Program-made: the position numbers and the translations under genes
Assembly: GCA_947561715.1 (NCBI GenBank)
Contig: OX387202.1
Span: 6,957,001-7,021,000 of the forward strand
From: Ascidia mentula
Lineage: Eukaryota > Chordata > Ascidiacea > Phlebobranchia > Ascidiidae
Length of the DNA stretch: 64,000 nucleotides
Direction of reading: 5' to 3'
Shown: positions 1 through 64,000 of the stretch, one piece after another
Layout of the letters: each line of letters starts with the position of its first letter
How positions within the stretch are numbered: position 1 is the stretch's first letter
The notes under the pieces: generated by a model
What the model was told of the DNA's origin: nothing
Databases searched by the model: none
The model's input: only the letters and a program-made list of their open reading frames with translations

Positions 1-72
1 CAGGCGGCAGGTCTCGCCAACGCTGTCGACTTTGTGGAGACGATGAGAGCCCAAGATGACCTGCTCCAGTGA
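1..72 (+). CDS. 3' end of an unidentified gene (partial, C-terminus only)
   Basis: The first 72 bases are open in frame 1 and end in TGA at 70-72. They encode 23 residues with an amphipathic, alanine-rich helical look (ANAVDFVETMRAQDDLLQ at the end). The codons look coding and the following sequence turns AT-rich at once, as expected for a 3' UTR. The rest of the gene lies upstream of the window, so the product cannot be named. It could also be a chance open stretch. Confidence 0.4.
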   Translation, partial: QAAGLANAVDFVETMRAQDDLLQ

Positions 73-2486
73 AGATTTGCTTGGGTGCAAATTGAACAAA
101 AAGAAACAGTTTTGGTTTCAGTGCCAATCCGGTCGGTTAACTGGACCCGGCCAAAAACTTCAGTCAAAATATACGATGAGATTTTTTATGCTTGGCGTTT
201 AGACCGCTGATGAAATGCCGTCGTTTTGTGTAAATCGTGCTGCCGTTCATGGATTGTGGAGGAATGTTCATTAATCATAAAAATCAAATCGCACTTTGAC
301 TGGAAGAGAAAGAGATTCTGCCATTGGAAACTACGTTCATTTGGATTTGTTCTGTTTGCAAAAGATCAACAATTCCATGAATATTCTTTAAATTTTTGAA
401 AAGCATTGAAATGAAGAATAAGTTGCAAATTTAAACTTGTTTAATTCCACGTCCCAGAGCAACCTGCGTTTATTATTTTTTCTCGGTTGAAGCATATTGT
501 ATTGTTCGCATTGTATATCGTGTTATACGGTGGGTGCTACTAATTCATCGGCGTTTTTCTATCATCCTTCTACATTTAGCTTCCTTGCATTGTGTGTGTA
601 GCATTTGTGCGTGTTTGTACGTGTGTAGGTTTGTCTACAAGTTGGATGTTTTGTGTATGGTTCGTCTGGCAGTTGCGAAGGTCGGTCTATCCAAATGTCG
701 AATTCTGCTTCACCGGCTGCTACACCTTGCACCTCCCGTCCACCGCTCCTGACTCCTGTTACCAGCTCTTGTATGAGCACACATTGAACCTACCTTCCTA
801 TCACCGATTCTGTTATGGTCAATTCATGAACTTTTTGTCATTCACAAACAATACTTCTCGTTCGCAACGAAACAAATCTATTGACCAATGGGTACTGCTA
901 TGCACTTTACTAACGGTTTCTGATGACGTCACTATGACGTAGAGGTACGTAGTCTGTAAATTTCGTGCGCACGGTATATATCGTTTCCAGTAACTCGTTT
1001 AGTGTGTTAATGGAAAAAGCCTATCATCACCTTTGTGTTAAAAGATTGTGTGTTTAAAGTTGGTAAGGTTTGAAACCATCGCAACGGCAACCGATTTCGC
1101 GGTACCTCCGACTTGAAAGATGTACAAAGATTTTTACATACCTCCGCACTGTTTACTTGAAATCTGTCATAAACCTCCGCCACACAATTCCGTATAGTTG
1201 TTTCTCAAACTTCTTCCCATACTTCGATCCACCACCACATGCTTTATAATACGGCGTTACGTAGCAACGTGATACAACGTGGTGTTTGCAGTGTTTCCTC
1301 GGATTTCATTCGTTCGGTCGTCGTTTTATTATTGGTTCGTTTACTTTTTGTACTTTTCGCCTTGCCTCCTTTTTGTAAAGTGCGCGCGTTTTGTGAAGTA
1401 AAAGTGAGAAAACGGTGAAGTTTTGTGAGACTGGTTTGTTTATTTTGCCACAATCTAGCCCTCTTCTAGGCATTGTCATTCTGTCAGCGACACCAATTTA
1501 TATAGATAAGTAGGATGCCCGTGCAGGCGATATTTTTCGACTAATAAATCAGCTGACTTCAATTAGAAACTTCTGAAAGTTTTCACATTACTGCGTGACT
1601 ACTGAAGCTCTGCGACTGATTTTTATCTTAAGACATCACGACTACGTTTTCTGTTTTGAAAAAAATTGAGTAAAACCAAGATGAGTAAAAAAATTAAAAT
1701 GAAGCTTTGTAAAGTTGAACGAATAACGTAGATCGGATAGTTCCCTGCAGCTAAAAAGAGTAACTCGTTTTTGAAGTTTAAAACTATGCTAAAGACGACA
1801 CGTAAACAGCACACTTTTCGGTCATGTTGATTTGAGTTTTATGTCACTTCCTGGCAAACATTCGCTAACAGAAAGTTTTGCCCGGTCACTTATAGCTTTG
1901 TATCATGTTGTTGTACTTCTTGTACTTATTAACATGTTAATTGCCATGATGTCGCGATCATACGAAATAACTAGCGAGCAAGCTGAAGCAGAATGAGAGG
2001 GAACTGATGGTTCCACAAGTGCCTACCATTCAACTAGACTTTCTTTAGGGTAATGATGCACACAAGTCAAGAAACATTTCTATTGCTATGAAAAATTACT
2101 CGCGTATGCAACCTTGTGGTTCTAAAAATACAAAAGGAAATATTTGTTGCATCCCTTTCAACAAAAGGAAGAAGTTTACAAGTGCTTTTATTGCAAGTCG
2201 CTCACTAAGACGCTCAACAAAAGCAGGGGCCTCCAAAACTTCATGAATTAAAAATATTTCCTCAAAAAGAACTACTTGACTATATGTGGTATTACAATTT
2301 TGCGAGGTTTTGATCAAATCATGTACATTCGCATGGTTCCAAAGGTAAAAACAAATCTACAAAAAATAAAACTTCCATTATCACGTCATAAATGCAAAAC
2401 CTTCCAGTCATAAAACAACAGGAATCAATTGGCGGCATTCGACTGCACTTTTGATGTAAGCACTTGTTTTACAGTTGTTTACACAA
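73..2486. other. Intergenic, no gene recognised
   Basis: This AT-rich stretch probably holds the 3' UTR of the upstream gene and the 3' flank of the minus-strand receptor gene. Open stretches around 590-940 and 1244-1453 show no family resemblance and no convincing splice or start context. A short GC-richer patch with TATATA near 970 could be a promoter, but no gene starts clearly from it. Confidence 0.4.
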
Positions 2487-5400
2487 TCACACGGATTCGT
2501 CTTTGGTGGGGATCGAACCGCGCTTATCCGCCAACCGATGTCGCGATATCACAGATAACTTTGTCGCCCTTGCAGTGACGTCATTAATCCGGTTGTGGCG
2601 ATGAAGGAAAAATCTCTTGCAGCAGAAAATAGACGAAAACTCTATTTCCGAGTACAGAAAGGGATTTACTGCACTGTTAATGGGAAGCAGTATGACAGCA
2701 CTGAAAGCATAAGCTTGGCCTGGTATTTCCACTCCACCCATTTGAAGGAATGACATGAGACAAATAGGAACCCAGCAGGCGAAGTCTGTTAAAACTATGC
2801 GCGTAATTCTCCCGTGCATTTTTCGCAACTGTTTCGACCTCCGACGGGTGCTTGGTCTCATTGTTGTCATGTGAGAAATTGCCCAATAAGCACCGCACAC
2901 GTAACAGAACGCAAGAAAGTTAAAAATAACAATGGTAGCCGAAAATCCCCATCCTGCTTCGCCAGCTGCGACAAAAAAACGTGGCAAGCAAACGCTGTTG
3001 TCGCTAAAATAGCCGAAGAATCCTTTTACTTCAATGCCGTAATTTTGCTCCACAAAATCGCTCATTTCGAACCACGAGGTACCACTAGGTGGTTCTCCCT
3101 TGGGCAAAATAACCGCAAGACGACGTACTAGAGTCGTCATTTCTGGTTTATCCAAGGTCTCATAATGCGTAAAATTAGTTGGCATCCAAACTTCCGAAAC
3201 AAAATAATCAGCGAGGGCTGGTGCTCTTGGTAGCACTGCAAGCAAAGTCGACAAAAACCAAGCAAGCGTTACCAGAATGGCCGGAATCTTTACCGACATG
3301 CGTTTTGTTTTGATCGGGTTTGAGATGGAAAACAATCGGAGGGTAGTGAGAAGACATAGGACAAGTACCGACATCTCACTGGAAACGAGAGCCAGACTTC
3401 CCAAACTGGAGCAAGATGAGCTTGTCCTCCACTGCTTATCATAACGACAATAGTTCCCGGAAAATGATATTGACTTCGCGGATAGAAGGATGAGGTAAAT
3501 TCCCATCAGAGCGTCGGCAATCGACAGGTTAAATAAGAAAAAGTAATTGACTTTGGAAAGACCGTTCAGCTGTTTAACGTTGATGGCAGATCTAGCGACG
3601 GTGGCTGCATTAATTACATTGCCAACTAGAGCCAATAGACCGATTATCCAAGTGGTAATTCTAAATCCTAATGCTCCCAAGAGTTCTTTCCTCGATGATA
3701 AAACGTTATTGTCCATTTCGCGTGGACATTCGTCACTTCCGTCACTGCAATCCGGTTTCCCGTCAAGCTTTTTACTCAAAGGAACAGAATAAGGAACTTT
3801 GTTCTCGCAGTAAAACCTGTCAAGAAATGCATTTAAGACAATTTGAAAACTTATAGAATAATTTTTCGTGACATTAAGCACATTCATTCTACATTCAATG
3901 TTTAAATAAGAGTTAATTCTTCGAAATGCACAGGCAACGTTATTCTTATGTGAAACCCATATAAACCTTGAGCGACTGATATGCTGGTAAAAACAAACAC
4001 GCCCAGTCAACCCGCCGTCCTAGCCACAGAAAGAAGTGCAACGAAGGGAAACTATTGTTTCTTTAATATTGTTATTCGTTTCCGTAAACAAAAGAATAAG
4101 AACAAAACCATTGTTATCATTCACCTGTCAGTGCAATTGTCTTCATCGGTCATATCATCACATTGAGGTGTTCCATCACACCTCAAATTGATGTCAATGC
4201 TGATGTCATTTCCATTAGGACAATAGAACCTCGAAGGGCATCCATACTCTTCGACATCAATCCTAGGATGGCAAGCACTCCATTTTCCGTCACATACCGA
4301 CTTCATATCGAGAAATACCGCCCTGGACACAAATATAAACCAACAAACGTTGAATACATCTTTTGAAGCCCTTTGCTGACTCCGTTAAATGCAACTTACG
4401 TGTTGTCGCATAGGAATTCATAAGGTCCATCGACAGAGTTAAATCTCGCCAGGAGGTTACAGAAAGGTGGTGTGACGTCACAAGTTTCGTTGCATTCGTC
4501 ACTTAAGTCGAAGCACTCCGGGCGTCCATCGCACATTACAGCTTCTATTACACCTTTATTATTGTCGCCGGGACAAAGTTTCGTCTTCATATTTTCCCAC
4601 TCGCTGCGGATGCAAAACTTTTCATCATCGGCCGCTAGAGGGCAGTCGTCCACACCGTCACATATTCGGTTTGTGTCCAGGCAAGTTCCGTTGCCACAGT
4701 GATATTGACCGGGAAGACATGGACAGTTTGATTCCTTCTCAATGTTTCTGTGGACAAAATGCGCTGTTATTCGAAAAACAAAAGTTAAAGCCGCTGTTAT
4801 TGGAGATACAGCTCGATAAATTTTATCGTAAAATATGTTTTGTTTTTATATCTACCTGTTATTGTTGCCAGCCGTTATTGTTTAGGTTAGGCAACAAAGC
4901 TTTCAGAATACCGTAAATGTGATATAAGCGGCTGATTGGCCAAAGTACACTCAGCGGAAGTCTTTAGCAAGGGTGTGACAAGGCTAATTACACAGCTACT
5001 AACGGCTAATTGAAAGTGTCAAGTACCTTAGCCTTCCAAATTGGGCTTATTATGAGGAAGAAAGATTAGTTCCGCATGCTTTTATATCAAAGAGAACTAC
5101 GCCAATGGCCAACTGAGTTACTTTAATATTGCAGTTAATTGCGTTTGATTTGACTACGGTGTGTTATAAATGAGCTAATCGTAAAAATATCAAAACATTG
5201 CCCAAAGGTTTGAAAAGCTATTGGGTGATTTTTAAATTAAAACAAATGGAAACTGTGTAAAACGGTTTAGTGCACTGTTCACTTTGTGTGATTTGACTTT
5301 ATAGTCACAGTTTACTGACCCAAACTACTTAAAAAAAACTGGTTTAGTAAAAAATTATGTAAACAGCAAAAAATACATTATCTGCATGAAGTGCAGTGGA

Positions 5401-7751
5401 AAATAAAACACTGTTCCTCGGAGGTAACAACTCATACCTTTCAATGAAGACGCTATCGGCATGAAGACACAGCGAGTTACAAAGATCCTCAGTTCGCGGA
5501 TGATTTCGGCAAAAACATTCGTCAGAGAGATCAAAGCAATCGACCACCCCATCGCATCGTTGTCGGTCCGATATTACGAGGCGTTTGTCAAAACACTCAA
5601 AACACCTTCCAGGAACTGTGCAGTTGTCTGAGAGATCCTGGCATCTCGCCACATTTCCAAACACCTGTTCCTGTGGCAAAACGCACGTATCGAAATTGCG
5701 GCCCTGGACGCACTTAAAACCATGGCCCTGTCGAATTTCGTCGCTTAAGTCAGCACAGTCGTGTCGCATGTCACAAGCTCGGGACTCTTCGATACATTTT
5801 CCTGTTAAATAATGTTGGTTGGATATGAACTATTCTGCAACACTTTGATTCTCATGCAAGCAATATTATGTGCAAAGTTTTTGTTTCGATCAAGGATCAT
5901 TTTTTTAAATTTTAACAAAAGATCATCAAAAAATGCTATGTATATCTTGACATATGTTACTTTTGAGTCGAATAAAAATTAAAGTTATATTACAAGTTAA
6001 TGGCAAAGCGTGGTTTCATTTGCATACCTTCATCGCATTCAAAGTATCCTTTTTTGCATCCACCATTGGCATTACAAGCATAACTTGGCCAGCACGGTTT
6101 GGAACAATTTTTTTCGTCTGAGCCGTCCGCACAATTTACCACGGTGTCGCAAATTTGCTCCTGCACGAATAATTTATCTGAGTATTGTGAACGATGAACA
6201 AATGGTAATTAACCTAATGGTATTTACTTAAATAGTTACGAGGATAAAAAATAAACTTGTAAAACAATAAACAAACCCACTTGTAAAATGCATTCACCGT
6301 TGAGACAATGGAAATAACCAAATGCACAAGTTCCGTTTTCACACCTGAGAAAAAATGGTTTAGTAAGTCACGACGGCATTGTTTAGAAAACAGGACAAGA
6401 AAAAAGTGGTTTACATTTTTAAAACCAATGTATTCATGCTGTATACTAAAGCAATGTAGAAAATTAGACAGCCACACAAAAAAGAATTCCAAACCTTGGT
6501 GGAGGGAAACATGAACCTTCACAATGTTTTTTATCACTTCCATCGCGACAGCCAGTTCCACCACGACATACAACATGTTCTGGGACACATTCACCGTCGT
6601 CGCACATCCAGTAGCTGAAAAATATCGTTGCTTAAATTCGTGAGTTTTGATAAAAAGGTTTTTAGATTGTGAACACAAGAACACAATAATTCTTTATGCA
6701 TCAAATCACATTGTGTCGTCACAACTGACAACACAGTAGATTTTGAACTTGAGATTTTGAGTTTTTTTACCATTGTAGCCTTACCACAATTAATTACGAA
6801 CCAAAAGAAGTCTTACTTTTAGCCAAAAACACAAAAAAAGGCATTATTACACCGTATTGATGCTTGCTTTTAAGAGGACTTGATACTCAGGAATTTTTCC
6901 TTTACACAGGCATGAAGCTAAAAACGTACGGCAAAGCTAAATTTAAGACTTTTTTGAGCACAATAAAAATCTACAATAGGTAAAATTTTTAAAATCTACG
7001 AACTCCAATGCGCAAACGTTGCGGAAGCAAACTTCTGGTGGGTAACATGTCACGTTGCTTTGCGAAGACTGATAGTTCACTTTATCCCAGAACATCTTGC
7101 AGTCAGAAATCAACTCGACGCACTGTCCGTTGTCGCAGTGTTGATATTGAGGTAAGCACGATGCATTGTCACAACGATTGGCGGGCCAACAAGGATTTGC
7201 TTGGGCGTAGGTCATAATCTTCTTCTTGGCGATTTCCAACATCTGCAAGTACTGGCTCTCGTTCAAGCCGCTCACGTAGTTGCTGAAGTTGCTGATTGAG
7301 GCAGGGCGTAAATCTTCGGGGCATCTCTCGTAATTGTCAACGCAAGATTTGTCGCAGCAAGTACGAAAACCTTCTTTGCATCGTCCGCCTGTATCGCAGT
7401 TAGGATCTTGTTCATCGCAAATAAAAAGTAGGCAGCGGTTCAACGGGTGTTGAGTTACGGGTTGCTGGCCTAAAAGTTTGTGGTCAAAATAATTGCACAG
7501 AAATAAAAAATAAAAATGCGCAACAAATTGGTATCGTTAACCAAATACCTACCTACATAGATTTCAATACCAAATATTGTTGTACGGGCAGAGATATTAA
7601 CGCTTTCAAAAAAGTAAAAGCAAGTACTGTAGTAGTGAAAATGTCGTTATCATAGAGTATTTGTAAATCAAAACCCCTTACCTGTTGCTTTCCATACTTG
7701 AAGTAAAATGATCATGATAATTTTGAATGTAATTACTCTGTTTGCCTTCAT
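2487..7751 (-). CDS. LDL-receptor class A repeat-rich seven-transmembrane receptor (GRL101/relaxin-receptor-like 7TM, no leucine-rich repeats seen)
   Basis: The start ATG is at 7749-7751 and encodes a signal peptide (MKANRVITFKIIMIILLQVW). Exons are near 7682-7751, 7005-7469, 6492-6613, 6282-6343, 6028-6165, 5440-5805, 4400-4745, 4126-4322 and 2487-3816. The middle exons carry a run of LDLa modules (for example CGNGTCLDTNRICDGVDDCP and CDGTPQCDDMTDEDNC) and looser Cys-rich modules. The last exon finishes an LDLa module (DCSDGSDEC) and then gives seven hydrophobic helices. Helix 2 (LFNLSIADALMGIYLILL) and the helix 7 motif NPFLY are typical of LGR/relaxin-type rhodopsin-family receptors. The DRY/ERW site at the end of helix 3 reads TLR. 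Snail GRL101 and vertebrate RXFP1/2 put leucine-rich repeats between LDLa and helices; none is visible here. It is probably a plasma-membrane receptor with an unknown ligand. The last two exons join in frame (GACAG to GTTTT). Confidence 0.85.
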
Positions 7752-9102
7752 TGTGATTTCCAAGCAACGTACAGACCAACCTTTTGTCAAACGTTTACTG
7801 TAAATGTGGAAAGCTATTTACAGAGGTCTCTGCTAACAAATTGTTTCATTGAAAATGCAACCATAACAAGGCAACGCAAACAAACAAACAAACTTGCATA
7901 TTCCTATATTCTTCACATAAATATTCCAATTCAATGGAAACCAGCCAAATACGCCAAGTTTGTACTGAACCCAATCATGTTTAAATCTTGGCTGGGTAGA
8001 CGTTAGCAACATTGCCCGAGGCATGCAATGATAAGATGTGCGATAATTTGCTACAATTAAAGGCAATGATGAATGCTAGAATTTAGTTGTGCGGAAGTTT
8101 CCTTAATGAACAGGCTTTCACCTGCTCAAACTCTGAAATTGACGGAATTGGGAAGCAATAATTATCACCAATCAATTAAGACCGACGGTGATTACGTTTG
8201 ATCGAACACATTTCATCACTGTGTTTAGCAGACATGCCAAGCACGGAACTTTACCATGATACAAAACAATAATTCCATGTTTATCAAAAGCAATTATTGT
8301 ACGAAATCAAGTTGACATATAAACAAAGCAATTGGAAGTTAATTTTATTGGAAGTGGAAGTTTACACAATTCATATTATTGGCTTGTTTGTCAGTTTATT
8401 GTTCAAAACGGGTTAAAAATTTGTCTTTTTCAAAAATTCGAAGGATGTTTTGCGAAATCCACGTAAGCTTACGACGCCTAAATAGTATTTAAAACAACGC
8501 ACGAGCGAATGGCGACGCCCAATTTGGAATCTCTCGTTTTTTTGTTTTCCTTTGATTGTTGTGCTACCGCTTGTAACCAGGAGCCGAACTCCTTCAAACT
8601 GACTGCACTACGGTTAGCGAGATAACGTCAAATTGATAGAAATGCTGTAAAATAATACTCGGACAATCGGCAACATGTTAATATTAGTAACGTCATAACT
8701 GCGACCATGTAACGGGAGTCGGAGTCGATTATTTTTTCGCCACTCCATATAACCATGCTTATTACTGCGACTTGTTTCTGTTTGCGTTGTAGCTTTCGAG
8801 GCATTTTTCAGCTTCATATTTCCCGTTGTACCAAATGGTAAAAGCGTCACTGAAAAGCAGGCTTCTGACGTAAATCAAAGGCTTGTTGCTTCACTATATA
8901 CACCAAATAAAGTAATTTGCTGTCGCAGATAATGAAAAAACAATGGCTAACCGAGGGCTAGATCCCTTTACAATTATTGGTCAAGTCTTCTTCGGTAATT
9001 TTTAGTCTATATTTGTATAAAATCGCTGTGAAACTGTGAAAGTTGTTTTTGAGGCAATAAACAATTGTGTATTTCCTAATAGCAGTGAAGGACGCTCTGA
9101 AG

Positions 9103-9266
9103 CAATGTTTCCCAATCTGCGGGTGGAGACCCAGAAAAAAAAAATTAAAATTTTTTTCGGTGTTTTGTAGTTCTTGTATCGTTTGTTAAGTGAAAGTGAC
9201 TGCATGACATTTATGCTTGGGTCGCGGGAATTTTGTAAAATCTCTTAAAAAGGTTGGGAACAGTTG
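9103..9266. mobile_element. Small hAT-type non-autonomous DNA element
   Basis: The ends are inverted: left CAATGTTTCCCAAT, right TTGGGAACAGTTG (reverse complement CAACTGTTCCCAA). They are flanked by imperfect 8-bp direct repeats, CTCTGAAG and CTCCAAAG (6 of 8 equal). End sequences of the CAGNGTTTCCCAA type with 8-bp duplications are the hAT superfamily signature. There is no coding capacity; the inside is 164 bp. Confidence 0.6.
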
Positions 9267-9606
9267 CTCCAAAGCTCACAGACAGCAGTGATACGAATGA
9301 AGTAGAAACGTGAGATTGCATAGCTTAAATAAAACAACATGCTGCATATTTACAATAATTCACGTATAAACGCAAAGGTTGCACATAAAAGGATGAAATA
9401 CCGATGATTGTTGCTTGAAAAACTTGCGTCATTTGATCCACCTGCAATGTACGAAAAGTGTGAACTTTTGTAATGGACTAATGCATTCGATGACAGGCAA
9501 CAGGAAGTTTCAAACTCAAAATTATCTCTCATGTTCCATATATAACCATACTGGCCATAAATGATGTTAGCAACAAGTTGTTTTGAGAAAAATGGTTACT
9601 TATATA

Positions 9607-9795
9607 CAGTGGTGGAATTCAAGTATTTTAGCAACCGGTTGTCTCACTAGCGGCATCACAGTAACCGCGAGAATACAGTGTTTGAAGTGAAACATAGGCT
9701 TACACATATGGTTGTCAACAACTGGTTCACTTAGGTCAAAAACATTAGGAGCAGGTTCGCGCCAACCGGTGCCAACCGGCTGAATCCCACCACTG
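9607..9795. mobile_element. hAT-type MITE with 8-bp target duplication
   Basis: The left end is CAGTGGTGGAATTCAAG and the right end CTGAATCCCACCACTG, so the termini are inverted copies. The flanks CTTATATA (9599-9606) and CCTATATA (9796-9803) form an 8-bp target site duplication with one difference. At 189 bp it carries no transposase. It is a separate family from the 9.1 kb copy, since the internal sequence differs. Confidence 0.75.
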
Positions 9796-9870
9796 CCTAT
9801 ATACCCAATGGGGTTTGGACTCATCTTTCAGAAACAGTTTAGTTCGATTTACACACATTTGATTAATTCT

Positions 9871-12800
9871 TTACACATTCAAAATTAATTTACCCCCAAA
9901 ACCAGAAGGATTCGTCTTTTTTTCTCCACTTTTATTTTCTATTCCTTTCATTGTTTGTTGGCTGTTGACGAGGCCTGTAGATAAATGACCATCGGGCTCA
10001 GTAAAACCCTGTTCTGTAATTTCATGAATTGTTGTTGGTTGGTAAATTGCGGTAGTAGACTCTTTGGTTGTCAGTTGCACACTTGTAGATGAGGTGGATA
10101 CAAATTGCGAAGTGGAAGCTACCGAAGTTTCTGATGATGTGGTTACTTTGTTATTAGTTGTAACTTGTGTAATTTCAGTATGTGGTGTAGTTGCTGGTGA
10201 TGTTGTAGAAGACATTGTAGTTGTAGTCGCTGGTGATATAGTTGAAGACATTGTAGTTGTAGTCGCTGGTGACGTTGTTGAAGACATTGTAGTTGTAGTC
10301 GCTGGTGACGTTGTTGAAGACATTGTAGTTGTAGTCGCTGGTGACAGTGTTGAAGACATTGTAGTTGTAGTCGCTGGTAGACTGGTCGTTTCTGCTTCTA
10401 AAGTGACGTTTTTTGAAATGTCCTGATCGGGTGAACTCTTCAGTTCATTTTCCTGCATAACTTAAATGACAGATAAGTTAGAAAGTTTTTTGCATGATAT
10501 TCTCCAGCAAGCAAACCTGATTGAATCCAATCATAGTAAGCTGAAATGTTTGTGTAAACTCCCGGATATTTGCGATCAGCGCATCCTTCACCGAACGAAG
10601 TTAAACCGAACAAATAAAATGCTGCCTCATTGACCAAACAGACCAGTGGACCACCAGAATCACCCTGTATTAAACAACGTAATTGTAAACTTTTACTAGT
10701 CAGTTTTTCCAGCATTAGATGGATTTGTATAGATAGGAATTATTGACGCTGTTCCTCTTTGACGGGTGATAATTCAAAAATTGCAAGAATATTAAAGTGA
10801 GGAAAGTTGCTACTGACCACACAGCTGTCCACGCCACCCTTTTCAGTGTCTGCAGCGCAAATCGTGTTCAAGGGAATATTGCCGCCGTCTTTGGCCGCAT
10901 AAAGACTCTCACATAATGATCGTTTTACAATGGGGACTCTTACTTGTTGGAGAACTTCAGGGAAAACCTGCCTGTCTGGATCTAGAAGTACAAGGATGCA
11001 AGTATTGAACATTGTCTCTAGTAGTTTCGGAACTTGTTATGTCTGGCTGTTTAAAGTACATTAAATTGCACAAAAATATCACATTCGTACGTAGTGTCAT
11101 GACGACGCATCCAAAATTCGTTGACTTTTTTAGAGACGAATTTGTTCACATAGAATATATTAATTATTATTAGCACAACAGCTGTGAAGTGAAATTTAAA
11201 TTAGTGTGCGACACACCGAAGCATCCTGACGCATAATTCAGGAACCTTTCATATAATTACTTTTTTGTGTTCTCTAAAATTACGATACAGAAATGTCTGT
11301 TTTGTGGGAATTCTGTTGGAAAAGTATGGGACTTTCACGTATTGGCAATTACATATGCGATATCATAAAGCGGCAGTTAACTAACTTACATATGCTTCCC
11401 CAACCAGATGCAAGGCAAGTCCTCTTTGGTTTTAAGTAGAAAGTGGAGTTTAAGTTTGGGATGCAAATCGGCTTCACGAAGTCTGTAAAGTTGATTGTTT
11501 CAACTAATTGAAACATTGCAATATCTGCTCTGAGGGTCCTGAAAACAAAATGTCACGGATAAACATTTGAATAAGTTTGGTGACGATAACAGCAAGGTGC
11601 TGATTCTACTCAAAATGCATCTGAGTTATATCTGGCGATAGCAACGACAGTTCCACAATCACAAATACACCTAACTAACTTATGTATAGTAAGAACACTA
11701 AAGTAACCAATTTACTCATAATTTTCAGAATAAACAGACTGGCTCGAACACGTCATGTTTTATTTTGAAAACATGTCATGTTTTATTTATTTAAGACGTT
11801 TTGGCAAAAACTTACATCATCATCAGTTTAAATGGCGTGGTTGGTCTAGTTAACTATTATATAGAGTTGACCTGACTGACGTCAGAGATCGTATCGTAGA
11901 ATAATCATTCTGTTTATTTTCAGAATTATGTATAGTAGTTTTAAACGATATGATCATAATTGTCTGTCGCTTGACTAATTTAAAGAAATACGCAAATATC
12001 CTTTATGATATGTAAACAATAAAGGTTAATTCACTGGCTTCGCAGCCAAGGCATTGCAGCCAAGTTGGATCCTGCCTTACTATGCGAAAGCATGGCATTA
12101 CTTAAACAAGAAAGCACACTAAATATAGTGCGTGGATACTGTTTTTCATTTTGGCAACATTTAGGAATAATTTTTCTCTAAAAAAAATTTTCTTCAAGAG
12201 GCTGCGTCTTTCTGTAGAAGGTATATGTAAATGTTTTGTGGCTATAGTAAAATGAACAGTTACCATTTAAAATATTTCTCATGAACAAAGTATTTCTTCA
12301 CGTGGTGGACAACCTCCCCTTCGTTTCCTTCGTATCTATGACGACCTACGTACACATTGACGTCACCGGGTCTGCAAAGTCGTTAGGAGACAATGAAAAA
12401 ATCTTTGAATCGAAATTGAACCAAAGCCGTGAAATTAGGGTGAATGGTGAATGGGCGTCACCGCAGCGCCAGACTATTATTTCTATGCCTTCAATTCTCA
12501 AAATTACTTACTGCGTGTATAACGTGTAATAACTTATCAATACCTTGAATTGGTTTTGAGTAATTTTATCTAAGCTGAAACATAACTGTAAAAATATGGG
12601 AACGCAAAGCCTAAATCTGAAAGTGTCGCGTCTACTTAGTGTGGGCAGGATACAAGAATAAAAACATGACCCGTGTGTTTCAGAGGAAACAGCAACACAT
12701 CAAGGAAATAACAAGGTGAAAAATCAACAATAAATTGTATGATGAATGAAATCTTACCCCGCCAGTGTGTTTGTGCAGTGTGCAGCCGTTATTACCCATT

Positions 12801-15330
12801 TCTTATCTATGATGGAACCGCCGCAGAAATGACGATTTGACGAGGAATAAACAAGCATAACTTGCCAGGGGTATGCTCCGTGAGGTGCCCGACTCCCACC
12901 TATTATGCGTTCATCCTACACAACAACCAGCAGTAGAAAACAAATCACCCAAAACACCCACAATTCATGTTTAGTGCATAATTTGTCACTGATGCTGTAA
13001 GACATATTAACAAATCACGCAAGGATCCTTTTGGTAAAAACTATTTATCCGATCCAGCGTTGCGTCCTAATTTCACAAATCTAAATCAGAAATATACATT
13101 TTTTGGTAGAGAGGTCCATTGTAAATTATGTTTTCTTTTTAACACAACGTTTTAATCAAACGCAAATATTTCATGTTTTTGAAAATATTGAAAACTTTAT
13201 TTTCTATACAAAAGCACATCAAAGAAATTAAAGTTACCCAGGAGAAACTTGTTGCGACGGAAGGCTTTCCACACTCACTAGCATTGCTCCAGAGCGTCGT
13301 GTTGTGGACTTAAAAATATACAAGTAACTGAAATAGTTTTTATTATTCGCGAAGATATGAAAACGTGTAAATTCTTACCACACTCAACTTCGTCACTGTC
13401 GTCCTGACAGTCTCTTACACCGTTGCAATGAGACGAAAGTGGAATACATTCACCATCCCAACACGTAAAGTTCGAGGTAGGACAAGCATCTAAGCAATTC
13501 GTTTGATATTACATGAGTTGTTATTTGGAATGTGGGTTGTCATTTCGTTTGGTGATGGGCAAATCATTTGATTAATTAGTTTCTTTACTTGCTTTGAACA
13601 ATGTAAAGATTATCTGTAAATTTGAATAAAACGTCCTGCAGGTTCATGGCTCTGGCCCTTCAACCCACTGATATGGCTCCATGAAAGAGCAAGCTCTGCA
13701 GGTTTTAGTTTCAGTAGACTAAAAACCTATTGTGGTGCTAATCCCTACCAACTTACATTTTGCGTCAAAATTTTGTTTTAGTTTTGTGATAATGAGTACA
13801 GTTGGCTCTTTGCATGGCAAAGGTTTCCGACCTCTGGTCAAACTAAACCATTATTTCTATGTACTTTCAGCGTTCTAATACAAAAAGGGTAATTTACATA
13901 TGACTAATATATTCACCTAATAATTGCCAGGTGATGAAAAATCCAGCTTCTCTAATTGTTTGATCACTGCTGAAGAAAAATGTCACATTGGGTTCTTTGG
14001 TCACAAAGTCACGTGGTTTATCTACGCCGCAGTACTTTCGACCTCCAAGCTAAAATGCGAAAATCACCGTCAGTGGTATTATGATATTATGAGCACAGAG
14101 TGGGTGTTTATAAAAACAGACTATAGTTACGTAATAAACGAGACTGTAGGTGGAATTACTTCTTCTTATGTCCATTATGGTTCGATCGACGCCAAGTGAC
14201 GCGTCTACCTTGTACAGTCATTTCCTTTAAAAAACACAACGCAGTGCGACTGGCATGGCATGCGTTTTCCGCAAAGCCATCCATACTAAACGCAAAACCT
14301 GTCATGTTGAAACAGGATCGTATGCAACTTTTTAACGAGTACATTCGTAGCCTTCTGGATCTGCGCGCCTAAATTTTACATTAAATTTTCATTTCAATAT
14401 TTTGTGTCAAACATAAACTGTCGCTGGCCGTCGCATCTAAGAACAAAATTCACAGCGTTAAAACGTACCAACTCTCTGCCCACATGTACAGTGAGGTAGT
14501 CGTAGATACAGCTTGTATCAGCTTCAATCCTTTGATCCACAAACCAAATGCGAATCACCTGTGAACATAAAACTCATCATGCTTGGAGATTTAACTACGT
14601 GCGTAGGGAGTAAACCCAACTTAAAATCAATTGTACATGTAGTCTTGATGGCAATTGATTTGCTTTTGTTAGGACTGTTTATAGATTTTAAAGCAGCAAG
14701 TGCGCAATCACGTGACGATTAGCGCAAATAATTTCTTACTTACAGTCGTCAGATTAACACAAAATACAAACATAGCCTACCACATTTCGCCTCGGACACG
14801 CTACAATTGCTGATAATGGCGACATATTTACACCCTAAAAAGTGTTTTGTCTGACAACGCTAAAACTTACTTATCCTGCACTTATCGGAAAAGGCACCAT
14901 ATAACCTTGCAACGACCCCAAACGCTCATGTTATGAAAGTTTCTATGAAACCAAAACGTCCCCTGGTATTGCATTTATTACATGTTTTGTTCTGTTAAGT
15001 GATTCAATGCCAGTCCATATACACTATAACGCAACCTATTAAAATACCAACTTTATTTGGTTGATTTTGAACGATCCACGTGCACTTCTGATTATCGTTG
15101 TACTCATTGGGATAATTCGACGAGGAAATGTTGCCGGAAGTGCCTGAGAAGGTTGTTCCGTTTGAACATGCTGCTGTCGTAACGTTTGCTGTTAAATCAA
15201 AATATTAATCAACAGAAACAAGTGATAATTAAACAAACCCACCTCGTGAATATGAATTGCTGCCCTGTGTATACACTGCAAAATACATCAAAAGTACAGC
15301 AAATAGTTTAAACACATCGGTAACTCTCAT
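9871..15330 (-). CDS. Secreted CUB-LDLa-trypsin serine protease with Thr/Ser mucin-like tail
   Basis: The start at 15330 gives a signal peptide ([20 protein letters not shown]). Exons near 15045-15190, 14470-14560 and 13926-14050 make one CUB domain ([16 protein letters not shown], then YCGVDKP). The exon near 13380-13490 is an LDLa module ([16 protein letters not shown]). The one near 13250-13310 holds the linker Cys (ECGKPS). The protease starts at RIIGG (exon 12770-12915), has TAAHC in the same exon, a loop exon 12262-12373, the catalytic Asp in ADIAMF (11393-11540), Asp189 before the Ser loop (GGVDSC, 10820-10981) and GDSGGP (10517-10665). Trypsin-like specificity and an active triad are therefore expected. 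The last exon (9871-10460) joins in phase and adds about 195 residues of Thr/Ser-rich sequence with a 12-residue repeat, probably heavily O-glycosylated. Likely extracellular or on mucus/egg coats; the precise role is unknown. Confidence 0.85.
10190..10379 (-). repeat. 36-bp coding minisatellite (mucin-like repeat)
   Basis: About five tandem 36-bp units encode variants of [12 protein letters not shown] in the last exon of the protease. Units are almost identical, with changes at few positions, so the array is young or kept uniform and should vary in copy number between individuals. The opposite strand stays open only because of this repeat. Confidence 0.85.
11716..11936. repeat. Short repeat with inverted ends and degenerate hammerhead-like motif, in a protease intron
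   Basis: TTTTCAGAATAAACAGACTG near 11725 is mirrored by CATTCTGTTTATTTTCAG near 11905, giving an inverted pair about 200 bp apart. On the minus strand the block near 11795-11825 reads CTGATGA, then a spacer, then CCAAAACG. This resembles the better-preserved motif near 40.85 kb. It is probably a decayed retroelement end; the family is uncertain. Confidence 0.35.
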
Positions 15331-15878
15331 GTCCCTAGAACAGATTTCAGCGAGACACTATCTTCACACTATTGCTTTGATGCGCAGGTGTGTTGAAACG
15401 CCGTGTAGCGTAACATCCTTTTTCATCGCAAAATGAATGTGGGCTTTACAATCAGGTGGGGCAGACATTACGTACCGCGGAACAATAGGTCAAATTATCT
15501 GATGGGCTCTGTTATTGTTAGTTATAATGCCTGCTGTTTCCTGATCATATTAAGTATGCCAATAATCATCTACGTGATAAGAACTGTCGTTTGGCCAATG
15601 CTCGAGAATAACCTTGCCATAAACCAATTTTTTTTTGTTTTTATCTGTTTGTTGGGATATTCCTAAAACAAATCTGCCTTAAAAGTTTCTAAGTCAAGAA
15701 AAATGCATTTATTTTGTGTGTGACTTGGTTTTCATTCTAGTGTTTACGCACTATTTACAACAATATATAAGTTTCTTGTGGGTGCATATATTTAACCCTT
15801 TGAGAAATCCAAAAAGTTTGGGTATTGTTTTAAATTTTAACGTTGGCGCTTGCGAGCGACTTTAGTGGCAATAGTTGC

Positions 15879-15893
15879 GGTTTCCGTAGTAAC
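15879..15893 (+). promoter_or_regulatory. Candidate X-box (RFX site) upstream of DNAI2
   Basis: GTTTCCGTAGTAAC matches the RFX X-box pattern GTNRCC-N-RGYAAC with one mismatch in the left half. RFX factors commonly drive ciliary genes, and DNAI2 is a ciliary gene. The distance (about 940 bp from the ATG) is longer than usual, so this is weak. Confidence 0.2.
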
Positions 15894-16320
15894 AGTTACC
15901 GTAAAGCGTTGACTGAAATTCAAGATGTCAAATGGGAGTTTGTGGCAAACGCGCTACTATTTGTTTTTATCGGTTCTTGCTTTTCATAAAAGTATTCGAA
16001 AATAACAAACCGTGTTTATTAGTAAAGCATTTGTCTGACCGTTGTCAATTACCAGGTATCAACTATTTTATGTTCAAATTTTTAAACTAGTAGTCAAATA
16101 GAAATGTTTTCTTAGTTTTAAAAGTAAATACAAATTAGAAAAATTGTACTGCATGGTAACAAAAGTAACAACAAAAATGTACTACATTTATCCTGGTACA
16201 TTTAGTGAGCTGCTGACAGTGCACACTTTCAAGCTATAAGGTCTAATGCCTCTGCAGGCTGCTGTCTGCAGCTTCTACTACATTTTTATTTAAACAATAT
16301 ACTATGAATTGTGTAAGCTT

Positions 16321-16470
16321 CAGACAGATGGCCACTGTTTCGACCTAAAAGTGCAGCTGGTGTGACTTTTAGACGACTTTGCTGACCAACAGGCAAGCAA
16401 AGGCAAAGACTTCCACTTTGTGGTGACTACCTTTTAGGTCGAAACAGTGGGCAGTGGCCATCTGTCTGCC
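16321..16470. mobile_element. Hairpin MITE, family A
   Basis: The left arm CAGACAGATGGCCACTGTTT is repeated in reverse at the right end (near 16440-16470), with CGACCTAAAAG / CTTTTAGGTCG continuing the pairing. The copy at 18362-18563 shares the outer arm (CAGACAGATGGTNACTGTTTC). The middle contains AAGGCAAAGACTTCCACTTTG, also shared in part. It is non-coding. Confidence 0.65.
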
Positions 16471-16483
16471 AGATTGGAAAAAA

Positions 16484-16585
16484 ATGTGGTGATATATCCT
16501 TTTGCGAAATTTACCGGTAATCTGCGCCATATTAATTAGCTAATGCATTAACATACGATAAAACGTTGCGATCGTCCGCGCAATT
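16484..16585 (-). repeat. Dispersed repeat, family B
   Basis: On the minus strand this reads GCAACGTTTTATCGTATG, TTAATGCATTAG, a short A/T spacer, then CGGTAAATTTCGCAAAAGG and ATATATC. The same order occurs at 24393-24456 (partial) and 52724-53262 (interrupted). No coding capacity and no ends could be fixed. Confidence 0.55.
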
Positions 16586-16827
16586 AACGATTGCTGAAAC
16601 AAAATCCTCTGCGCATAAAACAAACTTCTTGATCTGATCTGTCTGCAGTTCATATACTTACACAGTTTATATACTATAGTTGAGTTACAGATATTTGCAT
16701 ACCCTCACTTATAGTTTAAGTAAATGTCCAATTTAACACACATTTGTGTTCAGGCGTGTTTTGCTTATTTCAAGGTGTGTGCATACAATTTGACTTAAAC
16801 AAGGGGTTTGGCAAATAAACAACAACC

Positions 16828-19800
16828 ATGGAGATTGTGTATGTTTACACAAAAAAGCGTTCTGAATTTGGCCGGCAATGCAACTTTTCTGATCGACCAG
16901 CAGAGCTGCATGTTGATGTTGTACCTGACTCAAGCTTATGTACAGAATTCATCGAAAGAAATCCTTGCGATACCGCCATACAATGTGCACAAGAAATGTC
17001 AGAACATGAGGTTAATTATTTTTTACAGATCAGTAATAAAAAGTTTTATTTGTGTTTTTCATTTTTTTTTTTAAATCTTTATAATAGTTATAATTTTTTT
17101 TTTTAATTTAAAAGATAAATGTCATTTCATTAGGTCAACACTGAAAGATTTGAAACGGAAACAAGGGGCATCAATCATGTTGAGGGCGGTTGGCCAAAAG
17201 ACATCAATCCAGCAGAAGTTGAACAAACAATTCGATTCCGAAAAAAAGTTGAAAAAGAAGAACACTACATTAACACTATTCAGCAGCTTGGAAGTGTAAG
17301 CATTCTCCAAAATATACACTTATCTTTGTATACCTGTGAACTGGTTTTGAATAGCAATTGTGTCCAATTTAATTGTAATGGAGCCAAAGTAGAGTTATTT
17401 TATCTTCAGAAAAAAGTTATTTAATTCTACATTCGCAGGTAATGGAACATTGTATTAAACAAAATATCGCGATTGATATTTATGAAGAATATTTTGATGA
17501 CATGGAAGTTGAAAGTGCAGATGAAGCTCCATCAGCGAAAACAATCAATGTTTTTAGGTAACCGACTGCTTGTAAACACACATACTCTGTCCTAATTTTC
17601 CCACCAGTTTGTCTTTTTTTTCACAAATTTAAAAAAAAATACATACAGGTGTTTTTTACTTAACTGTAAACAAACATTTAGTGATGTGTTAACTAACAAT
17701 TACAGTGTTAGTTTCTGCCAGATTAATTTATGATTTTCCACAGAGACCAAAATGAAATTAAAAGAACAGCTACCTCATTGTCATGGTACCCGGAAGGTGG
17801 CAAAAAACTTGCTGTCGCTTATTCCAATCTTGAGTTTCAGCGTTCCTCCCCAGACATATCATTTGATTCCTACATATGGGACATAGGTAATTATGTACGA
17901 TAAAGATATTTTGATTTTGATAATGTCGAATGATATTATGTTTTTACTACATGGTGGGTTTACTGTTGTTTGTTTGGAATCCTATTACATAAAGGTTTAT
18001 TTTTTATTGTTTTTTTTTTGGTAAACATGCAAATGCATTGGTTGCATAAAACCACCCCTGGGGTGTGATGATATTGCAAATAAACTGTTTACTTTAAGAT
18101 TTTTTTCTAATGCAGAAAATCCCAATAAACCGGAACTTACTCTGAAGCCTGGATCACCTCTTGTTTGTCTCGAATATAATCCAAAGGACTCACATGTTTT
18201 AGTTGGTGGCTGCTACAATGGACAAATTTGTAATTTTTTACTTTGTGCTTTGAATAAAAATTGTTGATTTAATCTTAACTGGCTGTGTTATTTGCCTAAA
18301 TAGTATTAGATTTATGTTTTAAAGTGGCAAATAATTTAAAGCAATATGGAGCCAAAATATGAATTAAGTGAGCTGCAGACAGATGGTTACTGTTTCCACG
18401 TCTGTTAGATCTCACCAGTGCAGCTTGTTGTGACTCTTGTTGACTATCTAGTCGGCTAAACGACCAGGCAAAGATTTTGACTTTGTGGCAAGAGTCAAAC
18501 CAAGCTGCACTGATGAGACCTAACTGGTCGAAACAGTGACCATATGTCTGCAGCTCACTTAATTTTAAGAATTCCTAAAGAGTAATTTGAATTTTCAATT
18601 GAAGTAACAATGCCTGGTGTTACTCAGCATTTTGGGATACTCGGAAAGGAAGCCATCCAGTTGAAATATCACCAATTGAACAAAGTCACCGAGATCCTGT
18701 GTACAAAGTTATTTGGCTCCAATCCAAAACAGGAACAGAATGTTTCTCTTCCTCAACAGATGGCCAAGTATTTGATTTATAATTGGGCATAGTTTAAAAA
18801 ATGACATCATCAGTTTTTGAGCTGATGTGTATAATATACAAATATCTTTGATTCCAACTGGAATTGGATTGTTCTATTTACCTTTTCAAGCTTTGGAAAC
18901 AAACAACACAACTGTTTTTCAGGTTTTATGGTGGGATATAAGAAAACTTGGTGAACCAACTGAAAAGTTAGTCTTGGATCCAACAAGAAAGTTGTCAATA
19001 GATAATGCCCTTGGAGGCATTTCCCTAGAATATGAGCCCACCATGGTAAAACTTTTCATCAAAGAATTATTTATTTTTCTGTTACTTAGCATAAAGTTAC
19101 CAGGTTTAAATTTATGTATTATTAAAAAAACACCTATGAAATAGGAGTGGGAATTGATTTACAAACATGACATATTTTTTACCCTTTCAAAATTGTGTTT
19201 TTTAGCCAACAAAGTTCATGGTAGGAACAGAACAAGGCTCAATAGTGTCATGTAACAGAAAAGCCAAAACGCCAGCTGAGAAGATTGTTTGCCTGTACCC
19301 AGGCCATTATGGACCTGTGTACAGCTTACAGAGAAATCCATTCTTCCCTAAGAACTTCTTGACGGTTGGAGACTGGACTGCACGTATATGGTCAGAAGAT
19401 ATTCGTGAAGCTTGCATCATGTGGACCAAGTACATAATATTATTTTCATAGTTTTGTTATAACTTCAGGCAATTTTTTTTTTTTCAAAAGCCCAAAATTT
19501 AGTATTTTCAATTAAAAAACCTGTCAACAAGATCAATGCTTTCTGTCTGGTTTGGTATCAGTAAAAAGTAACAGCTGATTTTCAGTTAAACCATCTCAGA
19601 AGAATATCAGACCGAAAAGGACTATATCATGATTTGTTTTGTAGATTCCACATGTCATATCTGACTGATGGGACATGGAGTCCTGTAAGACCTGCAGTGT
19701 TCTTTACAACCAAAATGGATGGAACCTTGGATGTATGGGATTACCTTTTCAAACAAAACGACCCAACACTGAGCATTCAGGTTGATTTTCCATTATTCTA

Positions 19801-21023
19801 ACTTCCAAATATTGTGGTTGATTTTCAACCAAGAAATTAATATAATAACATTTGTAGAAGGGCTTCATAACCATTATGGTTTTATCAGTGAACATGCCAT
19901 TTTATTTGAAATGCATATGTATTGTTGGTAAATGATCAAGATCTTTTTGTTCAAAATAAAATTGTGGACATATATATATGCACAAATTCATCATTACACT
20001 GATGGGTTTATTTAAACCTTTGGCATTAAAAAAAAACATTAAATCATTAATAACGTCCTTCTTCATATTATTCTATATTTGTCATTTTAACTTCATAGTC
20101 CAAAAAAAATTTTTTTGCAGGTGTGCGATGAGGCTGTTCACAGCCTACGTGTACAAGACAATGGACGAATAGTTGCATGTGGTTCACATAGTGGAACTAC
20201 AACCCTTCTGGAACTTTCCTCAAGTCTCTGCACTATTCAGAAAAATGAAAAGAATTTAGTGAGCAGTGTAAGTTGGCACTAATTTTAGTTTTAATATTAA
20301 AGAGTTAAACATTACAATATTAAAGATTTGGGTTATAATGAATGAAAACAGGAATGTACTAAAATAAACTTTTGTCACACAATGCAGGTAAATAAGATTT
20401 ACACAACCATAAATTTTAAGCTTTTAATGCAGTCAAATAAAATTTGGTTGTACAAATAGTAAATGGCGCCCTAAATATCAATAGATGTTTGAGCGTGAAA
20501 CCAAGCGAGAGAAGATCCTTGAAGCTCGACATCGCGAACTCAGGTTGAAAGAAAGAACTCAATCTCAGCAGGGAGGAAGGCAGGAAGAAGACAGCAGGGA
20601 AGGTAATTATACTTAAAAAAAATTTATGTCATAACAGGAAAATGTTTTTATGACTCGTCAATAAACTATTTTCTATTTTGCAGCAGACAATGAGGAGGAA
20701 AAAGAATTGATTGAAAAGGCAGAAAGTGAGTTTATGAGGGCAGTGGAAGCTGAAAAGAAGGCATTGCAAGGAAGGGAAGTTGAAGACATTGAGGAAACTA
20801 CGGTAGTAACAAACAGATAAACATATTTTTGTGATGTTAATGTTTTCTACCTATTTTATCTGCCCTTTTTTACTCTACATATAACCAATGATGAAGCTTA
20901 CTTTAACAAACATCAACTCATATGCAAAGCTACCATATATATATAATATTTTTTTGACTGAAGGAAAAGGCATCTGAGGAACCAACAGAAAAACCTGATT
21001 CACCATCACCAACTGAAGAGTAA
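16828..21023 (+). CDS. DNAI2: Dynein axonemal intermediate chain 2 (outer arm dynein IC2)
   Basis: Thirteen exons join in frame: 16828-17010, 17134-17295, 17439-17557, 17744-17886, 18116-18229, 18628-18767, 18923-19045, 19206-19429, 19645-19780, 20121-20267, 20485-20602, 20684-20802 and 20964-21023. They make 595 residues, against about 605 in human. The N-terminus [20 protein letters not shown] and blocks such as [16 protein letters not shown] and [17 protein letters not shown] are near-identical to vertebrate DNAI2. The centre is a WD-repeat propeller ([25 protein letters not shown]). The C-terminus is a charged helix ([19 protein letters not shown]), then an acidic tail. The protein anchors outer dynein arms to axonemal doublets with DNAI1. 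ATG context is ACCATGG. A poly-A signal AATAAA lies at 21071-21076. The fifth intron hosts a MITE. Confidence 0.97.
18362..18563. mobile_element. Hairpin MITE, family A, in a DNAI2 intron
   Basis: Outer arms are about 35 bp: AATTAAGTGAGCTGCAGACA at the left and its inverted match TGTCTGCAGCTCACTTAATT at the right, continuing to ACTGTTTC / GAAACAGT. The internal part also pairs in places (AGTGCAGCTTG with CAAGCTGCACT). The whole 202-bp unit could fold into one hairpin in the DNAI2 pre-mRNA. It lies between exons 5 and 6, 132 bp after the donor, and does not touch splice sites. Confidence 0.7.
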
Positions 21024-21672
21024 CAAATTTGATGCAAGAAAACTATTCAAGATGCTTGTTGTGCTTTCAAAATAAACTGGAAGACAACCAGACACCTTGC
21101 GTATTAAATTCATGGCACAGATTACTTTTGTTGACTGTTTGTTGGTGACGCTGGTTGTTTATTGTGCACACTACAACGTTTTTAATGTTTATTTTCATAC
21201 AGATATAAATAAATATATTTAAAAAAAAACAATAGAAAAAAACATCCGAAATTTGACTGCAAGAATCAACCTTTGCAGGTCGGTAACCGACGGATCTGTC
21301 TTTACAAATCAATACAACATTCCTAGAGCTCCAAAAGGAGTAATTTAAATAGAACAAACAATTGATAGTAACTGTACATAAAAAATTGGCACCACAACTT
21401 GTAGCTTTAGACAACCATATTTAAAGTTTAAATTTCGAACTATATACTAAAAACCAACACATGATTCAGGTTTAAAAGGAATCCAACCATTGATACTATG
21501 AATACATGCGTAAGGAACCAATCTTAGCATATCTGCAATGCATACATATGTCTGCAGCCCAACGAAATCACTAAGGTTAATGTCCCAGATTTCTTTTGAT
21601 GTCATTTTCTAAATATGCTACTATTTTTATGTAAAAAAAGTGTTAAATTAAAAAAACATATTAAAGTTTCCT

Positions 21673-22284
21673 TTACTTGGACTCAAAATTTTGTAACTCT
21701 TTCATAAAGCCAGGGTTTGGTTTTGCCTGCGGTCGCAGTTTTCTTAATTCATCGAGAACTTGAATTAAACCTATACGCTCGGTTGACATTACGTACGCAA
21801 GCAGAACAGTGACAGACCTGGAAACTCCAGCATTGCAGTGAATTAGTACCTTACCCCCACCTTCTAAAGCATCGCTTATAAAAGCAAAACACTCTTCCCA
21901 CACACCAGAAATATGAAACTCTGGTGTATCATAAAGCATTAGATTTTTATATTTGAAGTCATTTGGAAAAAAGTTTGGCAAACCAGCAACATTGAGAATA
22001 TGTGTAATGCCATGTTTGCATAGCAAGGTTTTGTCCGCGACTGGGTCTTGCGAGCTCACAAACAAACCATTACGCAGTTCAGCCATTTGCAAGTCTGGTT
22101 TATCATCAATCACCATGCCAGGCACTGCATGTGCTTGTACAGTTTGTGCATATTTGCCATTCTCTTGTTTGTGCTCCAACAATACTTTTCCATCTGGGGT
22201 AGTAATTTTTGTTTCCGTTTTTCTCAACAGGGATCTGTTAAACCTTGTTATGTCAGAATTCTGAATATTGTTGTTGTTTTCCAT
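21673..22284 (-). CDS. DUSP19: DUSP19-like dual-specificity protein phosphatase (intronless)
   Basis: A single 203-codon frame. The N-terminal part (FNRSLLRKTETKITTPDGK) resembles the start of vertebrate DUSP19, which regulates the JNK pathway through MKK7. The phosphatase core follows: HGITHILNVA, the general-acid Asp119 in LYDTPEFH, and the P-loop HCNAGVSRS with Cys150 and Arg156, so the enzyme should be active. The end NPGFMKELQNFE matches the family. Length is close to the usual 217. It is probably a cytosolic enzyme that removes phosphate from Tyr and Ser/Thr of MAP-kinase components. The 3' end faces that of DNAI2; the stops are 650 bp apart. The name is by resemblance; other atypical DUSPs are possible. 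Confidence 0.85.
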   Translation of the reverse strand: MENNNNIQNSDITRFNRSLLRKTETKITTPDGKVLLEHKQENGKYAQTVQAHAVPGMVIDDKPDLQMAELRNGLFVSSQDPVADKTLLCKHGITHILNVAGLPNFFPNDFKYKNLMLYDTPEFHISGVWEECFAFISDALEGGGKVLIHCNAGVSRSVTVLLAYVMSTERIGLIQVLDELRKLRPQAKPNPGFMKELQNFESK

Positions 22285-22982
22285 TGTATTTAGAGACTAT
22301 GAGTATTCCTTTAAAAGGTGGGCAGTCTAGTATAAACTGTTGTAGCAGCTAGAAGGTGAAAAATGATAACAATCATCTTGGTACAATTAACATATCAGTA
22401 ATTGTTGAATGTAAACTTAAAGTTCTGGCAAAAGTTAATTGGAACAAAATATATTGGCGAAAAGCAAAGATACATAGAGTAAAGTAGCAATGAATGGAAA
22501 ACATGCAAAAATGTATCAAAATATTGTTATTTTTAAGCAACTCCTTTCACATTGATTTGACTTTAATATATTGCTCAGCTCAATAAACCTGGAAATTTCA
22601 ACAACCAATCAAATTGATTTGTCAGTTGACAAAACAGCAATTATGTGATGTACAAACTTTGTTAGATAAACCATGGTTAGCAAGTTTTTTTGCATAATTT
22701 TATGTTTATGCAATACACAACATTTAAAGTTAGCCAGTACCACATGGCACAACATTACAGATGACCATAAAAAAATATAGAACAATGAATTAAAATTCAT
22801 AAAGGAGGTTTGTAACCTTATTTGGGGGCAAATGCCCAATGGGTTTCTTTGCAGAATGGAATGTATCCATTTCAAAAAGACTTTTAGATACAGCAAAACA
22901 TAGCTGCGAGGCGAATAGCATTTTTAAAATAAAACAGAGGCACAGTAAAAATATAGCATAGTTCAATTGTATCGGGTTGCAT
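22285..22982. other. Spacer between DUSP19-like and RNF34-like genes
   Basis: This is 698 bp of AT-rich sequence between two minus-strand genes. It should contain the 3' UTR of the RNF34-like gene and the promoter of the phosphatase gene. Nothing else was recognised. Confidence 0.4.
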
Positions 22983-23987
22983 CTACGACTTGAAAACTCG
23001 CACTGCACGAACAATGTGTTCTCTACAAATTGGGCACTCACGTATAGCTTTGCTGCAGACAATACAGGTAACCATGTGTGCACATTCCAAAAACACACAG
23101 TCAACTGGATTATCCCAGCATATTTTGCAAAAGTTTTCTTCCTTCGACGTATTGTTGCTGCTGCTTGCAATGTTGGATGATTCAGCTTCACCAATTGATT
23201 CTTGGTTTTTCTGGTGATCTTCATACAAGTTTAAAGCGCGCTTTAGTAATTCCCCCTTTTCCAAAATCCCCCTGTAGTCCACCAGACTGTCTTTTAATAA
23301 ATACTTTAACTGTCGTACACTAAATTCATGTATTTCATTAACCGATGATATCTCGCACAACTTTAACAGTTCCCCTTTTTGGGGTGTGGAAGTAGAGCAT
23401 TCTGGACCAGCAGATTTTCCTAAATTAGTCCCGGTGGTACCAGTGGGGTGAGAGTTCGATGTGGTCGCAGATGACGCATCAGGTGCCCGAAATTCAGAGG
23501 CTGTAGGAAAACTTTCTTGTGTTTGCGTGTAAGTTGGGGGAGATGCATACCCTGGGCCAGTAGTGTATAAATTATTGACATCAACTTCTGAATCAACATC
23601 AATTGTTTCAAAATCTTGGTCAGTTATGCTTGTTTCATCAGCAACATCTTCCTGACCTGGCCAAGTATGTCTGGTATTACTGTATGACTGGGTATAAGTT
23701 TCAGATTCTGGTTCATGCACACCTTCAAGTGATTGTATTTTTTTCACCAGCTCATGTTTTTCTTTGATACTTTCAACAGGAAAGCTTCTATTTTTTAAAT
23801 ACATGCGCAATTCCTTGACTTTTAGTTTCATAAGCTGGGAACGTTTGTAGTTAGTGTGAACAACACTATGACATGGACGACATTTTCTTTCCACCATACA
23901 CTGTGAACAATGGTTCTGGTGACACAAGTTACACTTTGTTTTCCACTTTGTGATTGTGAACTGGGCATTGCAATACAAGCAAGGCAT
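22983..23987 (-). CDS. RNF34: RNF34/RFFL-type RING E3 ubiquitin ligase (intronless)
   Basis: A single 334-codon frame from ATGCCTTGC. Residues 3-40 form a FYVE-like zinc finger with paired cysteines (CLYC, CNLC, HCSQC, CRPC). A SAP-like helix pair follows (QLMKLKVKELRMYLKNRSFP). The middle is Ser/Thr/acidic and low in complexity. A second SAP-like block (EFSVRQLKYLLKDSLVDYRG) precedes the C-terminal RING (CKICWDNPVDC, ECAHMVTC, CPICREHIVRAVRVFKS). The order and the very end match vertebrate RNF34 and rififylin, which ubiquitinate caspase-8/10 and other targets at endosomal membranes. It lacks the N-terminal palmitoylated extension of RNF34. Whether it stands for RNF34, RFFL or their common ancestor cannot be told here. 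Confidence 0.9.
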   Translation of the reverse strand: MPCLYCNAQFTITKWKTKCNLCHQNHCSQCMVERKCRPCHSVVHTNYKRSQLMKLKVKELRMYLKNRSFPVESIKEKHELVKKIQSLEGVHEPESETYTQSYSNTRHTWPGQEDVADETSITDQDFETIDVDSEVDVNNLYTTGPGYASPPTYTQTQESFPTASEFRAPDASSATTSNSHPTGTTGTNLGKSAGPECSTSTPQKGELLKLCEISSVNEIHEFSVRQLKYLLKDSLVDYRGILEKGELLKRALNLYEDHQKNQESIGEAESSNIASSSNNTSKEENFCKICWDNPVDCVFLECAHMVTCIVCSKAIRECPICREHIVRAVRVFKS

Positions 23988-25904
23988 TACTATAATGCAC
24001 TGTCAATGCAAATATGCTCTTGTTGTGTTTCACCTAATTTATATATACATGCTTTTCTACAACGTTACATGAATTTATTGTTTGCCAATCTTAAATAAAG
24101 AAAACTTTTTGGTTCAAATATACAATTCAGTCTATTAAAGTTCTAAATATGTACAATAGCACCAGATTGTAAAATTCGTAGTTTACTACATGTGGAGGAT
24201 TTTTTCAGCGAATCTTAATGTGGTAGATTATTAGAAAGGTTTTTGTTTGGTAATGTGCTAGCTAATTGTTTTTTGCATGGATTATCAGTAAATTTTGTGC
24301 ACAACATTTTTTTGGAAAATGCACAAATTTTGTGTTTCCTTAAAAACTTAACAAAATGTGCATGCCTTTGGGTTGGAAAAAACAGTAGTGTGGAAGATAT
24401 CCTTTGCAAATTTTATTGGTAATCCGTGCAAAATAATTAACTAATACAGAAAAAAAGTTCACTGTCATGTCCATAGCAAAAACAAACACATAGCAAAAAA
24501 TCTTTCATGAAAATGACAAATTTGTTGTGCCTACTTCAGTGAACTTAACCAATGTTACAATCAACCTGTACCACGCTTCCACACATTTGACACTACTTTG
24601 AACAAACTTTTCATTTATTATAAAAAAAACTAAAAAGGTTTTTAACCGTCATCTTGGTATACAACTGAGTTTTGGGAACTTTATGTTCATAGTAAAATGT
24701 GATAATCTCATGTACGTATTGTTTATTATCTGGGGTCAATGTAAGGCTCAGAGGACTGACTACATGCCTTTTGCCAACCATATAACATTCACTTGAACAA
24801 AAATGCCCAACAGATATTGAAAGCACAATGCCTGACAATAAACTGAACTTACTCTCAACACAACAATGGTGTACACTAACTACGTCACTTCGCGAAAGCT
24901 GTAAGGAACTAACATTCTGCTGCGTCATGTTTAAGTAAGCAGTATTTGAAGTGTTTGGAGCATATAACATTCTTGCTTGGTGAAACAATCAATTCAAATA
25001 AACGTATTTTTTTGTGTTTCTAACAATAGCATAAATAAAAGAAATACAAGGACATGGGCACCGATAAAACCAATTATAAACAACAAAAACAATTTCAAAT
25101 TGATGCACTTCTGTTACTCAACGACAATTTTTCAGTATTGACGTTTTGCCTTCGTCTACCGAGGATTTCCTCATTACGCTTGGCAGTCACAGTAACAACA
25201 CAAGCAAAGCTGTGCAGTTGATAAGTCTGCAAAAAAATTGAATTGCAGACAATCATTGTGCCAAAATCATTCAGTGATCTTGTAACGGCAAATTTGCGCG
25301 TCTGGCACCGCGCCGTCGTCACACTAAGAAGGAATCTCAATTCCCGAAAACGAGTGATTTGGCACGGACACAGACACGGCCTCAATGACATTTTCACAAC
25401 ACGAACACGGTTTTCTGTGAAGAAAACGTACATTTATGATCCCAGCGATTCACTGATATTATGCCCAAAAAATTGCTTACCGGAGTTTTGAACCAGATCG
25501 AAAAAACCTCGGCAAACCAATCAGATTAATATTGCTGTACAAACTTATTCAAATAGAATATAGGCAACTATAGCTTCAATATTGTTGCCTTTGACACAAA
25601 TTACAGCACGCTTATACACGTCACCGTTATTTGACAAAGCATGGCAGAAGGAAAAAAGGTTCGTTTGCATTATGATGTCACATAAAACGCCAAATTGGCA
25701 CTGTGTTAAAATTCAATGACGCATGTGTGACGCAGCGTTGTGCACGAGTGATATTTTCGATGTTACAGGTTTGATGAACGGCATATATTTCTTTCTGCCC
25801 CATGTTGCAGCGTATACTAGTTGATTCGTTCAGGTTCTCTTTTAAAAACATACTAAATGGACCACTTCCTAAAAATTTGCAACGAACACTATACTCCAAT
25901 TACA
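23988..25904. other. Intergenic, no gene supported
   Basis: It holds the RNF34-like promoter and a fragment of repeat family B at 24393-24456. Minus-strand open stretches at 24611-24988 and 25095-25433 (the latter with an ATG, a mitochondrial-targeting-like Arg-rich start and a possible internal acceptor near 25225) resemble nothing I know. I do not call them genes. A small unknown gene here is possible. Confidence 0.35.
24393..24456 (-). repeat. Fragment of repeat family B
   Basis: GATATCCTTTGCAAATTTTA followed by TTGGTAATC and TTAACTAAT matches the 16.5 kb copy in order, with several differences. Only the right-hand half is present. Confidence 0.4.
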
Positions 25905-26091
25905 TGCAATGGCGTGATTGGCAGTATGAATAAGGTTTACCTACGATTATTGCAGACGTATTGCATTGAAGTCAGCAAACCTCGATGAATCACATTCCCG
26001 AAGACCTCGTCGAATCTGGGTGTAGGGCCTTGCTCTGTAAGTTAGGCTACAGGAGCTCACAGGTTAGAAAAGGATTATATTATAAGTGGTC
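25905..26091 (+). repeat. Left direct repeat (probable 5' LTR remnant)
   Basis: This 187-bp block (starting TGCAATGGCGTGATTGG, ending TATAAGTGGTC) recurs in the same orientation at 32773-32930. Shared anchors are GAATAAGGTTTA, GTTAGGCTACAGG and GGATTATATTATAAGTGGTC. Confidence 0.7.
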
Positions 26092-28361
26092 TTTCCGCCA
26101 GTATTGGTCTTAGGTACTGGTAGCAGTCGTTATGACGTAATAATGCGTTTCGTCCGTCGTTAGCGCTAGCGTTTGTTTACCCTAGAAGTACGGCCGAAGA
26201 CGGCAGTATATCGTGTTCCTTTGTCATAGGGAATTCATTGCTGTCGGGATCTGGAAAGCATACCATTCCTCGACTGGAATTGAAGGCGGCTTTGGATGCC
26301 GTGAAGTTGTCCCGAACTTGGATTTGGAGGACTCCGTTTGCGTGGAATATCTCAATCGTACTGCAGTCATTGCACTCCGACAGCAAATGTTTTCGCGTAA
26401 CCGTTTGGCGCAAATTGAGCGGTACGCGTGTGTGCACAACAGGCGATACGTCCCTATACCCACTTAAATCCAGCAGATCAAGCTTTGCATGGAATGACCA
26501 CAGAAGCAAGTCAGAATATGGCACGACAGGCCTCCGGTTTTGAAAATGAGACCAGAGAAATGACCTAATTTGTTTTCCGAAGGAATCTGCCCTTGGAGTG
26601 ATTTACAAGAGTTTAGACCTTGGCACAGAAGTTGGAATCTTCCTTACCGCAACGGATAATGCACCAACTGACCACTTTTTGTCGTGTAAATGTCTTAAGG
26701 TCGCAACTGCTTGCATTTCGCGCGTTCGTAGGCAGCCTACCTTAAAAAAATCGCAAAAGGTAATGTGAAAATTTTCAAGTGCCTCAGTGACTGCAGAGTA
26801 GTTATAAGTTGCCTAAAACGCGCTTGTGGAATACGTACAACGCAGCGCATTTTCCCAATGGTAGAGGCGATATAAGGTCTCCTCCAAACGACAAGGCGTC
26901 GCCCATTTACAAGCTGGATCCAGTACTGGTGAATGGTGTGTTACGAGTGGAAGGAAGATTGGAAAACGCCCGGATGGGCTATGAAGCGAGACATCCTGCA
27001 ATTATTCCACAGCCATCCCATCTAACAGATCTGCTAATCGACGGATGTCACTGCAAGAAGGTATAGGCCATGTTGGCGTTAACCACACGCTAAATGTTCT
27101 TTCTTGAAAATTTTGGATCGTTAATACTCGGGTGGCAACACGTCAAGTCCTGAGCAAGTGTTTGGTTTTTCGACGGCGTTTAGCAAGGGGTGCAGAGCAG
27201 AGCATGGCTGATCTGCCGCTGCAGACTTCAAGTCGACGAGCCACCTTTTGCCAATACGGGAGTAGACTTTTTTGTTCCGTTTACAGTGAGAGCGACGTCA
27301 AGCGATACGGCTGCGTTTTTACGTGCATGAGTTCTCGCACGATCCACTTGGAGGTTGCGCTGGATCTTTCAACGGATGCGTTTATCAACGGTATGCGACG
27401 TCATATCGCTCGCCACAGTCCTGTTATTCATATGTATTTGGATAACGGGACGAATTTTGTAGGCGCTGAGCGTGTCCTTCGAGAATCGAATACTGGAACC
27501 AGCGACAAATCAGCTTTCTGTGACAAAAAGCGATCTCCTGGAACTTTAATCCACCTTCTGCAAGCCATTTCAGGGGAGCTTGGGAACGGATGATACGCTA
27601 CGTTCGAAGAATTTTGACTACACTACTCCCCAAGAAGCCTTTGGATGACGATATTCTCCATACGCGCTGCTACTAGAGGTTAAAAACATCGTGAATTCGA
27701 GGCCACTAACCGACGTTCCACTGGAAGCTGAACAGGACTTGCCCCTTACCCCAAATCATTTGCTGAAGATCAATCCGTTGAAATCCGTTGGACTGCCACC
27801 TACCGTGACACCGCCAACCGAATGTTACATTCGACACAGTTATAGGGCGGTACAATTTCTGGCCGACGAAATGTTTTGGCGTCGCTGGGTGCAAGAATAC
27901 CCACGTTCAATCATGTCGAGGCAAAAGTTGCATGACAAAAGGGAAAACCTTTCTATAGACGACATCGTTCTGGTGATGAATCACAGCACTCCCCGGGGCA
28001 ATGGCCTTGTAGACGACATCGTTCTGGTGACGAATCACAGCACTTCCCGGGGCAATGGCTTCTGGGTCCAGTTCGGAGCTATATAGTTTCATGACAAGCA
28101 CGGAATTGTCAGGAGTGTGGAGGTGACTACGCTGGCTGGGGTCGTACGACGACCGATAACCAAACTTTGCCTGATTGTTCGCGCAGACAAAAATAACAAA
28201 CGAGCGAACGGAGAAGCACACCACGGAAAGGGACCCTAAAGAACACATGCGTCGCTCGAATCTTAAGTGTGTGTAAAAAGCTGGATTTGCATTTTATGAT
28301 GCTCTTCCCATTTTATCAGGGGAGGATGTAGATTCTCGCCGTCATTATTTGTGTGGTTAGC

Positions 28362-31300
28362 CATCGGTGTCATAATTCGTCATATTGTACGCGTACCTTA
28401 GATAACGTGTGTGTGCCTTATTAATGAACGTTATTTAAAGCCTGGCCAACAGTGTCAAAATCCGAATAAGAGCGACATCATGTGAAATAATAAGGTACGC
28501 GTGCGTTAATAAGCAGCACGTTCGCTATTAGTGCACATGCACCTTAATAGGATACATTTTATGGCCAACCGTGTCATAAGTCAAACTCATGTACGCGTAC
28601 CTATTTAACGAACATGCAACTTAATAACGTACTCGTAACTTAGTAACGTGCGCGCATGTTAAATGGGCCAATAGTGTCATAATCTTAGGTCAAATTACTT
28701 GTACTGTCATCGTCTTTTTTTTAAACAACAAATAGTTAGCTTCAAGTCACAGCTTATATGCGTCGATATGCTCTGTTTTCTGCTTTCACTATTGCAAATA
28801 TCACTCATGTATCCATCTAGTGCACAGTGTTTCTCAAACTTTTTCCAATCACGTACCGCTCATTTTGTTTTTTATCACACAGCGTACCACCGTATTACTA
28901 CACCATAACTGGTATGGCATACCACCAATGAATAACAATTTAGCCAATATCACCAGTTGCTTTTATTTCTTTATTGTGCATTTGTGACGCAGTAGTATCA
29001 ACGTGAAATTGTTGCACTGTAATTCTGACATCGTGTATTCACTGTGCATCAATTTCACTATTTTATTGTCTGTGGGAAACTCCGTCACGCATGATTTCCA
29101 GGAGATCAAATGCGACTTTTTGCATACGAAGAGATAGGAAACACGCAAACAAATTCGAATTACTTAAAACGTGGGTGGAGTTTCAAAACGAATTTCAGTA
29201 TGTTAAAATAAGTATTATACTGATTCGAATGGGTAAAAAAATAGGAAATAAATCATTTCCTTTTTTGAAATAACACGTCGTTTTTCCGAAGAATTTTTTG
29301 AAGGCCTTGTGCAAATGGAATGAAAAAGCGCAAGTATGCCTCTTTGCATTTGTTTTTGTTGTTAAGTGTGTTTCAACTTGCCTCTGCTGACGTAATCTAA
29401 CTGTGACGTAATCATGACGCAGATTGTGAGTACTAATCTGGCTAAAACCGCTTTGTTTGTTGTAGAAAGACGTTTCAAGGCAAAATAACGTAGTCTGCCA
29501 TAAGTAGACTATATTTTGAAGTTATTCCGGGTCTTCAGACATTTATAAATGTGCTGCTAATCTATTTTTGCATGTATCTTACATCTTGATGTAATATTTT
29601 AATAGGGTTTGATCAATTTTATGTGTTGGATATGTATCAATGCACTCCATAAACTAAAAAGTGACCAAACAAAAGTAGTAGATTTTGGTATTATGTCACA
29701 AGTTCGCATGTTGCAGTTTAAAGTAAAACTCTACTTAATCTGTCTTCCTTGCCTAAATTTGTATGTCCAAATTATCACATACTATTTTGCCAGAACATGA
29801 CAGAAGTAATATATTTCAGACAATCTTCAGGATTCTCAGATGAAAGAAGCAAGATTTTTGTACCAATCTCCACAAATTTATATCATTTGAATTCTGTCTC
29901 TGATGAAAACATTTAATGTGTTCAAAAATTAAAATTATTGTAAGTTTTATGGTGTATGATAATAAATTCTAAATCAAAATTTATGACTAACTCCTGTCTA
30001 GCAAAAACCACCACACAAAAAGTAAACAGGATACTTTGTTTATGTATAATTGCAAAGGAAATACTCATGTCATGCTAGCATCAGAATATATTTCAACAAC
30101 ATGAAACCCAAAGCTTCTTTGAAAAATACATTTTTGAATCTAAGTTTATGTATTGCTTATTTTTTATCTAGGTTTGTTTCTCCACACTGTTAATTTTGTA
30201 AACAACAACTTAAAAGAATTCATAAATATGTTTATGTATGGCAAATACACACAAGATTACATCTACATAACAAACTGACTCACATAGAAAAAACTGTAGG
30301 TGATTATGAAACATATCATATTACATAAATTTGTATGTATATTCTTCCAAACAATATTTTGCCTGTGGTAGGCTACTTAACTTCACCAGATTCACAAACA
30401 TTATTTCAGAGCAAGCAGCCCCAAAGCATTTCGACCTTTGGTCATCTGTTGATGTACATTGTAGTTAGGAATTGAATCTTGCATGAAAATCACAATACCT
30501 AAAAAACGCATTTTTACACGATAGGATACCTTATAACCGTATTTATGCCTATAAAATGACGTCATGATTACGTCAACACAGGTATGTTTATACATACTTA
30601 CCGTAAACCAAATATTACATAAGGTGGTATACTTACACTTTAAAACTTCCAATTTACACATGGTGTCCAAAAACTGTTCGACAAAACATCACCGTACCTC
30701 GGAAAGAAGGGTAGGAAATACTTAATATTTTTAATTATTGGAATCAATATAGTACTAACTTTAACATACTACAAATTCAGCTCGAAACTCTACCCACGTT
30801 TTGAGTAATTCCAATTTATTTGCGAGTTTCCTATCTCTTCGTATGCAAAATGTCGCATTTGATCTCCTGGAAGTCATGCGTGACGGAGACAATGGTTGCA
30901 CTACCATGAGAGTATACTATGATTTCACGTTGATACTATTGCGTCACAAATACACAATAAAGAAAACCGACATCATGTATTTGCAGCGGTTTTGGCTTCT
31001 GCAAAGTGTGGCAAATTGTATAGAGTAGACTAAATCGCGTACCACTTGAAAAGCTCTCGCGTACCACTAGTGGTACGCGTACCACAGTTTGAGAACCACT
31101 GATCTAGTGGAAATCTGTAGTTCGCGCCGTTTACTTTGTTGTCTCGCAACCGTAAAGAGAACCTGCAACGTGAGGTTTTACTGATATCAACTCTGCTCTT
31201 GGCAAACTTAACACAATTAAATTGTGACGTAAAGATGAAAACTTTGTAAAATTCCAACTTAACATGTGCTAAATGAGATTAATATAGGCACTTACCCTTA

Positions 31301-32357
31301 TAGATTAAACCAGGGATGGACAACCTTTAGCACAGCCGGGCAAAAGCTGCATTTGATTTGGTGACAAAAATATGTTGCCTTTGGTGTGTAAATCTTTACG
31401 AACCGCTTGATAAAAGATATGTGAAATTTATCTGCTCAGCTCAATATTGACAAACTAGGTATTCAAGGCTAAATACGTCGCGATTTAATTGTGTTGAGTT
31501 TGCAAAAGGCATAGTTAAATGCAGTAAAACCTTACATTGCAAGTTGGGGTCGCCAGACATGAGGAATATTTTTTGTCAGTCGCGCCAAAAAATAATTGCA
31601 GACTGGTCTAAACTAGTGACATTTGCAAAACTAAAAGCAGAAAACAAGAGCATATAGAAGCAACGCTAATCCTTCCCCTTCTTAAGTCACATACAGTTGG
31701 AATGTATTCGAACAAAACAGTGCGCAGGTTTCATAGCCAAGGCAAATAACGCCAGGAACGCATTTAACTCTTACTGAGGCGCGCAGTAATTCCACAGGCG
31801 CAAGTCACATTGCAACACTTGTTGATTACACGGTGAATCTAAAACGCCCTTTGTTAGGTCAACTGTAGGACACAAAACGATATAATTACACAACAGAAAC
31901 GTTTAAGATAGGGCAATTTATCATGCCGCCTGGAGGTTAGTATTAGTTACATCATGTTATGCGTTTGGCCGCATATGCGGATGAAACTTTCGTGCCATAG
32001 AAAAGTGCGGATAGTCTTTGAAAAGGTTGAATATCTTAGGCTAAGATTATGACACTATCGTCCAACTTAACATGCGCGCACGTTAATAAGTTTCATGTTC
32101 GTTAAATAGGTACGCGTACATGAGTTTGACTTATGACACGGTTGGCCATGAAATGTATCCTATTAAGGTGCATGTGCACTAATAGCGAACGTGCTGCTTA
32201 TTAACGCGCGCGTACCTACATTATTCCACATGATGTCACTCTTATTTGGATTTTGACACTGTTGGGCAGGCTTTAAATAACGAACACGGTCGTTAATAAG
32301 GCACACGCACGTTATCTAAAGTACACGTACAATATGACGAATTATGACACTGATGGC
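28362..32357. mobile_element. DNA element with about 330-bp inverted repeats and subterminal motifs
   Basis: The arms 28362-28692 and 32036-32357 are inverted copies beginning GCCATCNGTGTCATAATTCG. Inside each arm the motif GGCCAAC-N-GTGTCATAA recurs about four times, mixed with many TACGCGTAC and CGTTA words, like transposase-binding subterminal repeats. Without the nested hAT element it would be about 1.7 kb. No transposase frame is visible. It sits inside what appears to be the 3' LTR of the BEL/Pao fossil. No clear target duplication was found; the family is unknown. Confidence 0.7.
28825..31101. mobile_element. hAT-type non-autonomous element with long imperfect inverted arms
   Basis: The left end is CAGTGTTTCTCAAACT and the right end AGTTTGAGAACCACTG. 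Perfect 8-bp direct repeats ATCTAGTG lie at 28815-28822 and 31102-31109 (two extra bases CA sit between the left repeat and the element). The inverted similarity goes deep: 28963-29190 pairs with 30776-30965 (shared words GGAGATCAAATGCGAC, CATACGAAGAGATAGGAAAC). The 1.6 kb between is AT-rich without a transposase frame. The hAT superfamily assignment rests on end sequence and 8-bp duplication. Confidence 0.8.
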
Positions 32358-32772
32358 CATCCATATATTTGTCACGTTTATAATAGCAGTACTTACAACG
32401 TAATAATGTGTGTACGTCACTGCCTGTGTTATTCACTTACATCAGTGGCATTGTCTTGATCTGTTGGCGTGATTTCTTTCGTGAAGTTTAGTTGTTGCAC
32501 ATGGCTGTGCTAAATGTGCTCTTTTTATCCTGCTGTTTTCATATATTTTATGTGCTAGGAGCCAGTTAACTATCGAAAATTATTGCTCATTGAATTGTAT
32601 GCTTATACAAAGACATTTATGGCTTGCTTGAATTTTTGTTGCAAAAAAAACGCGTATTTCGACGCTGAATAACCTGTTTACGAGCACTGGCAGTTGGCAA
32701 GCGCTGCCCACGTGTGCTGTGGGCGTAACAACTATATTACAAACCATTCATGAATAACGCAGTATTTTTTTG

Positions 32773-32930
32773 TGCAATGGCATGATTGATAGGATGAATA
32801 AGGTTTAGATACGTTAATTGTAGACGTATTGCATCAAAGCCAGGACCTCGTTGAATCTCGGTGTAGGCCTTTCTCTGTAGGTTAGGCTACAGGTGCTCAC
32901 AGATTAGAAAGGATTATATTATAAGTGGTC
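32773..32930 (+). repeat. Right direct repeat (probable 3' LTR remnant)
   Basis: Same-orientation match to 25905-26091, from TGCAATGGCATGATTG to ATAAGTGGTC, with small deletions and substitutions. Similarity stops abruptly after GTGGTC in both copies, as expected of an element end. Confidence 0.7.
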
Positions 32931-33104
32931 AACGAACTTTATTGCTGTAGCATAGATCTTCGGTAGCATGCTTACCGCGGTTGTGCATTTCTATGTCCGA
33001 CCCATTGTATGTGGGCTTTTCGGACTATTTTGATAATGGACATTTTAGGTAGTTTCAGACACTTGATTAAGAAGACACTTTATTAGTCTCGAACAGGTAT
33101 ATTG

Positions 33105-33240
33105 TTGGAGGTCACATGAGGAAAGATCGGCCAAGGCGCCCGACCCATATAGGCCTACCAACAAGAATAGCTGATTGAGATACCTGTCCAGGTTGACCTA
33201 GGGTTAAATCCCTTAGCCGTAAAAATGCTCTGGCACGTTA
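33105..33240 (+). repeat. Possible degenerate tRNA-related SINE
   Basis: It contains GGCCAAGGCGCCCGACCC and then GGGTTAAATCCC, in the same order as the clearer copy at 55345-55590 (GGTCAAGCGCCCGACCC, GGTTCGAATCCC). The B-box is degenerate. Ends are not defined. Confidence 0.35.
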
Positions 33241-33824
33241 ATCTAGTCCGTTGCTTCTTCACTTTCTTTAGTTCACGACATTTTGGTTTGAAGTCATTAT
33301 CACTATGATTGTTTTATCATAGCTGCTGTGAGAAATGTATTGCCCAGCCCTATGATTTAACAAATAATCTGAAGGTGAATTCACATATTGAGCTGTGGAC
33401 ATTACAACCACGGAGCCTATTGTTTAGAGTGGATATGGTGGTCAAGTATTACTGGTGCTATGGTACACCATTTCATAATGATGATTTCGTACATTTTAAC
33501 CGCAACACACCATTACAAAGAAACGCATTTCTTTCAGAGTAAAATCGTTTGTGAGCGGTTTTAGTTTAAATGTTGTTCACAAAGTCGAGGTGTTGCAGTG
33601 TACCAAATGATTCCGGAAAATGACCTTCCGTATTAGTTACCAAGAAACAACAGGGTGGTAGTGACAGACGCGTAACATCGGTTTTGTAAAGGGGAGTTTC
33701 CCACTGAACAAAGTATCGATGAGTCGTCAGATAAACACTAAAGTGTTTGTCTTTCTGTTGTGTGGCCTTTTAAACAGGTTTACACCTCACTGTCTTTTGT
33801 CGCAATATTTTTTTTCTTGTAGAA

Positions 33825-34795
33825 ATGTGTGACAAATTGCGAGACCCATGTTTTGCTGTGAGGTACATTTTTAATATCGAGCTGCAGGTTGGACTTGAGG
33901 TTGGAACGTCAAGGTGGAATCCAAGGGAGAAGACAAACAATAACAAACGTAAGTGATATCAATATCAGAAGCGACGAATCGTTTCTTTCCTGAAGGGAAT
34001 TGTTCAGAACTACAAAATAAAGAGCAACAAGTGTGTGAAACAAAAACCTTGCAAAGTAGGACAGAAGAAAATTATTCGTAAGTACGCATATAAGTCTTGC
34101 CCAAGCCACTTTTACTAACAGTTCCTGTTAAACTTAGTCAAATCAGCGTGATGAAGGAAGATGTTATTCGTTTGGGATTTCGGCCAAACTTGCCATATAT
34201 CGTTTGGAGACTTGAGGGGAACGAAATTACTTGCAGACATTTCTCTATGGAGACTGGTTGGTTCAGTCGCAAGGCGGTTAAGTGTAGATTTGGCGTTAAG
34301 ATCCTAATCAAACGATATCATTGCAAATTTATCATGATAAAAATTAGTAGTTCGGAAGCATTTGCAGTTGTGTTTGAAGATGGTACAATGGTTTGTAGCA
34401 GCGGTCATGGTTATAGAGATGCATGCGCATCTATCTCTCAATATTTAAACGTACTCTTAAGTCTAGGTTGTCAAGTAAATTTACGTTCTTTCAATGCATT
34501 TTGTCGTGTGAGGTACCCGTTTAACATATGCTTACACAGTCTTGTTACCACGGGTTTGGGTTGGATGTCACACTTTTGTGATTCCAACCAACAAATAAAA
34601 AAAACAACCAATCCTAACTATGTCATGTTCTATTTTGTTGACATCGCAGTTCATGTAAGAATATTTAGTGACGGACACATGTTGGTTTTGGCTGATAATA
34701 ATGATGACATGGCCGTTGCATTGACCCGAGTTTATCCCCAGTTGCGGCGCCACCGTGTGTTCGGATCGGGTCTTGCTGTTACAGTAAAACTGTAG
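33825..34795 (+). CDS. Highly divergent TATA-binding-protein-fold (TBP-like) protein
   Basis: Two exons, 33825-33948 and 34122-34795, join in phase 1 across a GTAAGT donor and a CTAACAG acceptor, giving 265 residues. Residues about 105-161 (KRYHCKFIMIKI, AFAVVFEDGTMVC, then a helix ending LLSLGCQ) and 165-255 (RVRYPFNICL, NPNYVMFYF, VHVRIFSDGHMLVL, VALTRVYPQLRR) follow the two halves of the TBP saddle. TBP equivalents are ALIFSSGKMVC, LGF, VKFPIRL, LLIFVSGKVVL and IYPILKGFR. The Phe that ends strand 3 in each half is kept (VVF, RIF), while the partner Phe appears as Tyr. The first 100 residues (VRYIFNIELQVGLEV, FRPNLPYIVWRL) may hold another half-like unit. TBP-family members nucleate transcription complexes on promoters; the role here is inferred only. 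A strong acceptor ends 2 bases before the ATG (trans-splicing?). AATAAA is at 34971. Confidence 0.65.
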
Positions 34796-36040
34796 ATCTG
34801 TATGTTACTTTGTAGTTATCGTTATTTTCAAAACTGCGATTGTGTGGAACTTTCTTGATTACTGAGATTTACTCATATATGCATTTCTATCCATTCGTTT
34901 TCTTTATAAATGTTTATTTACATCATGTTTCTTCTGTAAAAACTCTCTTATTTGTCTACACTTGCTTTATAATAAAATTTACATCTCGATCATGAATGTT
35001 TTGCCTTATTACAAAAGTTAATTAGAATGTTGCCTAATATATGGATCAGCAAAAGTAGTGCAGAGTTGTGGTTAACCTGAATAGAACATACAACTTCGAA
35101 CTATCTGTAGACTTAACAAGTTATATAAGATAAAAACCAAAGTCATTTGTCTTTCTGTTGTTGTTGTTATTGTCCACTGTCGGGAGATTCCTATGCACAT
35201 TTTAAGGGTTTTACCTGTTAGCTTATTATAAAAAAGTATCTGCGACAAATTTGTAATTTTTTTACATATAATGGCACAAATTTGGGCACCAACAACATAC
35301 TATTTATTTAATATCGTGTATACACCACAATGTCTGTTTCGTCCATCCACAGTATTATACCCCCATAAACAATATCCATGAAATGTAATCCAGCGATGGC
35401 TTTAAATGTCCTGCTGGAAACCATCATGGTTCCTAAATTCCGTCAACAAATTATGCGGATATTCTGAGTTTTTAAAATTATGATGACAGAAGATAGTAAA
35501 AGTAATTATATTTTAAAGGCATAGTCGTTTTTTTCTGATGAATGTATATTGACAAAGATAAATGTTGGTTTGAACCTGAACGCAGTGCGAACTTACGGTA
35601 CACATGTAACGACTATAAATTCGGTCGGATCACCAGTTGGTAAACCTTAAAATTCGGCAATGGAGAGGATATTGATAAGGAAAACGGGCTGGCCCAAACA
35701 GTACATTACACTTTCAATTATAACTTGTCATTATTTTGACGCCAGTGTATAGCTGTCCTGTCGGATGTAATTCAGTTATAATAACATCGCGAATAGATTA
35801 AAAACAAGTTGGTGCACTTTTCGTATTCAACTACAAATTGCAATGTTTTCTTGTTTATTTTCTCTGGAACGACGATACAGGAGTAAACACACACAACAGT
35901 AACTGAATAGATCATGGAATGAATGCATACACACGCAAACAACAACAATAATAATGTTATTAGTAACACTAAATGTTCAACAGCACGATGCGTTACAAAA
36001 ACAAATTTTTCAGAAAATGTCACAAAAGGATTTTGTGACG
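34796..36040. other. Intergenic between convergent TBP-like and CEP112 genes
   Basis: It holds both 3' UTRs. AATAAA at 34971-34976 serves the TBP-like gene. A minus-strand AATAAA (35853-35858), 183 bp past its stop, serves CEP112. No other gene was seen. Confidence 0.5.
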
Positions 36041-39000
36041 TCATAAGTGAAGTGAGTCGGCTGATTGCATGCTTGAGCGCACACGTTCGGCCTCCACTTC
36101 ATCCCGGAGCACTTCCACCCTTTGTTGTAAGGATTTTACCTAAATCAAATGACAATGAATTAAAGTCCAATAAAGACAGACCGTGTAAGTTGTAGACAAC
36201 ACGTTTAAACATAGTAGCTGTGAACTTATTAGTTAGGTACGAAGAGCCGAAAAATTGCTCAAGAGTGGACCACCATACAACCACCCAATGCTTCGCCTCA
36301 AACTTTCAAGTCGTCGCATTGTAAGTTAACGTTAATCTTACCTGTGATTTGAGGCAAGCAATTGTTTCTTCCAGGTCATCTTTCATCGATTTGGGGAGAA
36401 GGCACTTCATCCTTTCCTCGTATTGCATCTTCACGCGGGTGATCTGGAAACAAACATTCAAAATTGTCATTTTTGCATCGAAATCGAAAAATTGTGGTCC
36501 ACCAGTCTGTAACATTTAATTCACTTCTTTGGTCTCCACATTAACATCTTTATCGGGGAAAGCAGTAGGTGAATAAATTGAACCATGAGTGACAATAAAT
36601 AAGCTACCTCACAATGTAGATAGTAGAGATACGTGTATTAATAAGCAGTATATATATATAATCAACCTGGTTTAAATGAACGTGACAGTTTTTATGATAT
36701 AAAGAAGTTGATTACCTGATCCTTAAGTTCGTATTCCATCTTCTGCATCTCTCGTTGAATCACGTGACTCTTTTCTCGCTCATTTTCGAGTTCGGTTTGA
36801 GTGTTCTTCGAATAAATCATCATATATTAATACAAAACATATGCTGAAAACTACATTAACCTGAAGTGTAGGAATATACGGAGACAGCATATATCATTTA
36901 AATCTTTCACAATAATAACCATTTGAGTGCAAATAACTCTTTGTTGTATTGTAAAGGTTCTACAATAAAATGGCCCTTTAGCATGTTATGTTAGCAAATA
37001 TTAGTTACCAAACAGTTCGATGCTAGAACAGACATCGGATTTGACTTAATTGAGTCGTTTTAACTAGTACAAAAAAGTCGTGTTAAATTAAACTGACTAA
37101 TCATGTCACATGATGTGAATATTATAGTTGAATACAAGTTCTTAATATTCCAATAATAGAAACCAAACAATAAACCATTTAGAAGTGTGGAAGTAGATAT
37201 AATGTAAACCCTTGCGGACAATTTTACGCACCATGATGGCTGCTCCCATCTGAGACCTCATCTTGTTTTGTTCCTCATCAACTTTGGCCGAATTCTTTAC
37301 GATCAATTCCTCCATCTCCCTCTGCATCCCAACCATCTGATCCCGAAGATCATTTTCCTTCCTCTGTGCATCCGATATCCGATCCTGAGCTCGATCAAGT
37401 TGCTGACGATAATCCTCCTCGATCTGATCCAAACGAGTTTTGGCCTAAATTATATTGAAACATGTTTGAGTTGTTTTTTTATCAATAAATTTGTTTTTCC
37501 ATATACATGTGTACAAAAATTATGTACGACAGTCGCTTCTGAAACTAGATTATATCGCTATTTATAAGAGCAGAATCTGGTGGTAAGTGCGAAATATGTA
37601 AAAATACCCAAAGGAGCAACAAAATATTAGTGTAATTATGTCGGAAAACAAAACAAAATATGGAAAGTATGACAAACTTTTAAAATGTAAGAACGTTTCT
37701 CTGAAATCCGCACTATTTTTGTATCATTTGAACCCGAACCTTCTGCGTTTGTCTTTCGAGTTCAGCAGCGTGTTGTTGGTGCATCTCCATTCGCTGTCGG
37801 TCAATCTCGGCTTCTAGTCTCGAAACAGCCATATCGTTATCACGTGCAGCTTTCTGGCGTTCTTCTTCCCGTAAAAGACCAAGTTCAACCAGCTGTTGGC
37901 GCCGCAGAGCGTTCGCCGAAACAATTTCCTCCCTCAATTCACGAATTTGTTGCTCAAGCCCAGATATGACCTGCAAGAGTGCAATGGGTAAAATTGATTG
38001 CATTTTTTCTTAATTTTTTAAACGCCCAATTTGTAGAAACGATTCATCTGAAACTTTAAGACACAATTTTTCTGCGTCATAACACACGAAGCGAAGTTTG
38101 TTGAATTAAAATAACACAACCTGGGGTTATATGACAAACATTAATGGCCACAAACGTGAACAAAAAACAACCGAAGCAGTAAGATGGCACATTTAAACAC
38201 TTCATGAAAGACAACGAAACATTAATATCTTTCAAAATATCAACTCTATTGATGGTGGCTTCGGGAAAATGACGTACCAACATATGGCGGCATTGATATA
38301 ATTGGACAAGGTGGAACAATTTTACAATATCATACCTCCTGATGTTGAACTCTTCGTTCTTCCGCGATTTTTTCTTGTTCTTCCAGAGCTTCCCTTAACC
38401 TCATTTCAGATGATGAAAGTTGTTTTTCGTATTCACGGACGATGTGGTCGCGTTCGGTTGTCGATCGTTGGGAAAGAATTCCCTTCTCGTGTTCATACAT
38501 AACTCTTGCCTCTGTGAGCTAAACCAAAACCACGCAAAACTTTTTTAATTTCTGGAACACAGACTGCGGTGAATTATGCAGTGTGTTGCATGTGAACCGT
38601 ATGGCGATACGTTCTATTCATATATCGACTTGTGTTGCTTAGGCCGGGTCCACGCTCACGCTTTGCGCCGGCGGATTCTTTGTTTGTTTCATTATACGCG
38701 TGCGGGCGTACGCTCGTGACATTGAAACAACCAAAGAATCCGCCGGCGCAAAGCGTGAGTGTGGACCGGCCTTGGATCGGAAAAGCGAAAAACTGATATT
38801 TACCATTGTTTAAACTTTAAATCTCCAAACATTTATTGCAAAGACATTAAAAGTTACCCATTTTAATAGCTGTACTGTTTACACTTGCTTGCGAATTCGA
38901 AGATAAAATCTAGTAAAATACCGAACCTCGTCATTGTGTTTTTCCTTCATTTCTTCAATTTGTTTGCGGAATTCATCTTGAAGTTTGTCTCGGGTCAGTT

Positions 39001-42000
39001 TGCTCTGTTCCAAGTCTCCCCCCATCTTATCCAGTTGACCCCTCATGTCGTTATAAACCTTGTGTTGGGCGTCATTAACCTGGACAAAATTCATACAAGA
39101 GACTGTATTTTAGATTACTGAGTAAGATATGTGATTATGACAAGACAATTAAACCTCAACTTTCATGCAGTCCAGATATTTGTGCATTCGTGAGTTTGGT
39201 TAATAATTCATTTGACTTTTCTTACTAAAATATTAAATAGAGATCTCCTGTATTTAACATTAAGCATAAAACAGTTTTTCTGGTGTTACAATATTGGGCA
39301 AACACACCATAAAAAGAGAATTATCATATCTCTGCGATAACAATTTAAAAGTTTTTTTCAAATGCAAGTCCTCATATGGTGATTTAACAGCAAACCTGTT
39401 TTTTGTAATTTTCAATCGCTTGTTCAGCCTGGAGACTCGACTGTTTCTGGGCCACCGACATTCGAACGATTTGTTCGTCTTTTTCTCTACAAAAAAATGC
39501 ACACACGGTAATTATTCTATGCAGAGTTACTTGGACTTTTCGTAACGGTTCAATTTTAATACCATGTTTACCAACAATAAAATTCTATTCAAGGTCAAAT
39601 CACAATTCCCTCAAAACGAGTCGGCCTCAGAGTAGAAGTATAATTACTTTATCACATCCTCAAGGGATTTGATGGTTCTGTTAGCTTGTGACTTGTCCTG
39701 TTCCCACTCGCTCTTCAAACCATGTACTTGTTTATCGTGGAGATGTTGCATGTTCATTGTATCTTGCTGGTGTAACGACTCACGCTCCTAAACAAAACAA
39801 CCAAATACTTTGTAACAAATAGCGTTTATACCATGTTTTACAAAAGAGCCAATAAATAAGTTTAAGTGAGCTGGTTTTGACGAAACAGGAAATTCTGTCA
39901 CTTTAAGGTTATGAAACCAACATGAAAAAACGTACATTTTGCACATTAATTACTCTTATTTGGAGATATTGACGTCTGTAGTGGTGCGAAATGTAACACA
40001 ACTTAACTCGAATGCTTTATATATTACTCTAGTTTGCAGTAACAAATCCCCTTCGTTTGTTGTTTGCGCCCAAAAAAACAAGTTGATCTGCGTTGTATGA
40101 AATCCTTAAAATTCGAAAAAAAAACAGTTGTCAAACCCGCAGTTCCCGCTGTCTCTGTTGATCGCTATCCTGCAAAGCGTGTTTGAGGCTCTGGACCTGA
40201 TCTTCCAATTCCCTGATAGTTTCTTGTGCTTTGGATGCCGTTAGTGAGTTTTCTTGTTTCAAATACTCGACGCTTGCTTCCAGTCGGTTGATGGTGTTTT
40301 TACTCGCGGTTGCAGCTTCTCGCTTCTGTGATTGCAATTCATTTCGAAGTTCCTCGCACCTAAAAAACCTTCTGTTATTCTCAGTGTTTCAATAAGTAAC
40401 TGACGATAGCAATATGGTGAAATACAGCATATTTAAAAACTTTTCCTGGCTTGTCCTGCTTTTAGCAATTTCTTTTTTTTTAATTTTCCGCTTTACAGTT
40501 TCTTGTATATTTATCTAATAGAAGAGTAGCGGTCTTTAAATAATACATCGTCAGCTGGTTCAAGACGCAAAATACTTGAATCGTATGGTTTTGATTAGGA
40601 ATGTTAAAGCTAATAGCTTGCTAGTTAACATTGTGGCAATGCAACGGAAAAGTTTTTTATTGCACTCATGATGAACGCAGTATAGTAATTGAAACGTTTT
40701 CGTTTGTACTGCCAGAATTCTTAATAGTAGACATAAAAGTGTAAACAACCTAACTGCAAGAAATATGTTTTGTTTGGGTGTAAAATAAGTGGAGTTAATA
40801 ACTTTGAATAAAAAAGCCAAAGCTAAGATGCTGTTAATCATTTTAAGTAAACGTTTCGAACCTATACTTGGTTCATCATCAGTACTACTACAGCAAGTTG
40901 CAGAAAAGTGTATGTTTTGTTTATTATGAACATTTAATATATTTGTTTTTAAGCTGAAAATCGCTACAAAATTTACTACAAATGTTTTCTTTTTATTATA
41001 ATGTGTGGGTTATGGACCTGACTATCATTCATTGCACAAGTACGTATATATGGCATTTTACCAACTAACATATAGCGAAGTATTTTTAAAAGCAGCGAAA
41101 GTATTCAAGACACGTTACGGAATTCACCTGTCCAAAGCCACTGTTAACTCGGCTTGCATTCTGTCCCGTTCATTGGTGACTTGTTGTTTTTCAGCCATTA
41201 GACTTTGTTTAACGCACCCCAAACTTTCAGTCTCTTGTGTAAGTTGACTTACTCTGTTCTCTAATTCACCAACAACAAGTTTCTGGAATAAGGGTTAAAC
41301 AATTAATTTGTAGTCCAAGCTACTAAATGAAGTTTTGTCGGCCATTTGGACAAGATAAGAAAAATCATAATATGTACAATTGGTACGCAAACCCAAAGTG
41401 AAACGAAATTGTAAAATGTGAATCAAGTTTTCATTTTTATTTATGTTGGGAAAAAAAATTATTTCAAGTATCAATGCCTCACAATATATTTGCGGAAAGG
41501 TATGTTTCTTAAGTTAAAATTAGTCAATTTTCTATAAACATAATGTTTTCGTTAGAAGGCATCCTTGGTGCCTTATTCAAGTATAACTAATTACTATGGA
41601 GGTTTAACATGAGGTTGAACAGAAACGGATTTTTGAAAATCGGGTAAAAACCGGAGGAATCGATTTCTAATCAACACAGTTACGAAATCTGTGCCCACTT
41701 CTGTAATGTTTTACTCAATATTACAACTTACAGTTGCTTGGGTTTGTGCATTATATTCGTCCTCCATGCTTGCAAGTCTCTGGTTCGTGTCATCCAACAG
41801 TTCCTGGATGTTTTTCGTGTGTGATTTCTGTAGTTCGTATTTGTCCCTCTCCATATTTCCCGTCATGTCGTGTATCTGAGTGTGAATGAATTAAGCAAAT
41901 GGAAAAGTATTTTTCACTCTGTTCGTAATCATAGTAAAATGTAGAAACATTTACAGCAGATAACGCTCGTTGTTTGCGGCGCCGTCCGTAGTCACAAGCT

Positions 42001-45000
42001 GCGTTGTTAAGACAGTGTGTGTACCGCTGACTAATAAATAGCAATGAACAGGAAATATATATAAATACCATCTTTGCGGATGGTAGTATTCCAATCATTG
42101 ATCAGAAACTAACATTAAATGCTAACTATTTTTCTATTGTTGAAGATTTTTGTGATCTATTGTGAGTTGAAGATTTAACAAAAATCGTTACAAACCTTAC
42201 AAGGACATTTAAAGAGAAAAAGAGACCGACAGAGAGCCAATTCAAGTTACACCGGTTTGTATTTAAATTGTTATAGGTTACGAAACTTGATTAACACAAC
42301 AATGAAATGATTTACCTTGGCTTCATATTCAGATCTCAGAGCCTCCGTTGTTTCATCAATTAAACCTTTTAGATCATCCACTTCCTTTCCGTGTGCTTCT
42401 TTCATACTCTGACGTTCCTTCGCAGCAGTTTGTACTGAAAAAGATGGAACTAGTTACGAAAAATAGAACAAAACATAGTTTTGCATTGTCGAATCATGCG
42501 AGTTTAAGTTCAAAGTAATGTGTTTGAAATAGTTTGATTTAAAACCTTTCTTTTCCAACTTTCTCTTGTTGTCTTCATGCTCCTTTTCTTTCCCCTTATA
42601 ATGACCCTTCAGTTCCTCAATTTCGTTGTTTTTTCGGTCAAGAATCTACAAATACAATTGTGAAACCCTTTCCTGTTACCCAGTCTACCCCACAGTTAAT
42701 ACTCAATAGTTGTGAAATACCTCATGACATAACAAAAGGTGGTTATAACGCACATGTCGTGGGTGTCTAATCGGTATATACGCAACAAGACTATTATTTT
42801 TACCATTTGTTCAAGATGCAATAACAGAATATTACGAAACAAAATCTAATGAAAGAAAAAGGCTTTCAGTAGAATAACCGCAGTCCTGGTTTAAAGAAAC
42901 GTTTACCTTTTTGCTTTAAATTAACTTGTATTAAATGTCGTCATACGTGTCTGAAAATGCGTTGTACACACCTAGCGTACCAGACACACCAACATATGAG
43001 TTCATGTGTACATAACATATTTACCTTTTGCACGGCTAAGTCGTGTTTGTGCTGCAACTTTAATTTCTCTTCGTGAAATCTTGCCTCGAGGACTTTAGTC
43101 TTCATCTCAAGCTACACACGATAATTTGTCAGAAACATCAACACAAGGACATTACGACAATGCCGTACTGGAAATTGGACATAATTGGGCAGCTTTAAAC
43201 CTTTCAAGTGTGCTGCAATTAGTGGAAAGTGGCGCATGTGGATCTTTAGAACCGTCGAGTCATTGTGTGGTTGTTTGACACGAAACGCAATCAAGGAATA
43301 AATAGTTTTGTCTCAGGTGTCAAGTGCACGTGACGTAATACAAGTTTCTGTTTTTCAAAATTTGTTCCCAAAATACAAACTCAGAAGGATTAGTTGGCAA
43401 CATTTAATCATTTATAATATTAGTACGCCTTGCGACAAATTAACGTTTGTGTTTTGCATAAGGCTCCGGAGGAAAAGTAGATATATATGGATTGATAAAC
43501 ATTAAAAATTAAACCAAGCCGCTAAAATAAAAATACACTTGTTTTTGTGCAAATAAAATATGCGACAGACAAACGTACGCAACAGGCAACGCGGTTTTGC
43601 GAAACTGTAGACATCCAGATTTTCGCTGGAAATCCACACCCATCTTTTCGATCAGTCTACTGCTTATGGCGTGACAAGATGGCAGAACTCAACACAATAC
43701 CAACGCCTAATAAGGTTAATGCGACTAAATAAGAAAAATTACATCGCCCTAGTCACAGCTTGGGGTTGGGTTTACATAATAGAGTTGACAATTACGCGAA
43801 ATTTTACCACAATAAAACGACAAATTACCTCTTTTTCGTGTATTCTGACCAGGCTCTGATCATCCCGAAATGTTGAACCTGTATAAAAATATCAACGATT
43901 ATAAGGGTTTCGTGTGCAGTGTGTAAATGGAACACCCATATGAGCTTGTTTAAAATGAACTTGATCAGCCTGGCCAACAACCAAAGTTTGCGTTTTGTGT
44001 ATTAAGACGAATTTGCATCGCGTTGCCTCGGGTCAAAATTTTGTCTCAAATTTCATTCCACGGAACATTGTACACCACCAACCACTTATGGAGTTAGCAG
44101 CCATCGCCTGCGGAATTTACAAAACCACAATCCGATAAAAAGTTTTTTGCGAGCAATCTTAAGCTCATACCCACGATGTGACATCGATGCCTTGTTATTT
44201 CTTCAAAGGATAGTTTTAAACCCGTGATGATATTTTTCTTGCACCATTTCATTTTCAACAGTGTCACAAAAAACGCAATATGGAATATTACTACGCGCAC
44301 CTCCTGGAAAAATCACTCGTTCTCACCGTTAATTTACAGCTTTCAGGCAACAAGTTTATGGCGCAATAAAATGCAAATATGTGAACAAGCAATCTGGATA
44401 CTGAAGCAAATGGAGTGATGTATTTATTACCACTAACAGACCGATGACGATGCAGGTTTTTAAATGGATATAGGTCAGTTTACACGAACAAGTTCACACA
44501 TCGCGTAAACGCGCCGTTAATGGCTATAAACGTTATATTCCAGAGGTATACAAAAAATCAGCAGTTTGTATTTTCTCATGGATGTGTATATATATTTATA
44601 TATGGGAACCACTCCAGCACAACGCGGGAAAGGCAACAACATAACTCGTAAGTTTGGTAACGGACACACGATAAATGCGGAAGCCGTTTTCTCCCTTTTC
44701 CAACCGAGCGTCGTCCGCAAAATCAGGAGCAAGAAATGAAATGCGAACACAATTCGTGTTCCGTTCAGACCAAACACGACAGAGTCGTAAACCCAAAAAA
44801 GTGCTAGAGTCGCCACGAGGCGAAACGAGAAAAAGAGTTAAGTTATAAAGTGCGCGACAAAACCCTCCAGTTAATTCGGTTTACTTTTCACGCATGCAAG
44901 AGGAGCAGCGAAGGAATCGCGGAAAGATAAATTTTAACTTCGAAGGTCAACAACACACGTCAAGGCAACCGAGTATTGTCAGTTGTGCAAACAGGTTTTG

Positions 45001-48000
45001 TGTGCACAGGGACAGATAGTTCAATGTTTTCTGTTGTATGGCCGTAATTTTAGTCAGTAACCAATTGTCTTTTGAATATGGACAGACAACTTTTTACGCA
45101 TGATTTCATAACAAAATAAATTACTATAATTCAATGCTATATAGTGGTTGAACACTTGAACGGCAAGTTCCAACCAACGAACCCTACAAAACGTAGGTTT
45201 TGAACGGTGGTACTCTAAAATCGCCTTCTACATACTTTCGTTATCTCGAAATTGCGTCTGTGCAAAAACCAACGAAGCGTTGGACGAACCAGTGATCGAA
45301 AACGGTCAAATAGGACTTTATTGAGCCTTGAGGGTTTCCGACTGAGCGTAGTCTGGTCAAGCCTGCAGTTGCTGCAGTAAAATTTAGGCGTGAGGCCGCT
45401 TTTAGCATCAGCGCAGGCAAAAACACCTCCGGTATCGAATGTAAATACTCAGCCTCGCCTGAAGCAACTGTAGAGGATTACGCACGGATTAAACTTACAA
45501 CAGAAAGTCGTTATATATTCAAACTTAAATACGCTGAAAATATGATAAGACCTGATTTAGTCAAGAACAGGGATATGTAGTTCATCAATGAATGAAAGTT
45601 CAAGGTATAAAACTGTGTTTTAGTAAAACCACACATTTAATTCTAAGAATGAAAGCTGTGAGGTGTCGAGCAAATCTGTTGCTGAAAATATACAGAAATA
45701 AAATGTCACATGGAATCTAATTAAAAACAAAAGGTAGGCGAACTCATATAACGAAGTGGAAGGATGTTACTGAGTATGCGCTTTATTAAGAGTTCAAGTA
45801 CGTTGACTCATATTAAATAATAGCTTACGCAGGCGACGAAAGATATGCCTTTTCTGCTTGGGCGACAAAGCATGAATAGAAGAACAGTTTGTATACTTTT
45901 GAGGTTTTCTTGGTTTGACAAGACAGTGGTTTTACTATGTTTCTGAAGCAAATAAAACTTTGTTGTTGTTTCAGGTAAATAATAACTTAATTCGTAATCT
46001 GTGCCGTGTCGTTTTAATTTTGTAGAGGCGTCTCTATTCCATTCAAAACTGCGTGATCTTTTAGCTGTTCCAATGATAAAAAACAATTATTGTGTTACGT
46101 AAGTAAATTCATCTCAATTTTTTTTGGAGCGCGTCGTCATAAGATTTTGTGAGAGATAATTGACACCGGTTCATGCAAGTTGGGAATAACTGACTTAATT
46201 TAATCGCTTCTTGGAGCGAAAAAAATGGCATTTTTACGTCAAAGTTCAATTTCCCAGCAACTGTTATTTCATTGCACACAAATGCGTTTGCTTGATTTGA
46301 TCGATGTGTTAGTTAAGAACGCGACGTTTGGCAAATCTCGCACCCGTGTTACAAATAAAGCTACCGTTATTTGTGCATTTGCGGTCTAATTGTAACGGAA
46401 CTGGGGCGGCCTTTAAATTCCATTTTAAAATATACAAATGTCAGTGAGGTTATTGATTGTTACGGGGAATGAAAAATGGTTGCAAGAATTTTTGAAAGCG
46501 ACTTGTAAGGATTGTTTCAAATTACTGTGGTGTGTATATCGATCTTAAGGCTGTAAGGTGCTCAAATCTATTATTTATTGCTACAAAAGCACTTTGGTTC
46601 GCACCAAACATTAAATGGAATTAAATCAATGACGAGACAAGGGCTTTCCCCACATAAAGAGCTCACTAACAAACCTATAAATTTTGTGCAGGTTTATTGT
46701 AAGATTTAGATTGATAAAATTTGGCAAGTAAGACAGATGCCGATGTCCAAGGTAAGTCTCAAAGTGTTTCAATTTATTTCCTTATATATTAAATGTACTC
46801 AAACTCGCGTAACAAAACAATTTAAACAAATAGAGGGGAAGTGCAGGCAAATACTAAGTAAATTCTGCCTTCAGTGTTAATATATTTATAATTTGTTCGT
46901 CGGAACTTAAGCGTTTGAGAACCATTACCTGAATGGTAAATTGCATAAAATTGAAAAAAAAAATTTTTTTCCAGATGAGGCCAAAAATAATTAGAGGGCG
47001 GAAACGCATTTTGCGACCAGCCAAGAAGGTCGGAGTGGTGGTTCTTATTCTTTTTCAGTTTACAAGATTGTTTTGTATCGGCTCGACAATGTATTTCATC
47101 TACAACGCCATAGGCAGTGGAGTAAGTATACATTTGTGATATAATATGCGACTATGGTAGCATAACGGTTTGTAACCAATATTAGCAACCAAAACCATCC
47201 AGTCCACAGCCAATTTACAAATTGTAGCATCTATATATATGGTTTCTCGAGTGGTATAATGTTATATTGTAATGAAAGGACATCTGCGGCTCTCTGAAGT
47301 GATTTTGGGGCTTAATAATGACATTTCCACATAATAAATAGTTTTCTCTCGTTTAGAACATTAGAATTTTGTATCATTTATATTAGATATGAATCATTGT
47401 GACCCAAAAAGCAATTATCTTCATCGACGCAGAATATCCATTGTTATGTAACATTGTGAACAGAAAGCAGCAGCAACAAACTGTAAAATCTTATTAAAGA
47501 AGGGAGTTTACGGCATTGTAAAACACTATAACTCTACCACAAAAAGACTTTGCGCTGGCCCACCCCTGGTGAAGGCTACGGCCAAATCTGAATAAATAAA
47601 AGGCGCAATATATCAATTTTTTGACGGAAATTTAAATGATAAAATGGTACGGCCTGTTAGACCTTGCATACCTAACTTAGGTTTTGGCCAGTGGCTGCGG
47701 AAGGGTTGTTGTCCCCTGCACTAAGTCTCAGTGAGCGTTTTGCACAATTTTGAACTTTGGTGAGGACAAAGATGTTTTCGTCGAGAATTTTATGGACATG
47801 CAACTAAATGAGTCTTTGGATAAATTACAATATTGAACAGAAAAAGGTCATACATGCGACTGCAAAGGCTTTTGAATAAACACAAAAGCATTCAAACTAA
47901 CAATGCCGTTAACTACCACGGCAAACACATTTGAATGTCCTAATTCCAGTGAAAAAGTCATTGATCAACTGTGTTGCGCCGTTTCCGCAGCCTCAAAACT

Positions 48001-51000
48001 TACATAGCCTACGTCATTAATTCTCGGTCCCTGGCAGTTACGGAGAAAGAAACCAACCCAGACAATGAGCGCTGTGTTGACAGCAACACGTTTATGTCAA
48101 GTAAATGTCGGAATACCGCGAAACTGCGATAACCTTGGGTGGGAACTAACCTTGTGCCCCACAAAAACGAATCGATTTTCACGTTTGTTTCAAAATATAA
48201 CGCAGCGACACGCGGTTAGACAGACATCACGTATGTAGTGTCTGTAAGGATTTAATGCTGAAATAATTCCCGAACTAATCAATTTAAAAAAATAGTCAAC
48301 GCCATGCCAACCAATTAGGCTTGTGGAACAAAATGTTTTATGCAAGCAAAGCGCCCAAGATAAGCGTTATGTTGTCGTGTTTTATTTTGGCCAACTATTT
48401 GTTGGTGTAAATGTATTAGAGTGCATGGTTTTTGTTTGCTTATTTGAAGTTCCACGTTTTATTAACTTCATTTGTTGTGAATACAGTTGATAAAACTAAG
48501 TTCAAGCAACCTTTGTCCGCTTTACACCTGTATGACCCATGAGCCGTCTGCCAAAATGTTTATCATCTATGTCCCAAGTCATAACCTTTGCCCACCTCTG
48601 GTCAATTGGCTTAAACTGTGGTTCAAAAACCTTTGGTATGCACAAAAAAAGCACAACATATTTCTTTCAATTATTTACGTTACACTTCAGACAGGCCAAA
48701 TCGCTTCATTTGACGAGGTTATGCCGACATATAGTTACGAAGAAACAGCAACCAGTCCACCGAGCGACCTGATGCCTCAAAATATTGCAAATGCGAGTAC
48801 AAACGCCAATGATGACACGAATGCCAAACTATCAGCATCGGACTCGTGTAAGAAAAAGATGTTGTATAATTGCTCAAGCACGATTTCTATGTTTACCTGA
48901 TGTTTATTGACAGAAAATATGAATTATGAGATTCATTTGGTAAAAATAGGAAGAAATAGAATTGTGATGACGATGCCCAAAACACATGGGGTAGATAGTC
49001 TCAAAAAAAAAAAATTAAAGCTCTTCGTCTTTGTGCTAGGGCACCATTTGCTAAAAATGGATCTTCAACATCCTTTAGGATTTTAAAAGGCATTTACTTT
49101 TTAGACAAAACATTTCAAGAATTGTTGTTGGTGTTCGTTCCCATTCTGGAGATTTTTGTGTCTTTGGTCATTACTTATTTGGTGATTGGTCCGCTCAGTC
49201 CAAAAGTTACCATTAAACGGTGGATTATGTGGCTTTTCAAGTAAGTTAACAAGTTTTTATGTCCAACTTTTGTAGTTTCAAAAATTCGCCGCAACTATTT
49301 CAGATATGGCGTAGTTTGCTTGTCACGTAGTTTGCTTGTCACGTAGTTTACCAATTGGCGGCGCCATAAGCATACTGACATCCAAACACACAACAACCCT
49401 TTACTCAAGTCAATACAACTCTTTATCACCATAGGATGAGAATCTTCTGGATGCGTTTCGTGTGGACTCTGACAGGAGCAACTTACGCCATTGTTTACAT
49501 TCAAAATCGTAAACTGATTTACCAACAAACCGAATTGCCAGAATACCTTGACGACAATCTAGTGATAGTAGCCCTGACCTTAACCGCCCTTGAATACGGT
49601 TGCTTAGGAATGGTCGAAAGCATCGTTAAGTTAGTAAAAGTGGAGACAATCGAAAATCGACTGAGAAAACACGACAGGAGCATCAGAGGATTTTGGAAGA
49701 AAATGTGCATGTTTGGATACTACATGTGTTTGCTTGCTTACGCTTTGAGAAGCTTCTCAATGTCTTTGTATTTCGGTATTCTTTCGGTTGTTTCCAGCTC
49801 AGACGAGTCTAAACTGGTCGTTAACGTCGTGTTGCCCCCTGGTTCAGAAAATCTTACTCCTGATGAAATGCTTACAGCTGAGCAGGGAATAAAACAACAG
49901 CTAAAGTTACACGGAGCGATTGTGGTGGTTCTTCAGATCTACCTGGCTATCATTCGCGGCAAGTTTTACGGTTTCTTCATGCATAACTTGTTGTCCAATT
50001 TCCTATACGAGGCTGATAGCGAATACTTCCAAGATGATCTCAGTGCAGAAATAGCGTCACCCAATGGCAACGATTGCCTCGACACATTGGTGGCTGAGAT
50101 AAAGATAGGAGAACACGACAATAATTGTGATTTTGAAAGTGTGTGATATCTATGCTCTAATCCTGTAGTCAAATGAATTTTACCGCAAAGTTCAAACAGC
50201 TCTTGTCTTATAAACAGTTTCAATCACTTCTGGTACAATTGAACTGAATAGTTCATGTGTGTTACATTTGCATTCATAGATCCTTTTAAAGTTAACATTA
50301 TACATATTGCATAGCTACATATAATCACAAGCTAATTTGTGTTATTCTTTCTACTTTGAAGCATGACCTGCATAATCTTGTTTACCTAAAACGTGTGGCT
50401 TTTTTCAACCACAGAACAATCTGTGTACGGCTTCTGTGAAATTGGCATTTTATAGAAACATTTTCTTCGAAAATTGCCGGAAACACTTATCAACTGTTTG
50501 AAAATAATCATTACCTATCACTCTTGTTTGGACCATGTAAGTATACTTAAAAAGACTGTGTTTTTTTGGTTCGATTTTGTTTGTGAGTTTTTGTTTTCGT
50601 CAGTCATATTGCTTCACTGCTAATAAAAGTCTCAGAGTAACTTCCACCATATTCATGACTTTAGCAACCATGCGTCAGTGCATAAGCATGATATATTTTC
50701 CATATATACTTATAATGTACTGTGATTAAAAATACTGTACCAGAAATTTGTTAGGTGCCATGATAACATAATGCAGTACAATGTAATTAACAGCTTACCT
50801 TTCATTGTGTCCTTGGAGTCCAACTTGTGAATCTGATAATTTAACACAATGAAATCAGTGATTAAAATAAAGTTACATGGGATAAAATAAGACTTTAAAT
50901 GTGTTGTTTTGAATGATTTACATTTAAAATGATAAAACTATCTTAGGAATTTTTGTGAACAAAGTTGAATTAGTGGCATAATTTCTGTACTTTTATCTTA

Positions 51001-53990
51001 TAATTATGCTTGAAAGGAAACTTACAGGTGAAAATCTTCCTCCATATCCATGATCTTGAACCTCAGGCATCTTTTCAAAAAAAAATAAAAAATGAAAATT
51101 AGCCAGAGGAGATGTTTTTGCTTTTTAATAATGGAAGTGGTAACATCAAACTTAGATGACATGCCTTTTTAATAAAACCTCAAACAATTAACAAAAAAAT
51201 ATTGTTGTTGACAACAAGTTAGAACTGATTCTGTAGAGCTATTGTAATGAAACACTAGTAGTTAGGCTGGTTTAAATAATTACAATGGTGTAGTTGGGTG
51301 TGGAATCAATTGTATGTAATATCAGATTACGTTAACAACATTTTCCTGTTTATTCTCTGTATGCTGGTATTGTTTCATTTTGTTTAGCAAATACCATTTA
51401 CATGAGTAGACATTTCAGAATCATACACCTCAGAAATTATACCATTACTAAAAATACCTTGTACTGTGCATTTCGTGTTTGTAGTGGTGATGAAGTACTG
51501 TAAGGGTTAGTTGTTAAAAAATCATCATTTTCTTTATCACCTAAAAAAATTGTGGGTTAGTGAATATTCTGGGAATGCAGCAACTAAACATTCAATGATC
51601 AACAGATAAATTCGACCTTTACAATAAAACATGTGTAAAGTTTTTATATGGAAATGTATTTGAAAAACGTTTCCTAAATTTCCAATCCAAAATAATTGCT
51701 TCACTAAGAAGTACAGTCAGTAAATCAATAAGTACATGTTATCCGTGACATATCAAAATTGTGCATAAAGATGCTGACAAAGTACAGGAGTCTCCATCAG
51801 AATTAAGAGATAATTGTTGTTGCGGCAAACCTGAGAATATTGCAGAAGCATCTTGAAGTTCACCTCTAGCCCAATCTGGTGTGGTCGTATGGTTGCCACG
51901 AGAAACTTCATCACGGTGTTTCGAAGCTTCTCCGTATACCAGTGGATCATCAAAGAATATTGACTAAAAATAAGATATGAAGTATTACCATCAGAATGCA
52001 CAAACTGTTGTCATCACCATGCACATGTTTTGAAACAACATGATATTCTTTTTGTGTCACAATTTTTATATTAATGCAAAAAGTTTACCATGTAGGATGG
52101 AAGTGTACTTAAAGGCCCAGGTTCTGGATTGGTACCAAAAGGGCCATCTAGTACTCCCCGTTGTAACATTCTGAGCAGCATTTTTGCGTGCATGTTCCGA
52201 TTTTTTCTGGGGTGAGGATTGATTGGTTATTGCAATTAATAGCAGTTTAATGAGACCGGCCACAAGGCCTTTTTTTGCACTGTTTAACATATAAACAAAC
52301 ACTTAATAATTAACATTAGCAGAGAAATTATCTTCTCACATAATTAAATTTGTTACAAACCTAGCAGTTGAAGAGCCTATTGGTTCACACAATTTTTTAA
52401 TCCACAAAGCACAACGCTGTCTTTCTGCAACAAAAACTTTGATATCAAGAAATAATAAAGTGGTGTGTATTATATGATATATTAAAAATGTGAAATATAC
52501 ATTAGATGTCAGCGATTAGCTGTGTTGTAACGTGCAGTGCAACTTCCACTTTATTTCAAAAATAGCAAACTTCAAAAAATATTTATATATACCTGAAAAT
52601 TATTTTTAACAAGGACGAATTTGTGAAATCATTGTAATAATAACAGTTTATTCCACTCAAATAAGGTATATTTTGTTTTAGTTTGTTTTTTCGGAGATTG
52701 TTTGTTGTGCTGATGATTGCAACGTTTTATCGTATGTTAATGCATTAGTACTAAAAAAAGCAGCGGCAGTACAGGATCAGCCTGGCTTATAATCAGGAAT
52801 ATATATTTCACCCCATGGGCATCTTCAGTTCCTTGCAGTAAACTCAATAAATGATTTTAAAAAACATCTGAAAAACAATAACAGTAAAGAAAAGACTAGT
52901 AATGAAAAAACACAACTTCGACCTCTTGCAATTTCATTATTAGCCCTTTCTTTACTGTTATTGTTTTTCAGACGTTTTTAATATCATATATTACGTTTAC
53001 TGCAGGAACTGAAGATGCCCATGGGGCGAAATATATATTCCTGATTATAAGCCAGGCTGATCCTGTAATAAAAAGTTACGGCTGCTGCTTTTTTTAGTAT
53101 TATTAAATAAGTTACAGTGATCGCTTGGCCTGCATCCGCAGTTTTGGGTAGATCCCAATATTTCAACTTTTGAAGTTAATGCATTAGCTCATTAATATTG
53201 TTCGAATTATCGGTAAATTTTCGCAAAAGTGTGCAGAGGATATATCCGACATTTTTCCAATGATCTGGTATACACTGAAGAGACAAGTGAAAACTTTACA
53301 TTACAATTTGATAAAAACACTTTAACTAGCATTTATACACATAGTAGAGATAGTCCAGCTTATACACATTTTATGTTTTTATGCTATAAATAATTTGGTC
53401 TGTATGTTTTACTGCAATTCAGATGGGAAAATTAGTGATTTACACAAAGATTTTTTATTGTAAAAAGGGTGCATGGACTAGAAAATGATTTTATAAATGT
53501 ACTCACAAATAGCCAGTCTGCAAAATACGGCAGTTCCCGGCAAGATCTCAAGCGTGCAAGACTAAATCTTTTCGCGTGTGCACGTGCACGACCCCTAAGC
53601 CCGCGTGCAACGAAAACGATAAAACGTTTTTCTTTTAATTGTTTTATGTTTAGACATACGCGTGCAGTCAGAAAAATTTGGTGTGCAGTCAGAACAAACA
53701 AAAAAAAGTCGAGGAAAAACTTGCGCGTGCAGCTGACATACTCTGCAGGTTGGATAAATAGTCTATAAAATTTCTGAAAAGTGCAAAAAATTTTCTTTCT
53801 AATCAAGACTGGGATATATAACAATGAAAGACATTGATAACAGCCAAAACTTTTAAACGAAAAACAACATCAAACCTGTTTTGTGGGGCAAACGCAAAAC
53901 GTGTGGTTTCATATCCACCAGATATTGATCAAATTCAGCATCCATCCTCATTACTCGCGGTTCAACAAAGTATTCAGTAAAAGAGGTCAT
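36041..53990 (-). CDS. CEP112: Centrosomal protein of 112 kDa (CEP112/CCDC46)
   Basis: About 23 exons, roughly 930 codons (human about 955). The start exon 53876-53990 reads MDAEFDQYLVDMKPHVLRLP; 52361-52424 gives ERQRCALWIKKLCEP; 52089-52206 gives MLQRGVLDGPFGTNPEPGPL. Then come 51831-51963, 51458-51540, about 51026-51071 and 50807-50835. After a 6.9-kb intron come about 43829-43880, 43022-43111 (MKTKVLEARFHEEKLKLQ), 42549-42646, 42316-42436, 41729-41878, 41131-41284, 40136-40361, 39648-39787, 39396-39486, 38930-39079, 38336-38519, 37733-37972 (RRQQLVELGLLREEERQ), 37233-37443, 36717-36808, 36341-36443 (YEERMKCLLPKSM) and 36041-36138. The N-terminal CEP112 homology region is followed by a long coiled coil; both match vertebrate CEP112 in order. 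It is a centrosome/spindle-pole protein linked to cilia and sperm flagella. The long intron hosts a gene on the other strand. Confidence 0.95.
38641..38772. mobile_element. GC-rich near-perfect hairpin element in a CEP112 intron
   Basis: 132 bp with arms of about 50 bp: AGGCCGGGTCCACGCTCACG at the left pairs with CGTGAGTGTGGACCGGCCT at the right. The pairing continues through CTTTGCGCCGGCGGATTC and TTTG-TTGTTTCA. The short loop is itself rich in CG (ACGCGTGCGGGCGTACGC). Base composition is far above the surroundings. Probably a MITE; no clear target duplication. Confidence 0.7.
40835..40900 (-). repeat. Hammerhead-like motif (Penelope-type element remnant?)
   Basis: On the minus strand the order is CTGATGA, T, GAACC, AAGTATA, GGTTC, GAAACG. 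GAACC and GGTTC can pair as stem II between the CUGANGA and GAAA boxes of a hammerhead core, with one extra U. Penelope-like retroelements are known to carry hammerhead motifs. It lies in a CEP112 intron; stems I and III were not established. Confidence 0.4.
43881..46736. other. CEP112 large-intron sequence left of the nested gene
   Basis: No CEP112 exon is needed here: the sequence runs from the exon ending near 43829-43880 to the next upstream exon at 50.8 kb. Open stretches near 44517-44816 and 45808-46086 on the minus strand do not resemble CEP112 or any family. It probably includes the promoter of the nested plus-strand gene. Confidence 0.4.
46737..50146 (+). CDS. Unrecognised multi-pass membrane protein, nested in a CEP112 intron
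   Basis: Five exons join in frame: 46737-46751 (MPMSK), 46975-47121, 48691-48847, 49105-49240 and 49435-50146, for 388 residues. Phases agree at every border (0, 0, 1, 2). Exon 2 gives a basic start (RPKIIRGRKRILRPAKK) and helix 1 (VGVVVLILFQFTRLFCIGS). Exon 3 encodes a polar, Ser/Thr/Asn-rich loop with N-glycosylation-like sites (NAST) and one Cys. Exon 4 gives helix 2 (LLLVFVPILEIFVSLVITYL). Exon 5 adds about four more hydrophobic segments (RFVWTLTGATYAIVYI, LVIVALTLTALEYGCLGMV, YMCLLAYALRSFSMSLYFG, IVVVLQIYLAIIRG) and an acidic tail. I do not recognise the family. The likely site is plasma or internal membrane. AATAAA lies at 50622-50627. Exon 2 has its own ATG right after a strong acceptor. 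Confidence 0.75.
52724..53262 (+). repeat. Family B repeat, split by an insertion
   Basis: GCAACGTTTTATCGTATG-TTAATGCATTAG (to 52748) is continued after the insertion by TTAATGCATTAG-CTCATTAATATTG, CGGTAAATTTTCGCAAAAG and GGATATATCC. Compared with the uninterrupted 16.5 kb copy, only the 12-bp word TTAATGCATTAG is doubled. Confidence 0.6.
52749..53175. mobile_element. 427-bp foldback insertion with 12-bp target duplication
   Basis: It is flanked by TTAATGCATTAG at 52737-52748 and 53176-53187. The arms 52749-52910 and 52950-53103 are inverted copies (for example GGATCAGCCTGGCTTATAAT against its reverse). About 70 bp at the right end has no partner. Each arm has CTGAAGA, T, GCCC, ATG, GGGC/GGGT, GAAA on the strand reading from the ACTGAAG side, a hammerhead-like box order. 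It has no coding capacity. Inverted arms with a longer target duplication suggest a Penelope-type derivative, by inference. Confidence 0.6.
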
Positions 53991-54423
53991 GCAAACAGAT
54001 TTAAACAAACTACTTTGCTGCTATTGTTGCAAGTTTCACCATAGTTCCTGCCAAAAGTAAATCCATTCTGTTAAACGGTAATACATAGAATTTTTCAGAA
54101 AAACTGTGGACAAACATTTTCATGGTGTTACTTCTCTCTTCAACTTTGCCGCGTTTCAATAAATGTAGCGGTTGTGTGTTCTTATGTGGGTCAATTTAAA
54201 GTATGATTTGCGTGACATAACTTTGATGAATGATGCTTTAATATGTTGTAAAGATAGTTTTTTGTTAAAGTTGCCGCGAATAATAAATTGACATTGGCAA
54301 CTTTATATTTAGTTGAAAAGGTCTACGGATGTTTTGGATTAGCTAAAATTTCCTGAGAGAATGTTATTCAAACGCCTTGCTGGAAATGCAATTAAAACCC
54401 TTGCTGTTTAACAGAATATTACT

Positions 54424-54824
54424 TACCGTATTTTACGGACCATAAAGCGCACCCGATTATAAGGCGCACTGTCAATAAACTGCTTTGATTAGTGTTTTGT
54501 TCATACATAAGGCGCACCGGGCTATAGAACGCAACGTATTTTAAGGAGTATGGGTTACCGTATAAAGCTCATTACAAAAACTTGTTACGTAATAAATGTA
54601 AGCAAGTCACAATAGTATGAATATCACAGTTGCTAGTTGCTTTTACCGTAGTTTATTGTGTAAGACGGTGGTTTATTTATAATAGTATCGGTACTGGTTT
54701 TGAGTGTAGGCAATAAAGCACCACTTGATCCATACATTAGGCGCACCGGCTTATAAGGCGCACGATCAATTTATGAGGAAAAAAAAGGATTTAAGTTGCG
54801 CCTTATGGTCCGTAAAATACGGTA
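54424..54824. mobile_element. Non-autonomous DNA element with TACCGTATTTTACGG ends
   Basis: The left end TACCGTATTTTACGGACC and the right end GGTCCGTAAAATACGGTA are inverted copies, and both continue into ATAA(A/G)GCGCA. Internal words GGCGCACCGG and TATAAGGCGCAC recur several times. Such ends are widespread in animal genomes; from memory they fit the ISL2EU group, which I cannot verify. At 401 bp it has no transposase. Confidence 0.7.
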
Positions 54825-55344
54825 GTTTATGGGTGACTACGTTCAATGTTACTGAAGTTAAATGCCTATTTTGTTTGTTTTGTTGACTTGCCCAAAGTCT
54901 GCAAAACCTTGCGAGATTCTACATCGAAACAATTTGCCGAAAACATCTATTTTTGCGCAAAGCTAGATTTCGGTATTGTTCAAACATGCACGATACATCT
55001 GGTTTCGCAAGATTGGACAACACCATTTTCATTTTCAACGTGTTTTCACATATGCACATCAATAAATCACTTAAAACCCAAATATATGATTGAAATCTAT
55101 CGATGGTCGCTGCATGACAATCAAATCTTGGGTTTAAAATAATTGCGTGGAAAGGTTATTAAAAACTTGGTAAAGTCGCAAAGTAATTGAAATTTACCAG
55201 AAAGCCAATTATTCCCTTTCAAATTGCATGTTTTCATGTCAATGTGTAAAATGTTTTGCTCCACATGAATTACTCTTTTGCGCCATCATTTGGTCAGCCT
55301 GTTTTTTCTCTTTGTCTGCCAAGTGGTATCAAGATTATGCTTGT

Positions 55345-55590
55345 GAGACTTGGTCAAGCGCCCGACCCGATATCAAGAAGCAAACCTGATCGGGATTCGT
55401 GCCGAGGGATGTCCTGGGTTCGAATCCCGCCGTGGTAAAACAATTGGGAATTGATTTTCCTGGGCGGGTTATGGGCAACATTGGTCAAGTCACGCGACCC
55501 ATGTAACAAGAAAACTTTATCCGAATTCATGTCCAAGACAATAAACTGGAATTGCGTTGCATAGACTAATAAAAATGCCAAGCAAAAGGT
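55345..55590 (+). repeat. tRNA-related SINE
   Basis: It contains a perfect RNA polymerase III B-box (GGTTCGAATCC, about 55416-55426) about 65 bp after an A-box-like TGGTCAAGCGCCCG, followed by an unrelated body ending in an A-rich stretch (AATAAAAATGCC). It cannot fold as a full tRNA because the box spacing is too long and there is no acceptor stem. A weaker copy lies at 33105-33240. Confidence 0.6.
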
Positions 55591-55892
55591 CGTTTGTTCG
55601 TTAACGGCGTTACAAGCATGCAATGTCATAATAGTGTAGAGAGTCTACACTGCTAAAACGCGTCGTGCTAAACTGCGCATATGATGTGCACAATGTCATT
55701 CTGTATTTTACCCATGTATCCATCATATTGTATTTGCGCTGGTAAGTATAATCTAGTGAATAATTACTGTTCATCGCATCAAAGAATAATCATGTGATTT
55801 ACGGAGCTTCAATGGCAACTGATACAATAATAGCTCGGTTGTATGACCAGTTCCGCCGTGAGCTATGTCATGCAGTGGTCATAACTGCGTTG

Positions 55893-56438
55893 TCACGATA
55901 GTGCAATGACGCAATTGATTGTGTCGCCATTACATGTAGCTTGCTTATTCCATTGCGCAACATACGTGGCAATCTCTTCGCAATTTGATGGCGACTTGCG
56001 AGTTATTCTCCAAAACTGTTGTAACAAGATTTCCTTTTCACGCCGGTCACTAACCAGCAGCACACAACACTGCTTCCTATACGTATTTAAACATAAACAG
56101 GGCATCTTTGATGTTTGCCGGGAACAATAACTTACGCTTGGCACGAAACGGTAGGAAGTGATAATGATAACAACGGTCGGTTTGAGACTAGTTAATGTTG
56201 ACACTTCCCCATCCATGCTGCAGTAGGCCACTAACCCGTTTTTGCAAGGCACCACACAAGAGAGCGTTAGTAAGGACTCCAAAGACAAAACGAATATTTT
56301 GTGACCAATACAACATGGTTTTAATTTCAAGACTTTTTGGTGTAAATTTGTCCAAATAAAACAGAGGAAAACACCTTCCTCTATTAATTGGTCACACGAT
56401 TTCAAAAAAGTGATTGCTGTGAATCGCCTTGCAAGCAT
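55893..56438 (-). CDS. Hypothetical 181-codon frame, doubtful
   Basis: The frame is unusually long for non-coding AT-rich DNA. From the first true ATG it gives 181 residues rich in Cys, Ser and Leu, with a hydrophobic stretch (TVVIIITSYRF). No domain, signal peptide or homologous family is recognised, and no splice context supports it. It may be a chance frame, a lineage-specific small gene or repeat-derived sequence. Confidence 0.2.
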   Translation of the reverse strand: MLARRFTAITFLKSCDQLIEEGVFLCFIWTNLHQKVLKLKPCCIGHKIFVLSLESLLTLSCVVPCKNGLVAYCSMDGEVSTLTSLKPTVVIIITSYRFVPSVSYCSRQTSKMPCLCLNTYRKQCCVLLVSDRREKEILLQQFWRITRKSPSNCEEIATYVAQWNKQATCNGDTINCVIALS

Positions 56439-56901
56439 TCTTCTTTCGTCTAGTTTCAAAAACTGAGGTACAATTTCTATAAAGTGGGGAGCTGTTTTTT
56501 GTAATCAAAGTCACTTTTTATTTTTCATAAAATAGTGACACCGTGGATTTAATTCCAAATCAGGAGTTTGCATAGCACAATTACATCAGACCGCTTACCA
56601 AAAAACAATTCGTAAGTCTCAACATGAAACATTACACAAACTTACAAAAGCATGTTTGGTATAAGATGAGTTAGTGCAGTGAAATAATGTTTGCCTATAG
56701 CTTAGAAGTTTGCCTAATGTAGAAATTTACACTACATCATGACAACCAATTCCACTAGCACCTCGCAAAGCGAACAACACAAATGGCTTAGCAATTTGAG
56801 CTTTTCTAGAAAAATAAATTTCTGCTATGATAGGCACAATAAACATTTTATAACGCCGACCAGAAGTTAAAGGAGATGACTAGCGATCGATCAAATCCCA
56901 G

Positions 56902-58747
56902 TTATGAAGAAATCTTACGACGGTGCTGTACAAAAAAATCATGATATACACAAAACTTGCAATTAGGTTGGTGGAATCGGACACTACATCCTTACTAACT
57001 TGTTGCCAAGGTAAAGGAATCTTTGTTTTTTAACACACCGCACTACTTTTTTCAAGAAATACGAAAGGCAAATTGGGGGATAGGCTGGAAAAAATACCCA
57101 ACAAGGTACTTTGCAATTTAAGAAACAGATACAACAACAACAACAAAGACAAAGTACATATTTTTGTTGACTTATTTCATTCAGGAGTTGAAGTCATTCC
57201 TCTAAAGTTTTAAGACTTTTCCAACCTAAAACCAGTAAAAGTATCTTGACAGAACAATGCAAAGATTTTCAGAAAGAATAAAGTTACATTTAATGTTATT
57301 GGATGCTTATATTAACTATAAAACAACAATACCTGCTCATAGACTGTCCATGCCATTGCAGCCATTAGCGTTCTACGTGTAACCCTGGGTACAAGGCCAC
57401 TGAAATATCCTTTCACGCCACTCTTCTGTTCAACAAAACATTTGCAAGTTAATGCTTGGTCGACTAAATATGTTTAACATATCTTATACCATGTAAATTG
57501 AGCGAGCGATGTCTCTCACTCCTTCTGATGATTTGTGCAGTTGCTTGTGTGTCTTTATGACATCTGCAGGTTGGGTGATGCAGGATGCTGCAACACCAGC
57601 CACAACACCACACCCAAATGTGGTCATATTTCCTGAAAGCAAATACAGTTCATTGGTCCATTAAATACAAGACCTTCAATATAAGTCGAATATTAGTGCA
57701 AAGTGAAACACACACTAAATAGAGTTTCTTTAAACCTGGGCCATCATTACTCACAGTGGCATTGCTGATAATTATAACCGAACTCAATAACATATAAACC
57801 AATAGTTTACAAACAAACCTTCATATGGAAACGTGGTTTTCATGCTGTTGTAAAACATGAGATAAATGCCTGAAAATGGGGCATCTCTTAAAAGCGTGGC
57901 AAAAATGCCACGGTAAAGTCCAGCAGCACCTTCATTGGTGTATATTTTGAACATTGCCTCATGGACAGATTTGTAACCAAATCTTCCACTCTGTAAATAT
58001 AAATAATAATTGCAACACAGTTGTAAAACGATGGCAGGGATAAATAATTTATGACATTTACCTCAAAGCGAGTTTTAATCACTGTCATTGGCAACATGCA
58101 AACAGTTGTGACAGTTCTTGCTGAAGCACCAAGCATCAGTGATTGTTTACTTGTTGGTTTCTCATTACTACAATAAATAAGTTGTTTTAAAACCTCGGCA
58201 ATTCATCCAAAAACCAACACAAAATTATTTGAAACTCACTTAAGAAACTGCTGCTTGAGCCAGTGTAACGATGAGAAATACATGCCTACACCTGGCACAC
58301 ATCGTAAGAAGGACTAAAAAATAATCAATTAAAAAACCACATCCTTACAATGGAATTTCTTTTAAATTAGGCTTACGGGCACAAAGCCTTTCCACAGGCC
58401 TCTGACAGAGTCGTTTTGCACAACTGTCCTTCCAACATTCCACATAGTGGATTGAAGGGCACTACAAATCAAATACAATTTTGCAAATGCTGGTTTTGAG
58501 ACACATGTTTAATTTACTGTTTATTACCTATTTGATGCAAGCCCGGCCAAAGCGGGACTTGTTGCAACTTGTATTCTGGTTTTTACCAGATCAAATGGTT
58601 GGAACAAAATAATTGAGCAAGTTCCAGAGAAACTTCCCGCAAGGAAAGACTTTACAAGTGGGTTCTAAAGAAACAATCAAAGTAATAAAACTTTGTAAAA
58701 GTCCAAGTAATGTTTTTACAACATATACTTACACTAGTTAGATCCAT
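56902..58747 (-). CDS. SLC25A38: Mitochondrial glycine carrier SLC25A38 (Hem25 family)
   Basis: Nine exons join in frame: 58733-58747, 58528-58664, 58377-58461, 58240-58313, 58062-58167, 57819-57990, 57490-57632, 57333-57425 and 56902-56925. They give 282 residues (human 304). All three mitochondrial carrier repeats are present, with signature P-x-D/I-x-x-K/R motifs: [18 protein letters not shown] and QPADVIKTH. Blocks such as [35 protein letters not shown] and [15 protein letters not shown] match SLC25A38 closely. The protein imports glycine into mitochondria for the first step of haem synthesis, acting in the inner membrane. The N-terminus is short, starting directly before helix 1, as is common for carriers. 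Exon 9 adds only HRRKISS. Confidence 0.95.
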
Positions 58748-60111
58748 TTTTGATAATCCAATGTTCTTTGAATTGGAAAATGTCAAACAAATAAATAAAA
58801 ACAAACACAACAGTGAAACAGTTTATTGATGGCCTGATATTGTTGACAAACAGGCTACGTAACAGAAAGAATTCTGTGTCCAAGCCAGGTGACTCCCTTG
58901 ACCGAAAGCAAAAGTGGCAGAGAATTGTCTTTCAATGATGTGCCCACAAGGACCTCTGATATTGTTGTAAAAAAGTTCATCATGACGATTTAAAACAATC
59001 CACTTGATTCTTCATTCGATCTTTGCTGAATGATGAAATTGAAACTTCTGGGCCACACACCAAAGAGGGTTGTTATTCAGTTGTAGGGTCTAAATTCTCT
59101 AAATTATTGTAATTTGTGCTGTTGTCTGAAAAGTTAGTTTTTCATTATGACAAAAACCTTACTCATGGTTAGCCTGCTGTCTCAAGGTCTGCAGGTCCTT
59201 TTATACGCCTGGTAACAATACCAATACTTTGTGCTAATAAGCCATTGGCCAACCAAAAACGGTGGATTGTATACGCCCCCAGCAAAGCATGCCCCTGTGC
59301 ATAACAAAGGCAACTTAACGCGCCTGAACCGCTCAACCAAAAACAACTCCTCATGCTGAACAAAGTGCCGGCGTTGACCAAAACTGAAATAGATTAGGCG
59401 TCGACTGGCTGCTTATGCAAACATTACCTGCACAACCTAACACTAATAACACGACTTACAAGTAACAACGACGCTTGTTTACCGTGTTTGATTTCAAACA
59501 GAACACAACAGGGATGAATTAGTTTCAGCCGAGTTTGCGCGTCAAGCACCATACACGATCACGTGACCAAACTGGTAACTTCTTGACTGCACAATGGGTA
59601 GAAAAAAATACGAATTTGTCTTCACAATTCGTATCTGATCTTATTTGAAACGTTGTAATTACGCACCATGACACAGAGAAGCTACCATTATATGCGGAAA
59701 TAGCCAAGTTTTAAGACATTTATGCGATAAAAACTGTTTCAAACCATTGTTGCAATGTTCAAAAGTAACCCATTGTAAGTCTCCTCTAGTAGACAGCCAC
59801 CACTTCTCTCTCTCAGTCAGTTCAATGAATCAGCGTAAAACCGGTTCGTTCTGGTTTTGCGTGACGAAAAGAAGTGCCTTCGCTCGCGTCTATTGGCTGA
59901 CTCAGGGGGCAGGCCAGCCTGCAGCTGAAAAAAATGCTGATGCAATTCTTTGTTCGAAGTGAACATGGATCTGTTTGCGTAAAGGTTACCAATGCAGTAA
60001 AAATGTAACATATAAACTTGCAAATAAACGCAACCACTAACTCATACCGGAGATCGGCTTTATGTGATTTTACGGTTATAATCTTTCTGCCTTGCATTGT
60101 AGAACGTATGT
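58748..60111. other. Intergenic, no gene supported
   Basis: It carries the SLC25A38 promoter just above 58747. Open stretches at 59169-59381 and 59747-59962 look like chance frames in a GC-richer patch. Nothing else was recognised up to the hAT-type element at 60112. Confidence 0.4.
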
Positions 60112-60349
60112 CAGCAACTCTCAACCTTTTTGTGGTTGCGTACCGCTTGGAGGTAAAACAATTTCAACGCGTACCACCTAGTTGAATGTTACTAAGTAAC
60201 CTAGGGGATGAAGTAACTAACATTTCGGGATCACTTACGGTTTTTTAAATTCGAACTACATTCGAAAATTACGGAAAGGTGCTCGCGTACCACCTGGAAT
60301 GCCGTCGCCTACCACTGGTGGTACGCATACTACCGGTTGGGAAACACTG
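60112..60349. mobile_element. hAT-type MITE with GTACCAC-rich ends
   Basis: The left end CAGCAACTCTCAACC and the right end GGTTGGGAAACACTG are imperfect inverted copies, each followed inwards by GCGTACC/GGTACGC words. Flanks ACGTATGT (60104-60111) and ACGTAGGC (60350-60357) agree at 6 of 8 positions. The end sequence resembles that of the 2.3-kb hAT-type element at 28.8 kb. Confidence 0.6.
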
Positions 60350-60755
60350 ACGTAGGCCTACATGTTACCATCAATTTCATTTCATTTTTTCATTTGGTTT
60401 ATTTTTTTCCCAAAGCATTTTAGCAATAAAAAGATGGGGAATGCGAGAGTGTGGGCAGGGGGACGCTGGATTAACCTTCAGGTTTTCGGTGCCAAGCGTC
60501 ACCCTTGGTCTAATTACTTAACAACACAAGATGAAAAATGAAAACGAAAACATAAAGATGAACACGAAAATTCTGCAAAAGAGAACAATGAAAATAAGGA
60601 AAATTTGCAATAAGGAAATATAAAGACGTTGTAGAAAACATAAATGGTAAATAACGAGAAAAAACAATCAACGAACTACTTCAGTTACGCATGAGTACGG
60701 ACAGATGCATGCATGCTCTAGCGGCAGAAAAAAAAGCACGTGGGTGGCACCATAG

Positions 60756-61360
60756 ACAACTTTTTTAGATAGCTATATGTTTTGTGTTAAGTCCATAAGT
60801 TATGCAGCAGGTTTATTTTTACTAACAAAAGAGGCACAGAAAGTTATACTGTAGACTATGAAAAGCAAGAGTAAAACTGTTTTGATATTAATATTTCATG
60901 CAATTCGTACTATTTTCTTACAGTTGTTTAGTTGTTGCAAAAATGGCAAGTTATCTCTTTACGGGTGAAGACCTAACAGCCGACTATAATAGATATAGAC
61001 CTCAGTACGAGGAAGAAGTTGTTAATTATGTGATACAACAAGTTGAAAAGCAATCTGGACATAAACCAAAATTTCAAGTTATGGTTGATGTTGGTTGTGG
61101 AAACGGGCAAGCAACCAGAGGTTTTGCTCCTTATTTTGAAAAAGTTATTGCTAGTGACGTCAGCGAGCAGCAAATTAAACATGCAAGAAAACAAAACAAG
61201 TATGAACATGTTACATACGAGGTCGGAAAAGCTGAAGAAATTCATGTAGAAGACAATAGCGTTGATTTGCTACTGTCTGCCACAGCTGCACAATGGTTTG
61301 ATTTAAAGGCGTTTTTGGCCGAAGCGTCTCGAGTTTTGAAGCAAAGTGGTATACTCGTAC
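60756..61360 (+). repeat. Left copy of a tandem duplication (second copy from 63435 to window end)
   Basis: From TTTTTTAGATAGCTATATG onward the DNA matches 63435-64000 almost base for base, covering about 190 bp upstream of the methyltransferase ATG and the whole visible part of the second gene. The coordinates mark only the part that can be compared. The few differences mean a recent duplication. Confidence 0.9.
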
Positions 61361-61836
61361 TGCTGGGATACACAGCACCCAAAATTGCATTGTTACCAAA
61401 TACGACCCCGAATTCAATGGTCGATCTGAAAGAAATGTTCCCAACAAAAGTCATAGAGGGCTTGATCGGCCAATACGTCACCGAAAACGAAGAAGTGGAA
61501 AGCCAATATTCGGGCATATACAAGAAAATTTCTGCTACGAGCAAGCACAGATATTCTGTAACGCAAATTTGGAGAGACTGGACCATTTCTGATGCCAAGG
61601 GTTTTGTGCGCTCTTTGGGAACTTACCCCGATTATATGATTAGAAGAAAAAGTGAGGTACAAACCGCAACAGGCATTTTAACTGATCTTGATGTCAAAAA
61701 TATAGATCCAGCAGAAATATTGGCAGAAAACCTGAAAAAAGCACTATCCTTGCATGATCAAAATGATGACACCATTTCGTTAGAGGCTCATTTTGAAGTA
61801 TTCACGGTCGTGTTCACAGGTCTTATAAAGCAATAG
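60943..61836 (+). CDS. Class I SAM-dependent methyltransferase, tandem copy 1
   Basis: A single 297-codon frame from MASYLFTGEDLTADYNRYRP. The SAM-binding motif I is VDVGCGNGQATRG (residues 48-60), the acidic loop ASDVS follows (70-74), then AEEIHVEDNSVDLLLSATA and the motif-III region RVLKQSGILVLLGY. The C-terminal half holds IWRDWTISDAKGFVRSLGTY. The order fits the Methyltransf_11 family, related to trans-aconitate-methyltransferase-like enzymes (fungal TMT1 and Dictyostelium/fish relatives). The substrate is unknown and the enzyme is probably cytosolic. An in-frame ATG lies at 60898, but the start at 60943 is preferred: it is the only one kept in copy 2, and TTTTCTTACAG at 60913-60923 looks like a splice or trans-splice acceptor leaving a 19-base leader. 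Confidence 0.85.
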   Translation: MASYLFTGEDLTADYNRYRPQYEEEVVNYVIQQVEKQSGHKPKFQVMVDVGCGNGQATRGFAPYFEKVIASDVSEQQIKHARKQNKYEHVTYEVGKAEEIHVEDNSVDLLLSATAAQWFDLKAFLAEASRVLKQSGILVLLGYTAPKIALLPNTTPNSMVDLKEMFPTKVIEGLIGQYVTENEEVESQYSGIYKKISATSKHRYSVTQIWRDWTISDAKGFVRSLGTYPDYMIRRKSEVQTATGILTDLDVKNIDPAEILAENLKKALSLHDQNDDTISLEAHFEVFTVVFTGLIKQ

Positions 61837-63434
61837 CAATATTGTACATTACACTAGTGGTACGCATACCACCGGTTGGGAAACATTGACGTATATGTTA
61901 TCATCAATTGATTTACCAGGTTTGTTTATTGTAAGAATACACACACAAAGCGTATCTGAAACACGTGATACGGGTGACTAGACAACGTGTGTCATTGTCG
62001 TGTGGCGCAAGCGCGGATCTGAAAGAACAATAGGTCGTATTAACAAGGTCACTTGTTCCTACTATTGTTTCACGATTACTAATTTTACGGGATTGATTTT
62101 TTTTCGTAAAATTAGGTCAGGCAATTAACTTGTTGAATTGATTGCATCGTGAACGTTTTAAACGATTTATGCAAGACTGTCGCCTTTTATCTCTCTGCGA
62201 AAAATTCGTTTCATAGTCTTCATGCGCATATTATTGTTTGCACTTCATACAAGCCCACATACTTTTGTTTTAAATACAAGTATCTTTTCCCCTCCAGGGT
62301 CCATTCTTTATTGTGTTGGAAACAAATGTGGCGTATGTTAAAGTGCATATGACACGTAAAAATAAAACATGTTAATAATCAAACTAAGAGATGTTCATAA
62401 CTTTAGAACATTTTTGGCGAAAAAAGTAGCTTGATACGACGACTGGTTTCTGAGATACAGCTGATCATAGTCGCACGTTTGCCGCTGCGAACGAAATCGT
62501 GCGAAAGCGAGATATTGTTGCGTGGCGTCATAGAAGGCGCTTCAGTCGTGCGCGAGTGCTGGCAGCAAGCCTTATGCATAGGAATGGAAAACATTGTAAA
62601 ACTGGTTTAAGCATAATATTGCATTAAACAGGGGACAAAAAGTGAACAAGTGCAATAAACGGATTTTGATGTTAATTTAAGCTGAAGACAAATGGCCGCT
62701 GTTCGACCTATTATGTCTTATTTAGTTGTGTAATAATAAAACAGTTACTGGGACAGGGTGTTCTTGTTGTTACAGCATTTATGATCGCTAACGTGATACA
62801 TGAACTTTTGAAAACACGACAGAGAAAAACCGTTAGTTTAGCATTGTAGTTTTGTCCACTCACAGTTATGTCGTTTCTGCTATACCCTCTGGTCTTCCGC
62901 TATTTAGGGACAAATAAGCATTTGATTCGTGACGTCACAATGACAATTTTTTGTGTGATGCAAAACCCTGTCCTGACCTTTACGGTAACGTAATCTGTGG
63001 ATTCTCCTATGTTTGAAACTATTCGATATCTGCAAACAAAGGCGCCTTCTCCTATCTGAACAATGCATTTTTTCGACGCAAGCGCCTTATGTGATGTCCT
63101 TTTCTCCTCAGCGCAAAAGGTTAACGATTTTTGGTCGCCGTTACTTTTCGTGCAGTTTTCTACATTTTTTAGTTGACGTAGAACCGTAAAACTTTAGATA
63201 TATGTTTGTTGTAGATGTACCTTTAGTTTCACGCAAAGTTGTCTTGGCCGTGTCATATGCACTTTAAAGAAGAAAAAATAGGCCTGGGTTTCAGGAACCA
63301 CTAATTGAGTGACTCATCTCATAACTTTGAACATATGTTGATTATAATACAAACGGTTTTAACGACATCCCCTTGCACCAAAAAAATGTTGCGAAGAAAG
63401 TTAGGAATTTGTTTATAGGTTATAGTTTGTTATT
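61837..63434. other. Spacer between the methyltransferase copies
   Basis: 1.6 kb without recognised exons. It starts with a copy of a hAT-type element end (61850-61935). Near 62680 a relic of hairpin family A (GACAAATGGCCGCTGTTCGACC) is visible. Confidence 0.4.
61850..61935 (+). repeat. Copy of the hAT-type element right end plus flank
   Basis: GTGGTACGCATACCACCGG, TTGGGAAACATTGACGTA and the flank words GTTA(T/C)CATCAATT match 60316-60400 in the same orientation. These copies therefore bracket methyltransferase copy 1 as direct repeats about 1.5 kb apart. Confidence 0.65.
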
Positions 63435-63614
63435 TTTTTAGATAGCTATATGTTTTGTGTTAATTCCAAAGGTTATGAAGCGGGTTTATTTTTACTAACA
63501 AAAGAGGCACAGAAAGTTATACTGTAGACTATGAAAAGCAAGAGTAAAACTGTTTTGATATTAATATTTCATGCAATTCGTACTATTTTCTTACATTTGT
63601 TTAGTTGTTGCAAA

Positions 63615-64000
63615 ATGGCAAGTTATCTGTTTACGGGTGAAGACGTAACAGCTGACTATAATAGATATAGACCTCAGTACGAGGAAGAAGTTGTTAATTA
63701 TGTGATACAACAAGTTGAAAAGCAATCTGGACATAAACCAAAATTTCAAGTTATGGTTGATGTTGGTTGTGGAAACGGGCAAGCAACCAGAGGTTTTGCT
63801 CCTTATTTTGAAAAAGTTATTGCTAGTGACATCAGCGAACAGCAAATTAAACATGCAAGGAAACAAAACAAGTATGAACATGTTACATACAAGGTCGGAA
63901 AAGCTGAAGAAATTCATGTAGAAGACAATAGCGTTGATTTGCTACTGTCTGCCACAGCTGCACAATGGTTTGATTTAAAGGCGTTTTTGGCCGAAGCGTC
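63615..64000 (+). CDS. Class I SAM-dependent methyltransferase, tandem copy 2 (cut by window end)
   Basis: The first 128 codons are visible, and the frame is open to the end of the window. It differs from copy 1 at few residues (Leu11 to Val, Val73 to Ile, one Glu to Lys after HVTY). SAM motif VDVGCGNGQATRG is intact, so it is probably functional. Upstream, the acceptor CTTACAG of copy 1 reads CTTACAT here, while a second TTGTTTAG nearer the ATG is kept. The two genes may therefore be spliced or started differently. Confidence 0.85.
   Translation, partial: MASYLFTGEDVTADYNRYRPQYEEEVVNYVIQQVEKQSGHKPKFQVMVDVGCGNGQATRGFAPYFEKVIASDISEQQIKHARKQNKYEHVTYKVGKAEEIHVEDNSVDLLLSATAAQWFDLKAFLAEA

What the first reader, a model, noticed from the sequence alone, without database searches (positions are those of the whole stretch)
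33825..34795. A very divergent TBP-fold protein, possibly a lineage-specific transcription factor
Seen: a spliced 265-residue frame with two consecutive regions matching the TBP half-saddle in order (strand ending VVF/RIF, xDGxM turn, helix ending in LG or YP, then RVRYPFNICL at the junction). Both turn Phe residues are kept, while the partner residues are Tyr. Known: TBP, TRF2/TLF and TRF3 are the only animal members. Inference: sequence identity is much lower than between those, so this would be a fast-evolving extra paralogue, perhaps with altered or no DNA bending. The N-terminal 100 residues may carry a further half-unit. It sits beside a transposon nest.
Basis: partly seen in the sequence, partly recalled or inferred. 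Interest (0 to 1): 0.78.

Follow-up and report, generated by a model that had tools for sequence, protein, structure and literature searches.

The report
Highly divergent sea-squirt TATA-binding-protein relative
A sea squirt carries a third, very changed relative of the universal gene-starting protein TBP that appears to have lost the contacts TBP uses to call in its usual partners, so it probably does a specialised, still unknown job.

Summary
A two-exon frame (33825-33948, 34122-34795; 265 codons) passes Pfam's TBP cut-off with two stretches (34.8 bits, E 1.5e-8), and none of 5000 shuffles reaches its score against a TBP profile. Chromosome lengths point to Ascidia mentula, chromosome 6. The genome also has ordinary TBP and TLF genes; no second copy of the window gene was found. 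It is 20-24% identical to its own TBP. Of 62 family members scored, the host's own TBP was closest and 12 viral ones furthest. Its TBP region is one uninterrupted exon where, by my splice models, TBP has four introns and TLF three: probably a retroposed TBP copy.

The YEPEL segment (TFIIB contact) and the basic helix residues are gone. No extra N-terminal half-unit is detectable. Insect TRF1 was overlooked, and a Ciona 'TBP-like' EST stands in a published tree.

Unshown: transcription, orthologues, DNA binding. Most likely it is a specialised TBP-related factor with altered partners.

The parts
33808..33822 (+). T-rich stretch and AG two bases before the ATG: 3' splice acceptor, possibly for the spliced leader
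   Evidence: Sequence. The 16-nt ascidian spliced leader (recalled from Ciona) followed by GT occurs 1830 times in this genome (931 forward + 899 reverse), the pattern read backwards 0. Use of this particular acceptor is inferred.
33825..33948 (+). exon 1 (ATG start; 41 codons plus one base), no detectable TBP half-unit
   Evidence: hhalign of the N-terminal 97 residues 0.3%
33949..34121 (+). 173-bp intron, GTAAGT...TTTTACTAACAG
   Evidence: no transcript evidence
34122..34795 (+). exon 2, holding the whole TBP-like region, to a TAG stop
34325..34474 (+). N-lobe strands S2-S5 and long helix (KFIMIKISSSEAFAVVFEDGTMVCSSG...LLSLGCQ)
   Evidence: gapless block with own TBP, 11 of 50 identical, hydrophobic pattern 41 of 50; AF2 ten-residue blocks 68-82 pLDDT with archaeal alignment
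34487..34546 (+). junction strand/helix region SFNAFCRVRYPFNICLHSLV
   Evidence: aligned with TBP [22 protein letters not shown] with a 3-residue gap in 9 of 9 MAFFT runs on the TBP/TLF set; the archaeal alignments place it differently; low confidence in the AF2 model
34622..34756 (+). C-lobe strands S2'-S5' and long helix (VMFYFVDIAVHVRIFSDGHMLVLADNN...VYPQLRRHR)
   Evidence: best Pfam stretch includes it; 10 of 45 identical to own TBP; AF2 blocks 76-83 pLDDT
34971..34976 (+). AATAAA polyadenylation signal, 176 bp after the stop
   Evidence: sequence

Best explanation
An extra, fast-diverged TBP-family gene of the ascidian Ascidia mentula, most likely born as a reverse-transcribed copy of TBP. 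SHOWN BY COMPUTATION: a 265-codon spliceable frame, both TBP half-repeats in order, closest to the host's own TBP among the 62 scored, no intron in the core, no second copy found. SHOWN BY ALIGNMENT: one Phe per lobe kept, the TFIIB-contacting Glu pair (YEPEL) lost, the basic residues of the N-lobe helix lost. INFERRED: the protein folds as two TBP lobes, still offers a DNA-facing sheet but kinks DNA less than TBP, and is no longer held by TFIIB and TFIIA. It therefore works as a specialised TBP-related factor with new partners on a restricted promoter set, most plausibly in germ line or early embryo, as other animal TBP paralogues do. I put family membership at about 0.88 and this working mode at about 0.4.
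For: Pfam TBP 34.8 bits with two stretches. TBP-only profile 18.2 bits against at most 11.3 in 5000 shuffles. hhalign E 6.8e-6 over both lobes. Hydrophobic pattern shared with TBP at 41 of 50 and 34 of 45 positions, reached by 0 and 5 of 5000 shuffles, in blocks chosen from the alignment. AF2 with 26 archaeal TBPs gives ten-residue blocks of pLDDT 68-83 over S2-H2 of both lobes, and the first 37 Foldseek rows are TBP chains. One-to-one scores: own TBP 17.2, human TBP 15.9, own TLF 13.1, 47 archaeal 4.8-13.3, 12 viral at most 3.2 bits. Introns by my splice models: own TBP four in the core, TLF three, here none. Open frame of 224 codons has chance 3.4e-6 per place at the window's stop frequency. 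Canonical splice sites and AATAAA.
Against: No transcript or orthologue was seen. Codon usage does not single out this frame: in-frame -0.015 per codon, one reverse frame -0.004, own TBP +0.033, TLF +0.047, best of 166 noncoding open stretches +0.119. AF2 without an alignment is uninformative (pLDDT 40, no TBP among the 50 rows shown). AF2 with archaeal rows leans on those rows, and the two lobes are not placed together as in TBP (TM 0.28-0.36 by query length, rmsd 12.6-16.7 A in the first 37 rows). The tree could not place the protein (end branch 10 changes per column). Identity to TLF is nearly as high as to TBP, and higher in 1 of 9 alignments. DNA-contact residues (recalled) are eroded: the Lys of each turn becomes Thr and His, and a Thr becomes Leu.
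Confidence: 0.6

Rival explanations
1. The protein no longer acts on DNA: the TBP fold is kept as a scaffold or as a competitor that binds TBP or its regulators.
For: At least one of the four intercalating Phe (284) has no counterpart, another (193) is uncertain; Lys of both turns and a DNA-contacting Thr (recalled) are changed. The core has less net positive charge (15 K+R against 10 D+E in 160 residues) than TBP (29/15) or TLF (34/17).
Against: pI stays basic (8.9 core, 9.4 whole), and one Phe per lobe is kept in 12 of 12 alignments. TBP regulators bind surfaces that are also eroded here (recalled).
Confidence: 0.28
2. A second TLF/TBPL1-derived gene rather than a TBP-derived one.
For: C-lobe block 12 of 45 identical to TLF against 10 of 45 to TBP, with the same one-residue gap as TLF; whole identity 17-21% to TLF against 20-24% to TBP, TLF ahead in 1 of 9 runs.
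Against: Scores favour TBP: 17.2 against 13.1 bits one to one, 18.2 against 12.9 by profile. The Trp typical of TBPL1's N-lobe (PMC7221094, passages and section 14) is Phe here and Trp in own TLF.
Confidence: 0.2
3. A dying or untranscribed relic: a TBP retrocopy that is by chance still open.
For: No transcript evidence, no orthologue tested, codon usage not diagnostic.
Against: At 20-24% identity to TBP a neutral copy should have gained many stops and frameshifts (inference). The frame is intact over 265 codons with splice sites and poly(A) signal, and the hydrophobic core pattern is kept.
Confidence: 0.12
4. A gene captured from a large DNA virus, several of which carry TBPs.
For: Uninterrupted exon; some viral TBPs also lose the TFIIB Glu pair (PMC7221094, passages).
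Against: All 12 viral TBPs fetched score 3.2 bits or less against it, below own TBP and all 47 archaeal TBPs tried. Two other viral scans gave no relative. Pfam-named neighbours are animal genes.
Confidence: 0.04
5. Not a TBP at all: chance likeness or another beta-alpha fold such as a polo box.
For: Polo-box chains appear in Foldseek at E 0.026 and above, below the TBPs.
Against: No polo-box family in Pfam at E 10 or less. The long helix follows directly on the hairpin, as in TBP; polo boxes have more strands there (recalled). Shuffle control.
Confidence: 0.04

Closest known systems
TBP of the same genome (C67 about 14351673-14352700, minus strand) and human TBP
   Same: Two tandem lobes, order of strands and helices, one Phe per lobe, MVC motif; own TBP is the best of 62 family members scored
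   Different: 20-24% identity, whereas own and human TBP are identical at 163 of 176; YEPEL and basic helix residues lost; extra loops of 13-27 residues (by alignment) before S2 and about 9 before S2'; no introns in the core
TLF / TBPL1 / TRF2 (own copy at C69 4843185-4846285)
   Same: Divergent animal paralogue; C-lobe gap shared
   Different: TLF keeps YEPEL, the basic helix and has Trp at the N-lobe Phe; 36% identical to TBP; three core introns by my model
ciTBP-like, EST BW175023 of Ciona intestinalis
   Same: A third ascidian TBP-like sequence, listed in a tree legend (PMC3142196, part 1 of section 4 and passages read)
   Different: Sequence not available here; orthology with the window gene untested; no discussion of it in the parts read
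TRF1 of insects and TBPL2/TRF3 of vertebrates
   Same: Lineage-restricted TBP paralogues with germ-line expression
TBPs of large DNA viruses and archaea
   Same: Two-lobe fold
   Different: 12 viral and 47 archaeal TBPs all score below host TBP

Membership tests
TBP superfamily (PF00352) | Passes Pfam gathering score with two tandem half-repeats | tested here: met
   34.8 bits against 22.9, two stretches
TBP superfamily (PF00352) | Two-lobe saddle structure | tested here: inconclusive
   Each lobe's S2-H2 modelled as in TBP only with archaeal TBP rows; overall placing not TBP-like
TBP proper | Four intercalating Phe (human 193, 210, 284, 301) | tested here: not met
   210 and 301 are Phe in 12 of 12 alignments; 284 is Lys in 10 and a gap in 2; 193 is His in 6, Phe in 4, gap in 2. 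Positions from PMC3142196
TBP proper | Glu pair of the C-lobe (EPE) that contacts TFIIB | tested here: not met
   Asn and Gln in all 10 alignments that hold animal TBP; own TLF keeps both Glu. Role of the pair from PMC7221094, passages; mapping to EPE is mine
TBP proper | Basic residues of the N-lobe long helix (TFIIA/NC2/Mot1 side; recalled) | tested here: not met
   RKYARVVQK of TBP against SQYLNVLLS
TBP proper | TATA binding and bending | not testable with these tools
   needs purified protein
TLF/TBPL1 | Trp at the N-lobe Phe210 position | tested here: not met
   Phe in the window protein, Trp in own TLF; feature from PMC7221094
TLF/TBPL1 | Groups with TLF in a tree | tested here: inconclusive
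   branch of 10 changes per column, unplaced
TBPL2/TRF3 | Core about 95% identical to TBP | tested here: not met
   20-24%
Viral TBP | Closer to viral than to host TBPs | tested here: not met
   12 of 12 viral TBPs fetched score below host TBP; other viral TBPs not tried
Functional gene | Spliced transcript | not testable with these tools
   RNA-seq ERR10378036 exists for the specimen (PMC11109543, passages)

The most novel reading that the evidence does not exclude
An animal TBP-fold protein that has cut loose from TFIIB and TFIIA and nucleates, with its own partners, a separate promoter system in a chosen cell type. That would be a candidate for the kind of male-specific TBP variant proposed (not found) for the TCTAGA core promoter of Oikopleura (PMC6389100, passages).
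Probability: 0.13. Interest if true: 0.82.

Novelty: new variant of a known kind. Interest (0 to 1): 0.52.

Why it matters
TBP is among the most constrained proteins known, and the paralogues TLF and TBP2 still bind TFIIA and TFIIB (PMC3142196, passages). A transcribed chordate TBP copy that has lost both contacts would show how far the fold can be repurposed. It would also give a concrete candidate for a dedicated tunicate promoter system, testable by RNA-seq and one knock-down. Until expression and orthologues are shown, it remains a strong family assignment with an open function.

Tried and rejected
Viral scans: with the first TBP/TLF/window alignment, 46 stretches matched a pattern and none was a relative; with the window protein none matched; with a TBP-archaeal alignment 12 viral TBPs, all poor matches to the window protein. 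PHROGs: one meaningless hit; NCBIfam: three weak hits, two of them TBP. Rfam and tRNA scans of the window: empty. Codon-usage test: no power. Single-sequence AF2 and its fold search: useless. Tree: unplaced. A viral-TBP profile scored 8.1 bits, reached by 1 of 5000 shuffles. Extra TFIIB-family genes as dedicated partners: four exon hits in two regions, nothing suggestive. A weak Pfam TBP hit at C52:13288652 (18.6 bits) overlaps a frame of about 430 codons in another phase and is taken as chance. The family search did not list the window gene itself, so it is less sensitive than a direct scan and further divergent TBP relatives may be missed. The bacterial promoter scan does not apply to an animal and was ignored. 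The PTEN_C2 search meant for species naming was dropped once chromosome lengths gave the species.

Species caveat: three of four contig lengths agree to 0.01 Mb with the published table (22.34 against 22.35 for the fourth), but the held genome is 195.8 Mb in 79 contigs against 197.0 Mb in 95 scaffolds published.

Paper searches bearing on 'not described': (open-access PMC only, listings capped); among what I opened only PMC3142196 lists a third Ciona TBP-like sequence. PMC1994123 is not held.

Full report
WHAT IS THERE. The window is G000:C70:6957001-7021000. The 16-nt ascidian spliced leader (recalled) followed by GT occurs 1830 times in the genome, the pattern read backwards 0 times, which fits a trans-splicing tunicate.

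GENE MODEL. ATG 33825 lies two bases after a T-rich tract ending in AG. Exon 1 ends at 33948|GTAAGT; exon 2 starts after TTTTACTAACAG at 34122 and ends at TAG 34795; AATAAA is at 34971. The model has 265 codons. At the window's stop frequency a 224-codon open stretch has chance 3.4e-6 per place. Codon usage does not help: in-frame score -0.015, one reverse frame -0.004, own TBP +0.033, own TLF +0.047, best of 166 noncoding open stretches +0.119.

FAMILY. Pfam gives TBP (PF00352) at 1.5e-8, 34.8 bits, cut-off 22.9, two stretches. In the PDB, the 18 best of 20 listed sequences are TBPs, though none is significant alone (best E 0.027). A profile from the own and human TBP scores 18.2 bits; the best of 5000 shuffles scores 11.3. 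hhalign against 15 TBP/TLF/archaeal rows: 84.6%, E 6.8e-6, 128 columns through both lobes. In gapless blocks of the two lobes, 11 of 50 and 10 of 45 residues equal own TBP, and the hydrophobic pattern agrees at 41 of 50 (0 of 5000 shuffles as good) and 34 of 45 (5 of 5000); the blocks were picked from the alignment, so these counts lean towards agreement.

WHERE IT CAME FROM. The genome has ordinary TBP on C67 and TLF on C69. No second copy of the window gene was found by protein or DNA, but the family search missed even the window gene, so distant relatives may be overlooked. Scored one by one, own TBP gives 17.2 bits, human TBP 15.9, own TLF 13.1, 47 archaeal TBPs 4.8-13.3, 12 viral TBPs at most 3.2. 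By my splice models own TBP has four introns and TLF three in the core; the window gene's core is one exon. A reverse-transcribed TBP copy is the simplest reading, but intron loss by other means is not excluded, and the tree cannot place so long a branch. Identity is 20-24% to own TBP and 17-21% to own TLF over nine alignments, TLF ahead in one; the C-lobe block alone is slightly nearer TLF (12 against 10 of 45).

WHAT HAS CHANGED. Phe210 and Phe301 of human TBP are Phe in 12 of 12 alignments. Phe284 is Lys in 10 and a gap in 2; Phe193 is His in 6, Phe in 4 and a gap in 2; Tyr stands at neither place in any. The YEPEL segment is gone; its Glu pair, which contacts TFIIB (PMC7221094, passages; mapping mine), is Asn and Gln in 10 of 10 alignments. 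The basic residues of the N-lobe helix (RKYARVVQK) are SQYLNVLLS. TLF keeps both features. Extra residues stand before S2 (13-27, by alignment) and before S2' (about 9). The N-terminal 97 residues show no half-unit.

HOW IT MOST LIKELY WORKS. Inference: the sheet side is partly kept and the general-factor side is not, so the protein probably binds DNA without strong kinking and answers to other partners, in a restricted tissue. Vertebrate TBP paralogues act mainly in gametogenesis and early embryos (PMC3142196, abstract and passages), and a male-specific TBP variant has been proposed in Oikopleura (PMC6389100, passages). A non-DNA-binding scaffold or competitor is the chief rival.

WHAT WAS KNOWN. 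PMC3142196 (part 1 of section 4, and passages) lists a third Ciona sequence, 'ciTBP-like: BW175023', in a tree legend; the parts read do not discuss it. If it is the orthologue, the gene is transcribed and older than the Ciona-Ascidia split. That could not be tested here.

VERDICT. A very divergent extra TBP-family gene, intact in sequence; a new variant of a known kind; function and expression open.

Noticed in passing
window 26136-26540 (+), perhaps to about 28083: Remains of a Pao-type retroelement (Pfam Peptidase_A17 at 1.7e-4, 22.0 bits, just under its cut-off of 22.3); the next frame, 27108-27590, has no Pfam hit. Observed only.
   Followed up: partly
window 28354-32363: Nested inverted repeats (arms 28354-28431/32286-32363 and 28493-28642/32068-32217, 90-94% complementary) bound a 4-kb element upstream of the gene.
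   Followed up: no
window 60761-61239 and 63434-63911 (+): Recent tandem duplication (97-98% identical) of the start of a methyltransferase gene (Methyltransf_11).
   Followed up: no
G000:C1 about 15.24-15.32 Mb: Spliced-leader sequences in a long tandem array with a 719-720-bp period among the places listed; 1830 exact matches genome-wide.
   Followed up: partly
window 36306-36515 (-): Coiled-coil-like frame that resembles the CEP112 C-terminus (recalled; no Pfam hit), convergent with the TBP-like gene.
   Followed up: no
window 2490-10461 (-): Rhodopsin-type GPCR frame, LDL-receptor class A repeats, and a 36-bp tandem repeat coding a Thr/Ser-rich stretch.
   Followed up: no
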